Below, in pieces: positions 1-64,000 of a stretch of DNA of 64,000 nucleotides (the first letter of the stretch is position 1; every line of letters starts with the position of its first letter). The position numbers were made by a program, and so were the translations under genes. This DNA is from Schistosoma haematobium (taxonomy: Eukaryota; Platyhelminthes; Trematoda; Strigeidida; Schistosomatidae), in contig NC_067195.1 in the NCBI RefSeq assembly GCF_000699445.3, positions 61,913,591 to 61,977,590 on the forward strand, written 5' to 3'. Under the pieces are notes generated by a model. It saw nothing but the letters and a program-made list of their open reading frames with translations, did not search any database and was not told the DNA's origin.

Positions 1-1032
1 GTTTTTTAATTGATCAATATAAAGATACTTCGCATCACGAGTTGAAGTTAGTTATACACCAATTAAAATCTAAGAAACGCTAGAAAGCTATTAGTTTCCT
101 AACAAGATTTCATCCCAGTACTGCTAGGCTAAGCGGGAAGCATGTTACTATCGATTCATTAAGCAGCATAAAATGGTCCATATTTTTCACTTGTCAATTA
201 ACAAAAAAGCTCAAAATTATAGGCGATAAATGTCTCGATCTCGTCATTGCTGAACTTGATTATTCAAGGACTCTTATTAGAACTCCAAAATTTTATTTCC
301 AATGCTCAATTAATATTTACAAGTAAGAAAGACTTGTTGAAACTGTTCATCTCGTAATTTATAACAAATCAAGAATTCGATGTCTTGAATTCACTCCCCA
401 ATGGGGACGTAAATACGTACTTTTGAGGAATCCTATATTTCAATGAAATTGTGTCATTCGTTTCGTGGGTTTCATTAGGAATCTACATAAATCGAGCTCC
501 ACAAACCTCCCAAACCAAGGGATGTCAAATGTTTGATTTCTGACTAGTTATCAAAATAGTGAAAGTAAAATCGATAATTATTTTAGATATTTGTATTAAT
601 AAATAAGCAACTCAAAGATAATTTACATACTATTTACAACTAAATATGGATTGGGGGAAGTATGATATAATTAGAACATTAGTCCAGTTTCCAGTGAATA
701 ATTTCACAGGATTTCACACGATCAGATCCTTCAATAAATTTAGACAGAGCAACAACAGCAAGGTTTGAAGAATAAAATGAATTTACTTCAGACTGTATGA
801 AGCTGATAAGAATTTGTTATAGAATGGATTCATTTCATTCTACAAACCTTGCAATTTTTGCTGTTTAAGTTTCATAATATTTAGGCTTTGGATGTTTAAA
901 GGAGATATTGAAAAGAACATGATATAAGAATATGAGCGAATGAAATAAACTAAGTTTCATGCAACTAGTTCCCTTCATGAATTTGCATAAAGCTTTATTT
1001 GAACTACTTATCCATTACTTATTCATTTTTAG
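1..1032. other. Presumed intron upstream of the receptor exon
   Basis: AT-rich sequence with no supported coding exon. It ends in a pyrimidine-rich acceptor (ttcatttttag) at 1030-1032, just before the receptor exon, so it is most simply an intron of that gene. Confidence 0.5.
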
Positions 1033-1746
1033 ATTATAATAGAAGGGATTGGGAGACTAACATTAGTAAGACAAAGAATCCCATTGCCAGATGTAAAGAA
1101 TTCAAAAAGGAATGTTTTTGCAAAATATCACAGAAAGACTCTTATCTCCCAAACATCTCCTGCTAAAACCAAACAGGCTTATCAAAACAGATGTAAAAAT
1201 GAACAAAACAGATATTTTGGGGGTGGATTTTTCCCGCAATGTAGTGAATCAGTCAATCAACCTGCTTGTGGAGATCAATATTTCGAAAATGTCACCACTA
1301 ACTGGTCTGGTTCAAATGAATTTCAAACACTTAAAGAATATTCTGGGAAATCCTGTCCACATATGATGAAAACGTCAATCAAACTTAATCATCGAATACC
1401 GGAAATTTTACAGCAAATTATGCATAATGATAATAATATGAATAATTATCCATTCAGAATGATAAACTATGATGAATCAGAAAGTTTTAATTCAACCACT
1501 ACACTTGAACGTGATGTTAGAGAACTGAAAAAATATGTTAAAATAGTAGTTAATCGACAGAAAGAAACAACTCATAAAAGTTTAATAGCTATGGAATGGC
1601 GTACTTTAGCAATTGTTTTAGATCGTTTATTTTTCTTCATATACATTACTACTATTCTCATTGCGGTTGTTGTTTCAGTACCATATAACATCGAATTAGA
1701 AATACCAGAAGAATTTCAAGATTCAGAAGAACGAGTAAAAAACTGA
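1033..1746 (+). CDS. Last exon of a Cys-loop (nicotinic acetylcholine receptor-like) subunit
   Basis: The exon starts after the acceptor at 1030-1032 and reads 237 codons to TGA. It begins with a segment like the start of the receptor's M3-M4 cytoplasmic loop (IEGIGRLTLVRQRIPLP), followed by a low-complexity Asn/Ser-rich loop. Next comes an amphipathic helix (LERDVRELKKYVKIVVNRQ). The M4 membrane span (EWRTLAIVLDRLFFFIYI, then a hydrophobic stretch) is close to the EWKYVAMVLDRLF pattern of nicotinic subunits. In that family M4 faces lipid and the loop controls assembly and trafficking of the pentameric cation channel. A short hydrophilic tail follows. The ligand-binding domain and M1-M3 must lie left of the window, so alpha or non-alpha identity cannot be judged. 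It converges on SMG1. Confidence 0.75.
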   Translation: MIIEGIGRLTLVRQRIPLPDVKNSKRNVFAKYHRKTLISQTSPAKTKQAYQNRCKNEQNRYFGGGFFPQCSESVNQPACGDQYFENVTTNWSGSNEFQTLKEYSGKSCPHMMKTSIKLNHRIPEILQQIMHNDNNMNNYPFRMINYDESESFNSTTTLERDVRELKKYVKIVVNRQKETTHKSLIAMEWRTLAIVLDRLFFFIYITTILIAVVVSVPYNIELEIPEEFQDSEERVKN

Positions 1747-1896
1747 TGAGTTCTTTTTTGAGGAATATACATTATTTGGTAATTCATTACCATATCATTA
1801 CTAGATTGTGATTTTTTGGAAGGAATACAGAAAAACACAACCATCACATCGCCTTTTCCCGTTATTTGACTTATTAAATAATACATGATAGTTAAA

Positions 1897-1899
<3 letters not shown>

Positions 1900-1969
<70 letters not shown>
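1900..1969. repeat. (AT)n microsatellite
   Basis: About 70 bases of uninterrupted AT dinucleotide repeat. It yields a spurious Tyr-Ile ORF on the minus strand. Confidence 0.95.
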
Positions 1970-1972
<3 letters not shown>

Positions 1973-3790
1973 AAATTATCATTTTTCCACCAATTACGTT
2001 AAATTGACTTACTTTCTTTTTCCCAATCGAATTGAAGAATTCCCACAACGTGGACACTTTTATTCCTGATAAGCACTTTTATAATGATTTATTTTTCTTT
2101 AAAATGCTAAGAATTACATGTGCTTTTATTATTAAAAAAATTGGACATTTTATTCTTAAAACTACTTACAACAACAAGATGGATTTATCGATTGTAGGAA
2201 CTAAGTAAACATCTAAGTTGTAGTTCTGTTTGTTATAAGGATATAATAAAATCGAGATTATCTGATTGGAGTGTTTCGGGGATGTTTCGAGTTGTTGTGA
2301 ATTGACTTGAGTGAGTCAAGAGGAATTAAGCGAATTCCCATCCTAGAGTGAAATACTTTAAGGGTGATTATCTAGAGCCCTGAGCTCTATAAAACTCCGA
2401 ACTTTTAGGTCTCGAGACGATTTCTTCCGACTATTTCGCTACCGATTCCATCTACCAACACCAGTCAACGGTCCCAACCGAAATCTTATGTAATTGTTCC
2501 TGAACAGGTCCCCTTGTTAGCAAGCTTATTATTGCTTCTATAGAAATGTTTATCTATAGGCTATTTTTTAAATTTTTTCTATCAAATATATCAACTTAAT
2601 GTCTTGTTCTTTTGAACCAAAATAAAATCCTTTGTGTATTATTATTCAACAAAATCTATAAACTATTGGGTGTAAAACTTGAAAAAGCATATTACGAAAT
2701 ATTGGCTCTTAGAGATTTATTGGTGACAGTTTTCATTCACTCTTAAAATATGGCGCCAATCATTTCATCAGTGATATTAACTATACTTTTGAGAATATCG
2801 GAATTGGGCAACTGAGACTTCACAAATCATCATAACATTATTGATGCCTTTTTAACAACTACAAAAGACACAGTATCATTTCTTCCTCAAACAACAAATG
2901 TTGGTGTGAAACATGTTAAAAGACATACAGAAGAAGCTAATTAAGCACAATCGAATCAAGTGTGCTCAATTTAAGTTAATATGAACTATCTATCGCCCGA
3001 AATCTGACTCCGATTGGATCGTATTATCGAAATATACATCTTGGTTACCCTCATATATAATCGTTGGCATAACTCGCATTAGTGAATAACAGAACTAAAT
3101 CAGTCAAATACGAAAATGAATTTCGAATACGTATATTTCACACAATCGTTGATCTGGACAGACAATCAGGGAAGAGAGAGCGAAGCGAAATAACGCGCAG
3201 TAGTGGCGAATGAGTCAATACGATTTAATCAAGTGTGACTCAATATTCACAGTCAGACAAAAATAAGTTACAGATACGTGACGAATAGAGTAAGCGATAC
3301 TGCTGGGAATGCTAGATTCCCGGAAATTACTTGGTAAACGTCATGTTTCTGTAATTTGAATTTCTCATCCCCGCACCCATCCCTATCCTGATTGTATTTC
3401 CCGTTTGAAAGGACCCTAAGTGTCATTGGTTGGTTGCCACTTTTATTACGCCATTTTGTGCAGCATATATACGCTTGAGTTGTGTGCTTCTGGCTGCTTA
3501 CGCAATATACTTTCCCTAATCTTAACCTCGACTTCTCCCTCTATTTAACCGGGCTGGGACACATTGGAATAGTTTAGCTATCTTCTCGCTGAACCTTCGT
3601 TCCGTTCGCTAATTTTTAGGTAATTTCGTAATCCCTTCGAAGATAGTAGATACACGTACACACGATCATGTAAAATCAGTCAGGGTTAATAAGTGAATAA
3701 TGAGCAAGATCAAAACGTAACTTGGGGAAAATAAATCGGTCTGTCCAGAAGAACCTATGTGGGCTTGACATAGCACCAGCCACTACAAGC

Positions 3791-3850
3791 TCTTGTTTTT
3801 TTTGAACGCATAAATATTGGTACAAGAGGGCACCAAATATATGCCTCACT
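3791..3850 (-). mobile_element. 3' tail remnant of an RTE LINE
   Basis: The segment is a diverged reverse complement of the tail of the nearly complete LINE ending at 37294. Shared blocks include ttggtacaagagggc and ccaaatatatgc. Only the last ~60 bases of the element remain. Confidence 0.65.
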
Positions 3851-6250
3851 ACAAGCTAACACCTTCATGAATTCTGTAATTGCACAATTTACAGTACTCT
3901 ATTGGTATAATTTGGTTGATTAAAACGATTAACAATGGGCTGACGAAATCCTGTCCTTTTGAATCCGTTCACTGTGTGGTTTGTATTCCCCACGCACAGA
4001 TAGTTTTCATTTGTTACAAATGAACTTTGACAAACTTAGTCAAAGGAATGAGCATATGGATTATTAACTTGAACCCCGCCACAACTAGTTTATTAAGATT
4101 TTAACACTATGAACAACCAACCATTATGGTGGGTGTATGACAATCAACGGGGAAAGTCAGCAATATACATTAGCAATCAATCGACATGGATCTACATAAG
4201 TCATCTGAAAATGAGTCAGAAAATTCCATTTTTCAAAGAATAATAGCCCAATTTAGTCACAAACTCCCGACGTTAGAAAAACACTATTGTAAGTCTGCTT
4301 ATTGTCACTTTCCTTTTAGTTTTTAATTACAACAAAACTCCAGTTCAATGGGATAGAATGTAATGTATTTCATGTAGTGGAGAACACGTTCACCAACTTT
4401 TATAGATTTCAAATATGATCAAACTGTAATCCTCCAAAGCGTAATTAAAATATATGGTAAGTATGAAATAGTATTTTATCAAGCTGACTCGGTAATTAGC
4501 GATTATTCTTATATAATGTTTTAGTAACAAATTCCGGGATCGTTAAGTTAATAACTCTAGAGTATCGACAACTGAATTATTCAGTCAACGTGGAATCCTT
4601 ATATCCCAGTAGTAATAAAACTAGTTGAAGTCATGTAGTTTTACAGCTTTTCGGTTGTCTCCGTCAATAAAGTAGCGGTTGCCTTTCGAGCACTAAATTA
4701 ATTTCATAATTAGATATTTCGATATTCAGGTCCACTATAAAATGGATAGGCAATATTAACATTCATTTGAACTGTAAAGCTATGCCCCATTAACCTTAAT
4801 TTTTTTGGATTCGAAAGAACCGAAAACAAATCAGGTAAAGCTTTGACACAATACTGTTTATGAAGTAAGAAAAAATAAAAACATAACAATGAACACGAGT
4901 AAATAATGACAATGGTGAATAGAAAATACACAAAAAGACAGTAGGTACGTAATAAGTGATGATGACAATGAAACTGCGTATACAAAACGAATTACAATTT
5001 GTGATTTAGTCAACAGAAAACAAAACATTTATGGTTGTATAGCTGAAATCATAAGAACATAATTTCGTAAGTTTTTACGGATGTTGAACAAGAGAGTTTA
5101 GCTGAAACAGTAAGCACGTTGACCTTAAGTAGTGTGTACTGATAAAGTGGTTGGCAATGATAGTCCACAATTACAACCATTAATTAGTCCGTCAGTCGGA
5201 GCTAAAAGCAAACGGAAAATCCAAGTGATTAGAGCAGTAAATTAAATATGTCAAAAAGATCTATTTACCTGTTTTATGTACAAATACGTTAAATAAAACC
5301 TCTCTAGATAAGTATGCCACCATAAACTGAACTCCATTAGGATCGCGTTACTCTCATGGTGACCGGTGGGTCAAACATGACACCATAGAGCAAACTAGCA
5401 AGAGAGTAAGTTATCAGGTATATGTGATGCTAAATGTTTCTGAGCTGAGGAAGGGTGAAAGATATCTTGAAATTTTTGCTCTAGGAGCATTAAATTAGAT
5501 TCGACCCAATGTGCATGTGCAATATTAAGGTTTCATGTCATTTCCGTAAATCAACCGTTATCTTACAAAACAAAATACGCTGAAAAAATGTATCTATTTC
5601 AACAGATGTCAGTAAAAACTTTTACTGTATCACCACTAAGGACGGATTAATTTAATGTTATCACTGGCAAGAAAAGTAAATATCCAGACTTTATAAATAT
5701 GGACAGAAAGTACAAATCACACTGACCTATGCTTTTTATAGACAGTTAATGTAGGAATGAATATCATCGCAAGGCAACAGACAGTGTGGCCTGGATTATA
5801 CAGCTTGGTTATATATAATTATTGCATCGATAATCTTAAAAATGTATAAGGAAGCCAGTTCAATAAATTAGGTTGAACTGGTCAATTATATTATGAACTA
5901 CCTGGAAGTTATATTACAATGAGAGGATATCATATAAACAATGACCATCTTCAGTGTTGCTAATTTCGAGACGTCAAAACAAATAAACCCACCAACAGAA
6001 TATATATAGTATATTAAATTGTCTAACATACATTTGATAAAAGTAGACTTACCAACTATTCATCAAAAGAAATAGGCATGTTGATTGTTTTTCTCGCGTG
6101 TAAATGATGGATATTATGGGTATGATTTCCTCAAGCTACCTAGAGGTACTAATTGATCAATCCATTTACCACGAGATCCTCGAGATCGAGCAATTAAAAA
6201 GTAACTTTGTAGTGTAAATTGCAGCATATTAGTGAATCACTTGGAGAAAT

Positions 6251-6460
6251 TCATACCCATGCCGTCCATCCTTCATACATGAGAGCAAGATTATCAACAT
6301 TAGTGGCTTCATGAATGCAAGCATCTATTTGAGCACTGATGGACATTGATTGATCCGTGTTAGCAGTAGGCAAAAACGAATCAAATCCATGCAAACGATT
6401 GTAGATACGATTCCAAACAGACAAAGCCGCCATGTTTAGAGATCTTCCTGGAAGTATAAC
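6251..6460 (-). CDS. SMG1: SMG1 exon 17 (FATC domain and stop)
   Basis: 210 nt starting VILPGRSLNMAALSVWNRI and ending EATNVDNLALMYEGWTAWV then stop. This is the FATC domain, required for kinase activity across PIKKs. The NLDNLAxLYEGWTAWV end is almost invariant in SMG1. Confidence 0.97.
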   Translation of the reverse strand, partial: VILPGRSLNMAALSVWNRIYNRLHGFDSFLPTANTDQSMSISAQIDACIHEATNVDNLALMYEGWTAWV

Positions 6461-9400
6461 CTAGAGATGAAAAGAAATAATCATGATATAGATATAGAAA
6501 AAACAAAGTTAAGACATATAGTTCACAAGAAGCGAAGTATAAAAGTCCAAACTGGATTAATTACCTTTTCAACCTTCGGTGTTGGTTTAGGTTCAATGAT
6601 TTCTACCTCCGACTCCTTCATTTGAATAAACATAATCTCTTTGATATTTCTGTAGTGTTCATTGAGCATATCCAGGAAACCTTCTAGAGAATGATATAGA
6701 TGTGGATTAGAGTAAACATTTTCATAAATTCCATTTAGCAGAGGTTTGATCAGTTCTTCCACAAGCTTACATTTAACAAGTAAACAATCTTTATTGAGAG
6801 AAGTTGCAAATTCAGTTTCATCTATTGTTTCACAAGGTTCACATGGTTCCGAAGAAGTAGATCTTTTGACTGAAGGTGAGAACGAACTAATAAATTTGGT
6901 TAATCTTTTTAGAACACTTAAAACGATAGTAGTCCAATTTTGATGTTCGTCTAACCAAGCGCTCCAGATAGATGTAGTACATGTTTCACTGAGCGACATC
7001 TGATCGGAACGTAGTAAATTGAGTCGAACAGAATCATAACGGCTGAGAATTTTTACGATCTGTCGAATATCAGACAATTTTTCTTTTTGTAATGTACTGA
7101 GCTGAAATCGTAGTGATGCTATCATTGTAGGTTGCTTAGCGTTAGTAGATGCCTCAGAAGAACATAAAGATAATGAAACAGTGGGTTGTAAAGTAAGTGT
7201 TGTTAAGCGACAAGATTGTGGGTTGCGATTAACTCTTTTTGGAATTACTACCGGTGATGATGATCGATTAAAGCTAACATCGTTTAACGGCTCCGATTTT
7301 AAGTCCATCTCATTGAACTCTTCCTTTATAAATAAAAGGCGTTGATGTAGTTTGTTGACTGCTAACTCCGCAGAAGTAAGATCGCTTTTAACAAGTTCAA
7401 GTAAGTTGCTTTCGACAACTTCATCTGAATGTCTATCAGATGATGATTGAAACCAATCGTGAATCGGCCACTTCAGACCGTACGTGTCCTAGAAATAAAA
7501 ATCGGAATTTATTGAGTGTGGTTAATAATAATACTAATAACAATAATACTCCGTAATTAATCTTTTCACAAGAATACTGTATGCAGAGAAGAATTGTTTT
7601 CGTTGTGAGTAAACCTTATGAAAAACAAACAATTTTAAGTTTGAACTGATTCTCCAATTTGAACAGTTAGAATTATTTTGAATCATTACCGATGCACACG
7701 AAAATGGAGAAGGTAAATGCAGTATCTTGACTAATTACACTGGAAGTAATTGGAAATTATGTAAACCATTACGAGTAATCCTTATAACTGAAACGAACTT
7801 TATCGATTTTGTTTTTCACACAAAGTTTTCAGTTTACTTAGGCTATTACTAACAGACCTACCAACTAAAGAAAGGTTGTTGCTCGCACCGTTAAACACAT
7901 TTCACAGAAGCTCAAAGTAAAAGGATGGTGCGGTTGCCCGCCATTTGCTTGATAGTGGTTATGATGTTGAAGTTTCAGTCTTTCAAGATAATCAATCAAC
8001 AAAGAACATTCAATTTAATAGTGTTTTGCTGAAGCGATTACTACAAAGAGGCTGAAACGAAATTCATGAATTCAAAGACTCAGTTATGAACTCTGCCTTG
8101 CCACAGTGACTTCATCCATAAATATTTGTTACGTAATTTTTTTCGGTCAATGATGCTAATTAAAAATTCTCACTTCTTATCTTATCTCTACTCAGTCAGT
8201 CGATTTCATTTTATTTTAAGGATTAAATAACAATGATAGTAACATTTCATTTTTGAATGATTCATTTTTTAGTCTAGAATATTCAAACATTCAACCTATA
8301 GTTATTCACATTATTTAACATAAGAACATGTTTATTAGCTTTACCAATACTTATTACTCTTTTCATTAATCTTATTTAATCTCTATCCTAACAGAATCAC
8401 TTAATTAAATGAGTTTGAATTTGATTTAAATGAAAGTTATTACAACGGTTATTTATAGAAAACCACTTTCAATTGATTGATCACTGGGTAGTGATCAATG
8501 TCATGTATGTCAGGTCCTTCTTAGTGCAGATTGAATCCTATAGACCAAGACATAATGTGGCCACCAGTCTAGGTGACTCGAAATTGCGTGCACTATGTTG
8601 AGATATGATGGTGGTTGGAGGTAGTCAACAGGAAACCCTGAACCTAGTTTTCGTGCTACTTAAAATTATTACTCACGAGATAGTTATAGTTAAAAGAAGA
8701 ATACACTTTACTAGACATTACTAAATCGTGAATTCTGAGAAACTGTAACAAATCAAGATTCATAAGGCATGATGAATGAAATTGAGTCAGTATAATTGTC
8801 TAGTAATTATAAATTATGCTATAAGGAGGAAATTCGTCGAAAGGTATTGTAGATTGTTATGGTCACTTAAGTGAATTTGTTATTATTACTATTATTCATG
8901 TGGTAAATTAGTAAATGAATGCAGATAATCAATATTGTTAAGTGTGAAATCTTCGACAGTTGATTGTGTTTATAAAATCAGTTATTCAATGATTCGTATA
9001 TATATATATATAGTGAACTTAGAAAGTCCGATTCATACCTTTACTGAATAAATTATCCGATCCAACTCAGTGAACTCTGATATTAATTTTTCTTTATGTT
9101 TTATTGCCTTTTCCAGTTCGTTGACTATATTTACACACCGTGAGAACGATGAAGAGGACGATAGACCGCTGAATAGAAAAGAACAGCACATAGATATATA
9201 TTTTCATCAATAATGAATGCAAATTAAATCTAGGCTTATCAATACAAAAATTACAGTTTAAGTATACATTTTTATGGTACCGATTTACTGACAGATACAC
9301 AAGTAATGGAACCAATTGTACGGTAATCAACCAACTTTTCGATCATTATAAGCATTGACAAACTAGGAAGCTGTGAAATGTTGATGGAATATTTTACGAT

Positions 9401-12400
9401 AACAGCAGTTTCGATAACAAAGAATATTGAACGTGATCTAAGAAAAAGGAATTCAGTTTAAACGGCTAAATATTTCGTTATTTACTTCAATTTCCTTTTA
9501 CTTAGATAATTCCGATGCTTAAGAGAACTCGTAATCACTTATTTGATTGAAGTATAACCCTTCCAATCTAATAAATGAACTGCAAAGCCACTATAGGGAA
9601 ATAATAACCTTAAGAGAGATGGAGGTATATATAGAAGCAAACAAACGAAAGATAAAGACTTAGTATGGCGCATTCTGTCTACACAAAGGTTTAGGACAAA
9701 TACTTTTATATATAAAGCTGCAAGGAAACAAATAAGTACACTAACAACTATTGACCATAGTGTGAAGGCATAAGATTATACATACGTATTGCCTCAGGTT
9801 AAAGAAAAAGTTGCACAGGAAATATCCAAATGTACTTAATATTATCATTGTGGAAAAACGTGGTTCAATTGGACACGAATTTTATTAGAATTAAAATTAT
9901 GCGAAAAAAGACATACCTTGATCTCAAGGTTTCAACGTAATAGATTGACCGGGCAATAGCGTTTGCTGAAATCTCCGACATATTTTCGCCAGAAGCAGAT
10001 CCTAATTCAGCAGCATCTTTGATTGAATTGAGGGCATTTGTTAAGCAAATACATGGATCTTGTTTGAAAAGTTGTGACGTTTTGTCGATCTCAATTGTAT
10101 GCATCCAGTTATAGGCAGACAGGCTTAGAATAAGATGTTTATAATGCTGTTCAGCAGCCTCAATTTCAAATGTCTCTTCCGAACATTGACTTAGTTGACT
10201 TGAACGGGTAACTAGTCGATGAATAAGATTACATGCAGGTGTCCTAAGATGCTGCACACTAACAGGCTGTGTCATTGAGATTTGAACATTTACACTTTCG
10301 ACAATTTTCTCAGCAGATAGACTTACAACACTAACCGATCCTGATGCTTTAGCAGAGAGTTCACCTTCAACCAAAAGTCTATGAATTGATAATCCGGTAT
10401 TTTCAACAAGTACACAAAATAGACGACTCGACGCTAATCCAACCAAGCTTGCTAGTGCAAGACGTGAGGACAAACGACCAATAAAGTTATCTATGGGATC
10501 AATAAATAATTTAGGGGTTAAATCTGAAATATTATCGGTGTAACCATGATGAATTATCTGCCAGTGAGTCAACCCATCCTCCAGTACAGAAATAAAAGAC
10601 ATAATTCCAGCATTGTAAACTTCATCAGTCCATGTACAAGATGCAATATTATCCGAAATACTACTCGATAAATTAGGCTCCCATCTCCATAATGAAGCCG
10701 CACCTTCGGAGCAATTCGAACTTTTCGACATTAGTACAGTAGTGACTTGAGAAATGATATCGACATAGTACCACGCTAAAGCTGTTATGGTGCATGAGCT
10801 AATTCGTATAGCAATCTCCTCTAACTGAGATGTTGTATTGGTGAGAGCAAGGTGAACAGCAACAAGAACGTGATGGAGTTGTGCATCTCCCTGGTTTTCT
10901 ATGATGAAATCCTTTAGGAGGAAATTATCTACAAGCTGTCTAAGATTGGTGGTATTTGGTTTGGCCATGTGATGTACTACAAATCTGGAAAAATTCTCAA
11001 CCATAGATACATTAGCTGTTATAAGGGATTCTATAGCTTCGGGGACCAGAAGTCTTATTAAATTAGAGCGCAGTTGACTAATACAACGAATAGAATCCTT
11101 CACAGCTATGAGGAATGCTAGTTCTCTTCTAACATCTGCCTCGTAGCCAGCATTAAGATTCCAAACACCTGTAGACTGGTGACGAAGAACACTAAACAAG
11201 TTTACTAAGCAGTCTGTACATGTCCCAAGCTGATCCAGGGGAAGACTCTTAATATGAGTTGTATCAGTTTGACAGTTACCATTATTCAAATTCCACTCTT
11301 TAAAATCAATCTCAATAGCGAGAGAGTTGATAGAAACGCTTAAAACATAATCAAATAAGGCCCAGCAATAAGCGGTTACACCAGCGGCTCCTTGGTCAAA
11401 TACAAACAAATTCAAATTATTGATTTCATGAAGGATGGCGCTTTCGGTATTTGCGTAATCCGAAAGCGAATTCACGTTTTCTTCTTTAATTCGACGTAAT
11501 TCACATAAATGATTAAAACTTTTCTTGGCTGCTAGCTCCAGTACATTAGACAGTTTTAAATCGAAATTGGAAGTATATAGCGGAATATCAGATGAAATTA
11601 AATTCATCAGTGAACCAATATTGTTCGATTTCATTGACAAATCCATTTGTGAATGAAAATATTTTAGTTGATCAATCCAATGAGCCAATGAATCAATAAA
11701 TTCTGAGCTTGTTATATAAATTCTAGCAATTGTGTAGTAGTTAGATAAGGTGACACACAGAGCTGAATTTACATCCTCATTAGACGCAATTAAGGATGAT
11801 AACCAGGTGGAATCAACAAGTGATCTATAATTTTGGAAGTGCGATAGGATCTCGTCTATCCATATTTTATTCTGTTTTGAAAATTCTCCATGTAGATCTT
11901 CTATTCTTTGCTTAGCTTTTTCTACTTGTTGACAACGGTACTCGGAAGACGACAGATCATCGTGAGTAGCAGCTATTAAAGTCAAATAACGAGTTTTTAT
12001 AAACGAGGCATGCTGACGAGCTTTCTTTAATTCTGTCCAAACAGTTAAACGTGAAACAACTACGTCCAAAGACGAAAATAATGAGTCCAAGCAAGCACTT
12101 TGAACTAACTCAACAAGTCTTACTGTTAAAAGACCTGAATACATTCGAAGTTCTGAATCAACACGGCGCAAACGTCGATATGTTGATATTGTTTGATAAT
12201 TACAAGAATTTGTGCTACCACCGCCGTGAAAAGCAGCTAAATGAATGAAATCAGTCACAATTTGAGAACTGGATGTTGGATGCTTTTTTTGTTGCCAATC
12301 CACTAAAGGATCGATTAAAAAAGCTTTGAGTTGTATTAAAATAGGGTCAACTATATGACGTGCTGCTTGTAACCCACTTTCTGCAGTAAACCGGAACGTC

Positions 12401-15400
12401 CCACGTACTAATGTATCTTGACACGCAGGTCCAAGTGCGTGCCTTAATATCCTTGTTAATCGAAACGGAACTCTTTCTGCAACTCTCAGGCTTTTCCCTT
12501 TATCAAAACAAACATTATAATCTATGTGAACAATGTGCCCGGTAGATAGGTCTATGAGAAGGTTATCAAGATGTCGATCGCCAAGACCAACTAAATATCC
12601 CAAGCTGCTGAGCAAACCAGCTGACTTAGCAAATGTACGTGTAACCCTCCACCAACTAGCGCATGAGGGATTTGAAGCCCACAACTCACGAGTTAATAAG
12701 TCTGAAGGTGTTTCCGCTTCCAAAGATATTAGTACTTCGCGTAGTATCTCCAAAGGCCAATTAGAACGAGACTGAGACTGATAATGGTGACCAGCAGCAT
12801 GTAGAAACTCTTTAAGGCGAGCATGGAACAGTTCCCCAGGTCTTGGAATTACAGACGTAGATGATACATAGCCATTACTAGAAGAGAGTTTATAATTTCT
12901 GAGTTGCCACTTTTTATACAGACTGAAAAGAGGGACAGCACCCTGTACCATTTGCAGAAGACCAGACCGAACTCCTAGAGGAGTAACAGAATATGTTCGG
13001 GCAAAAGTATTTTCGAAATATCTAAAGTTATTCGACGACAGTTCAACTGCAGCGATATTTGTAAGCTCGAACAAATGCATAATACGGTCATCAAGACGTA
13101 AATCTTCTAAACCTTTTAAAAGGTAAGGATAAGAACGACCATTTTGTGCTCTGAGTAAAAGACGCTTCGGTCGAGTTTTTGTTGGCAGGACAGTGATACG
13201 GCTACCTAAGTAAGAGGCTCCTATGCCAAGATGTCCCGGTAAGGGAATTCCACAGGTGAAAGATTTTGTGGAACTAACTGAATGATCATTTTTAAACTGT
13301 ATTGAACAAAGCCGAGGACTGAGTTGCCGTAGATTTAGGTAGGATACATTGTTTATAGACTGTCGAGCATCAATATCAGGAGCAGCTCCCACTCGAGAAA
13401 CAGCAGGAACTTGAGAAAAAGATGTTGATTGGTGGGTTGTTTGTAACTGATGAATAAGTTGACGGATAAGGGAAACAGGTTCTTTCACATCTCTAAGATC
13501 CATAGGATGCAATAGCGATTCTTGAAGTTCATCAATAACCTAAAATATTATTCAGTTAAAATTATAGGCAACTAAGAACATGTAATGGTAATACTAAAGA
13601 TAAATAAATGAATCTAGTATAACATAATTCCTTAGATTCAGTAACATGAATCACACCCGAGGAATCAAAAAATTCGATAACTCGTCCTCAGAATTCATAT
13701 TACTACTTTTAAGAGTGAAAGGAGGATCTAGTTATCTACTGCATCGAACAACTAAGAACGATGTACATATGCCAACGCGTAATTTACTGATCTAAGTTAC
13801 ATCCCAAAAAATTACAGAATAGATATATAAACACTATCAAATAGGTGATTATCTTTTAAACAGTGCTCATGCACTAGAAACTGGAGGACTAGGAAAGAGT
13901 GGTAGTGTATGATCATAACATTGATTTCTGTTTCGCAAGAATAGAGAAATATATTAAAAGGCAGTAGCGAAATTGCTGTCCGTTAGTTCAGCTAAAACTT
14001 CCATAAAATAACTACAAACGACAATAAAATATCACTATATATAACATTCCTTGAACCTTACTAATCCCACAACTGAGTCATTAGTAAGGATTTCAAAAGC
14101 CTCTACCGATTGTGTACATGAATCAAAATGTTGAGCTTCATGTCAACATTTGAACCCAAAAGCTACAGATTAAGATATAAGAGCGTAATTTACTACGCCG
14201 TATAGTAATAAAACTAATCTCTCTTCCAATAAGCATAATTCATGATAATCGGGGCGAGACTCTAATTTAAGGACGAACCAATCAGAAGCGTTTGAGCAAT
14301 CTCAAGGTCACGGAGTCAAGTTCAACACGTGATGCTAACATACGATCGGTTTACAGCGGATTTTAGAGAAGAGGTGATTATTGAGAGGCTACAACAGATG
14401 GGACTATTAGGAAGTTCTTGTACGTGCGACTGCGGTTATCAAATGACTGCAGCAAAGTGTGCAGACCACCGTGGTGAGATTATGTTTCGTTGTTCATCAT
14501 GTTGGAGGAAAAAGTCTGCTCGAACGGGGACTTTCTTCGCTCGATCGCGACTGACATTAAGGCAGATCATGATAATAATGGCAAATTGGATAATAAAGAC
14601 ACCAGTAACACTGGCTGTGGCGTTTGCAGATGTTACTGAAACTTCAGCAGTTCAGTGGTATGAGTACTGCCGTGACATATGTGCAAGTAAAATGACACGT
14701 CTACGCCAATCATTCGGAGGAGTAGGATGCATTGTGGAGATAGATGAAACGTAGTAAGAAAGCAAAAATACAATAGGGGGCGTAGTATCAAGGAAGAATG
14801 GGTAAGTAGCATTTCCGTAAATATACTTGACAGGTACTTGGAATTTATGACCGATCAACGCAAAAGGGACATTCTCAGAGGGTAAGAAACCGGCAAGCAA
14901 ACAAAATAATACCAATTATACAGGAATACGTGCAGCCGGGCACAACAGTATATACGGATGATTAGCGGGCTTATAGGTGCCTACATATACTTGGATATGT
15001 GCATCATGTATTAGTGCACAAGCGCCATTTCGTCGACTCAACAACCGGCGTCCATACTAATAATAATATTGAAGTTATGTGGTCCAGACTGAAGGAATTT
15101 TTAAAACCATACCACGGCTCTAGAGGACGACTGTTATGGAGCCATATGGATGAGTTTCTATACCGCATGCATTATGATTTCAGGACTTCTGAACCTTTAT
15201 CAAACCTTAACAAGTTTTTAAATCATGTAAAAGAAGACCATCCACTGTAATTTATTACTTCCTTACAATATATTTTAACTTTACACTGTCTTCTGATTGG
15301 CTAATAATTGTCAAGGTCATTTAAGATTCGTTCAAGCTTCGTCCCTAAATTAGAGTCTCGTCATAATCGGCATACATTTTGGGAATGCGGATGGTAATAC

Positions 15401-18400
15401 ACTTGGTTTTAGTAAGCTACCGAGTGAGAGGTTCGAAATTTTAATTGTAACAGTTACGTTTTTCAACATTTACTAATAATATTCGTCATAAAAACAAAAA
15501 ACACAGAACTTACATGCCCGAATGTCCTTTGAAACCATTCTTCATGTGGAGTTTCAGGTTTAACAAGGATAGTTAAAGAGTATAGCTGTGATAATAAATC
15601 AAGAGTTGGTTGTAGTGCAGCAAGGTATTTTGCTAAATCAATTGACTCTGTCAAGTTTTTGGATCCCAATAAATCATCCTCAATAGTTTCCACTGATGTG
15701 AAATCCGTATCATTTGTAATTACGTCATGCGACAATAAAAAGTTGTTTTCTTTTTCAATTATTGAGTGTTTACTTAAAATGCGCTTTGATAAAGCCTTAG
15801 AGGTCTCAACAGTTTGGGATACATCTATTTTTTCAGTCCGTTTTAGTTCTGATTCTAAGAGATTTATCTATAAAGAGTTGAGTAAATATAGGGATCAACG
15901 TACAAGAAACATCAAATCTTAAGACTAAATATTAAGTAAACTCAGTTATTATGTTTATTAAAACTAGAAAAAAATCTTCAATAATACCTAGTCAGTTCAC
16001 AACAAACTAATGTAGTTATTTAATATCCTATATACCCTAATTCAGAATAGTAAATTCGATATAGTAAGCAGAAAGATGTTGGGATATACCTGAATGAGAG
16101 AAATCACTTGAATATTATGTATGAAGACAAAACTAAGTTGCTTGTAGAATAAAATGGCATTGTTATTGTCTGTTTATAAGCAGTTAAAGGGTAGAAAATA
16201 GTTATTTACAAGTAAATTTTAATAAAGAGAATGGAAAACTCAAAGCTATTAGATAATATAAATGGAATGGACCACATTGACTACATAATTTATATTTTAG
16301 TGAATGCGAACTATTAACAATGTTTATATTTCAGTTATTACCTTTTTGGATAATTCATCTAGATGTTGTACCAACGAACCAAGCCATAATTCTTCCCATA
16401 AAACAGTGATACGTTGTAGTTCATAAGTGAAAATTTCCACTTCATGAACGAGATCGCTAAAACCTGTATTTCTCAAAGCAATAACTATTTTTGAAAACGA
16501 GTGAGACGGATTTAGCTTTGAGTCTGATTCCAAAGTTGTTGCGTTTGTAGAAATCGTGAGATCAAGATTATCTGCTGTGTCAGCAGGATTTTCTGAAATA
16601 AAAGGCAGTGTTGATGGAAATAAAATTACTTTTCAAATAACCAGAAATATTCGAAAAACTCAACATGGTATTCATTGGGATATTAAACAATATATTACAA
16701 CAATACTGCATATATCTGCAGAAAGACAACTACGTTTCTGTCACAAGTGATTTATGGTTCCAAACGTACCGCACAAAACATAAACAAAAAAACTACAGGT
16801 GTTTGTGATGTTAACATTATTTGAATTACATAGAACTGGCATTAATTTCCATTTACGCTGTAGTCAAATTTTAACTAAGTTGTTATGCGATACCAACTTT
16901 GAACAACGTTTTTGTATATTTAGTATATCATGTGATAAGTTTTTCAATTTATTGAAGTGCATATTGTTAGTCTGTACTATACATTAACATGTCGGACCCT
17001 TGAGTTACATAGTATTACTCCACAGAGTGTGAAAAACTTTTTGAAGGCATTATCAATCAGAAAAGAGTATTACAACAGAGCAAAACTGTAGGAGAAAAAT
17101 CGTTACACATTCAACTTTTTGCTATACATATACTGATACCTATCATACTACCGCCAGTAGCACACAAGAGCCTTCCAGCTACGTCAACTTTGATTATCTT
17201 TATCGGTGAGCCATCAGAATTGAGCAAATTACACCACGAAGGTACGAAATGAATGTTTTACCAAACATCAAATCGCCAAATGGAATCCAAGTAGTCATCA
17301 AACAGTGAAATGATATCATTGAAGTCTACTTCTGGGTTAACAGATATATTTTTATGCACACACGGAGTTGTCGGTAACGAAATTAAAAGGGGGATGGTTA
17401 TACTTAAATTTCTGTTATTTTGTGTCTGTAATCCACTTAAGGCAAGTTTGAAGCGCCATGTTCTGCAACAGTGTCTTACTACTGAGTCCCAATACAAGTC
17501 AAAAGCAAACGATAAACATGATAGACTTTAGATGTTCCAACAGCTAATAATAATGAGAGAAGTAACTAGCCTGCAAACTACGAGAAATTTAACGCATTTC
17601 CCGCGATTTACATTTAGGTGGTTTACGGCAAATGATATCACTCAGTAAACAACTGGTAGTAGGTTTAAACCCAGTGAACTGAGTAACACATAACACAACC
17701 TTTTTAAAAGCAGGTAAGACAGAGGTTAATCAGGCGCTAGTGATTGGGACTATCAATGCTTAATTATAAATTTATAAATGATTATAGTTATAAAATTTAA
17801 ACGAGGCAGTGATACATTTCTAAATTTTATTGAAGTTCAGATGATATGTACTTATGACAAAAAGACACGAGAAGCTGAGTGACTTAAATCGGTACTCACA
17901 GACAAATGATATAAAAACGGTAACAGTTGATACGTCAGCAATATATTAGATATTTAAATCAATTAAAATGTTGCATAAATTCATTTATTAAACATTTCAA
18001 TACCTTTACGTTGAATGTCTGGAACATTTTTGTCTGGATTAACAGGATCACAAGCAGCTACAACAGCTGGAAACACAAGTTGAGTTGCTAGACGGAAAGA
18101 TGGTGAATTCCATTTGAAGTTGACATTATTGTCAGTACCAACATAAATAAGTCGATTCAATAGTGCAACTAAGCAGTTGCGTATCATATCATCTGGCAAA
18201 CCCAATCGAACTAAAACTTGTGGTAAACAAGCTTCCCAAATCGCTGGACCACCTAATGTTGGACTAGATTTAGATCCAATTCCATGTTGTAGTTTGTCCG
18301 ATTGTACATTTATACGCTGATGATTAAACTCAGATAGTACTGGACTTGCCTGATCAAGGAAACCTGAGATCATACTACGGAGTTTCCGAGATGGTGAGCA

Positions 18401-19713
18401 CAGCAGATCTAAGAATTTCAAAGTTGCTGAAAGAGGAAAAATAATAAAGACAATTAGAAGAGCGAAGAAAAGATAGTTTTGAAATATAGTAGTTTGAGCA
18501 TACGATAAATATATGTTGACCAGTTGTCACAACATAAAAACAGACTATAAAACAAAATTTTAGAATAGGAGCGGTATTTAAGAAACATTTTTACAATTAT
18601 AAAACGATAGATTAGAAACAATGTTGAATTGATAACGTTCCACGATATGAACTAATTAATCATCTGGAAATATCAGGACTTGGCCATTCTTTTTGGACTA
18701 AAATGCTTTTAATTATCACAATCCCGTTATTTTGTTTTATTATCTGTAATATAATGATATGAACAGATGTCTATTTGTACTCGATTCGATTCTATTTAAC
18801 TTAAACTGATTTACCAAAGAAAGTTTATATTTTTGATAAAAATGGTTGATTTCTTAAAACTTACTTGTTGTAATGTCTAATTTAGTAACTGGTTTATAGA
18901 AGATAGAATTTCCTGATCCTCTAGATTGGTCTGCTATAGTGAGAAATGTAGCATATGCTTGAGCTGCAGACATATGTAGAGTATGTTGACGTTCAGTAAT
19001 CGAGACTAATAATTGATGCAAAAGTTGTACTAAATCGTTTGATAGACTTGGATTTTTCAAAGAAGGGATAATATTCCGTAAGTGCGAAAAAAATTTCTGC
19101 TGCATCTATAAACGGAATTGATAGTAACATTTGATTAAAAAAATAAATACACTTAAATATAGGAGCAGTCACAGTAACCCGACCATTGCTGCTACCTTGA
19201 AGTGGTGGTCGGGTTTGCGAATCATGATAAACCAATCGGGTTACACTAGCTGAAAAAATCGTTCCTCAAGGTTCTACCATACCAGGCAGGTCCATCGAAG
19301 AGCGGTAAGACTAAAACCAGAAAACTCAAGGTCTGGGGGCGAAGTCGTACTGCTGACTGTATAGAGGTGTGATGGCAGTAAGATGTTTCCTTCAACCAAC
19401 CAGCATGACAGAGATACTGCCTTCCCACAAAGGAAGGGTGGGATTAGAAAAGGCTGACCCTAAAGACGCACACCTCGCCTTATCCCACGAACTTCCGTCT
19501 TCGATGGTAAGGCCTCAACAAACACGGAGCTAACACAAAAACCATCCACAGAAAAGTCGTGTGTGACCGGCCTCAAGCAGCTGTCCCTTGGGCACTGTGG
19601 TCAAGATCTAAGGTCACTAAGACCAAATTTAACCCTATTCCCTCTTCAGGTACCTCTAGGAGAACCCTTACAATGTGTCGGCAGCCGGGAAGTGATAACT
19701 GCCCTCATGCCCT

Positions 19714-19754
<41 letters not shown>

Positions 19755-22687
19755 CGAAATAAAATTCATTGAAAATCTTACATGGAAATGTGCATACTTC
19801 GGTTGGTAAAACATATCAATTAGATATGAAATTACTTCACCACAAGTTACTGAGTTCTAATATGCACCTTTCCATCATTCATTTAACGTAGTGTACAAGG
19901 AAAAACAAGTAGTAACGATAGTGCTTGAATTTATTATGAGAAATAAGATGACGACTACTGCTTAATGCTTTATGGGAAAATAATTCCAAGTAAATTCTTA
20001 CATTGAACTACTATTGCAATTTGGTTTGAAGCTGGATCATTAACAAACAATAAAGGATCAAATCTAAATATTTCATTAGTGATGGGACATATTTATAACT
20101 AATAAGAGAATAAACAGATAATTTAACTAAGTAGAAATGTATCTGTACAGTTTCGTAGACTGTAGAATTTTCATAATTTAAATCACCAACTGATCTTAGC
20201 TAAACCATCATTGAAATCCTGGAAGCATTGGATGGATATTTCATTCTAGTATAGCGCTCAGTAGTGTGCAACCACGTCGCCACGAAGAATAGAACCGAGG
20301 ACCTTCAGTTTATTACGTGAACGCCTAAGCCCTAAACTACTGAGCTGTAAAGTGATTGAAGTTAGAGATATAAATCATTGGATACTGGACTAATGGTCTA
20401 GAAGTATGGCGTTCGTACGAGACTAAAAATCTTGGATTTGATACACGGTGGCGAGTTCGTGGATGTGCAATGCTGAGGGTCCCAACGCCAAAACCAAACA
20501 GTTGTTCAGAGCCTCCTAGTTTTCAATGGTGTTCTAGCTAAGATCAATTTCTGATTTAAACAAAGGAATGGACTCACCAAACTTTTAATGCGGTGAAGTT
20601 TTAAGCAATACAATTTATTTACTTATATATACAAAGAAAGAAAAATATTTTGACTACAAATTTATGAACTCTACTGACTTGAGAATCTATTTGATCGTCA
20701 GGACACTGAGAAGAGAACTGATGGAGATGAACTGGTAAGTCAGAATGATGGTTGAATAGTTCTGAGTCATCTTCATCACAACGATCAGTCGCCAAAAAGG
20801 TTGTCAGAGCACTGATTAGAGCAGTTATAAGCAAATCAACGTCTTTACTATCATCAGTTGAGTTTTCTAAAGAAAACAGTTTTTCAACCAATATAGTTAG
20901 TGATGTATACTCTTGTGGTTGTACTAATTTTAAAAGGACAGGAACACTTGAATGGTTAGAGGATTTCTCATTCAGGACCGTAATAAAATTTCTTGCTGCT
21001 GACTGGAATTCATGGATCTACAAATGGAAATGAAATTAAAAACTTAAGAACAAAACAAAAGAATCAGAATAACTTACCGATAGAGAATTTTAAGAAAAAG
21101 TGCTAATATTCTTAAGACAAATAAGTTGATTTAGCTTCATAAAACTGCACAACTCAATTAGCGATTATTACGCATTTGAAATGAATATAACTTGGAGAAC
21201 GAATGTTCCCGAAAAATTTTGTGGATTGATAATCATTGTTTGCCTCAACATCAAGCCTGGAACGAATATGTGCTAGTACAAGTTGTTATGAAACATCGAC
21301 AGGATGATTTGAAATCAGCGGTATGAATAACAAATAAGTCGAAATAATATAGTAGCAATGATTATGACACCTGACCTTTTGAAGCTAAATATGTTCGATC
21401 TTTCTTATCACGATAGCAATTAACCAATTAATTGTCAGCAGCATTTAATGCTTCGTATAGTTAATGCTGAGGGGACCATCATCCTATCACTAATTACACA
21501 TTGAAAAGCCACCCTTATAATTTACACATATTATCCAAGCGGCTCCTATACAAATTAGGATATGCTGAGGTTAGAATTACGTGAAAGAAGCGAAACGATA
21601 GGTAATTCATGGTAGAGGGGATAGAAAAGGAATGATAATAGTGGTACGTTAGTAATTATTGGCACAGCTCGATGTCGATCATAAATGAAACCAACGGCGA
21701 TCTTGTATTCTCAGAGGAGTAGAATTAATGTTTTTTGTCTTATTGTTTGAACTGTATACTTAAGTATACTTATTGTAGCTGTCACATGATTTTATATTTG
21801 TTTTTCTTCTAAGATATTATGTTCTATATTGCTTATTTTTTAGTGCTCCACAGTACCGTTCGTGTGTCCTCATTAACAAACAAAAAATCATCTTTTAGCC
21901 TTAATTACTTGAGCAGAAAACAAATATTCAAATTTCTAAAGCAATGTCAACTTTGATTCACATTTCACTATTCCATTCGATAAGACAAACGGTATACTAT
22001 TTTTCTAAACATCAATATCCCTACACCAGACTTTTTTTTCTCTTCTATCAGTAGTTGGGTCGAATTCCGTGATATACCATTTATGACAATAGAATGTTTA
22101 TGCGAACAATAGATCTTTCGAAGTTTTAAAACAACATTTGGATAATGTTAAAATCCCAAATTTTAAAAATGCGTCATGCCATTTACCTCTTTATATCCAC
22201 GCAAATAGCACCAGTTGGCCAATTTCAGCCAAACAGATGCAGATGAACCATTTGAAGATAAATGTGTGGCCATCATTAGTAAACGATTAGTCCATGAAGT
22301 TGAAGAACCGAGGAATGAATTGGTAGATTGAAGGGGTTCAGTAATATCTGGTATACCGTTACACCAGGATACATCAGACAAGCAACTGAACAATTCAAGG
22401 TCTGACGCAATACGTAAAAATTTCTCAGACTAAAAGTTGAATAAAACGATATATAATTTAGGATCCAGATCGCAGGTTTAGAATTAGAGCGAGACAGTGA
22501 TAAAAACTGTACATAGGAAAAACCAGAACAGTAATTGGAATGATAACCACCTAGAATGATTTGGAGTGCATAGTATGCACCACCAGCTTATCATTTGTAG
22601 ACAACAGATTGGTATGATTAAACGATAACCGTAGTTCAGTAGCTTGAAACGAATGTCCAATGAAATGTTGACTCGTTTTTATAGACG

Positions 22688-22763
<76 letters not shown>

Positions 22764-25700
22764 AGTAAAGATAAATTCCTATTGATGGAGAACATTGAAT
22801 TTGTGGACACCTATTATATCTCTCTCAAACTTATTTTTAGCTTTACACTACGATTAGTATTTCTATTATTTTAGTGCTACCTTAGTTGGTTTTTTTCAGT
22901 GTACTAATGTGAAGAGAACTTGAACTGAAACATACAATAGAGAACAAACTCATCAGCAATACAAAAGTGTAAACCCTTTCCATATGGAACTAAAAATTGA
23001 ATGTAAAAAGTGCCAAATGAAATGGTCGGGACAAGACGGCATTTCGGCAGATGTCTTAACTGTATGTCTCCAAGATCATGCCAATTACTTTGCTCCATTT
23101 GTTCAAAATCAAACAAGTTGCTACAATTCAAATCAACGTAGAATAAGGGGGCATTAACAAGTTGAGAAGCATGAAGGAAATATCTAATTCCGTGGGGAGC
23201 TACACAATAGAAACAGTCTAAAAGGAACAAGTAATAAGAGGGAATGGGGAGGAAGGAATGATACTGAGTTTAAGATTTAGAGGAATATAACGAACGAATC
23301 CAATTCTTGTGATGTGATCAATTTTGGGCCATATCAACTAACATCGCCAAATAAAGATTACAATTATGGGGGGGATTCAGACTAGGGAGCCCGCATCTCT
23401 ATATCATATATATATCAACAGGGTTAGATTCAATGGCAAATGACTTTTTGAAATGATGCCATATTTCAGTCTGGCTACTTCTATCTTTCTTCCAACCTAC
23501 TCCTAGTCAGTCTGCAGGTTTAGAGCCTAATGGTGCAATTCACCATTTTTACTTAGTGCTGTACGATTAAACTCACTATTACTTCCTTTGTGATGTCACT
23601 ACAATTGGGAAACGATTAAAATACATCTATAACGAAATACTAGAAAACAACAGATAACCCTTATTTTTAATAAACATTTTCCAATGATGTGAAGTGATAC
23701 AGAAAATAGTTCTGCTCTCAATACTTGTCTTTCGGTAGCCAGACGGAGATCTCACCCAAATTACAGAATGAGTAAGTTGCATCAGTACCGAGACTTCATT
23801 AAGTAAAAGCTAGTCAGAACTCACAAAGCCCATAACATAAATGTAGAGACCAACACGGTTAGCTACCTCATTCTTTATTGTTAGCTAGTTTTAAAGCAAC
23901 AATTTGAGGAAGAGAAACGTACTCCAAACATTTTCTATTATCATGATGTTGAGAAAAGCCTTTTGTCCACGTCTTCATTAAGAGCAAGGAATTGCGTCAG
24001 TTGGTTTGAGTGAATTAACCAGCAAGTTACTGCTCTGGTAACAAGGATCAATGAAATACGGCGTTAAACCTAATGTTAGTCTACTACCGGGACAAAAATT
24101 CAAATTCTACTTTAGGATAGTGTGGCCTTGTCGTGAGTTTTGTCATAATATTCTACAAACTAATATACGAAAAATGATTAGTTGTAAAAGCAGACGAATA
24201 TAAAGAACAATCAATAATCAATTTACTGTATAAAATACCTTTTCTCCTGGTTCGTCTGAGCTTATAAAACTAAGATATATTTTTTCTGCCATTGAGATGT
24301 CGTTAGTATTTGTAGGTGATTCTAGCCAATCGAAAAGGCTTAGAGCCATTTCAGCTTCCAAATTACATTTAGATGAAGTTTCAATTGCATCACAACTGTA
24401 TTTTTTCATTAATCCCAATCTCAGACCAGAAGTTAACACTGCTATTGCTTTTGTCTTATTAACTAATTCTTGTTCGTCGTTCCCACTCCCAAACAACCAC
24501 AGAATTCTGGCCATACAGTTATAGAACTTTAAAGTATCCAATTGAGATAATTTGGATAGTATATCATCTGAGGAAGATAAAGCGACGTTGCAAAGCTTAT
24601 CGAAATATGTTGCTTCTTTATCCACTGAAGTATCAAGAAGTGTGAGACATTTCGCTGTTTTAACAAGCAAACGCCGAGCAAGATATGGACAATTATTTAA
24701 ACATGCCCATTGGCAAGCTGAAAGTTCAGCGACAGAATGGGCTTTCATATTGGAAGAAATGAGGTGTAGCCAAGTAGAGTAGTTTATGGGACTTGATGAT
24801 CCATACATAGTACATGTTCGTTCACTAAGTATGAGTTGCGCTTTAATCATGTAATCTTGCAAACCATCATCCAGAACATAATTTGGTTGAGAGTAAAAAT
24901 CTGCAAACATATTCAAGGGTAGAAGGAAGTTTGCACTTGCTGACTTCTGTCTTATAATCGTCGTTAGCTCCAACAACTTGTCCTCTGTATTGCCATAACT
25001 ATCATGTTTTACGCAAGCAGCATTCACCAGTAGACTGTCTAGTTGCTTTTGAATGGAGCTCTGGGACCATAGTTCAGAAGAACTTGGAATGAGATTATCT
25101 TCAACTACATTTTCAGAAACCCATCTATAAGGAAACAAATAAGGAGTAGAGGAAGCAGAGTTTTTATAAATACGAAGTAGTAAAAACTTAAAATAATATG
25201 ACTAGAGTGACTGAAAAAAGTAACATCAGAAGTTGGTTGAGTACGTATATCAAAGAGAAAGCTGATCTAAAATAAATTAGTGATAAATTTATAACGCTGG
25301 GAGTAAAGACAACTTTAATGGGACGAATGGTATTAGTTTCGTCAAATAATCATAAATTAGATGGAGGAATATTTCAAGACTAACTTCTAGCTTAAGGCTA
25401 AATATTATTATTATTGTTAGCAATAGTAAAAGCTTAAGGCGGAAAGTAATTAAATGGGCAAACTTACTCAGATAATTTACTCAAGCAGTCGAGGCGTGCT
25501 GAATTAAGTTGAAATGTTGAACTTTCCTTTAGAGATTTCATTTTGACACACGATGTTATACGGTTCCGGAGTTTATGCGCACAAGTATAGTTACCTTCAG
25601 AAAGGTACATTTGAAGAAGGACATTTACGATATACGCTGTAGATGTTGGAATGGAGCATTTATCAGTTTCATTGGTAATTACGTTTTCTGGATTTAAAGC

Positions 25701-28700
25701 ACTGCTTTTTGGCAAGTTCGAATCAACAAAACTGGTTAATTGTAGAATACCTTGATCCCAACGACCACGAGCTAGAGAAGATATACCATGAAGCCATGAA
25801 AGCGGGTTTTTTTCTGCCGTGAAAAGATCATCCGTCCACCTAAAAATATAAATTTACCATAATTACCATAGTTGTAAACCACATGGAAATAGAATCTTTA
25901 ATTTCTAATTATCTACTATAAACACAAATCGAATACAAAAATAAAAATACCTCTTACGAAGGAATGTCTGAAAGCGCTATCACGGGTTTTGAGTACTTGA
26001 TCTTGTCGTTGAAACAGTGACAGCGTATTATGAAAGCAAATAATACTGCTGTTAGGTGAGAAGTCTATATTAATTTACTTATTTGAGCACATAAACATTG
26101 ATACAAGGGGGCACCAAATATATATGCAGCAGACAATAACAATGAAGTCAGTAGCAGTTATCATTGATTTGTGTGAGGATTGTGATGCTGCCCGGGTGCC
26201 CAAACCGAAACATGATATTAAAGACGTTGTAAAATTAACTTATTGTCAAGTGTTGGTCAAAGTAACAGCTCTTAGGATGATGATAATAATAATAATAAAA
26301 GTTAATGAAACACATAAGATCAGTGCACCAAGTCACTGAAATCTTGTATAAGATAAACGTAAACCTTATTTTTGTGAGAAAAACTATCAAAATCATCCAC
26401 CTGAGCTACAAATCTTCTACACCATCTCAATCTGTGATTAAAACCTCGAATGACACAAAACGTACAGACGCAAATCAATCAGCTTACATTTTTTCTTAAA
26501 TCTTCAGTTTTAAATATAAAATTGGTTGTTTTGATGCTTTCCATTTTCTTCAGTTCCCTATTATTGTTTGTACGAATGATTCTAACATTTTGTTCTTACA
26601 CCTATTGATTTCTTCTTACGGTACTAGTTTTAAATCCAGTAACGTAGATTGATACACGACTGTGCAAGGTCCTATGTTATTTATGCCTATCTGACTTAAC
26701 CAAGGATCTACAGAAACCCAGTTATCTTTCCTTAAAAGTAATGTAGGATGAGTAGTATTATTCGTAACTTAAAGGACAGAACAGTTTATTGAAACGAGAA
26801 AGGGACTGAATTTTGCGTTACTTACTGTGCTAATGCTTTCAATTCTTCCCATGCGCCTAAGTGATGAAGTGCATTGGATAGATAAATAAATAAATCTATA
26901 GGGTCACCGTATTGTTTTAAGGTGCTGATCCAAATTTCTTGAACACTTGGGTTGTTGTAATTTGAAATAATTTTGAGTAAGTTGTATGCATGATAAATAG
27001 TTGTCGATAAAACTTCATTAGCTGGTCCCATGCCACCACAGGACACTAACGGCAAGTCACTTGAGATACGAACAAGAAGTGTTCTAATACGATTAAACCA
27101 CTGTGTACAAGTGTTCTCATTTGCGGTGAAAAATATAGAAGCAGATGTCGATGGATGGGAAAGTGCAATCGCAAAACCATTGGTTGCATTGAAAATAACA
27201 CGTTCAAGGTAATTTAGAAAATTCAAAAGTAAGTGAATCTGGCTTAAATGTCGGTTCTTCTTTTGGTGAGAGAAAGCCTCTGAAGATGCCATATGGAATG
27301 AAATGATTGAGGATTGATTATTGTTAGAAGAATCGTTGGAATAAACTGGCTGGATAATCGCTCTTAAAGTTCCCTCAAGAGAGAAAAATGTTTTCAGTGG
27401 GTTAGCCCAAGGGGCTACTTTCAACTTGTAATCAACCATTGCCCATGCAGTGTGCCATAGAACAGGTTGAATGAAACTAGTGCACTGTAGCAACGAAAAA
27501 TCATACTTTTTATCCGATGGAAGTGGAGAAACTAAGTATGATAAACGTCGTATCCAATCAATAGGACTCTTTAAAATCTTTAGTCGACTGCTCTCTACTT
27601 TTTGCGTGTATGGAGCTCCCCGTGTCAAAATACCCAAAATACCCGCAACAGCTGGCAGACTAGGGAAAGCAGTAGTCATAGTTATTAGATTGTTGTGACT
27701 ACCATCGGATACTGGTAATAAGGCTGTGGCTGATTGGTCCGGTCGGCGAGTGGTGAACCAAAGCAATTCCGAATACAAACAAGATGCTGGAAATTCCACT
27801 TTAGAGAAAGAAAATGATCCAACTAACAGTAAGAGATCATTGCCAGCCTTTTGAACTTGTGGGCATGGGTAAGATAATGATATTTGAGATAAATGTAAAA
27901 GATGAGAGGCAAGAATTGCATTCCCCTTTTCAATATGAGGAAGGGTATGTTTCATGAGGACATTCACAATGAAGGTGAAAACATTATTGTGAGTTGAGTC
28001 CAGAACTATTTGTGTGATTAGCATGCATTTTGAAAGAGTTATGAGATGAAAAATTAAAGACAGTTGATCATCAGAATTCAGAACACCTTCGGATAAAAAC
28101 AAATCGGTCAAGTTTAAAAGAACACAACACTCGATACTGGAAATACTTTTCACAGAAAGAAAACCAGTAATCATATCGCGAATATAGACTGGTTGAGACC
28201 TTTTAATAAGTGAGGAATTGTTCATAAACGACAAGAGGACTATTCTAAGACGAGGTGAAAAATAATGCCAGTTCTCAAAACAATTTGGTTGAATGATTTC
28301 ATATACACGGTAAAGCAACTTATTTTTAAGTTCACAAGACATACTTTTCATAACTTCAGTAAGCAAAGATAAACTAAATAATCCTAGGATTTCAGCTTTA
28401 TGACTACAAGATGAATCTGACTGTTTCTGTGAACCTATAGCCAGCTGGAGATCAGACAATGCTAGTTCACATACAGCACTCTGGAGATGCAATGTTGATG
28501 ACATATAGCACAACATACGGAAAATTTTTTGACTTGGTGAACTTCCTTTTTCAACATTAGATTTGGAACAGAATTTAAAATGGTGCAATTTAGAGTGTGA
28601 GTCAAAATAAATTAGTAACGATGAGGGATTCGCAGAAGTAAAAGTAGATGAGCATTTTATTTTGATGACAGTGAAGACCAATTCGAGTAGAGAATATAAG

Positions 28701-31045
28701 GAGCAATCGGTGTTGGGTAAACTCCCAGGATCAACGCTGGATATCACACAATTGTCTACTGATATTATATCAACATTAGAGCAATCAGAAAACTGTATTA
28801 AACAGTTCAAAAGCTTAAAAACTGAAGACTGAATACCATCCAAGACAATGAGTGGTGCACGAGGTGAAGATACATTTCCATGACCTGAATGCCAGGAACC
28901 ACTTTGTTTTTGTGATATTAATGAATTGTAATAAGCACTTGTCGACTGAATGATGTGAAGTAAACGTTCAATCCACTGTGAAACATTTCCGGATATAACG
29001 TCATTGAAACAAAGGTGAGTAGAATCGAATGCATGTTTACAGATGCCTCCAAATATACTACATAAAACGTTGAGGAAAAGTTGGACCGAAACAAAGTGAG
29101 AGTTTGGGTCAGAAGCTAGTTTCACGCTTCCTGATATTGGAGTACCCCGTTTGCAACTCATGATAGAGCATTCCGAAATAGCAGTATTAAGTGAGTTTTC
29201 GCTATCCTCCAACAGATGAGAGATCATTTCCCGAATGTTTTCGTTAATAATCAGAGGCAATGACGTTTGTTTGTATTCATTTATTTTTTCTTCCGTAGAT
29301 ATGAGAAACCAGTGTGAAAGACCGAAGTACAGTTCTTCATAGATAATATTAATGTTTACATCTTTTGAATTGCCGGACGAATCCACACTCCAACCTACGA
29401 GGATATCTGCAAGATCAGAAAAGCGGGCAGAAAAGGAACTTGAACAAGATTTTGTATAAACACTGATCAGACAACGAGCGGTAAGACCAACAAGTTGAGC
29501 GAAACGAGGTACATTCAGTGGTTGGTCCAGAGACTCTCCTAAGCGTATAAGATTCGAAATTACACTTGAACTAAAAGGTATCAAATCAATCCAGGAGCAT
29601 AAATTACTGATATTATATCTTTTTCTATCACCCACTGGTGCGTACAAATCTGATAAGATGCGTGATAAATGGGCAAGAATCCCTGATCTATACTGTGGAT
29701 TACTTTTGAGAACTAGTTTCCTGAATAACTTTAGTATATAAGAAATAACGTGCCCAGATGGTGTGTTAGATTTGGGCGTGAAATCATCACCAGCAACAGC
29801 ACCATTAACATCGATTTGTTTGTTTACTCCCAAGCTCGCCATATGAACAGCTAGTCTACTTAGTTCAACAGTTAATTCCAAAGGACAATGGGTTTCACAT
29901 AGACATGCCTCAATGAGACGTAAGTAAGGCTCATTAAAAGCATTATTAGATGTTTTGTTTGAAAGGTCGTTGTGTGCGTCGTTGACAGGCGAGACAGAAA
30001 GCAAATTGAACAAATGAGAAACAGCGAGCAAACGGCTCTCTAATGGTAAATCTGCTCGGGAAGCACGTTGAGTTAGTTGAAGAAACTGATTCGCTGATTG
30101 CAATGACATACATGGTAGAAGTGGTAAGCGTCTGATAAGTTCTCTCTTTCGCCTAGCGAGTTCCAAGTCGTAACTTGTTGATTGACACTGAAGCTGGTTC
30201 ATGATTATCTGACTATCAAAAATTGCCACTGAAAGATCTTTAAGATCACTATCCAGGCATGATGTAGAAATAACAGGTAGCATAGATGAGTTACTTCGTG
30301 CATTCTGATTTTGTAGCTGCAAGTTCTTGTCACGAAAGGAATCGGTGGAATCATGTGATCCTGGTGCCTTATTGTCGGATACTAGCACCCCAGTATATAC
30401 GTAGTGGTAGAAAAGACCCTAAAAGAAATAGTGGATTTAGTAATATGTATATACACATATTTCATCACGAAAAATTTGTAAAATTCAATTATGAAAAACA
30501 CCGCTTACTTCATTACTTTTACTTGTTTTTGCTCCCAAGTGTACAAGTTTGCGTACAGTATCCCGCATATGGGATTGTACAGCCAACGAAAGGGGTGTTT
30601 CATTATTCTGAAACAATATAAGATAATAATCACATACCATTGTAACAGGATCAACAACAGCTCCGCTAGAACAGAGCATATCCACAGTGGCGCAGTGGCC
30701 ACGTTTAGCAGCAAAGTGAATTGGGCGCCACTTAAGCTAAAAACGATTATGAATAATGTACAAATGTATAACAAACATTCGTTTCCCAGTTAGGATTCGC
30801 TTTGTTTTTTAAAAGCCATCTAACAATATCTTTATGACCATAATGGGCACCAACAATAAGCCCAGTTACATTTTCATGCTACCACATAGATTAAAATAAA
30901 TGCAAAATACCTTTATATTATTTAGAATGTAATTATCCGTAACATCAATATCATTTATATCCTTCCACAGTTTTTGAACCAGAGATAAATCGCCTTTTTC
31001 TATTGCTAAAAACCAATTTTGAGTTGTAGTTCCACATTTTTCCAT
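6251..31045 (-). CDS. SMG1: SMG1, PI3K-related kinase of nonsense-mediated mRNA decay, with N-terminal ankyrin repeats (17 coding exons)
   Basis: SMG1 phosphorylates UPF1 to trigger nonsense-mediated decay. Seventeen exons join without phase conflict into 12,024 nt (4,007 residues; human SMG1 is about 3,660). The order is ankyrin repeats (residues 1-145), a long helical-repeat/FAT region (~146-2250), FRB (~2260-2370), the PIKK kinase (~2490-2790) with LGDRHLDN (~2698) and HIDYN replacing DFG (~2717), a long C-terminal helical insertion, and FATC ending EGWTAWV. The HIDYN motif, the long gap before FATC and the GWTAWV end identify SMG1 rather than mTOR, ATM or ATR. The start is ATG 31045-31043, five bases after an acceptor, so there is either an upstream noncoding exon or a trans-splice site. 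The ankyrin part is unexpected; see findings. Confidence 0.93.
6565..7488 (-). CDS. SMG1: SMG1 exon 16 (C-terminal helical insertion)
   Basis: 924 nt, phase 0 to phase 0, starting DTYGLKWPIHDWFQSSS. Coiled-coil-like helices (LELVKSDLTSAELAVNKLHQ) fit the region between kinase and FATC. It ends in a Lys/Pro-rich linker (EPKPTPKVEK) before donor GTAATTAA. Confidence 0.92.
9039..9168 (-). CDS. SMG1: SMG1 exon 15 (short, 130 nt)
   Basis: Found by demanding a phase-2 to phase-0 exon between exons 14 and 16, which are otherwise incompatible. It has a ttctattcag acceptor, 43 complete codons with no stop, and a GTATGAA donor. FSRCVNIVNELEKAIKHKEK fits the helical segment expected at this point in SMG1 (FASQFNSSVSELELRLLQ in human). 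Confidence 0.85.
9917..13539 (-). CDS. SMG1: SMG1 exon 14 (kinase domain)
   Basis: 3,623 nt, phase 0 to phase 2, starting VIDELQESLLHPMDLRD. It holds the whole PIKK kinase: the N-lobe with ITVLPTKTRPKRLLL and YPYLLKGLEDLRLDDRIM, YSVTPLGVRSGLLQ, the catalytic loop GLGDRHLDN, HIDYNVCFDKGKSLRV, then about 800 residues of helical insertion. It ends YYVETLRS before the donor GTATGTC, which parallels the SMG1 pattern HFESLRTR. Confidence 0.96.
14253..15362 (+). mobile_element. Merlin-family DNA transposon, decayed copy
   Basis: A 1,110-bp element bounded by inverted repeats. The left end reads ggcgagactctaatttaagg and the right end, reverse-complemented, reads gacgagactctaatttaggg. It is flanked on both sides by the 8-bp duplication ATAATCGG (14245-14252 and 15363-15370), the target-site length typical of Merlin. 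The inner ends also share an inverted ccaatcagaa block. It sits in SMG1 intron 13, opposite to the gene's sense. Confidence 0.93.
14332..15250 (+). pseudogene. Merlin (IS1016/ISXO2-like) transposase, broken
   Basis: The N-terminal half has a zinc-ribbon-like CDCGYQMTAAKC...FRCSSCWRKKSARTGT, then a helical part (TSAVQWYEYCRDICASKM) and the first DDE aspartate in CIVEIDET. It stops at 14752-14754. Reading then resumes in another frame (KQKYNRGRSIKEEW) and again near 14999 with HKRHFVDSTTGVHTNNNIE and EVMWSRLKEFLKPYHGSRGR, the C-terminal part of the ISXO2-like domain. At least one frameshift and several stops separate the blocks, so no full transposase is made. Confidence 0.88.
15514..15867 (-). 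CDS. SMG1: SMG1 exon 13 (FRB domain, second part)
   Basis: 354 nt, phase 0 to phase 0. It starts INLLESELKRTEKIDVSQ and ends KPETPHEEWFQRTFGH, matching the SMG1 signature AETPHEKWFQxxYG. Donor GTAAGTT. The following intron contains the Merlin transposon. Confidence 0.93.
16342..16592 (-). CDS. SMG1: SMG1 exon 12 (FRB domain, first part)
   Basis: 251 nt, phase 1 to phase 0, after a ttttatttcag acceptor. ELQRITVLWEELWLGSLVQH aligns with the SMG1 FRB motif ELRRxTxLWDELWLGxLLQQ. The preceding Ser/Asn-rich stretch matches a disordered linker at the same place in the family. Confidence 0.93.
18004..18426 (-). CDS. SMG1: SMG1 exon 11 (end of FAT domain)
   Basis: 423 nt, phase 1 to phase 1. WEACLPQVLVRLGLPDDM and LVFPAVVAACDP correspond to the SMG1 FAT-end pattern W-x-IIPQLFxRL ... 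YPAxVG. Donor GTATTG after CGTAAAG. Confidence 0.9.
18865..19105 (-). CDS. SMG1: SMG1 exon 10
   Basis: 241 nt, phase 0 to phase 1, after a gtttatag acceptor. The frame used (MQQKFFSHLRNIIPSLKN, then SAAQAYATFLTIADQS) is the only one that joins exon 11. A second open frame over the same bases has no partner. Donor GTAAGTTT. Confidence 0.82.
19160..19710 (-). mobile_element. LINE leader fragment, minus orientation
   Basis: About 550 bases that are the reverse complement of a diverged copy at 37301-37815. Shared blocks include gtcacacacgac, tttttgtgttagctccgt and cagtacgacttcgcc. No ORF of substance is present. It lies in SMG1 intron 9 next to an (AT)n tract. Confidence 0.7.
19718..19753. repeat. 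(AT)n microsatellite
   Basis: About 36 bases of AT repeat directly after the LINE leader fragment. Confidence 0.95.
20211..20560 (-). mobile_element. Degenerate SINE-like repeats
   Basis: Two tRNA-like blocks (20260-20350 and 20385-20460) lie near a diverged copy of the hammerhead-like hairpin better preserved at 62.4 kb (cctggaagcattggatgg... against cctggaagcactggtcga...). The end, caatggtgttctagctaaga, matches the end of the 62.4-kb copy. They are heavily mutated and lie in SMG1 intron 9. Confidence 0.5.
20679..21017 (-). CDS. SMG1: SMG1 exon 9 (3' boundary uncertain)
   Basis: 339 nt, phase 0 to phase 0, starting IHEFQSAARNFITVLNE after ccatttgtag. I chose the donor GTCAGT at 20678. A GTAGTC 21 nt further on is also in phase and would add seven residues. 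Confidence 0.7.
22187..22429 (-). CDS. SMG1: SMG1 exon 8
   Basis: 243 nt, phase 0 to phase 0, after a caacttttag acceptor. It starts SEKFLRIASDLELF and ends VWLKLANWCYLRGYKE, a FAT-domain helix pair resembling the WLxLAxWCY pattern of SMG1. Donor GTAAATGG. Confidence 0.85.
22694..22760. repeat. (AT)n microsatellite
   Basis: About 67 bases of AT repeat in SMG1 intron 7. Confidence 0.95.
24239..25124 (-). CDS. SMG1: SMG1 exon 7
   Basis: 886 nt, phase 2 to phase 0; the junction restores Glu before WVSENVVEDN. The helical FAT-type sequence includes ACQWACLNNCPYLARRLLVK and the end of the exon reads EPGEK. The donor GTATTTT lies inside an ORF that would otherwise stop shortly after. Confidence 0.88.
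25468..25839 (-). CDS. SMG1: SMG1 exon 6
   Basis: 372 nt, phase 2 in and phase 2 out. The junction restores a Gln codon, and the exon continues WTDDLFTAEKNPLSWLHGIS into helical repeats (AYIVNVLLQMYLSEGNYTCA). Donor GTAAGTTT. Confidence 0.88.
26071..26212. mobile_element. RTE LINE tail-plus-leader fragment
   Basis: It starts as the reverse complement of the RTE tail (atttatttgagcacataaac, ttgatacaag) and runs on into a leader motif (gctgcccgggtgcccaaacc) also found at 32.1 kb and, inverted, at 33.75 kb. A (TAA)n stretch follows. It lies in SMG1 intron 5. Confidence 0.6.
26826..30418 (-). CDS. SMG1: SMG1 exon 5 (large N-terminal helical-repeat exon)
   Basis: 3,593 nt after a 90-nt intron (30419-30508), entered in phase 0 with GLFYHYVYTGVLVSDN. 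There is no ATG until codon 46 of the exon, which argues that translation enters from the ankyrin exons. It encodes about 1,197 residues of Leu/Ser-rich helical repeats that fit the divergent N-terminal HEAT region of SMG1. It ends in phase 2 at CA with donor GTAAGT. Confidence 0.9.
30509..30607 (-). CDS. SMG1: SMG1 exon 4 (ankyrin)
   Basis: 33 codons, phase 0 at both ends, after a 30-nt intron (30608-30637) ending ttgtttcag. It encodes NNETPLSLAVQSHMRDTVRK, another 33-residue ankyrin repeat. One repeat per exon suggests exon duplication. The donor is GTAAGCG; without splicing the frame would stop seven codons later. Confidence 0.85.
30638..30736 (-). CDS. SMG1: SMG1 exon 3 (ankyrin)
   Basis: 33 codons, phase 0 at both ends, after a 40-nt intron (30737-30776). 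It encodes RPIHFAAKRGHCATVDMLC, a complete ankyrin repeat of standard 33-residue length. The donor is GTATGTG. Confidence 0.85.
30777..30878 (-). CDS. SMG1: SMG1 exon 2 (ankyrin)
   Basis: 34 codons, phase 0 at both ends, after a 32-nt intron (30879-30910). The core GLIVGAHYGHKDIVRWLLKN is a textbook ankyrin repeat. The donor GTTTGT is weak but is the only one that keeps the frame. Confidence 0.8.
30911..31045 (-). CDS. SMG1: SMG1 exon 1 (ankyrin)
   Basis: 45 codons from ATG to a GTATTTTG donor, phase 0. It begins MEKCGTTTQNWFLAIEKGDL, and WFLAIEKGDLSLVQKL is the first helix pair of an ankyrin-type repeat. The exon itself starts at 31050 after a tttctttctttgtag acceptor, leaving five leader bases before the ATG. 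Confidence 0.8.
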
Positions 31046-31254
31046 AACATCTACAAAGAAAGAAAAGTAATTTAATAATAAGTCAAACTGTTATTGCTTT
31101 TACTTTGGAAGTAGCGAACACCAGCGTGAGAGCCAAGATTATTATGACGTTAATACTATTTCATTCCTTGACATGTTCAGTCCCAGGTCAACGCTTGTAC
31201 CTATGAAGGGAGGTGAGGTAATTTAGGATGTCTATCACCTCACTTATTTTGGAA

Positions 31255-31800
31255 ATCCCATCAACCTTGAGGGTCGGTGTCTGGTAAATTCGCGGCACGG
31301 ATTTGGAAAGCTAATTTGACTTTCGCCAACTTGTGTAACTTTTGGTCTATGTGATATGTCCGTTTTCCAACCAAAGAATGACTTTACCATGCAGCAATTC
31401 ACTCTAACCTACTATATGGGTATGGTCACTAACAACAGATGATATCCGTGGGTCACTAGTATTCAATCAAAGGTGTCTTTGAACCACTACTTACGTATGT
31501 TGGGACCACCGAGTGAGCAATACTAAAGTCAGACACACGGTAGTACGTAAAGATGACAGATCGACTGATGGGGTGATAAGTTTTCATTGACTGATGTGGT
31601 TACATGTTTCAGGTATGCCTAAAAGTTGCATGCCTCGACGATCGATGTTGTCTGGTGCAAGAGTAGACTGAAAGACCAAGATGCGGCACCAGTTAATGAA
31701 GTTGCTGACAACTGGACTGAGCTAAGTAGGTAGGTGTAGATTATCTGCTTGGAGTCCGAGTGATTATTATAACCAGAGTTTGGGGACCTTGGGTGACACA
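31255..31800 (+). pseudogene. Relic of an RTE LINE reverse transcriptase C-terminus
   Basis: Bases 31290-31345 match the RT C-terminal region at 37990-38050 (cggcacggattt..., ctttcgccaactt). Downstream, gtaggtgtagattatctgct near 31730 resembles the region near 38335. The frame is destroyed. Confidence 0.55.
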
Positions 31801-31802
31801 TT

Positions 31803-32010
31803 TTATTTTATTTATTTGAACACAAACGTTGATACAAGGGAGCACGAAACACATATGCGCCACACAATACCAATGAGGTTGTGATGAGATAATGTGAGGT
31901 GCGTATGATAAAAACGTTACGAACAGAAATTAGTGCATGAGTGAAATAATAATAATGGGAGAGGCAGTCCAGTTAGAAAAACTACAACCAGGAAAAATTC
32001 TTTGAGTTAA
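31803..32010 (-). mobile_element. RTE LINE 3' untranslated end, minus orientation
   Basis: It begins with an inverted tail (ttatttatttgaacacaaac ... catatgcgccacacaa) and continues as a diverged reverse complement of the 3' UTR at 37066-37230. No coding sequence is attached. Confidence 0.55.
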
Positions 32011-32012
32011 AT

Positions 32013-32340
32013 TAATTTATTTAAACACAAACATTGGTACAAAAAGGTACCAAATACATATGCGCCACATAAATCATTCGATTTGTGTAAGGGCTGGAAT
32101 ACTGCCCGGTTGACCAAACTGAAACAGGTGGTTTTCTTGGGAAGTCACACTCCGAATCTTTGACCTAAAGGCATGATCCACAAATCAGTGGAGCAACTTT
32201 AGGAGACGCAGTCCCATGGTAGTCAGTGAGCAACAATAGGTTTATACGCCATTTGTTTCCTTGGGATCCTGGAACCTGTGTGCACCATTGGTTTATAATC
32301 AGGGTTTTCCAACTCCCCTACTTTTGGTTTTCTGGCTACT
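32013..32340. mobile_element. RTE LINE tail-plus-leader fragment
   Basis: It has the same arrangement as at 26.07 kb: an inverted tail (atttatttaaacacaaacat) followed by a plus-sense leader (tactgcccggttgaccaaac). The leader is the inverted counterpart of 33571-33783. Confidence 0.6.
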
Positions 32341-32359
32341 CAATTCAGTTCTAATGGGT

Positions 32360-33783
32360 CTTTTTACTGAGGCTTTTTACGTCCAGTGAGGCGCAAGCAG
32401 ATGCGTGCCCGTATTAGGGCATGGTCGGAGTCCAAGCAGGTACTCCAGAATGAGCGACAATCTTCTATCGACCCTCTCCAACGATGAGTGATGGCAATAT
32501 GGTCTATTTGAGTCCATCGTTGGTTTGGTGTAGGGGGTCGCCATGTTAGACGATGTCTCTCCTTATGCTTAAAATTTGTTTGCTAAAAATAAACGATTGT
32601 CTGAGCACAGTTGTAGCAGACAATCACCATTATCTGTTCGCTGTGCCGGAATACTAAAATACCCACCTAAATACCTTTGTGTTTGGTTTAAACTACCTAT
32701 CTGGGCATTAAAGTCACCCCCTACGAGTACTATGTCTGAACGTTTAGCTTTCTGAAGAAGTTCAGATAGCTTTCTGTAAAATTCATCTTTCACTTCATCT
32801 GAGCTGCAGTCGGTGGGAGCGTAGGCAGAAACGACAAAAAGGCAACGACGTGTGTCCCTATCCTTCCGAGTTTTTACGGAGCCGTTTAGCCGAACAGCAC
32901 AGACGACTGTTGACGGGAATCCACTCTAGCAGTGCTTGTTCCGCCCTCATGCTTAGTGTTATGCCTACACCTGCCAGTCCACGAGAACTGGCCATCGGGT
33001 CACCAGATACACGTAGGGTGTATCTCGTTGGCTCTCCGTTTTGCCGAGGTGAGGTCAAGTGAATGACCACACTGGAATCCTGTATGCGTGTTTCGGAGAC
33101 ACAGCATACATCAATGTAAAGAGACTCTAGGGTTTTAGCCAAGGAAGCCTGTTGACCGATTTTACATAGGGTGCGTACGTTGAAGGCTCCAATGTGTAGT
33201 TTGGAGCGAGGTTTCAGTGGACCTGGGATAGTGTTTTGCGCACTAGAATCGTTGGCTACGGTGACACTTGGGGAGGAAGCCAAAAGAGGAGATTTATAGT
33301 TGACGGTCGCTGTGGGAGGAATAATAGGAATTGAAGAGGGAGGTTGATTATGAATACAGTGGTCTTGAGTGCTGCTAGCCCCCTGAATGCCCTGGTACGG
33401 CCGAGAGTGGGGAGAGTCCGCTCTCCCTCTCGAAATACTCTCACACGGCCACGCGTATACAGCCTCTGCCAGGGAAGTCCTACTCATTGCCTTCTCGTGG
33501 CGGGGGTGTTGTTTACGAAAATGAGAGGACGAAAAGCGAATGTCCGGCGCTTTAACCGGATTCCAAACCAATGGTGAACATGGGCTCCAGTATCCTGTGG
33601 GAACAAATGGCGTATGAACCAATTGTTGTTCACCGGCTTCCATGGGACTGCATCTCCTTACGATGCTCCACTGCCTTGTGGGTTAGACCTTTAGGTCAAA
33701 GGCTCGGGGAGTGGCCCCTAAGAAAACCACCTGCTTCGGTTTGGGCACCCGGGCAGTATCACAGCCCACACACAAATAGATGA
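32360..33783 (-). pseudogene. RTE LINE 5' part: leader and AP endonuclease, truncated
   Basis: Minus-strand LINE fragment. The leader is at 33571-33783. The endonuclease follows with KLHIGAFNVRTLCKIGQQAS, YIDVCCVSETRIQDSS and, after a frameshift near 32850, SDIVLVGGDFNAQIGSLNQT and TDNGDCLLQLCSDNRLFLAN. WRPP, then QIDHIA and SDHAL motifs follow down to about 32360. These are the catalytic blocks of an APE-type endonuclease that nicks target DNA for target-primed reverse transcription. The reverse transcriptase is missing. Confidence 0.82.
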
Positions 33784-33837
33784 ACTCTTTATGCCTATGG
33801 AAATTACCTTTCTCGCTTTGAAAAACAAACAATTGAT

Positions 33838-33946
33838 TCAGACTATTATCATTACAATTATTGTCATTATTAATACTATTATTATTATTACTACTATTAT
33901 TGTCATTATTATTATTATTATTATTACTATTATTTTCCACATTATT
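33838..33946. repeat. (ATT)n-rich tract
   Basis: Imperfect ATT/ATC repeats of about 110 bases lie between two LINE copies that point away from each other. They encode a spurious Asn-rich ORF. Confidence 0.85.
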
Positions 33947-34029
33947 CACCCTCTTTTATACTTATACAGCGGCTCGTCTTTGGTGGAAATTCGACTGTAT
34001 CTAAACGTTCTCGAGTCACTGTCCGGTTG

Positions 34030-37000
34030 AAAATTGTATGTTACCACCGAATACGAGGACTGAAGCAGTTTTTCTGAAACCACGTGCACCATTCAAACTG
34101 GCTGCCTTCAACGTTCGCACATTTATGCAGGTCGGACAACAGATAGGGCTGGCTATGTCTTTGGAAAGTCTTCATATCGATGTCTGCTGTCTATCCGAGA
34201 CCCGTATTCAAGACTCTGGCGAAGTACTACAAATTCGATCTCCATCTGTCGCTTTGAAAAGCTTGTTTTACGTGCGCTTATCCGGGGACCCTGTGGCATC
34301 TTCGTCTGGTCTTGCTGGCGTTGGTGTCGCACTAAGCGCTAGAGCTGAGGCAGCACTAGTCGATTGGATCCCCATTAACAGTCGGTTATGTGCTGTTAGA
34401 TTAGAAAGTTCCATCAAAGTGAGAAGAAATCGGCGTGAGAAACGATGTCTTTTCGTCATCTTCGCCCATTCTCCGACAGATTACAGCCCGAATGCCACCA
34501 AGGATGAGTTTTACCACCAACTAACAGTTCTACAGAAAGTTCATCAGACAGATATTGTAGTACTAGCCGGAGACTTGAATGCTCAGGTTGGGCGTCTAGG
34601 CACAGAAGAGAGTCGTTTAGGTGGCCGATTGGGACTCGTTGGTTGCAGGACAGATAACGGGGACTGTCTACTGCAACTGTGCACAGACCACAACCTGTTT
34701 CTGGCTAGCACTAACTTCCGGCACAGTCATCGCCGATGTGCCACCTGGCGTCCTCCCTCTGCATCCCAGGCCTGGACTCAGATTGATCACATCGCGATCA
34801 GCTACCGCTGGCGTGGTTGTGTACAAGACTGCCGCTCCTTTTGGAGTGCCTATCTGGACTCTGATCATGCCCTGGTCTGCGTCAAACTTACCTTACTTTT
34901 CAGTGGCCAACGAAGTGACCGTCACCAAAGGATTGATGTCAGCAAGTTGGTTGCAACTTCTGTTGCAAGTAAGTATCGAACCGAGCTAGCCTCTAGGCTA
35001 GCTACCACTCCACCGAAAAGTATAGATGAGCATTGGTTGCAATTGCATGACGCCATGAAAATGGCGGGAACAGTCAGTTGTGGGTTTGCGAAACGTCCCG
35101 CTTTTAAGCACTGGGTTTCTCCAGGTTCCTTACAACTCATTGAAGCCCGTCGGTCTACTCCGGGTGACCGTGAGTTTGACCATAAACGAAGGATGTTACG
35201 TAAGGAAATTGGGCAAAGCTTGCGTAAGGACCGAGAAGCCTGGTGGTCGATGCGTTCTAATGAGCTGGAAGCAGCAGCTGCATCTGGTAACTACCGGAAG
35301 CTCTTCCAGCTCATCCGAGCCACTGGCAGCAAGAAGTCTGGTGTGAGTGAAACAATCTGCGAGGGCGATGGGATGCCAGTCACTAACATCCATCGACGTC
35401 TTGGACGAAGGGCAGTTCAACTGGCCTGCTGCTCCGGCAACATCGGTCAGACTGTCCTGCCCTCCATGGCCGGTGACGACTGATCCACCAAATGAGGAGG
35501 AAGTCCGCAAGGAACTCCAACTCTTGAAGCGTTACAAATCACCTGGCCCAGATGACTTACCTCCGACCCTTTTTAAAGATGGTGGTGACTTTTTGACTAA
35601 GGAATTGACGACGTTGTTTACAAAGGTTTGGGAACTAGAGAGTGTACCAACGTCATGGAATGAGTCGATAGTTGTCCCTATCTTTAAAAAGGGTTCACGT
35701 CGTTCCTGTAACAACTATCGGGGGATAAGTTTACTTCCGATTGCGTCCAAGCTATTGGCTTCCGTCATTCTTCGTAGGTTGTTCAAAACCCGAGAAAGAT
35801 TGACTCGCGAGGAGCAGGCTGGGTTTCGTTCTGGTCGAGGATGTATTGATCATATCTTCACCCTCCGCCAAATGTTAGAACACCATCATACTTATCAGAG
35901 GCCAACAATCGTAGTGTTTCTTGACATCAGGGCTGCCTTCGATTCGTTGGATAGGACTGTTCTCTGGGATTGTCTATTGAATAAGGGTGTGCCTGAGAAG
36001 TTTATTAACATCTTAAAAGCCCTATATACAAACACCGCAGGCAGAGTGAGGGCATACAACCACCTCTCTCCATTGTTCCATTCGAGCAGTGGGGTTAGGC
36101 AGGGTTGCCCAATCTCACCATTCCTCTTCAACTTTGCCATCGATGACATTCTGGAAACAGCTCTGATGGATGTAAGTAATGGTGGTGTGGATCTGTTGCC
36201 TGGAGAAAGACTTCTCGACCTTGAGTATGCAGATGATATTGTCTTACTGTGCGATAATGCCCAAGCCATGCAATCCGCACTTAATCAGTTGGCAATCAGT
36301 GTCCGTAGGTATGGTATGTGCTTTGCACCTTCGAAGTGCAAAGTACTTCTACAAGACTGGCAGGATTCTAATCCTGTACTCACCCTGGATGGTGAGCAGA
36401 TATACGTAGTTGAGAAGTTCGTGTATCTGGGTAACTGTATAAGTGCTGGTGGGGGTGTGAGTGATGAGATCAATGCACGAATAGTGAAAGCCAGAGCGGC
36501 TTATGCCAATCTGTGCCACCTTTGGCGCCTTCGTGATGTTAGTCTGGCTGTAAAAGGTCGGATCTACAACGCGTCGGTGAGAGCAGTTTTGCTCTATGCT
36601 TGTGAAACCTAGTCTCTCCGAGTTGAGGACGTTAGACGACTCTCTGTGTTCGATCATCGCTGTCTCCGAAGGATTGCTGACATTCAGTGGCAACACCATG
36701 TCAGTAATGCAGAGGTTCGGCATCGTGTGTTCGAGCACAGAGATGATAATTCAATTGGTGTCACCATCTTGAAACACCGACTTCGGTGGCTTGGACATGT
36801 TCTACGAATGTCGTCCCAGAGAATTCCACGTCGTGCATTATTTGCCGACTCTGGGACTGGTTGGAAGAAGCGGAGAGGTGGTCAGTGCATGACATGGTGT
36901 CGTGGTATGAAAGAAAGCTGCAAAGGACTGGCTTCTGTTGGTCCTTCACGACTTCCTGGTTGGGGTCTGAGAGATGGTGCTACACAGTGGCTAGAGACGT

Positions 37001-37294
37001 TATCAGATATGGCTCAGAATAGAAGCCAGTGGCGATCCTGCTGTAACCTTTTACTTTCTTCATAAAAAGTGGTTGTGTCTCCTTTACCTGAAAGATTTTT
37101 TCTGATTGTACCTTTTCGTTCTCTCGTTACTACCACACTACCTTACTCCAATCTCTTAATCATTGTTCTCTTTCTCTTTTGCGCTCCTTAGTTTTTTTTT
37201 CTACTTCTCTTCGAATTCTCATTGTGTGGCGCATATATATTGGCGCTCTCTTGTACCAATATTCATGTGTTCAAATAAATAAATAAATAAATAA
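34030..37294 (+). mobile_element. RTE-clade LINE, nearly complete
   Basis: A 3.2-kb non-LTR retrotransposon with an endonuclease-reverse transcriptase ORF, a short 3' UTR and an (AAAT)n tail at 37272-37294. The short length, single ORF and short tandem-repeat tail fit the RTE clade. The left edge is uncertain and I could not identify a target-site duplication. Confidence 0.85.
34038..37065 (+). pseudogene. RTE endonuclease-reverse transcriptase, two lesions
   Basis: About 1,000 codons. Endonuclease: FKLAAFNVRTFMQVGQQ, DVCCLSETRIQDSG, VVLAGDLNAQVG, WTQIDHIAIS, YLDSDHALV. Reverse transcriptase: KRYKSPGPDDLPPTLFKDGG, SIVVPIFKKGSRRSCNNYRG, EEQAGFRSGRGCIDHIFTLR, VVFLDIRAAFDSLDR, SGVRQGCPISPFLF, and the catalytic YADDIVLL. 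The C-terminal part is RLRWLGHVLRM. The frame shifts near 35405, where the text appears to skip part of a conserved block, and TAG at 36610-36612 interrupts it after the CET of a CETW-like motif. Everything else is open, so this is a young but dead copy. Confidence 0.88.
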
Positions 37295-37300
37295 TCACTT

Positions 37301-37815
37301 CCCGGTTGTCAACGCCGTGGAAGGGTTCTTCTGGAGGTGCCTGAAAAGGAAATTGGGTTAGAGGTGGTCTTAGTGACCTGAGAGCGTGACCGCAGTGCCC
37401 AAGGGCAACTGCTTGAGGTCGGTCACACACGACCTTTTTATGGGTAATTTTTGTGTTAGCTCCGTACGTGTTGAGACCTTACCGCCGGAGACGGATATCC
37501 GTGAGGTAAGGCGAGGTGTGAATTTTTAGGGTCGACCTTTTCTAACCCCACCCCTCCTTGTGGGAAGGCAGCATCGCTGTCATACTGGTTGTCTGGAGGA
37601 AACACCTTACTGCTGTCACACCTCTGCACAGTCAGTAGTACGACTTCGCCTTCGGACCTTGGGTTTGTTGCTTTTAGTCTTACCGCTCTTCAACCGACCT
37701 ATTTGACATGGTAGGACCTTAAGGAACGATTGTTCCAGCCAGTATAGCTCGGTTGCTTCATCACAATACGCAAGTCCGACCACCACGCCAAGGTAGCAAC
37801 AACGGTCGGGTAGCA
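37301..37815 (+). mobile_element. LINE leader fragment, plus orientation
   Basis: Homologous in inverted orientation to 19160-19710. It starts directly after the tail of the preceding LINE and runs into a reverse transcriptase fragment. Confidence 0.65.
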
Positions 37816-37819
37816 CTGA

Positions 37820-38505
37820 GCAACAATGTCAGAATGTTTGGAATGCGCTTCTCTCCCTCTAAATGCAAGTTGTTGCCTCAGGACCGGTCTGCGTCAACGC
37901 CTGAACTAAGGATAGGGAATGAAGTAGTCGAACGCGTTGACAACTTTACTTATCTTGGAAGTCTGATCAGCCCTAGTGGGTTGGTGCCTGACGAAATCTC
38001 AGCACGGATTCGAAAACCTCGTTTGGCTTTTGCCAACTTACGTCACCTATGGCGAAGGCGAGATATCCTTCTATCAATAAAAGGACGAGTATACTGAGCG
38101 GCAGTCCGTTCTGTCCTACTTTACGGCTGCGAAACGAGGCCATTAAGAGTAGAAGATACTCGTAAGCTACTAATATTTGACCACAGATGCCTTAGAAAAT
38201 ATTGCTGGCGTCTGCTAGGATCACTGGGTAAGTAATAGTGAGGTTAGACGCAGGGTATTAGGGAATGATGGTCAATCAGATGATGAGGTTGTGAATCTTT
38301 ATCGACTGAGGTGGTTGGGCCACGTGCTGCGTATGTTGGTAGATGCAGGCTACTTGGTTGGGGTCGGTGTGACTATCGTAACCAATGATTGGAGACTGGT
38401 TGACATGGCTCAGAATCGATCACAATGGCGTCAGTGTATACACTCTGTCTTCCTTCGATCTGCGAGATTAAAGTTGTTTTATAATCTTTCTAAGGACTAA
38501 TTCTA
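37820..38505 (+). pseudogene. LINE reverse transcriptase C-terminal fragment
   Basis: MRFSPSKCKLLPQDRSASTP, then NFTYLGSLISPSGLVPDEIS and LRHLWRRRDILLSIKGRVY, a stop, then LYRLRWLGHVLRM and MAQNRSQWRQC. These blocks parallel 36300-37030 of the neighbouring LINE but differ enough to be another subfamily. The element is internally deleted (leader joined to RT end) and has several stops. Confidence 0.8.
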
Positions 38506-40165
38506 TTTTTCTGTATTATGTACTTATACACAATCTTCTTTTACACATTACTATAATTGAAGTGACTACTTCTATGAATTCGGTGTTCATCATGTTGTGC
38601 TAATGAGGTGTGGCAACTTGGACCGATGCACATATGTGCTTGGTCATACGTTGTAGCTGACTGACTGAAGAGCTGATCGTTTGAGGTTACTAAACAAGAT
38701 ATAACAAGAAGACTAGTAACGAAAACAAAATATAAAAACCGAAATAGGAAGTGAAAAAGTGAACAAACATTAAGTGAGGAATAGGACTTCATCCAAAGTA
38801 TGAGGGACAAATGTATCAAAGCTACTCATTAGTTGATATACAAGCTTTTAAGGATTGATATGTTATGACAACAGTATAATTAGTGGACGAATCAGTGTGG
38901 TTTTAGATATCAAGTCTTTGACTCTGGTGCGGGATTCAATAATCCGGTTGGCTAAATAGCATTTTGGTATTACAGCTTGTCAGTCTATGATAATAACGCT
39001 AACTCTGATTCCTAAACCTTAATTCTCATTCTAACTTGTAATTCTAATTCCTCACGCTAAGTTATAACCCTCTTTTGACAGTAGTAAGTAGGTGAATTCT
39101 CCTAAGGTCACCATGGCGCCACCATATAATGGTCTCACCTTTTATGAACACGGTACTTTTTTATACCTGAACTATAACCCGTCAAATTCCCATAACCTCT
39201 ACTATCTATTGCGTTATACTGCTTCGGTTTTACTTCTCCTCTTCTATTTAGTGCATACCTCAAATCATCAGGCGTCTGTAAAAGCGTCTCAACATTCGGA
39301 ATTTGAAGAAGAGTGGTAGTGGTAGGCCTTATCTATGTACCATATCGGTGTTTTGTAAGTCTAAAGCCCCTAAAGAACGCAACTGATCGTTTGGGACCAC
39401 ACCATTACTGACAACAAACCAACATAATTAGAATGCTGCATATTTTTTAAACTATTTGATCAATTGCATTCGTCTCAACATTCAAACGTTTGTAATCTGT
39501 GAGTCCTATTTATATTTAATGGTTTGAATGGTTGTAGACAGAATAGCTTTCACCTAATGGGGTTCCGTGTCTAGTAACAGTGGATCACCAATACCTCCAG
39601 GCAAGAACTTAGTGGTATTAACGATAATAGAGGGGACAGAAATTGGTAAATTATAGTAAGATATTATCTTTAGTCCTTAACAATAGGCCAAGTTACCTCT
39701 TAAAGGACTCCTGGGAAGTCGCTTGGACTAACTCAGGCGGCAGCGAATTCCAGCATTTGACAACTCTTAAGGAGTAGAAGTTATGTCTACAGTCCGTTCT
39801 GCTGTGTTGTCTCTAGTTTCTAGGAGTTACCCCTTAGGTAGACCGCGTAGACAACCTAACGATGGCGTGGTTGACAAAAATACCAAATATAGTATGCCAG
39901 TTGTCCCGGACAGAAAACACACAAAAGATAGAAAACCAACCCGACTGAGTCTTAGCACGGAGAGGAAAGTTTAAAACCCCCGCCCAATAGGATATGTCAA
40001 AGTTATGCAAACGTGTTTGTATTGTGGTGCAGAGAGAAGCAGTGATTTGATATCTCATTAAATTTTGAAAGTTGTCACGGAATCCCATTCTAATTATGAT
40101 GAAATATGATGTAACATCCAATATCGCGTCATGTAAGGTGCCACGTTTTCAAGCCTCAGTCTTTA
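38506..40165. other. Intergenic, repeat-rich
   Basis: No gene supported. A stretch around 38880-38940 (ggacgaatcagt ... caagtctttgactctggtgc) resembles 42175-42230 (ggacgaatcagtcag ... ggtcttggattttggcgt), so both are copies of one unclassified repeat. Short ORFs here have no recognisable domain. Confidence 0.5.
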
Positions 40166-40327
40166 CAATAAACTCTTTCTTTCACTTGGTATTGTTTGGC
40201 TTGTATCTTCCGATTGAGGTTTAAGACTACAATTGATCAGTCTGTTATTGGCACATGTGCATACTGTGTGTGTGCCTCGATATTACCTCAATTCACAAGC
40301 ACTATAAGCAAAGATGGATAGTGGCTA

Positions 40328-40388
40328 GCAGTGGAATCCAGGACGCGCATTTCGTCCTATTTGGGACTCATCAGCTAGATGTGCCTGC
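40328..40388 (-). ncRNA. Hammerhead ribozyme (minus strand)
   Basis: The core CTGATGAG is followed by stem II GTCC/GGAC closing a 6-base loop, then GAAA, a self-complementary atgcgcgt stem III and the GTC cleavage triplet. Stem I pairs atctag with ctggat. All invariant core positions are present, so it should be able to self-cleave, perhaps best as a dimer because stem III is so short. Confidence 0.88.
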
Positions 40389-40412
40389 ATCTCATAGTTG
40401 ATGTTCACTCTG

Positions 40413-40467
40413 AGACTCGAACCCAGTACCATTCGCTTCAAACACCATCGCGTTATCCACTCAGCTA
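40413..40467 (-). promoter_or_regulatory. Internal RNA polymerase III promoter (A and B boxes)
   Basis: Mirror copy of the plus-strand promoter: A box at 40457-40467 and B box at 40413-40423, identical in sequence when reverse-complemented. Confidence 0.75.
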
Positions 40468-40746
40468 CTGAGACCTGATAGTCACTTGCTTGTGCAATGG
40501 GGTGAGTTTAAATTCACTTGTTATTGTTTGGCTTGTATCTTCCCATTGATGTTTAAGACTGCAATTGATCAGTCTGTTATTGGCATATGTGCATACCGTG
40601 CGTATGCCTCGATATTGCCTTAATTCACAAGTAAAGATGGATAGTGGCTAGCAGTGGAATCTAATCAATGGGAAGATACAAGCCAAACAATAACAAGTGA
40701 ATTTAAACTCACCCCATTGCACAAGCAAGTGACTATCAGGTCTCAG

Positions 40747-40801
40747 TAGCTGAGTGGATAACGCGATGGTGTTTGAAGCGAATGGTACTGGGTTCGAGTC
40801 T
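40747..40801 (+). promoter_or_regulatory. Internal RNA polymerase III promoter (A and B boxes)
   Basis: A box tagctgagtgg (40747-40757) and B box ggttcgagtct (40791-40801) match the tRNA-type consensus with 33 bases between them. They lie about 25 bases upstream of the hammerhead. Confidence 0.75.
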
Positions 40802-40825
40802 CAGAGTGAACATCAACTATGAGAT

Positions 40826-40886
40826 GCAGGCACATCTAGCTGACGAGTCCCAAATAGGACGAAATGCGCGTCCTGGATTCCACTGC
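40826..40886 (+). ncRNA. Hammerhead ribozyme (plus strand)
   Basis: Same fold as the minus-strand copy, with cleavage predicted after GTC at 40870-40872. The core reads CTGACGAG: the T-to-C change is at position 7, the one variable core position, so activity is not excluded. Stem I atctag/ctggat is intact. Confidence 0.85.
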
Positions 40887-40905
40887 TAGCCACTATCCAT
40901 GTTTG

Positions 40906-43900
40906 CTCATAAAAACTGTTTTTCTTGTTTAGTGCTGATCTAAAATACCTTAAATTTCTTCGATTTAGGTATCCAGCTGCCTGTTAATACAAGAACGCTT
41001 CTTACTCACAGATATGTTGAAATGCAAATATGTTATGTCCATGACCACTGCTATTCGTTTATATATATATATATATATATTCCATAAAATGTTGTTACAG
41101 AATGTTTCCAACAGGGACTTATAGCGAAATTCGTGTCGTAGGACTAAAGATATAGATCGGGTCGGCCTGCAGTTAATGAGAATAAATTGAGAAAAAAGTC
41201 TATTTGGATCATAGACACAGAAGTTTGTCAATAAATAATCACAAACTCCTTGAGCCAAACTGTTATAACTTGTGGCCATGTCCTTTATTAATATATTAGA
41301 GAATAGTGACTTGTCGACCAGACCAATAACGCACAAACCAGTACGAACAATCTAGAGACTTTATCAGTCGTTCTTCATGCATAGCCCTGCCTGTTGAGTC
41401 CAAAACATAAATCTAAGCATCCGCGATATGAATCATGTATTTCAAACACACTGGGTTAATATGAAAACCAAACAGACTACATCGAATCACAAAATAGGGA
41501 ACAACATTTGTACAAGTTCTAACCGAAAGTGACTGTGAATGTGGGGGACTGTAGTTAACAGACTAGACATAACGTAAGAATGGTAAATCGTATAAAAACA
41601 GTCTATAAGTCGAAATGAAGATTATAATAAGTGGAATATATATTTGCATAATCAAGTTACTCAGTAGCCATACAATAAGAATATACGTATAATATTTGTC
41701 CACAAATAGTTCTCAAAAGTTGCCATTCATAATTCCCCTCGGGATATATCGCAAACTACCAAACCCCTAGATAATGATTACAGATTAACGTCCATCTCTC
41801 AAAATGATTGTGTTTGATTTATCAAGCGTACCTCCCACAATGAGAATGGGCATCGACAAAATAGTTCAACGACAAATCAATAATAACGGTAAGAACAACA
41901 ACAACCCATACCATGTCTGCTGAAGAATCAAACCCTCATCATCTGACCAGTGTTTCCAGTGTTGATCTGCTGAAATTCATAAAGAACCATAAGCAAACCT
42001 AGTTATCTCTTCTGCTTTTATGTCAACTTCTCAGCTCTATAAATCTGTGAGCAATAACAACATGTTCACTCAGCCTTGAGGTGTCTTATTTTATTCAACA
42101 CCGACGAATGTGGTTCAGTACCGTTTATAACCATGGTAAATTATAGCCAGTTGGGCAAGACTATATGTTATGGACGAATCAGTCAGATTTAGGATAACAG
42201 GTCTTGGATTTTGGCGTCGAATTAATTCATCCTATGGCATTCAGTTTTTAAGCCCATAGATGCTGTGCTGGATCACCCTCCAACGAGGTGTCTAGACTTC
42301 AGTGATCTCACCAGATACCTTGTTGTTATTTACTGAGTAACTCAGTGCACAGGAGCTCTATTTAGACTTCTGTTCAAACGAGTGTGGTTGTACCTAACCT
42401 CGGTGAGTTGAATTTTATCGCTTTGATCGGTTTTGATCAGGATTACCGTTTTCACTGCAATAAGATTACTTTCAATTCAGTAATTATAAAGTATTAAAAA
42501 CAGTGTCGTATCTCACGAGAGGTCTTACGCTTGTATTCTTTTTTGGAACGATAGTTTTTCCGGTCGTTGTGCATTTTAAATTTAGTGGTTGTCGGTTCGG
42601 CTTTGTTTTTTAATCCAATTCTTGGGTCAGCCTTTGCCTCTGTCTGTTTTTTCAAAGTTATTTGACTGATAAATGGACAGCGCAAAAAAGTGAGTTCCAA
42701 CGGTCGAGTATTCGTTACTCTGTGAGTAGTGGTATACAGAGTGACGAGTGCAAAAGGTGGTACTAGGAAGTCCTCACTAGTCTAACAAGATTTATGTGGT
42801 TATCTCCGCTAAGCTTCTCGGATCCAATAAGCTTGTTACCAGTAGCTATTGTGTTGGTGAATGTAGCTATAGAAAATTGTGTTACAGGAAAACTGAAGAT
42901 GTTCGACTGATTAAAACATCCCTATGGAATAATAATGATTTCACTGTTATTTTGCGATGTATTTGTTTTACTCAACTGAACGTGTTTTTATATATCAGTA
43001 TTTTTGGATATTTCGTTTTCTCTTTGTCTCTGGTTTGGTATTTGAGAGGTTTTGCTTCAGGAACCTACAAAATTGAAGGTTTGTTTTGTAATTGTTATAA
43101 TAATTATTAGGTTGACTGTCGGTAAATTGCGAATACACTTTGGTACCTAGATAGGAGCTTTGTTCTATTGTTAATTTGGGTTCGTAAACTGCAAATAGAT
43201 CGATATATCATACTTCAATAACGGAAGGGAGAGCAAAAACTTGAACGTAACATATTGTGCTGGGCGCTAATTTGCTGCCCCATAATTAGGACGCATATGA
43301 TGGTACTTGCTACATCTGTACAAAAAGCGAAGTGCAAGCTAAAAGAGGATTAGATCACGTGGGATGAAGAACCGTCTGTGAAAAGGTTTATCAGAAATAA
43401 AAACTCAATAAAGCAGATAACGAAGCAGATTTCTCCAGTGCTTTGTCCCCTAAATTGCAGCAGTCGGGAAAAAACCTAGCAAGCCCTATCGTAAGGTTAG
43501 GTCTGTTTTTGACAGTAAGATTGACAAAAGGTAAAGCCTGAATATCCAGGTCTTTCCTTAATTCTCAAACTGGATGGGACCAAACGCTGATTGAAACTCC
43601 GGAGATAACCTAGGATTAGGTACGGGCTCATAGTAAAAATGAGAATAAGGATCTAAATTCACGAGAGAAAGACTGAACTCCTTAACCATAGTCGGGAAGC
43701 CAAAGGTTGTTAGCGGCACCAAGCAAGTTCTCGTTCACAGACTACAGAAGAGCAAGATTTCTGAGCCCATAACTCGTTATAAACGTTATATTGGCTTTAT
43801 TCTAGACTCCACCAACCCAAATGTAAGTTCCAAGGTGGAAAGTGGCTGACTAATTCCCTAGATAATAGGGAACATTATTGCGTAAGTTGTGGGTTCTTTA

Positions 43901-46900
43901 GAGCCAATAATACTCAGAAGCATGAACGAGAAGCCTTATTCCTCAAAAATAATTTTTCCTGTTATGGATGACAAATTACTTGAAAATAAATTGTGTGAAG
44001 TAGTTAGTAATTGCCTGAAATGCAAGAAACAAAAATGGCAGATAGGCTTGTTTTGACATAATCCAAACTGCGAGTTGAATGATATCTTTCTAGGCGAAAT
44101 TGACACTCAGTCTCCTAGCGATTGATACTTAATCTAGAGGGACTTCAATGCATCTACATAAATCTAAAACACTTATCGGGAAATTCTTGTGAAGGAAAAT
44201 TGTTTAACATAGTTATCATATGTACTTTATCGCACCATATGAAAGAAGCAGCTAACAACTACTTGTGTGAGGAAAGAACGCACTGTAAATCCCTCCAGAG
44301 TATTTTATGACACACCACTGTCACTTATTTGTTACTTCTCCTTGTTGTGTATTTCAAACCTTATTCAGTTCTGTTTTAGTCACACGTTATGTTCTTTAGT
44401 CTTTCTAGTTTGATCTTTTACCATGTGACCTTGGTTAAAGACATACCTTTGTTACCTAATTTTACTACTTCGTTTTTCTGAGCTATTGACTACAAGGTCG
44501 CGTTTAACTAACCTCAAGGTTGAGGCGTGGTTCATTGAATGGCTGTTATCCTCCGACCGTCTGCTTGAAAAGGTTGCCGAAATCCGTGCAGATAGTTATT
44601 TGGTCCCATATTGTAGGGAATATTTTTGCTAATTCCCATGTATCAAACTCTTTTTTATTAAATATTCCCTTTGCTGTTTGATACGTTAACTCTTGTTAGT
44701 GAAACCCTTGACTGTACAGCACAGACTGTACTGTTCGAGGTATTTCGCGCTCTTGACAGAATTCACTCACATAGTCAATTTGGAGACGTTTAAATTAAAC
44801 ACAGAGTTTGTGTTTCGAGATAATTTAATAAGAGCAACTCAAGAAAGCTACGTATATCATACAAAGAAACGTAGTCTCGTCTAATAGAATAAATTTGCGT
44901 CCGTTAGTTATGCGTTCAAACTGATTATTGGTATTTCGGTTGTTAAAACCTAAATCGTAATTTTTAGATCCTATATTGATTGAATACACAGATGAAGTCA
45001 TAAACCCGAGCTACGCGTCATACCCGAATAAGAGTAACCATAGGGTTTCCGTTTTAAATTCCACATCGTGTCCACCAACGATGTGTCAGCTTAAGACGTA
45101 TCAAGTCTTCGGTAATTATACAAGGGACTATACATAAAGCGTCTTCAGTAGATCAGTGTAAGGGAGTATGGATAAAAACTTTTTAAAGTGTCCGCACGAT
45201 GTCTAAAACGCCCTTTGCTACTGTGTAATCCGAAGAACGAAGAGGGAAGGACACATTTCAAAATCGTATATAGGAAGTTATCAGATGGAATGGTACTTAC
45301 TACTATATATACTCGAAATGAGACGGGATCATAGTTTCGAATAAGTGACGAAATTAGTCCGTCAACAGAGAATTTGAAGTCAGCAATCTTTTATTGTATT
45401 ATGGAATCGTGACACATTGACACAAATGATAATGTATTGCGTAAAGTGAATACCAATGGCACCAACCATTCACACAAATGATTCAATTGGCAATGATCTG
45501 ACCACGTGAACGTGAGGGACCACGGAGAACTTGTAATAGCAGACAAATCAGAATGAGAATAGTTATCTGGCACAAGTTTTCAACTGATTGCTGCCTGTAG
45601 TCTTTTTACCTTTACATGAGGTCTTGATGTTCTTTCGACTAGTTCATTTGTAGGGTGTAATACAGCATTATATGATGCTGAAGTTATCATACAACCTTGT
45701 GTAAAGGGTACATTCTACCTCTGTGAGATACATTTTAGCTGGCATTCACCAGTTAACATATACCTATCATCCACCTCTTTTCAAAATATTCCATACAAGT
45801 CCTTAACGGTTAATACTGACAGGTTTTTATCTCCTGATTGTACTAAATGAAATAAAAAACCCAATTGAACGGCACTATATCACTTAATAAATGAACAGAT
45901 TACCTCTAAAATTCCTCCCATACACACATTCACTGATTTTAGTAACAACCTATAACAGCTTAGATTGATTAGTTACAATTTGACCTCAAACAACAATAGA
46001 TCTCAATTATTCATTCACTTCCTTATTTCTTACAGACATTATATTTCGTATTATCTTACATTGAATGCTGGAAAGCTTTCTGTGTTTGAAAAGGCGAAAG
46101 CCTGCTCCACTATGACGACCAAAATAAAGACCTATTCACGACTACTCTGGCTTCTTCTATCAATAGAACGAGAGTTGACTACAGGCACGTAAAACCTCGC
46201 CAATACTTAACAATCACCATATACCAATACATTCAATTCAGTTAAACGAGCTCTCTACTCAGCTTTCAATTGTGGTAATTTTCAGTGAAATAGTGCCATC
46301 GACAACTTCCAAATCAACCAAAACATCGAAATATTTATTACTAATGTCTGATGAATCGTCTTTCGAACTCTGACTTTCTTATCTACAAATATCACTATCA
46401 CCACCCGATTATCTGTGCCATAACGTCTTCAGTTCTTCATGTCGTACCCCAAGAGTAAGACTGGTTGATATTAAACGTATAACACCCACATATACCGAAA
46501 AATCAACACAATGTGCCTATTAGTGCGATTTACTTGGGCCAACAACCGAAATTTCATAAATCAAGATGTCTAACGTTCTGTTAGTCTTAAATCAAAATAC
46601 TGAACGCTATAGTTGCGATATACGGCAGCTGCAAGACGTTCTTTCTGAAATCTACTGAAGATGCCACAGGTATTCGGAGCTTGACAATGCCTTAACCAGT
46701 AACAACTAATGTGAATCGTACTCACTAAATGAAATCAAAAGACAGAAGCGAGGAGGTTCGAAGATATATTTGATAGACTATCAATATATCGTGGGTCGAC
46801 TAATCCAATCAGGTTAGCGATTGCAGAGGATGTCGAGCACGGTGTTCCCACTCGTGATCTGGTGCGGATGCATGGCCGAGCGCCTTCATCTAGGTGAGTC

Positions 46901-47836
46901 CATTAAAACTAATGTGGTCAGCATCTAATGTCAAGGACTTACAGAGCTATTTATCTTGGGGATTTATTTACCGCTACACTAAGATAAACTTAACCATTTA
47001 GCACCGCTAACTAAAACATGGCCACTGAATAATGATAAAAACTTGGGACAACTCCCTAAAGCCAAGAGTTTCTTAGCATCTGTAGCTGAAGAAACTACGA
47101 AAAGACTTAAGTCTTCTTAAGATGAGGCTGATTACTATACCTCGGACCTCACAGCTCTAATTAATCTAAGAGACATTTGCCCTCGAACACGTAGTATGCT
47201 GAATGTCAGCTGCCAATTTACCCGCCTAAGAAAAAAAATCGGATTAACCAAAATGTCCCCTCCTATTTGTATTTAGCTATTGTAGCGATGCTAAACAATT
47301 TGTTAATACGAGCAGAGTTATTAGCTAGTTGGCTCCAAACAAAATCATAAAAGTCACTTCAGACCTAATACCCTGCTAACATCGTGTAGGAAGACATGGA
47401 TTGATAGGATCGTACAGTCATGTTACAGCAAATAACCAAACTAGATACAAATTCCAATACTGTAAAAAATAATAGACACATCTATCATGCTCATGATACG
47501 AATACATAAATGACAGATCACTCTGTATATCTAGATGTATCTGTATATCAGAAATATCCAAAAAAGATACGGATTCCAAATGACACCAGAAAAAGAGCAA
47601 CATTTACAATTCTAACCTAGGTTGCTCTCGTAGCAAGGAATTGGAATAAAAGACATATGACGATAAAAAACCAATAAAACTGAATTAATTAAGTATTGGT
47701 TCTCCTAAAGGTGTTGAACGAGATGACCTGAATTGACATGAATTCATCTCACAGAACACTTCTGAAATACCACTAAACTCTTCAAACCAGAAAAGAAGGG
47801 TGGGGATTAGGTACGGCTCAACCAAACTATTCGATG
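40906..47836. other. Intergenic, no supported gene
   Basis: AT-rich DNA with a short (AT)n at 41059-41080 and diverged repeats. Around 43360-44100 one reading keeps protein-like phrases (KPKVVSGTKQVLVHRLQKSK, then REHYCVSCGFFRANNTQKHE) interrupted by stops, as in an old coding element I cannot name. The region 46080-46900 also looks like eroded coding sequence. Neither can be assigned. Confidence 0.45.
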
Positions 47837-47840
47837 ACTC

Positions 47841-48374
47841 TGTGGTGGACCAGACAGATATGAACGCGAAAAGTATCAACAAAACTACTAAAGATCAATA
47901 GTAATATTTATGTATACCAGCTAATTGTTACAAATACAATAAAAATTTGGGACGTTACTTAAATTGACCAAATGTTGCGTGTTCTGATTGGGTCCGATAT
48001 TATGAATCCACAATTATAAATGCTTGGTGATTCTGAGCGGGTTGACGAACTCTCCAGTGATATAATCCAACTTAGAATGAGATATACTCCAATTACAGTC
48101 TATAAATAATAGTAGTATTTGATTTAGACTTCAGTTAAGTCAATCACAAACGAAGATAGAACGAGGAGTGTGTGAGTAGTAGTGTATTTGTTAGCCAGCA
48201 AGAATATGTCACACTATGTCAGTATCATAACGGAAAGTGTGTTCAAGGTCATTTACTAAAACAACAGTTACAGTCATTTAATGTTAAATATACATACAGT
48301 GGAAGGTTGGCAAAATAAATACAAATAACATTGAAAACTATTTACAAAATAAGCTTGTCAGGCCTATCTCCACA
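47841..48374 (-). repeat. 3' LTR of the gypsy element
   Basis: 534 bp. It differs from the other LTR at one base that I can find (A at 48213 against G at 53366). Confidence 0.95.
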
Positions 48375-48387
48375 TAGCTCCCCCCAG
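48375..48387 (-). other. Polypurine tract
   Basis: On the minus strand ctggggggagcta sits immediately before the 3' LTR, the position of the plus-strand primer in reverse transcription. Confidence 0.8.
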
Positions 48388-48899
48388 AGTGTCCGGAGGT
48401 AACACTGGTTATAATAACAAAAAAGTGTAAGGATATGATATATACATGTATACAAAAATAATATTTAGTTATAACTAACAAAAATGTGGAGATGAGTATG
48501 ACATGTAGCAGAGATGTAGCATAGCATAATAAACACACACACAAAAAAGTGCAGACACTCATTTAATGTCTTGGTTGGCTAACAATGATAATAATGTGCA
48601 AAACTGCTAATGACCCCCCAAAAAAATTGCACTGTTTATTTTTGTGTACAATAAATGAGTAATTAAATAGAGTTTACTCGTTTATTATTGTAACAATTTT
48701 TTTAATAAAAATAAATGTGACAAAACGAATAATTGTGGAAAAATGTGATTATGTACACTGTGAAAAGGAAAAAAAATTTTTTAGATGGGATTGATAGTGT
48801 GGGTCCTCGATAATTGTTTGCTTTGATTGTTTTGGTTTTTTTTTATATGGCAAAATGTACGTAACGCTTTGGTTTTTTTATAAGTCTCCCAGAACGTGT

Positions 48900-50968
48900 T
48901 TAACAAGAGGGTGTATTGCTAAGGTTTTCCTCTTCCTCTTGTTTCTTAGCAATTGATGGAAGTGATTGTTTGTTCGCAGTATTGTCTTCTGTGACTTGAG
49001 GGACTTCGTAGAAAGCTGGTTTTATTCGGTCTATGGAAATTGTCTCATTGTTCCCATTTTTGTTGATAATGAAATATTTGTGAGTGCGTTTTATTACTTT
49101 ATAAGGGCCTTCATATGGTGGTGTCAGTGGCTTTTTCACCGCGTCTACTCGAACAAAAACAAATTTGCACGTTTCTAAATGTTTATCGAGATGGACTCGG
49201 TTGTTGTATTCTCGAGGTGGTATTGATCTGATGTTCTGCATCATTTGTAGTAATCTGCTTACAAAACGAGAAGGGTCTCCTGGCGTTGTGGGTTCATTCT
49301 TGACCAGTTGTCCTGGTAACGTCACTGTCGTGCCATAGACTAGTTCAGCGGCCGTGCATCCGATGTCTTCCTTTACTGACGAGCGAATCCCAAGGAGAAC
49401 GAGTGGTGAGGCATCGCTCCATTTTGAAGAGTCCGGTTGTGCCATCAGAGAGCTTTTAAGTTGGCGATGGAATCTTTCGACCATGCCATTAGCTGCCGGA
49501 TGATAAGCTGTCGTTTTAACACGATTTACTCCAAGAAGTTTGGTGAACTCGTGAAATAGGACGGATTGTAATTAGGGACCGCGATCTGTTGTGATTGTTG
49601 ATGGTTCGCCAAAGTTGGATATCCAGTGGTCGAGGAAAACTGAAGCCACTGTCTCTGCGGATGTGTCTTTAATGGGGCATGCTATGGCCCATCTTGTGAA
49701 CCTATCTATTGCTGTGAGGATATGTGTGAAAGAGTTTGATGGTGGCAGAGGCCCAACTAAATCTAAATGCACGTGCTGGAAGCGTTTGTCAGGGATAGGG
49801 AACTTCCCAATTGGACTGGAGGTGTGTTTCTGCGTTTTACTGCGTTGGCACTGGAGGCAGCTACGTGTCCATCGTTTAACATCCGAGTTGATTTTAGGCC
49901 ACACAAAACGTTCGGTAATGAGCTTTGTTGTTGCTCTGATGCCTGGATGTGAAAGACCGTGCAAGTGCTGAAATATTTTTCGTCGGCAAGTGTGTGGGAC
50001 AAACGGAAGATTGTTGCCTGTTGAAGTGTCGCACATAATGAATGCATCTGAAAGAGGAATTGGTACAGGTTTGAGATCTAAGCTAGACTTTTCTTTGCAG
50101 ACTTTTAATTCTGCATCATCTGCTTGTAATTTAGCCAAGGTTTCAAGGCTGATGTCATGATTGAGTACCATCGTATTGATATCCCTCCTAGATAGTGCAT
50201 CTGTAACAATGTTCGTGTGACCTTTGATAAACCTGATGTCTGTGGTAAATTGGGAGATGTAATCAAGTTGTCTTGCTTCTCGTGGGGAGTGTTTGTCATA
50301 CGATGTGCTAAAAGAATGGCAAAGGGGTTTGTGATCTGTCATAATGATGAAATCACGACCCTTTAGCAAGAAGTTGAAATGTTTTACTGTTAAATACATA
50401 GCTAGAAGTTCGCGTCCAAAGGTACTATAACGTTCTTGTGCTGGTGATAATCTCTTAGAATAAAACGCTACGGGAGTAGTCATGTTATTTACCTGTTGTT
50501 GCAATACAGCCCCGACAGCTTTATGTGAGGCATCCGTACATAGGATCAAATGGGTGGTGGGGTCTGTATTGAGGTGTTGTAACATGGTAGCGTTGGCTAT
50601 CAGGGACTTTGCTTTTTCAAATGCGATTTTAGCATCAGGAGGTAGCCTGAATGTTTGATTCTTTTCTTTCCTCGTACCTTTTTTGTCACTTTTCAGTAAA
50701 TCAGTTAACGGCTGTAACACATCCGCACATCGTGGTAGGAATCGGCGGTAGAAACTGCACGTCCCGAGAAAACGGCGTAATGGCTTTATAGAGGTTGGTT
50801 CAGGGTAACTGGTAATAGCTTCAACTTTTGTTGGGAGTGGTTCGATGCCTTGAGAGCCAATGTAATGTCCTAAAAACTCTACGGCTGGGACGGCGAATAT
50901 ACATTTAGAAGGATTGATAACAACGCCATGTTTCTTGAAACGTTCAAAGAAGATCCGAGCATGCTGAG
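48900..50968 (-). pseudogene. Pol: end of reverse transcriptase, RNase H and integrase, one stop
   Basis: RNase [19 protein letters not shown] and [13 protein letters not shown]. Integrase: HHCC zinc finger (HLHGLSHPG ... CLQCQRSK), first Asp in [12 protein letters not shown], second in TITTDRGP, Glu in NGMVERFHRQLKSSL, then a GPY/F module (YEGPYKVIKRTHKYFIINKN). TAA at 49572-49574 falls directly after DRGP; the frame stays open beyond it to the end at 48900. Confidence 0.9.
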
Positions 50969-51994
50969 CTACTCCTCTATTGATGAGCTGGCGATCAAAA
51001 CATCGTCTATGTAGGCGAATACGAAGTCTAAACCTCTTGTAACATCGCCCATGAATCGTTGGAATGTCTGGGCGGCATTTTTCAATCCGAATAGCATTCT
51101 TAGAAACTCAAACAGACCAAAGGGTGTGATGATGGCTTTTTTCTCGATGTCTCCTGGTGCCATTGGAATTTGATGGTATGCGCGCACGAGGTCGAGTTTC
51201 GAAAAAATGCATTTACCATGTAAATTTAACGAGAAGTCATGTATATGAAGGATAGGGTACCTATCAGGGATGGTTTGATTATTCAGACGGCGGTAGTCAC
51301 CACACAGACGCCAATCTTGGTCTTTCTTTGGTACCATGTGTAACGGCGAGGCCCAAGGACTATTAGATGGTCTGATGATACCAAGTTGCATCATGTGTTC
51401 AAATTCTCTCTTAGCTGTCTGCAACTTTGTTGGTGGTAGTCTCCTCGCTCTGGCGCGAATGGGTGGTCCGGTGGTAGTGATGTGATGTTGCACATGGTGT
51501 GGATCGCATTCTTTTTGGTAGTCTAGTTTCGTGATGCATTCGTACTCTGTCAGTATGTCGTTGAAAACGTTGTTTGCAGGCTTCATTATTCGTACACCAT
51601 GGATTTCATAGTCGTTGGAAGGTGTACCATCTACCTGTAAACGTGTATTTGCGTCGATTAATCTCTTCTTGGTCATATCTACTAACAAATTGTAGGCACT
51701 GAGAAAATCGGCTCCGAGGATGGGTCGTTTGACTTGGGCAACTATGAAAACCCATGTGAATCGTCTTCGGAGTCCGAGGTCTAATATAAGAGATTGCTCT
51801 CCGTATGTTTTGATAATTGATTCGTTAGCCGCGATGAGAGACAGCTTGGTGCTTGTTGTTTGTTGTCTTCGAGAGAGGTGAAGTGGGATAATGCTGATTT
51901 ATGCTTCTGTATCGACTAAAAAGTCTGAGCCAGAAATGCGATCCCTGATGTGAAAGAGGCGGCTAACTTGTTGGCCAGTAACAGACGCCGCCAT
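50969..51994 (-). pseudogene. Pol: protease and reverse transcriptase, protease broken
   Basis: The protease reads FLVDTEA where the family has DTGA, followed at once by TAA (51899-51901) and [12 protein letters not shown]. The reverse transcriptase is open: [55 protein letters not shown], and the catalytic box [10 protein letters not shown]. At 50969-50971 the frame stops, and the continuing text ([16 protein letters not shown]) is in another frame. Confidence 0.9.
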
Positions 51995-52923
51995 TACTGT
52001 CTGGCCGGCTCGTTTCCCTGATAATCTGGCTTGTTTGTCGTAAAGTTGCACGGTTTAGTGCAACGACGTGCCTTCTCCCCGAAAGTCGCATGATACCAGC
52101 AAGTGTCCGCTGCCCGTTTGGATGACCTAGGGCGAGGTCTGGACCTTGATCGCTTTCTCGAGATCGATCTTGCAGGACGAGAGTGGATCGTGGCAATGGT
52201 CGCCTGCAACGATGCTACTTGCTGAGTTAAGTGTGCTATTTGCTGCTGAATGTCCAGAGGGGGGTTTATAGCATCTCTACTAAAGGTTTGTACCGCGTTG
52301 ATTCCGCGACTATCGGGATATATTTCCGTCATCTCATCAGCCATGTCAGCTAGATCGTCGAGGGTGACAGAGGTCCCTGAAATACTGAGAATTTGTCTAA
52401 CACTATGTGGTAACCTTTGTAACCACATTTGCTTAAGTAGCGTCTCGTTTAATTTGTATGGGCCGGCTAGCTGTCGCATGTGTCGGAGCAACTGTGAAGG
52501 TCTCTTATCCCCTAGCTCGCACGAGGTAAGCAGTTGTTGTAAACGTTTTTCGTCTGACAGCGGTGTGCGTTAGATTACTGCAGCTTTTATCTTGTCATAA
52601 GGGTCAGTTTCTGGTACATTGTCGATCAGGTCACCGACTTCCGTTGCTACTTCTATAGGTAGTGCACCGACGACGTGGGCATATTTGGTCGCTTGCGAAC
52701 GTATACCCCTCACCAAAAATAGTACCTCAACTTGTGCAAACCAAATTCTAGGGTTGTTGACACCGTAGGTTGGTAATCTTAGTACAGAAATAGCATTGAT
52801 TGAGTTTAAAACATTATCATCTGGCTGTGATGAATGAAAGGGGTTGGTTGGTGAACTATCTATATCAATAAGTTTACCGGGAAAGTTCATAATGACAAAA
52901 ACAAAAATGGTGTGTCGTGCCAA
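51994..52923 (-). pseudogene. Gag of the gypsy element, one internal stop
   Basis: Two open stretches in one frame are separated by TAA at 52570-52572. The first contains NPRIWFAQVEVLFLVRGI, the typical Gag opening of this clade. The second contains ELGDKRPSQLLRHMRQLAG and a basic region ending in the knuckle CWYHATFGEKARRC-TKPC (C-H-C-C). The Gag stop overlaps an ATG of the pol frame (TAATG at 51996-51992). Confidence 0.85.
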
Positions 52924-52978
52924 GTAATAATAATAATAAATATGTAGATATATATAGTGGATGTCTATAAAAAATCGA

Positions 52979-52987
52979 GGCTCACCA
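52979..52987 (-). other. Candidate tRNA primer binding site
   Basis: Six bases inside the 5' LTR the minus strand reads tggtgagcc, beginning with the TGG expected to pair with a tRNA CCA end. The priming tRNA cannot be assigned with confidence. Confidence 0.45.
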
Positions 52988-52993
52988 AATAAT

Positions 52994-53527
52994 TGTGGTG
53001 GACCAGACAGATATGAACGCGAAAAGTATCAACAAAACTACTAAAGATCAATAGTAATATTTATGTATACCAGCTAATTGTTACAAATACAATAAAAATT
53101 TGGGACGTTACTTAAATTGACCAAATGTTGCGTGTTCTGATTGGGTCCGATATTATGAATCCACAATTATAAATGCTTGGTGATTCTGAGCGGGTTGACG
53201 AACTCTCCAGTGATATAATCCAACTTAGAATGAGATATACTCCAATTACAGTCTATAAATAATAGTAGTATTTGATTTAGACTTCAGTTAAGTCAATCAC
53301 AAACGAAGATAGAACGAGGAGTGTGTGAGTAGTAGTGTATTTGTTAGCCAGCAAGAATATGTCACGCTATGTCAGTATCATAACGGAAAGTGTGTTCAAG
53401 GTCATTTACTAAAACAACAGTTACAGTCATTTAATGTTAAATATACATACAGTGGAAGGTTGGCAAAATAAATACAAATAACATTGAAAACTATTTACAA
53501 AATAAGCTTGTCAGGCCTATCTCCACA
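52994..53527 (-). repeat. 5' LTR of the gypsy element
   Basis: 534 bp, beginning tgtggagatagg and ending ccaccaca on the minus strand. It is flanked by ACTC. Confidence 0.95.
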
Positions 53528-53531
53528 ACTC

Positions 53532-56500
53532 TGACAGCAGCAGTGAACAGACTGACCTCTTTGATATAATGTAGCCTACCCTAACCTCTCTAAGTAGCGA
53601 GAATGATGGTGAGCACAAGCGTAATCAACTTTTGAACACGCAGACTAATAACTGTTGTTACAGTATTGAATATCATGCTCACCTACGAGGGCCTAGATCT
53701 ATTCTCACCCTACACCCTATCTCTAGTTCACGGGATCACAATCGTAATTGCTCTTAGAACAAAAATGTTCCGCATTCGACAGTACAAACCCACTAAATAT
53801 AAAGAGTTCCGAAATAAAATAAGGGTTATAACAACTGCCAATTACATGCAGTAGATCCTCCCCAGGTTAACCCTCCTGAAAATAGCTGCGACCCGAGTTA
53901 TCAGCTTATCTATCAAGATTATACTGGAAATAGTGACACACCATCCAGTCAGTTATTATTATTTGTGTCTAAAATACATGCATGCCAATCATCAGATCTT
54001 CTAAGATCTACCATTAGCAATTACTATCTAATTAACAAGTGAGAAGTGAAAAAAATCATGAATACATGTGAATAGTATGTATGGACTACGAATCAGGTTT
54101 CACAAATTAAGAACGGGTAAAATATACTCAAATTTGAGTGAGCAGATGCAGATTTTAACAGACGTAATCAAAATTTACATCCCATATTCGGCTACATTGG
54201 TTATCTGTCAGATAATTACGAACTAAGAGGAGCTGTGTAATCTACTGATGAAGTTGCCGGATACTCATTAGGTAACGAAGACGTTCATAAGAACACTAGA
54301 TTAATTGACATGTAGTGTACGTTGAACGGAAGTGAATTTGAAATAATTATTAATACCAAAAAACTAACACTATAGGAGTATACAAATTTACGATTAATTA
54401 TGATAGTGTGAAATATAAGGTTCACATTTTTGTGGTTTCACATAAAGATGAAAGCCGTGATTTGAATAATAATCAAACGAATAACCCAGTTCATGGTTAT
54501 TTTAAGATAACTATGCCAAATTAATAGAAATGACTCACTTAAAGTGTTCTGTAACTAGCAAAAATAACTGTAAATGACTATCTCATTAGTTTGTAGCGTG
54601 GAGTTGAGTCGTGATTGACTATGAACACCACCACAAGGAAATGCGTGCCAAACAAATAAGAAGGCGAAGATTGAACGTAACCAGATTTATTTCGTTGGCG
54701 ATCTCGTGGTATCGAACGAATACCAAGATCGTGCCAAAAGAAGTACAAGTGAAATCAGCGGGCAAGAGTACGAACGTACGAGGTCACAATCCGCGGAAAA
54801 GTAATGGAAAGTAATGGTCGTACGATATGTCTGTCATTAGCACAGTTAAACAAAAGCACATTAAAACAAGCACAGGTACAATTGGTTATAATAATAATAA
54901 TTGTTTTCATTAAACCAATCGTGTTCTTGTGATAAAAGTAAGTCACTACAAGTTAATAAGAACAGTAATATCTCGACGTTTTACTACCTGTTTATATGTT
55001 AATCTTTAAAATAATTTTCGTGATTCCTTTAATGATTTGTCAATCGTCTACTGTATGATACACAAGTAGGTTTTTACTTAAGATTAACAAAAATAGTTTG
55101 TATTGGGTAACGTGTTATGAATCATGACATTTATTATCAAACACTTTTATGCAAAGAGAGAAATCAATTTTATCAAGATAACAAAGCAAAATATATATAC
55201 ATCACCAAGCAGAGTATTAATTTTTCTGATGTTTTCGGAAAATCTATGTACTGTATTGCAGTTGACCCCGAGTAATCATATTCTAATCTTTTAGTAAATT
55301 TCTAATGCCTGAATAATATACACGTAGCATAAATGTTCCTGTTCGTTTGTATCGCATCTAAATTAATACCCATACATTAAAATTAATTCCAGTGATGTTG
55401 CTATTATTTATTCATTTCCTGAATAGTTATTATATGTTGTATCTGCATTTTTGAAATGATACTACGTTCCTTGACAAATAATGTCATTATATCGACGTTT
55501 TTATCTGCTTAGAATTCGATTAAAACAATGTAAAGCACTGAGCATAAAAGAGTTAGAGCCTACATGATTTTTCTAATTTATTCAGGGTAGATTTTCTAAA
55601 ACTTACTATATCTAAATGTTGGCGTATACGAACAATTTTTGAAGTATGGTGTATATCTTTGATAATTTTTTTATAGGAGGTAAGTTCACTTCAATAAATG
55701 AGAAATCCTTCAATTGTATGTTCGGAAGTAAATTGAGGAGGATATCGGCTATAGACATACTGAAAGTGTGTATGAATAATGTCATCATTCTACGGTGATA
55801 GTAAAAATAAGACGGCAAGAGAAAGTGAAATAAATTTCATTGATTAGTGATTGGTGATCTTCTCAGTCAAAAACTTCTTAAGACTTGGTTATCCATGATT
55901 TGTTTGAATTTTACGTCTAAAGCTATTGGTTGTAGGTCACTATGACTTTTAAAGATAAAATCTTCATGCACCGGATCAAATAGATTCTTGTAAGTTGATT
56001 TTTGATAATTCAATTTTATATATCAGTTCTCTTTTAATGAGTCACATGAAGTATTTTGTAGTTTAGTTTATAACAAGCCAGTTGACTAAGCTCTGAAAGG
56101 GGTAACCACTATGAGTACAGAATTACTTAATATTTACTGTTTTACTAGTGGTTGTTTAACTGAACTCTCAATTCATGATACACTTAATCACTTTTTTTTT
56201 AGATAAATAAAAGTATGACTAGTTGCATTGACTTTGGTTTAACATATAGTCTACGAAAACATTAAATTTTACTGGATGTACATAATGATTCAAATAAACC
56301 AAGGGACTGTATTTAAATCCAACTTTTGGAACAATAATTAAGAGCTACGGTGTGATAATTGTAACCAAAGAATTAATATTCTATAGCAAACATTAATCTT
56401 ATTTGTTAGGTTGATTTTGTTTTCGCTGAACAACGATTTCGTTACGGAAATTAGCATTACTTAGCTAAGAATTTCATGTACATTGCTGATCTGAATAAAC

Positions 56501-59500
56501 GTGGACTTTTCTGAACACAACAATTTCATTGAATTTTGTCTAGATAAATTTGTTCGATCTATACATTTAAAAAATGAAGATACATTAAACTCTGGAAATT
56601 AAATGGTACTGATTACTCATAGGAACCATTCAAAACGTATATAGACAGATGCATTATAAGTTATTTCAATTTTAAGAAGCTAACTGCATAGTGTTCCATA
56701 AGCTTTGACATTATCAGAAAATACTTTAGTTTGATGATACTGTATGCTCAAACTTGTTATTTCTGATCAATTAAAGTATGTTGAAAACATACTGGGCGCT
56801 AGATCCGAAATTTATCAATCTTGAAAACCTTTGTTCTCTTGCAATCAAACATGATCAGATATTGTTCGAGGGGTCAAATTATTGGAGTTGGGACATAATC
56901 TGAATCAACCACATGTTGACCATGAGATTTCGATCTTGAACAAACATTTTAAATTATTTTAACACAATCAGTCAACAGCCAATATATTGTAAACTGAATT
57001 ATGTAAAATAGTGTTTTTCGGTGCAAATACATCTGCATATGTGAACTGCTCAGAGTCCATTAAGTTAAAAAACAATTATATTCGAAGTCATATACGTGTA
57101 TAGTAACGTAGAGTTTGGATTCGGGAATTCTGAAAACCTCACCAAATATACCTGTCAGTTAATTAAGTTGAGCAGAAATACTTTAATAAACAAGGTCATT
57201 TTGTGCTGAAGATTTGCTTTTAAGTAAATAACGCTTAAATAAATAAATCAGTATAGACTCCTTGACTCTAATGAATGAGATAAATCAACCAAGTCTGCGG
57301 TACGATCAACCAGTTCATTTAGAATGGTTATATTTACTCATTGTGAAATTAAAAAAGAAATTATTAATATCTTTTAGTAGCATTGTGTTTTATAAACTAC
57401 ATGATTTAATTTTGAAGCTGCTCTGTCATTCTGGACAGCATTTCCAACACATGCTTTATGTAGAATTGAGGCTTCCAGTTATTGCAGAGTTACTATATCA
57501 TTTTGTTCATTATCTCCATAGATTTATTTATCTATATTTCTCGCTGTATTGACAATGTCTATCTTTGATGATTGACCTCTAGCATTGTTGTTGACTGACA
57601 TCTTCGTATGGGATCATAGATTGATTGTAGGTCATTATCTATTCATTATTAATTGATCTGGACGTTATGATTCTAAAAGTTTTCCGGTATACTTGGAGCC
57701 TCCCAGATCCAGAATTTATGTTCATAGTTGTCAAAATGAATTGAATCAATAACAGCATATCGTGCAGTCTCATTATCAATCTGTGGTAACTCATGAGTAG
57801 GTGAAAGGGATGTACATATTGTACAAAGTAATATTCTTGATTGGTGAGATTTATTTTATCGATGATTTTGTATTTTTCTTCTTTTTCTGATGTGTCTTTC
57901 GACTTGCATATAATAAAGTGAAGTGATTATGTTGGTTTGTAGGCAAAGTTGATTCGAAAGAACTTCATAATCCTTGAAGTGGTCTTTGAGGTATTTGTAA
58001 CATATGATGGGACGATCTGCTTCTTGATTTCCGGGATTGCTTTTTTGATGATATGAAAACCATTTCACTGAAAGTTCTCTGTCAGCTGTAGGTACACTTC
58101 ATATAATTCATTTATTAGAATATTTACAATTTAAAAACAATCACTTACCACTATATTTTTAAATGGCTTAGTCGGGAACGTGAAACTGAAATCAATTTTA
58201 CCGTTCACTTATTTTATTTAAAAAAGGTATACACTATTAAATAATAATTCTACTCAATACATTGTGTTGTGTTGAACAAATAGTTCTAAATATGGAGACT
58301 TTTAATTTTATCACTGTCAACTTCATTTGATAAAAACATCAAAGAGGTTAGAATTCTTTGTTTAGGCCACTTATTACAGATAATCTGAAGGTAAGAATAA
58401 AAGATGGCGCAATTAATCTATAATTCTGGGAATATGACTAGGCCCGATCGTAATTTAAAAATGTACATTTTACATAAATAAAATTATTTAAAAGTCAACA
58501 CCTTAAGCAGCTATCATCAGTCAACAAATGAAACAATTGTCTGGAAGCTATCTCAAATCCTGAATAAATGCTCGCTTTCCATACGTAGAAAACTGGGACA
58601 TGTATTACTATGATCATCTTACTACTTACCTGTTATTAGTAGTATAAAAAAGATAACAACCAATAATTCATTTGCCCACTAGACATCATTAAATCACAAA
58701 TAAAAATGGTAAAAAAAAATGATAATTTATTTATCCTTCACGCATCTTCATCGACTTCCTGACCATTTAACCATTAATAAATTCATCGAACAGTTTAAAA
58801 TTGAGAAAAGAAATTCTTATTATTGTTATTATAATTATAATAGTGATTATCACTGATTTATTTTATTGATTACAAATTGTATAGATAATTTCCACAGATT
58901 TAGAATAAATTGAAAGTACAACCTGTAGTTTATTCATAAATCACACGTGATATCTAAACATTATGAATATTGTCACTATTGTTATTCATGTTACATTATT
59001 TGTAATAATAACAATATTTATAGATAACAACATAATGAGAGTAATAAATGTAAACATTGTCAAATAAAATTTAATCTTTATCGTCTAAATTACTAAGATA
59101 TAAATAGATACTTTTTTTTTGTTGTTGTTGTCAACTTGAAAATACAGCTGGATTGATTATAGCAAGCAAGAAAAAAAAATCAAAAGAGAAGGAAGTGACT
59201 GGGTGTAAATGTATGTTAACACGTCTGTTCTTTTGTATTTGGAAATGTTTTTTTTATATTCAAACTATCAAGAGATGAGTAGAAGTGCTTATAGTAACAG
59301 TACATATATGGCTTTATTTATCTATACTTATTTATTCTCATGGTATTTCTACTCAGGTTTTGCAAATAATCGTAAGTTTGTATACATGTAGGACATATAC
59401 ATTTCTATCCAGGTACATTGAAATCTTTAATATATTTGTGCGTATAAATGGTATATTTGTGTGATTTATAAAACCAATCTGATCTACATCATTATTTAGA

Positions 59501-60602
59501 TTATCAATGCGATACCAAAAGTGAGAATATATAGTTCAATATATTTATGTGAATGTATGAAAGTTGTACCATGAGCGTAGCACTGAAGAAGTATTGCTGG
59601 TCCAGCCAACAAATGAGAATAAACGATTGCTTAATCAATTTGTGAATCATATATCGTAAATCATTGAAATAAATCACCGAAGCAAAATAAAATGTTGATT
59701 ACTGAGTTGTCTCAGTCTATATCAAGCATACATAAATTTTATGCACATATGTATATCATTGTGTTTCGTAAAGATGAATAAAAGCCATATTTTAACAAGC
59801 ATAACGTGGAAATCACGATGGTGATGGTGTTGACAATCAGTTACAGATCTTCTTTTAAACAGAACTTCTAAGTGTTAATTTTCCATTTGGGTACTTGTAT
59901 TTCATATTCACATTAACACGACACTTACTTTTGAAGAATTAAAGCCAAATCAAGTAACAATAGAAACAAACAATGATTAGGAAACATGTCATAGAAGTGT
60001 ACTGGAAATTTAACAAAGACTAAAAAGACATATAACCATTGACAGAGAAGGGATGTACGTATTCTCTACATTTTTATAAACAATAGAATTTTATTGGTGA
60101 GTAAAAAATGAAGATGATTTAATGTAATAGGTAGTAAGAGAACATGATTTAGTATGAGAAGATGATAATAGTATCATGACGGCGAAGTAATAAAAATAAT
60201 TTTTGACAATATTTCACGATTATAGTATTAAGATTATTTACGAAGCCAATAAATGCACTTGTCCTTTATCGATTTTAGTTTGGACATACCAGTTTAGTTT
60301 AGTTAATCTAACTCCTTGTTCAGCATTATTACTTTTATATATATTTAGTTACTTAAAAAGGAAAAGTTAGGAAGGAATATTTGCGGGATCAACAAAATTT
60401 AACTGAATACATTTTGTGTACATCTTCTGAGGGGAAGAGATATTACATTCCAATAAAATGTAGATTAAGTTTTTCAATATTTGAGGTTCTTTATTGATTG
60501 GAGGGATTTGAGTTATACGAAAATAGTCAAGGGGTGGCGTGTTTCGTCTTAACTGAGATTTAATTCAAACATGTTTTTGAATATTACTGGAATGGGGAAA
60601 GG
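53532..60602. other. Intergenic region, no supported gene
   Basis: About 7 kb of AT-rich DNA. ORFs of 60-96 codons occur but none shows a domain, splice context or codon pattern that I can defend. No paired repeats were recognised. Confidence 0.5.
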
Positions 60603-61105
60603 TTAACTAAAAGGATGTGAACGTCTAGAGAATCTTTGAGTTCGCCCGTAATTCTGACGTTCCTGGCTAGAGCTTCTGTTGAGCTCACTTCTATCAACTG
60701 ATGAGCTAGCATGTGATGGAGGACAGGGTTGTCTTGAACCAACTGATAAGCTTGAGCGTGTTCCACTATCTGTTCCGGTAGATCCGGTTGTTGGTATATC
60801 TTGAAAACGTGGATGTACACGCATGTTTGATTCATCACTTGGAAGCATCACCTGTTGGTCTCGAAAATCAAAGCCTACTGTATACTCTCTGGCGCTACCC
60901 AAAGTTATATCTGTTTGAGATAACGTCTTTCTTTGAGCTGAATGTGTTCGTATAGTTTTTGCATTACCGAAACTGACAGTTTGTCGAGGATCTCTACTAG
61001 TTCTCCGATGTCCTTCTTGACCAACTGCTTGTCTTGATGAACCATTAGATCCATTTCCGTATTTCACAGTTCCACTTCTACCTATTCCTGCATAATCTGA
61101 TTTAT
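60603..61105 (-). CDS. Last exon of an unidentified gene with a Ser/Arg-rich C-terminus
   Basis: Follows a ctcctctttgcag acceptor; phase 1 in, 167 codons including stop. It begins DKSDYAGIGRSGTVKYGNGS and continues with low-complexity Ser/Gly/Arg sequence that includes TVSFGNAKTIRTHSAQRK and DVHILLVN-free polar stretches, ending SRRSHPFS. It has no membrane span and no domain I recognise. It looks like a disordered cytoplasmic tail or linker with many potential phosphorylation sites. Confidence 0.7.
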
Positions 61106-62415
61106 CTGCAAAGAGGAGCGTAACAACAAATAAAGTAATCAGTATTACAAATTTATCAGTAATTTGTTAAGCACTATCACTTAATATTAAAGTAAAAATC
61201 ATGCTATCAACACAGAATACATTAATACAATACAAATTTTCTTATGGTTAGTGGCCTTATACTGTTAGGTTAATCAAAAATTAAATCCATTAAGAATTAA
61301 ATCGCAATTTAGATATTTCACGCGTTACGTCTGTAAATACGGTGATAAACGATACAGGGTTACATCTATTTTAGCTAGACAGAAACCATAGCATTAAAAG
61401 CGAATAAAAGACTGGATTGTGGTACAGAGATGTAAACTTTAATGCTACATAGTATGATAAATCACTTTGGCTGTATAAGAACATGTAGAAACAGAAGATA
61501 CGATAGTGCTACATAACTGGTTAGATAAATCAGTCAAACAGAAATAGCAAATGAACTAAAACAGATAAATGAAATTGGCTCACGAATACGTAGTACAACT
61601 AGAGAATGTAAGGAATAATTTTCTAGCTCTTTAGTCATACAGAGGAAATATGAGAATAATATTAAGGACCGACGAGAATTGTTTCATGAATTTGAAATTA
61701 TCATCATATTGTTAAATGTCTAAGTATCAAACTATTGATATGGCTTGTTCTTCCTATGGCTTCAAAAGCTACATAGTGTACGAAAATTCATTTCGGGAAT
61801 CATTTCATTTAACGATTTGCCAAAAGCACTTCAATTTCATCATTTAACACCTAATTTAAAAGCTTTTTCTTGTAAATTATATACCAAATTCTTGTAAATG
61901 TAATCACGAGTGATGATATGTTATTTTATGCAAACACTTGATTTTTTTTTGGGGGGGGGGTCATTTTTCTTTCTGGTAATTTCAAGAAAACACTGAATAT
62001 TTTTTTAAATTTACCTTGTAATTTATGATGAAATGATCAAAACTGTTACTTTTACTTCAAATATATATCACCAGGAATTATTTAATTTTCTGTTTAGTTT
62101 ATGGTATTGGATTGTATAATCCTGGATCTTGTTTCAAACGAATCTGTTGAAATACACAAAATGCTTTTCGGTAAAACATTCATAGTACGAAACTTGAGAT
62201 TTGTAAATTAGCCTACATATTCTAATTGATCTGTTCATAATGACATGATTAGTACATATGTATGCTTCACTTACGAGTGGTGTTAGTATCAGTTTATAAA
62301 CAATTTACCCGATGAAAATCTACATGAAATAGTTAATAGAAATATAGATAAACAACACTAAGTGGACCTGACAAAACTGGTTATCAAAATTCGCCAGTGG
62401 GTTCATTAAAGATTT

Positions 62416-62575
62416 TAGACCACTATTGGAAACCTGGAAGCACTGGTCGACCGTTTCGTCCTATCGTGGGACTCCTCAGAAGTGCTTCCAAGTTTTCAAT
62501 GGTGGTCTAACATCAATCGGTTCATGATCTCAATCTAAAACTTAATAATCTCCACAACCCCTATACTTATCATTT
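62416..62575 (-). mobile_element. SINE-like repeat with a hammerhead-like hairpin
   Basis: The minus strand has a core ctgaggag, stem II gtcc/ggac, then gaaac. It is enclosed by long arms: ggaagcact pairs exactly with agtgcttcc, and pairing extends imperfectly to about 30 bases (62416-62510). The bases expected to hold stem III and the GTC site read acggtcgacc, so the cleavage site is probably altered. Confidence 0.6.
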
Positions 62576-62794
62576 AAGATGAGTATTTAAGCAAATCATA
62601 TGCCTTAGTATCGAACAGGGAGTATTACTTTCGAATTCTCAAAATATGGATCATTTATTTCTCAGAACGTTTATTGATTTGGTTTGTAAATATTGTTATT
62701 GTTATGTTTAAGAATGGTCAAAAAGCAGTGAAAAATTCTACTCATAAGTTGACTACTCGATAATAAGCAGTAGTATTTTCACAGTTAAAATCAT

Positions 62795-63240
62795 TAACTG
62801 ATCTTAGTTAGACTACCGTTAAAAACTTCGAAACACTGGGTGGCCGTTTCGTCCTGGCATGGGACTCCTCAGGTGTGCGCATCCACGACCTCACATGCAG
62901 GAATCAAACGCTGGCGCTTCACCTCGAAATCAGTTAGTCGTTATCCAATAGTTTCAAAGTCTAACTATGAACAATCCGTGATCTTGCTCAGCCCATCGTC
63001 GACTGCCTACGATGGATAACTGTCTCATACCCGATACAGATTAAACTCCGTTGGTGACGGCTTCTTATTAGAACTTCAGGAGTTAGGTCTTAAAACTAGC
63101 AACTAGTGAACACATGGTTATTGTTGGTATGGAAGATTTGTGCTTCCAGTGTTTCGAGGTTTTCAGTGGTTGTTTAGATAAGATCAGTTCGTGATTTCAA
63201 CTGTGGAAATAATACAATCTCCACAAATCTCCCATACTAA
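62795..63240 (-). mobile_element. Second copy of the hammerhead-like SINE family
   Basis: At 62833-62880 the minus strand again has ctgaggag, gtcc/ggac and gaaac, followed by ggccaccc instead of a GTC site. A matching terminal part lies at 63130-63240 (cttccagtgtttcgaggttt, then cagttcgtgatttcaac), similar to the end of the 62.4-kb copy. Confidence 0.55.
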
Positions 63241-63730
63241 TAATCAATAGTGTTATATTATTGCTTCAATTATTAAAAGATAGTCTAATGATTATGTATT
63301 GACCAAAGGTTGGACACTAGTGATTGTACAAATATTAAGCTCTTTGGATGTCACGTACTCAAATAATACACATTTTGTTCGCACAAAATTCAAAGTTTTT
63401 TGTATTCTCACTCACAACAGTAAATTTGTAGTAATTATTCTACTTGATGGTGACTTTCTATCTTTTAAAAGTTATTAGGCAACCGCAATGTTAGATAAAT
63501 GTTGAATGTAAATACTGCTTTCTCGGTTACTTGTAACCACAGACAAACTGTTTCATATAATACACAGAGGTCACACTGCCAAATAACTAACATTTTCGGG
63601 AACTCAGATCCAGTGAATGTTAGAAATGAAACTAAAAATCCACAATGACAGACACATCCCAGTTTAAATAAGCTTAATTGTCTAAAACAACTTATTTTTC
63701 TTAAAGCACTAAGGAGGACTAAGAAGTTAC

Positions 63731-64000
63731 CTGATTCGGCCTTACTGGCTAGAATGCTAGATCTTTGTACCGTGTGTGGGGATCGATAGCCCAGTCCAGT
63801 TCCAGCTGGTCCGGATATTGTCGATCTAATGGCACTTGATGCTCGATGACTGGATTGATCGTATCGATGCTTAGGATGATGATGATGTTGTTGGGGGTGA
63901 AATCCAGTTGGGTGCTGATCTTCTGGCAGTGGAGGATTTGAAGAATAGGGTGAAGTCCAAGATTCTGCAGGATTAAATTTATACGACTTTGAACGGTCAT
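63731..64000 (-). CDS. Internal exon of the same unidentified gene (runs off the window)
   Basis: Open to the window edge in the frame DRSKSYKFNPAESWTSPYSS ... GYRSPHTVQRSSILASKAES, ending in phase 1 at a GTAAC donor (63730-63726). This phase fits the exon at 61105. It has a His-rich run (QQHHHHPKH) and Ser/Pro-rich sequence. A second open frame over the same bases is less likely because it does not splice. Confidence 0.65.

Follow-up and report, generated by a model that had tools for sequence, protein, structure and literature searches.

Evidence for an ancient ankyrin-repeat module at the N-terminus of flatworm SMG1

In Schistosoma haematobium, SMG1, a core mRNA-surveillance enzyme and the PIKK-family kinase of nonsense-mediated mRNA decay (NMD), very probably carries an N-terminal ankyrin module as part of a single gene product, an ancient flatworm gain that most likely serves in protein docking. 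The ankyrin part (145 residues) is encoded on the minus strand by four phase-0 exons and spliced via a 90-nt intron into a large SMG1 exon (Table 1). Judged from the sequence, the ankyrin-SMG1 fusion is best read as real, and we infer a single mRNA in S. haematobium. The joined architecture in the models of 16 species, a constraint resembling that on the kinase domain and a predicted cap helix at the junction support the single protein that the sequence-only reading had proposed. They give no such support to the parasite-specific partner that it also suggested.

Exon structure and extent of the gene

The window, that is, the whole 64,000-nt stretch of contig NC_067195.1 that was analysed, contains the gene from its ATG to the SMG1 C-terminus. 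The GT...AG introns measure 32, 40, 30 and 90 nt in exon order. Joined together, the four ankyrin exons form a 435-nt frame without a stop, and none of 20000 base shuffles gave an open frame. Splice sites read in the sequence bear out both the earlier description of phase-0 exons of 45, 34, 33 and 33 codons and the 90-nt phase-0 spacing between the last donor and the SMG1 acceptor. The N-terminal start M-E/G-K/R-C is found in most fluke models and in all three tapeworm models of the alignment. Downstream, the SMG1 exon can be read from 30418 without a stop for 1198 codons, and the earliest in-frame ATG comes at codon 46, as expected from the earlier remark that 45 codons lack one. An Rfam scan at the gathering threshold gave no match at the ankyrin-SMG1 locus.

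The identity of the kinase gene is supported along its length. PF15785 matches the first large SMG1 exon (2.5e-20, 72.8 bits, cut-off 27), and a PI3/PI4 kinase match is located in the exon at 9865-13539. Compared with solved structures, the kinase scores best with SMG1 chains (266.6-300.9 bits), followed by mTOR (131.1 bits), with ATR also below; overall, the domain is nearer SMG1 than mTOR, ATR, ATM or DNA-PKcs. In tblastn, the Schistosoma bovis protein P0006 (4012 aa, bearing PF02260) spans 31045 to 6254, with only residues 3592-3601 uncovered, and aligns through residue 4012 at 6254, where a stop follows.

Table 1. Features of the ankyrin-SMG1 gene in the window
Feature	Position	Strand	Basis
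Ankyrin exon 1: ATG and repeat 1, codons 1-45	30911..31045	-	read from sequence
Ankyrin exon 2: repeat 2, 34 codons	30777..30878	-	frame and Pfam
Ankyrin exon 3: repeat 3, 33 codons	30638..30736	-	frame and Pfam
Ankyrin exon 4: repeat 4, 33 codons	30509..30607	-	frame and Pfam
Phase-0 intron, 90 nt, between ankyrin exon 4 and SMG1 exon	30419..30508	-	
Large SMG1 exon, N-terminal solenoid and PF15785 (contains cap and linker)	26825..30418	-	
Proposed ankyrin capping helix, first 14 codons of SMG1 exon	30377..30418	-	P0003 model
Poorly conserved linker, ankyrin domain to SMG1 solenoid, residues 160-204	30242..30376	-	alignment
Nine middle SMG1 exon blocks (ends approximate): 25841-25461, 25123-24239, 22429-22181, 21026-20676, 19105-18863, 18430-18005, 16593-16339, 15867-15511, 13539-9919 (kinase)	9919..25841	-	tblastn with P0006
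Last SMG1 exon blocks (~9140-9024, 7488-6559, 6460-6254), ending ...EGWTAWV and stop	6251..9140	-	tblastn

Fold and conservation of the ankyrin part

The ankyrin part gives a Pfam Ank_2 match of 96.1 bits (curated cut-off 27.3), and the fold modelled for a homologue consists of stacked helix pairs with caps, as in ankyrin-repeat proteins. In the model of the Trichobilharzia regenti protein P0003, four ankyrin repeats are predicted, followed by a cap helix. The ankyrin identity given by the sequence-only reading stands; its count of about 3.5 repeats calls for a small correction if this homologue is the guide. In the same model, the predicted cap helix starts at the residue matching the 30418 junction, within the share of the protein encoded by the SMG1 exon. 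Column identity is 0.371 in the cap stretch versus 0.206 in the linker, and the cap stretch is conserved above the linker in six of seven pairwise comparisons, with 0% identity in Taenia solium. Repeat 3 is the best conserved of the four repeats (mean pairwise identity 0.752).

With S. bovis P0006 as reference, identities of the ankyrin part, kinase and N-terminal solenoid are 91.9, 88.7 and 76.4% in S. japonicum, 70.6, 69.1 and 40.6% in Calicophoron, 57.4, 56.0 and 26.8% in Spirometra, 57.0, 53.8 and 26.0% in Taenia, and 45.6, 48.7 and 20.4% in Macrostomum. As judged from these protein identities, the ankyrin part is held under constraint similar to that on the kinase domain.

Distribution among flatworms and other animals

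The search for the same arrangement that the sequence-only reading had called for found it widely. Ankyrin Pfams are present in 18 of 19 SMG1-Pfam matches, from 16 flatworm species that include flukes, tapeworms and the free-living Macrostomum. The nineteenth match is a truncated model that retains the last repeat (repeat 4), and repeat 4 is missing from the Echinostoma model. When the proteins of 15 relatives were aligned, as predicted proteins and not at splice-site level, no gap was seen over the window junction except in Dicrocoelium, which is 3 residues short. A search of proteins of about 80-254 residues for standalone orthologues of the ankyrin part yielded three. Two of them, T. regenti P0003 and P0005, extend into the SMG1 exon's share, and the third, Heterobilharzia americana P0004 (135 aa), is a separate ankyrin model; no SMG1-Pfam flatworm match bears the name of that species.

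Outside flatworms, the SMG1 proteins of other metazoans resemble the flatworm ones in PF15785, in a kinase nearest the human SMG1 structures and in the ...WTAWV C-terminus, but differ at the N-terminus. An ankyrin domain was found in none of the 119 other SMG1-kinase matches (120 of 1084 listed), whether by Pfam accession, by a flatworm-ankyrin profile or by two motif patterns; no planarian, catenulid, annelid or rotifer was recognised among these 119, which include entries without an organism name and models with a short N-terminus. Four flatworm controls had gone into the ankyrin profile themselves and match it by construction. Of the 119 listed non-flatworm kinases, 110 match a profile built from the N-terminal region of flatworm SMG1. 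By eye, seven of eight non-flatworm N-termini start with Ser/Arg/Lys-rich or otherwise polar, low-complexity sequence; the exception is octopus P0123, whose model is short. Planarian Smed-SMG-1 is a flatworm SMG1 orthologue, a "bona fide SMG-1" according to its authors, and the word ankyrin does not occur in the main text of that paper (PMC3315482). A full-text search of the open-licence literature on Schistosoma, Platyhelminthes, kinomes and PIKK architecture found no description of an ankyrin-bearing SMG1.

Shared by parasitic and free-living flatworms and absent from the other animals listed, the module appears to be a long-standing flatworm modification and not an invention of the parasites. 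A parasite-specific module was rejected because free-living Macrostomum P0102 has the same fusion, which also leaves the parasite-specific partner unsupported. As the module occurs in both Macrostomum and parasitic flatworms, its gain would predate the split of their lineages, and the ankyrin domain would since have been kept under kinase-like constraint.

Alternative transcripts and possible role

Two products might arise from the same acceptor: cis-splicing would give the full ankyrin-SMG1, and a spliced leader would start a minor, ankyrin-free SMG1. This is unlikely, and its probability is not to be added to the others, because the main explanation leaves room for it. Trans-splicing within gene bodies and acceptors shared with cis-splicing are reported for S. 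mansoni and other parasitic flatworms in PMC5832876 and PMC12582326, and the phase-0 acceptor at 30418 permits a leader-started isoform; however, the main texts of both papers, searched by word, contain neither SMG1 nor ankyrin. If both products exist, the choice between them could act as a switch removing the docking module.

A two-cistron unit, the alternative raised by the sequence-only reading, would have the ankyrin gene end in the 90-nt gap and the SMG1 mRNA begin with a spliced leader at 30418, the leader AUG being the start codon. The gap is close to the S. mansoni median intercistronic distance (99 bp, 45 pairs; PMC12582326), flatworm leaders usually terminate in AUG (PMC12582326, PMC5832876), and such an AUG would be in frame because the acceptor is in phase 0. 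Moreover, annotations of these genomes often fuse operon genes into one model, with 204 fused models reported in S. haematobium (PMC12582326), and H. americana has its separate ankyrin model. Against this, the ankyrin fold is predicted to close with a cap helix that begins right at the junction and belongs to the part encoded by the SMG1 exon, and the joined reading recurs in gene models of 16 species that range from flukes to Macrostomum. The Macrostomum annotation described in PMC5730564 was cut using trans-splicing and poly(A) reads, and P0102, named in the style of that annotation, is still joined. In addition, the unspliced gap contains in-frame stops: the upstream frame meets a TGA 7 codons in, and the 66 nt that remain for a 3' UTR contain no ATTAAA and, as had been noticed earlier, no AATAAA; ACTAAA, a weak variant, is the sole match in the 90 nt among 16 poly(A)-signal-like hexamers scanned. 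We therefore consider the two-cistron unit very improbable. An artefact spread by copying between annotations is hardly credible: these genomes often yield chimeric models (PMC12582326), but the SMG1-linked ankyrin part is conserved at the kinase level over flatworm-wide divergence, and the exons and splice sites of the window were identified from its sequence, with no annotation involved.

In the single-protein reading, the gene would encode a single polypeptide of some 4,000 residues, with four ankyrin repeats and their cap helix, a short, weakly conserved linker and a complete SMG1 kinase. The human SMG1 complex phosphorylates UPF1, acts in NMD and binds SMG8 and SMG9 (in part PMC7334022). 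The ankyrin domain is most likely a protein-docking module, attached to the N-terminal arch of the kinase through a flexible linker, and its target may be a conserved partner or some component of the SMG1 complex, the docking thereby recruiting or regulating the kinase in flatworm mRNA surveillance. More tentatively, we consider it possible, if doubtful, that this lineage-wide module takes the place of the disordered N-terminus that SMG1 has in other animals and engages a partner or substrate of its own, its inclusion perhaps depending on whether cis-splicing or leader trans-splicing prevails at the next acceptor. Conservation as tight as that of the kinase, over a range that takes in both Macrostomum and blood flukes, implies an unrecognised NMD input in flatworms, for which the module offers a defined and testable handle on NMD recruitment. 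It may also set the parasite apart from its host in a kinase complex that is essential.

The solved-structure matches shown for the ankyrin part are generic ankyrins and designed proteins, and thus do not indicate a donor family. The flatworm module shares fold, repeat length and capping with natural ankyrins and DARPins, but differs from them in its fusion to a giant kinase and in the pair of strands that is predicted to lie between repeats 1 and 2.

Ankyrin exons ahead of the SMG1 exon

On the minus strand, four phase-0 exons of 45, 34, 33 and 33 codons lie ahead of the SMG1 exon, as the sequence-only reading had described. The introns following them measure 32, 40, 30 and 90 nt and are of the GT...AG type, the last one opening into the SMG1 exon, which starts at 30418 with a long open frame. 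Once joined, the ankyrin exons encode 145 residues that score far over the Pfam cut-off for ankyrin repeats, in a stop-free frame (stop-free in 0 of 20,000 base shuffles). Their introns span 30-90 nt, as compared to about 98 to 1971 nt in the rest of the gene, according to an approximate mapping; schistosome genes commonly have short introns near the 5′ end. At the acceptor ahead of exon 1 (31050-31045), ATGTT is left before the main ATG. Inspection by eye shows the ATG at 31050 to be out of frame; it starts an upstream frame of 14 codons, which could lower translation.

The exon that begins at 30418 has matches both to the SMG1 Pfam and to structures of human SMG1, and the kinase exon (13539-9865) matches SMG1 chains with up to 300.9 bits, mTOR being far behind at 131.1 bits. 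The predicted Schistosoma bovis protein P0006 (4012 residues) shows 99% identity over the 400 query residues scored and maps onto the window from 31045 to 6254, followed by a stop, with residues 3592-3601 uncovered. This would place the window in a Schistosoma closely related to S. bovis.

Distribution and conservation

A search with the ankyrin part plus the first 255 SMG1 residues, a query whose ankyrin portion would favour fused proteins and whose SMG1 portion could also catch unfused ones, gave 112 matches; SMG1 Pfam was present in 19 and absent from the other 93. These 19 represent 16 flatworm species: six blood flukes (Schistosoma bovis, rodhaini, turkestanicum and japonicum; Trichobilharzia szidati and regenti), six other flukes (Calicophoron, Fasciola, Paragonimus, Clonorchis, Echinostoma, Dicrocoelium), three tapeworms (Spirometra, Schistocephalus, Taenia) and Macrostomum. 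Ankyrin Pfams were found in 18 of the 19. The exception, Dicrocoelium P0024, is a model beginning within the ankyrin domain that retains repeat 4 and the cap. Models P0017 (Clonorchis) and P0023 (Echinostoma) likewise begin within the domain, P0023 without repeat 4.

With the Macrostomum kinase region alone as query, 2239 candidates were scored and 1084 matched at E ≤1e-60, of which 120 were listed. Among the 119 listed besides Macrostomum, those with a name including gastropods, bivalves, an octopus, a nemertean, arthropods, hemichordates, amphioxus and vertebrates, none had an ankyrin Pfam and none matched a profile of the flatworm ankyrin parts at E ≤10. When a profile was built from the part of flatworm SMG1 directly after the ankyrin repeats, 110 of these 119 matched it; hence, most have the neighbouring region without the ankyrin domain. 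Of eight non-flatworm N-termini inspected by eye, seven have a polar low-complexity start and the eighth is a short model.

Identity to S. bovis P0006 in three regions (%)
Species	Ankyrin part	Kinase region	N-terminal solenoid
S. japonicum	91.9	88.7	76.4
Calicophoron	70.6	69.1	40.6
Fasciola	64.0	66.4	36.3
Paragonimus	64.0	69.7	38.0
Spirometra	57.4	56.0	26.8
Taenia	57.0	53.8	26.0
Macrostomum	45.6	48.7	20.4

Such kinase-like tracking of the ankyrin part would be unexpected for freely evolving or mis-joined exons.

One gene or two cistrons

A two-cistron unit, with an ankyrin gene followed by SMG1 as a separate cistron, deserves respect. According to two studies, AUG usually ends spliced leaders, and operon genes are often fused in models (PMC12582326, PMC5832876); the former reports 204 fused models in S. 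haematobium and a median intercistronic gap of 99 bp in S. mansoni (n=45 pairs; PMC12582326). In addition, H. americana has a separate ankyrin model of 135 residues. However, the 90-nt gap contains neither AATAAA nor ATTAAA, a predicted cap helix would span the junction, and the two parts are joined likewise in the Macrostomum model. With the kinase-like constraint, these last two points argue for the single ankyrin-SMG1 protein proposed by the sequence-only reading.

Going by its name style, the joined Macrostomum protein P0102 probably belongs to the PMC5730564 annotation. In that annotation, transcripts were cut on the basis of leader and poly(A) reads, as far as these were available (PMC5730564). 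In another Macrostomum protein, P0106, a prenyltransferase (named 4-hydroxybenzoate polyprenyltransferase) is fused ahead of ankyrin-SMG1. The fusion point lies upstream of where the ankyrin part starts and resembles a mis-join of operon genes. It shows that models of this kind do contain mis-joins, and it suggests that both genes form one Macrostomum operon; in this model, too, the ankyrin part remains with SMG1. The de novo transcriptome reported in PMC4891850 may be the source of Schistocephalus P0022, which would then be RNA evidence for the joined frame.

Putative role and other features of the window

Judged from sequence, ankyrin-SMG1 is most probably a real flatworm variant of SMG1; no description of it was found in the open-licence papers searched. 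Since ankyrin domains usually bind proteins, the simplest reading is a docking or regulatory module. Human SMG1 has a C-terminal kinase head and an N-terminal arch binding SMG8 and SMG9 (PMC7334022). In flatworms, the small ankyrin domain would hang before this arch, tethered by a linker that is some tens of residues long and poorly conserved. The parasite-specific partner first imagined is not supported: free-living Macrostomum has the domain too, and the putative partner should therefore be a general flatworm one.

Ankyrin exons and features elsewhere in the window
Feature	Position	Strand	Remarks
Ankyrin exons 1-4	31045-30911, 30878-30777, 30736-30638, 30607-30509	-	
Type I hammerhead ribozyme	40834-40878	+	67.7 bits
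Type I hammerhead ribozyme	40336-40380	-	65.7 bits
Type I hammerhead ribozyme	62440-62485	-	34.2 bits, barely over cut-off 34
Non-LTR retrotransposon-like ORFs	34005-37065	+	endonuclease and reverse transcriptase matches; upstream of SMG1 gene
LTR retrotransposon	48900-53028	-	RT, RNase H and integrase matches; apparently split over several frames
Neurotransmitter-gated ion channel membrane region, weak match	1033-1746	+	25.6 bits, slightly below cut-off 28.1
mir-3492 family match	37942-38019	-	56.7 bits; adjoins retrotransposon

The three ribozymes probably lie within schistosome SINE-like repeats, and we take the LTR retrotransposon to be gypsy-like. The ion channel match is perhaps a receptor-gene exon on the other strand, and the mir-3492 match may be repeat-derived.
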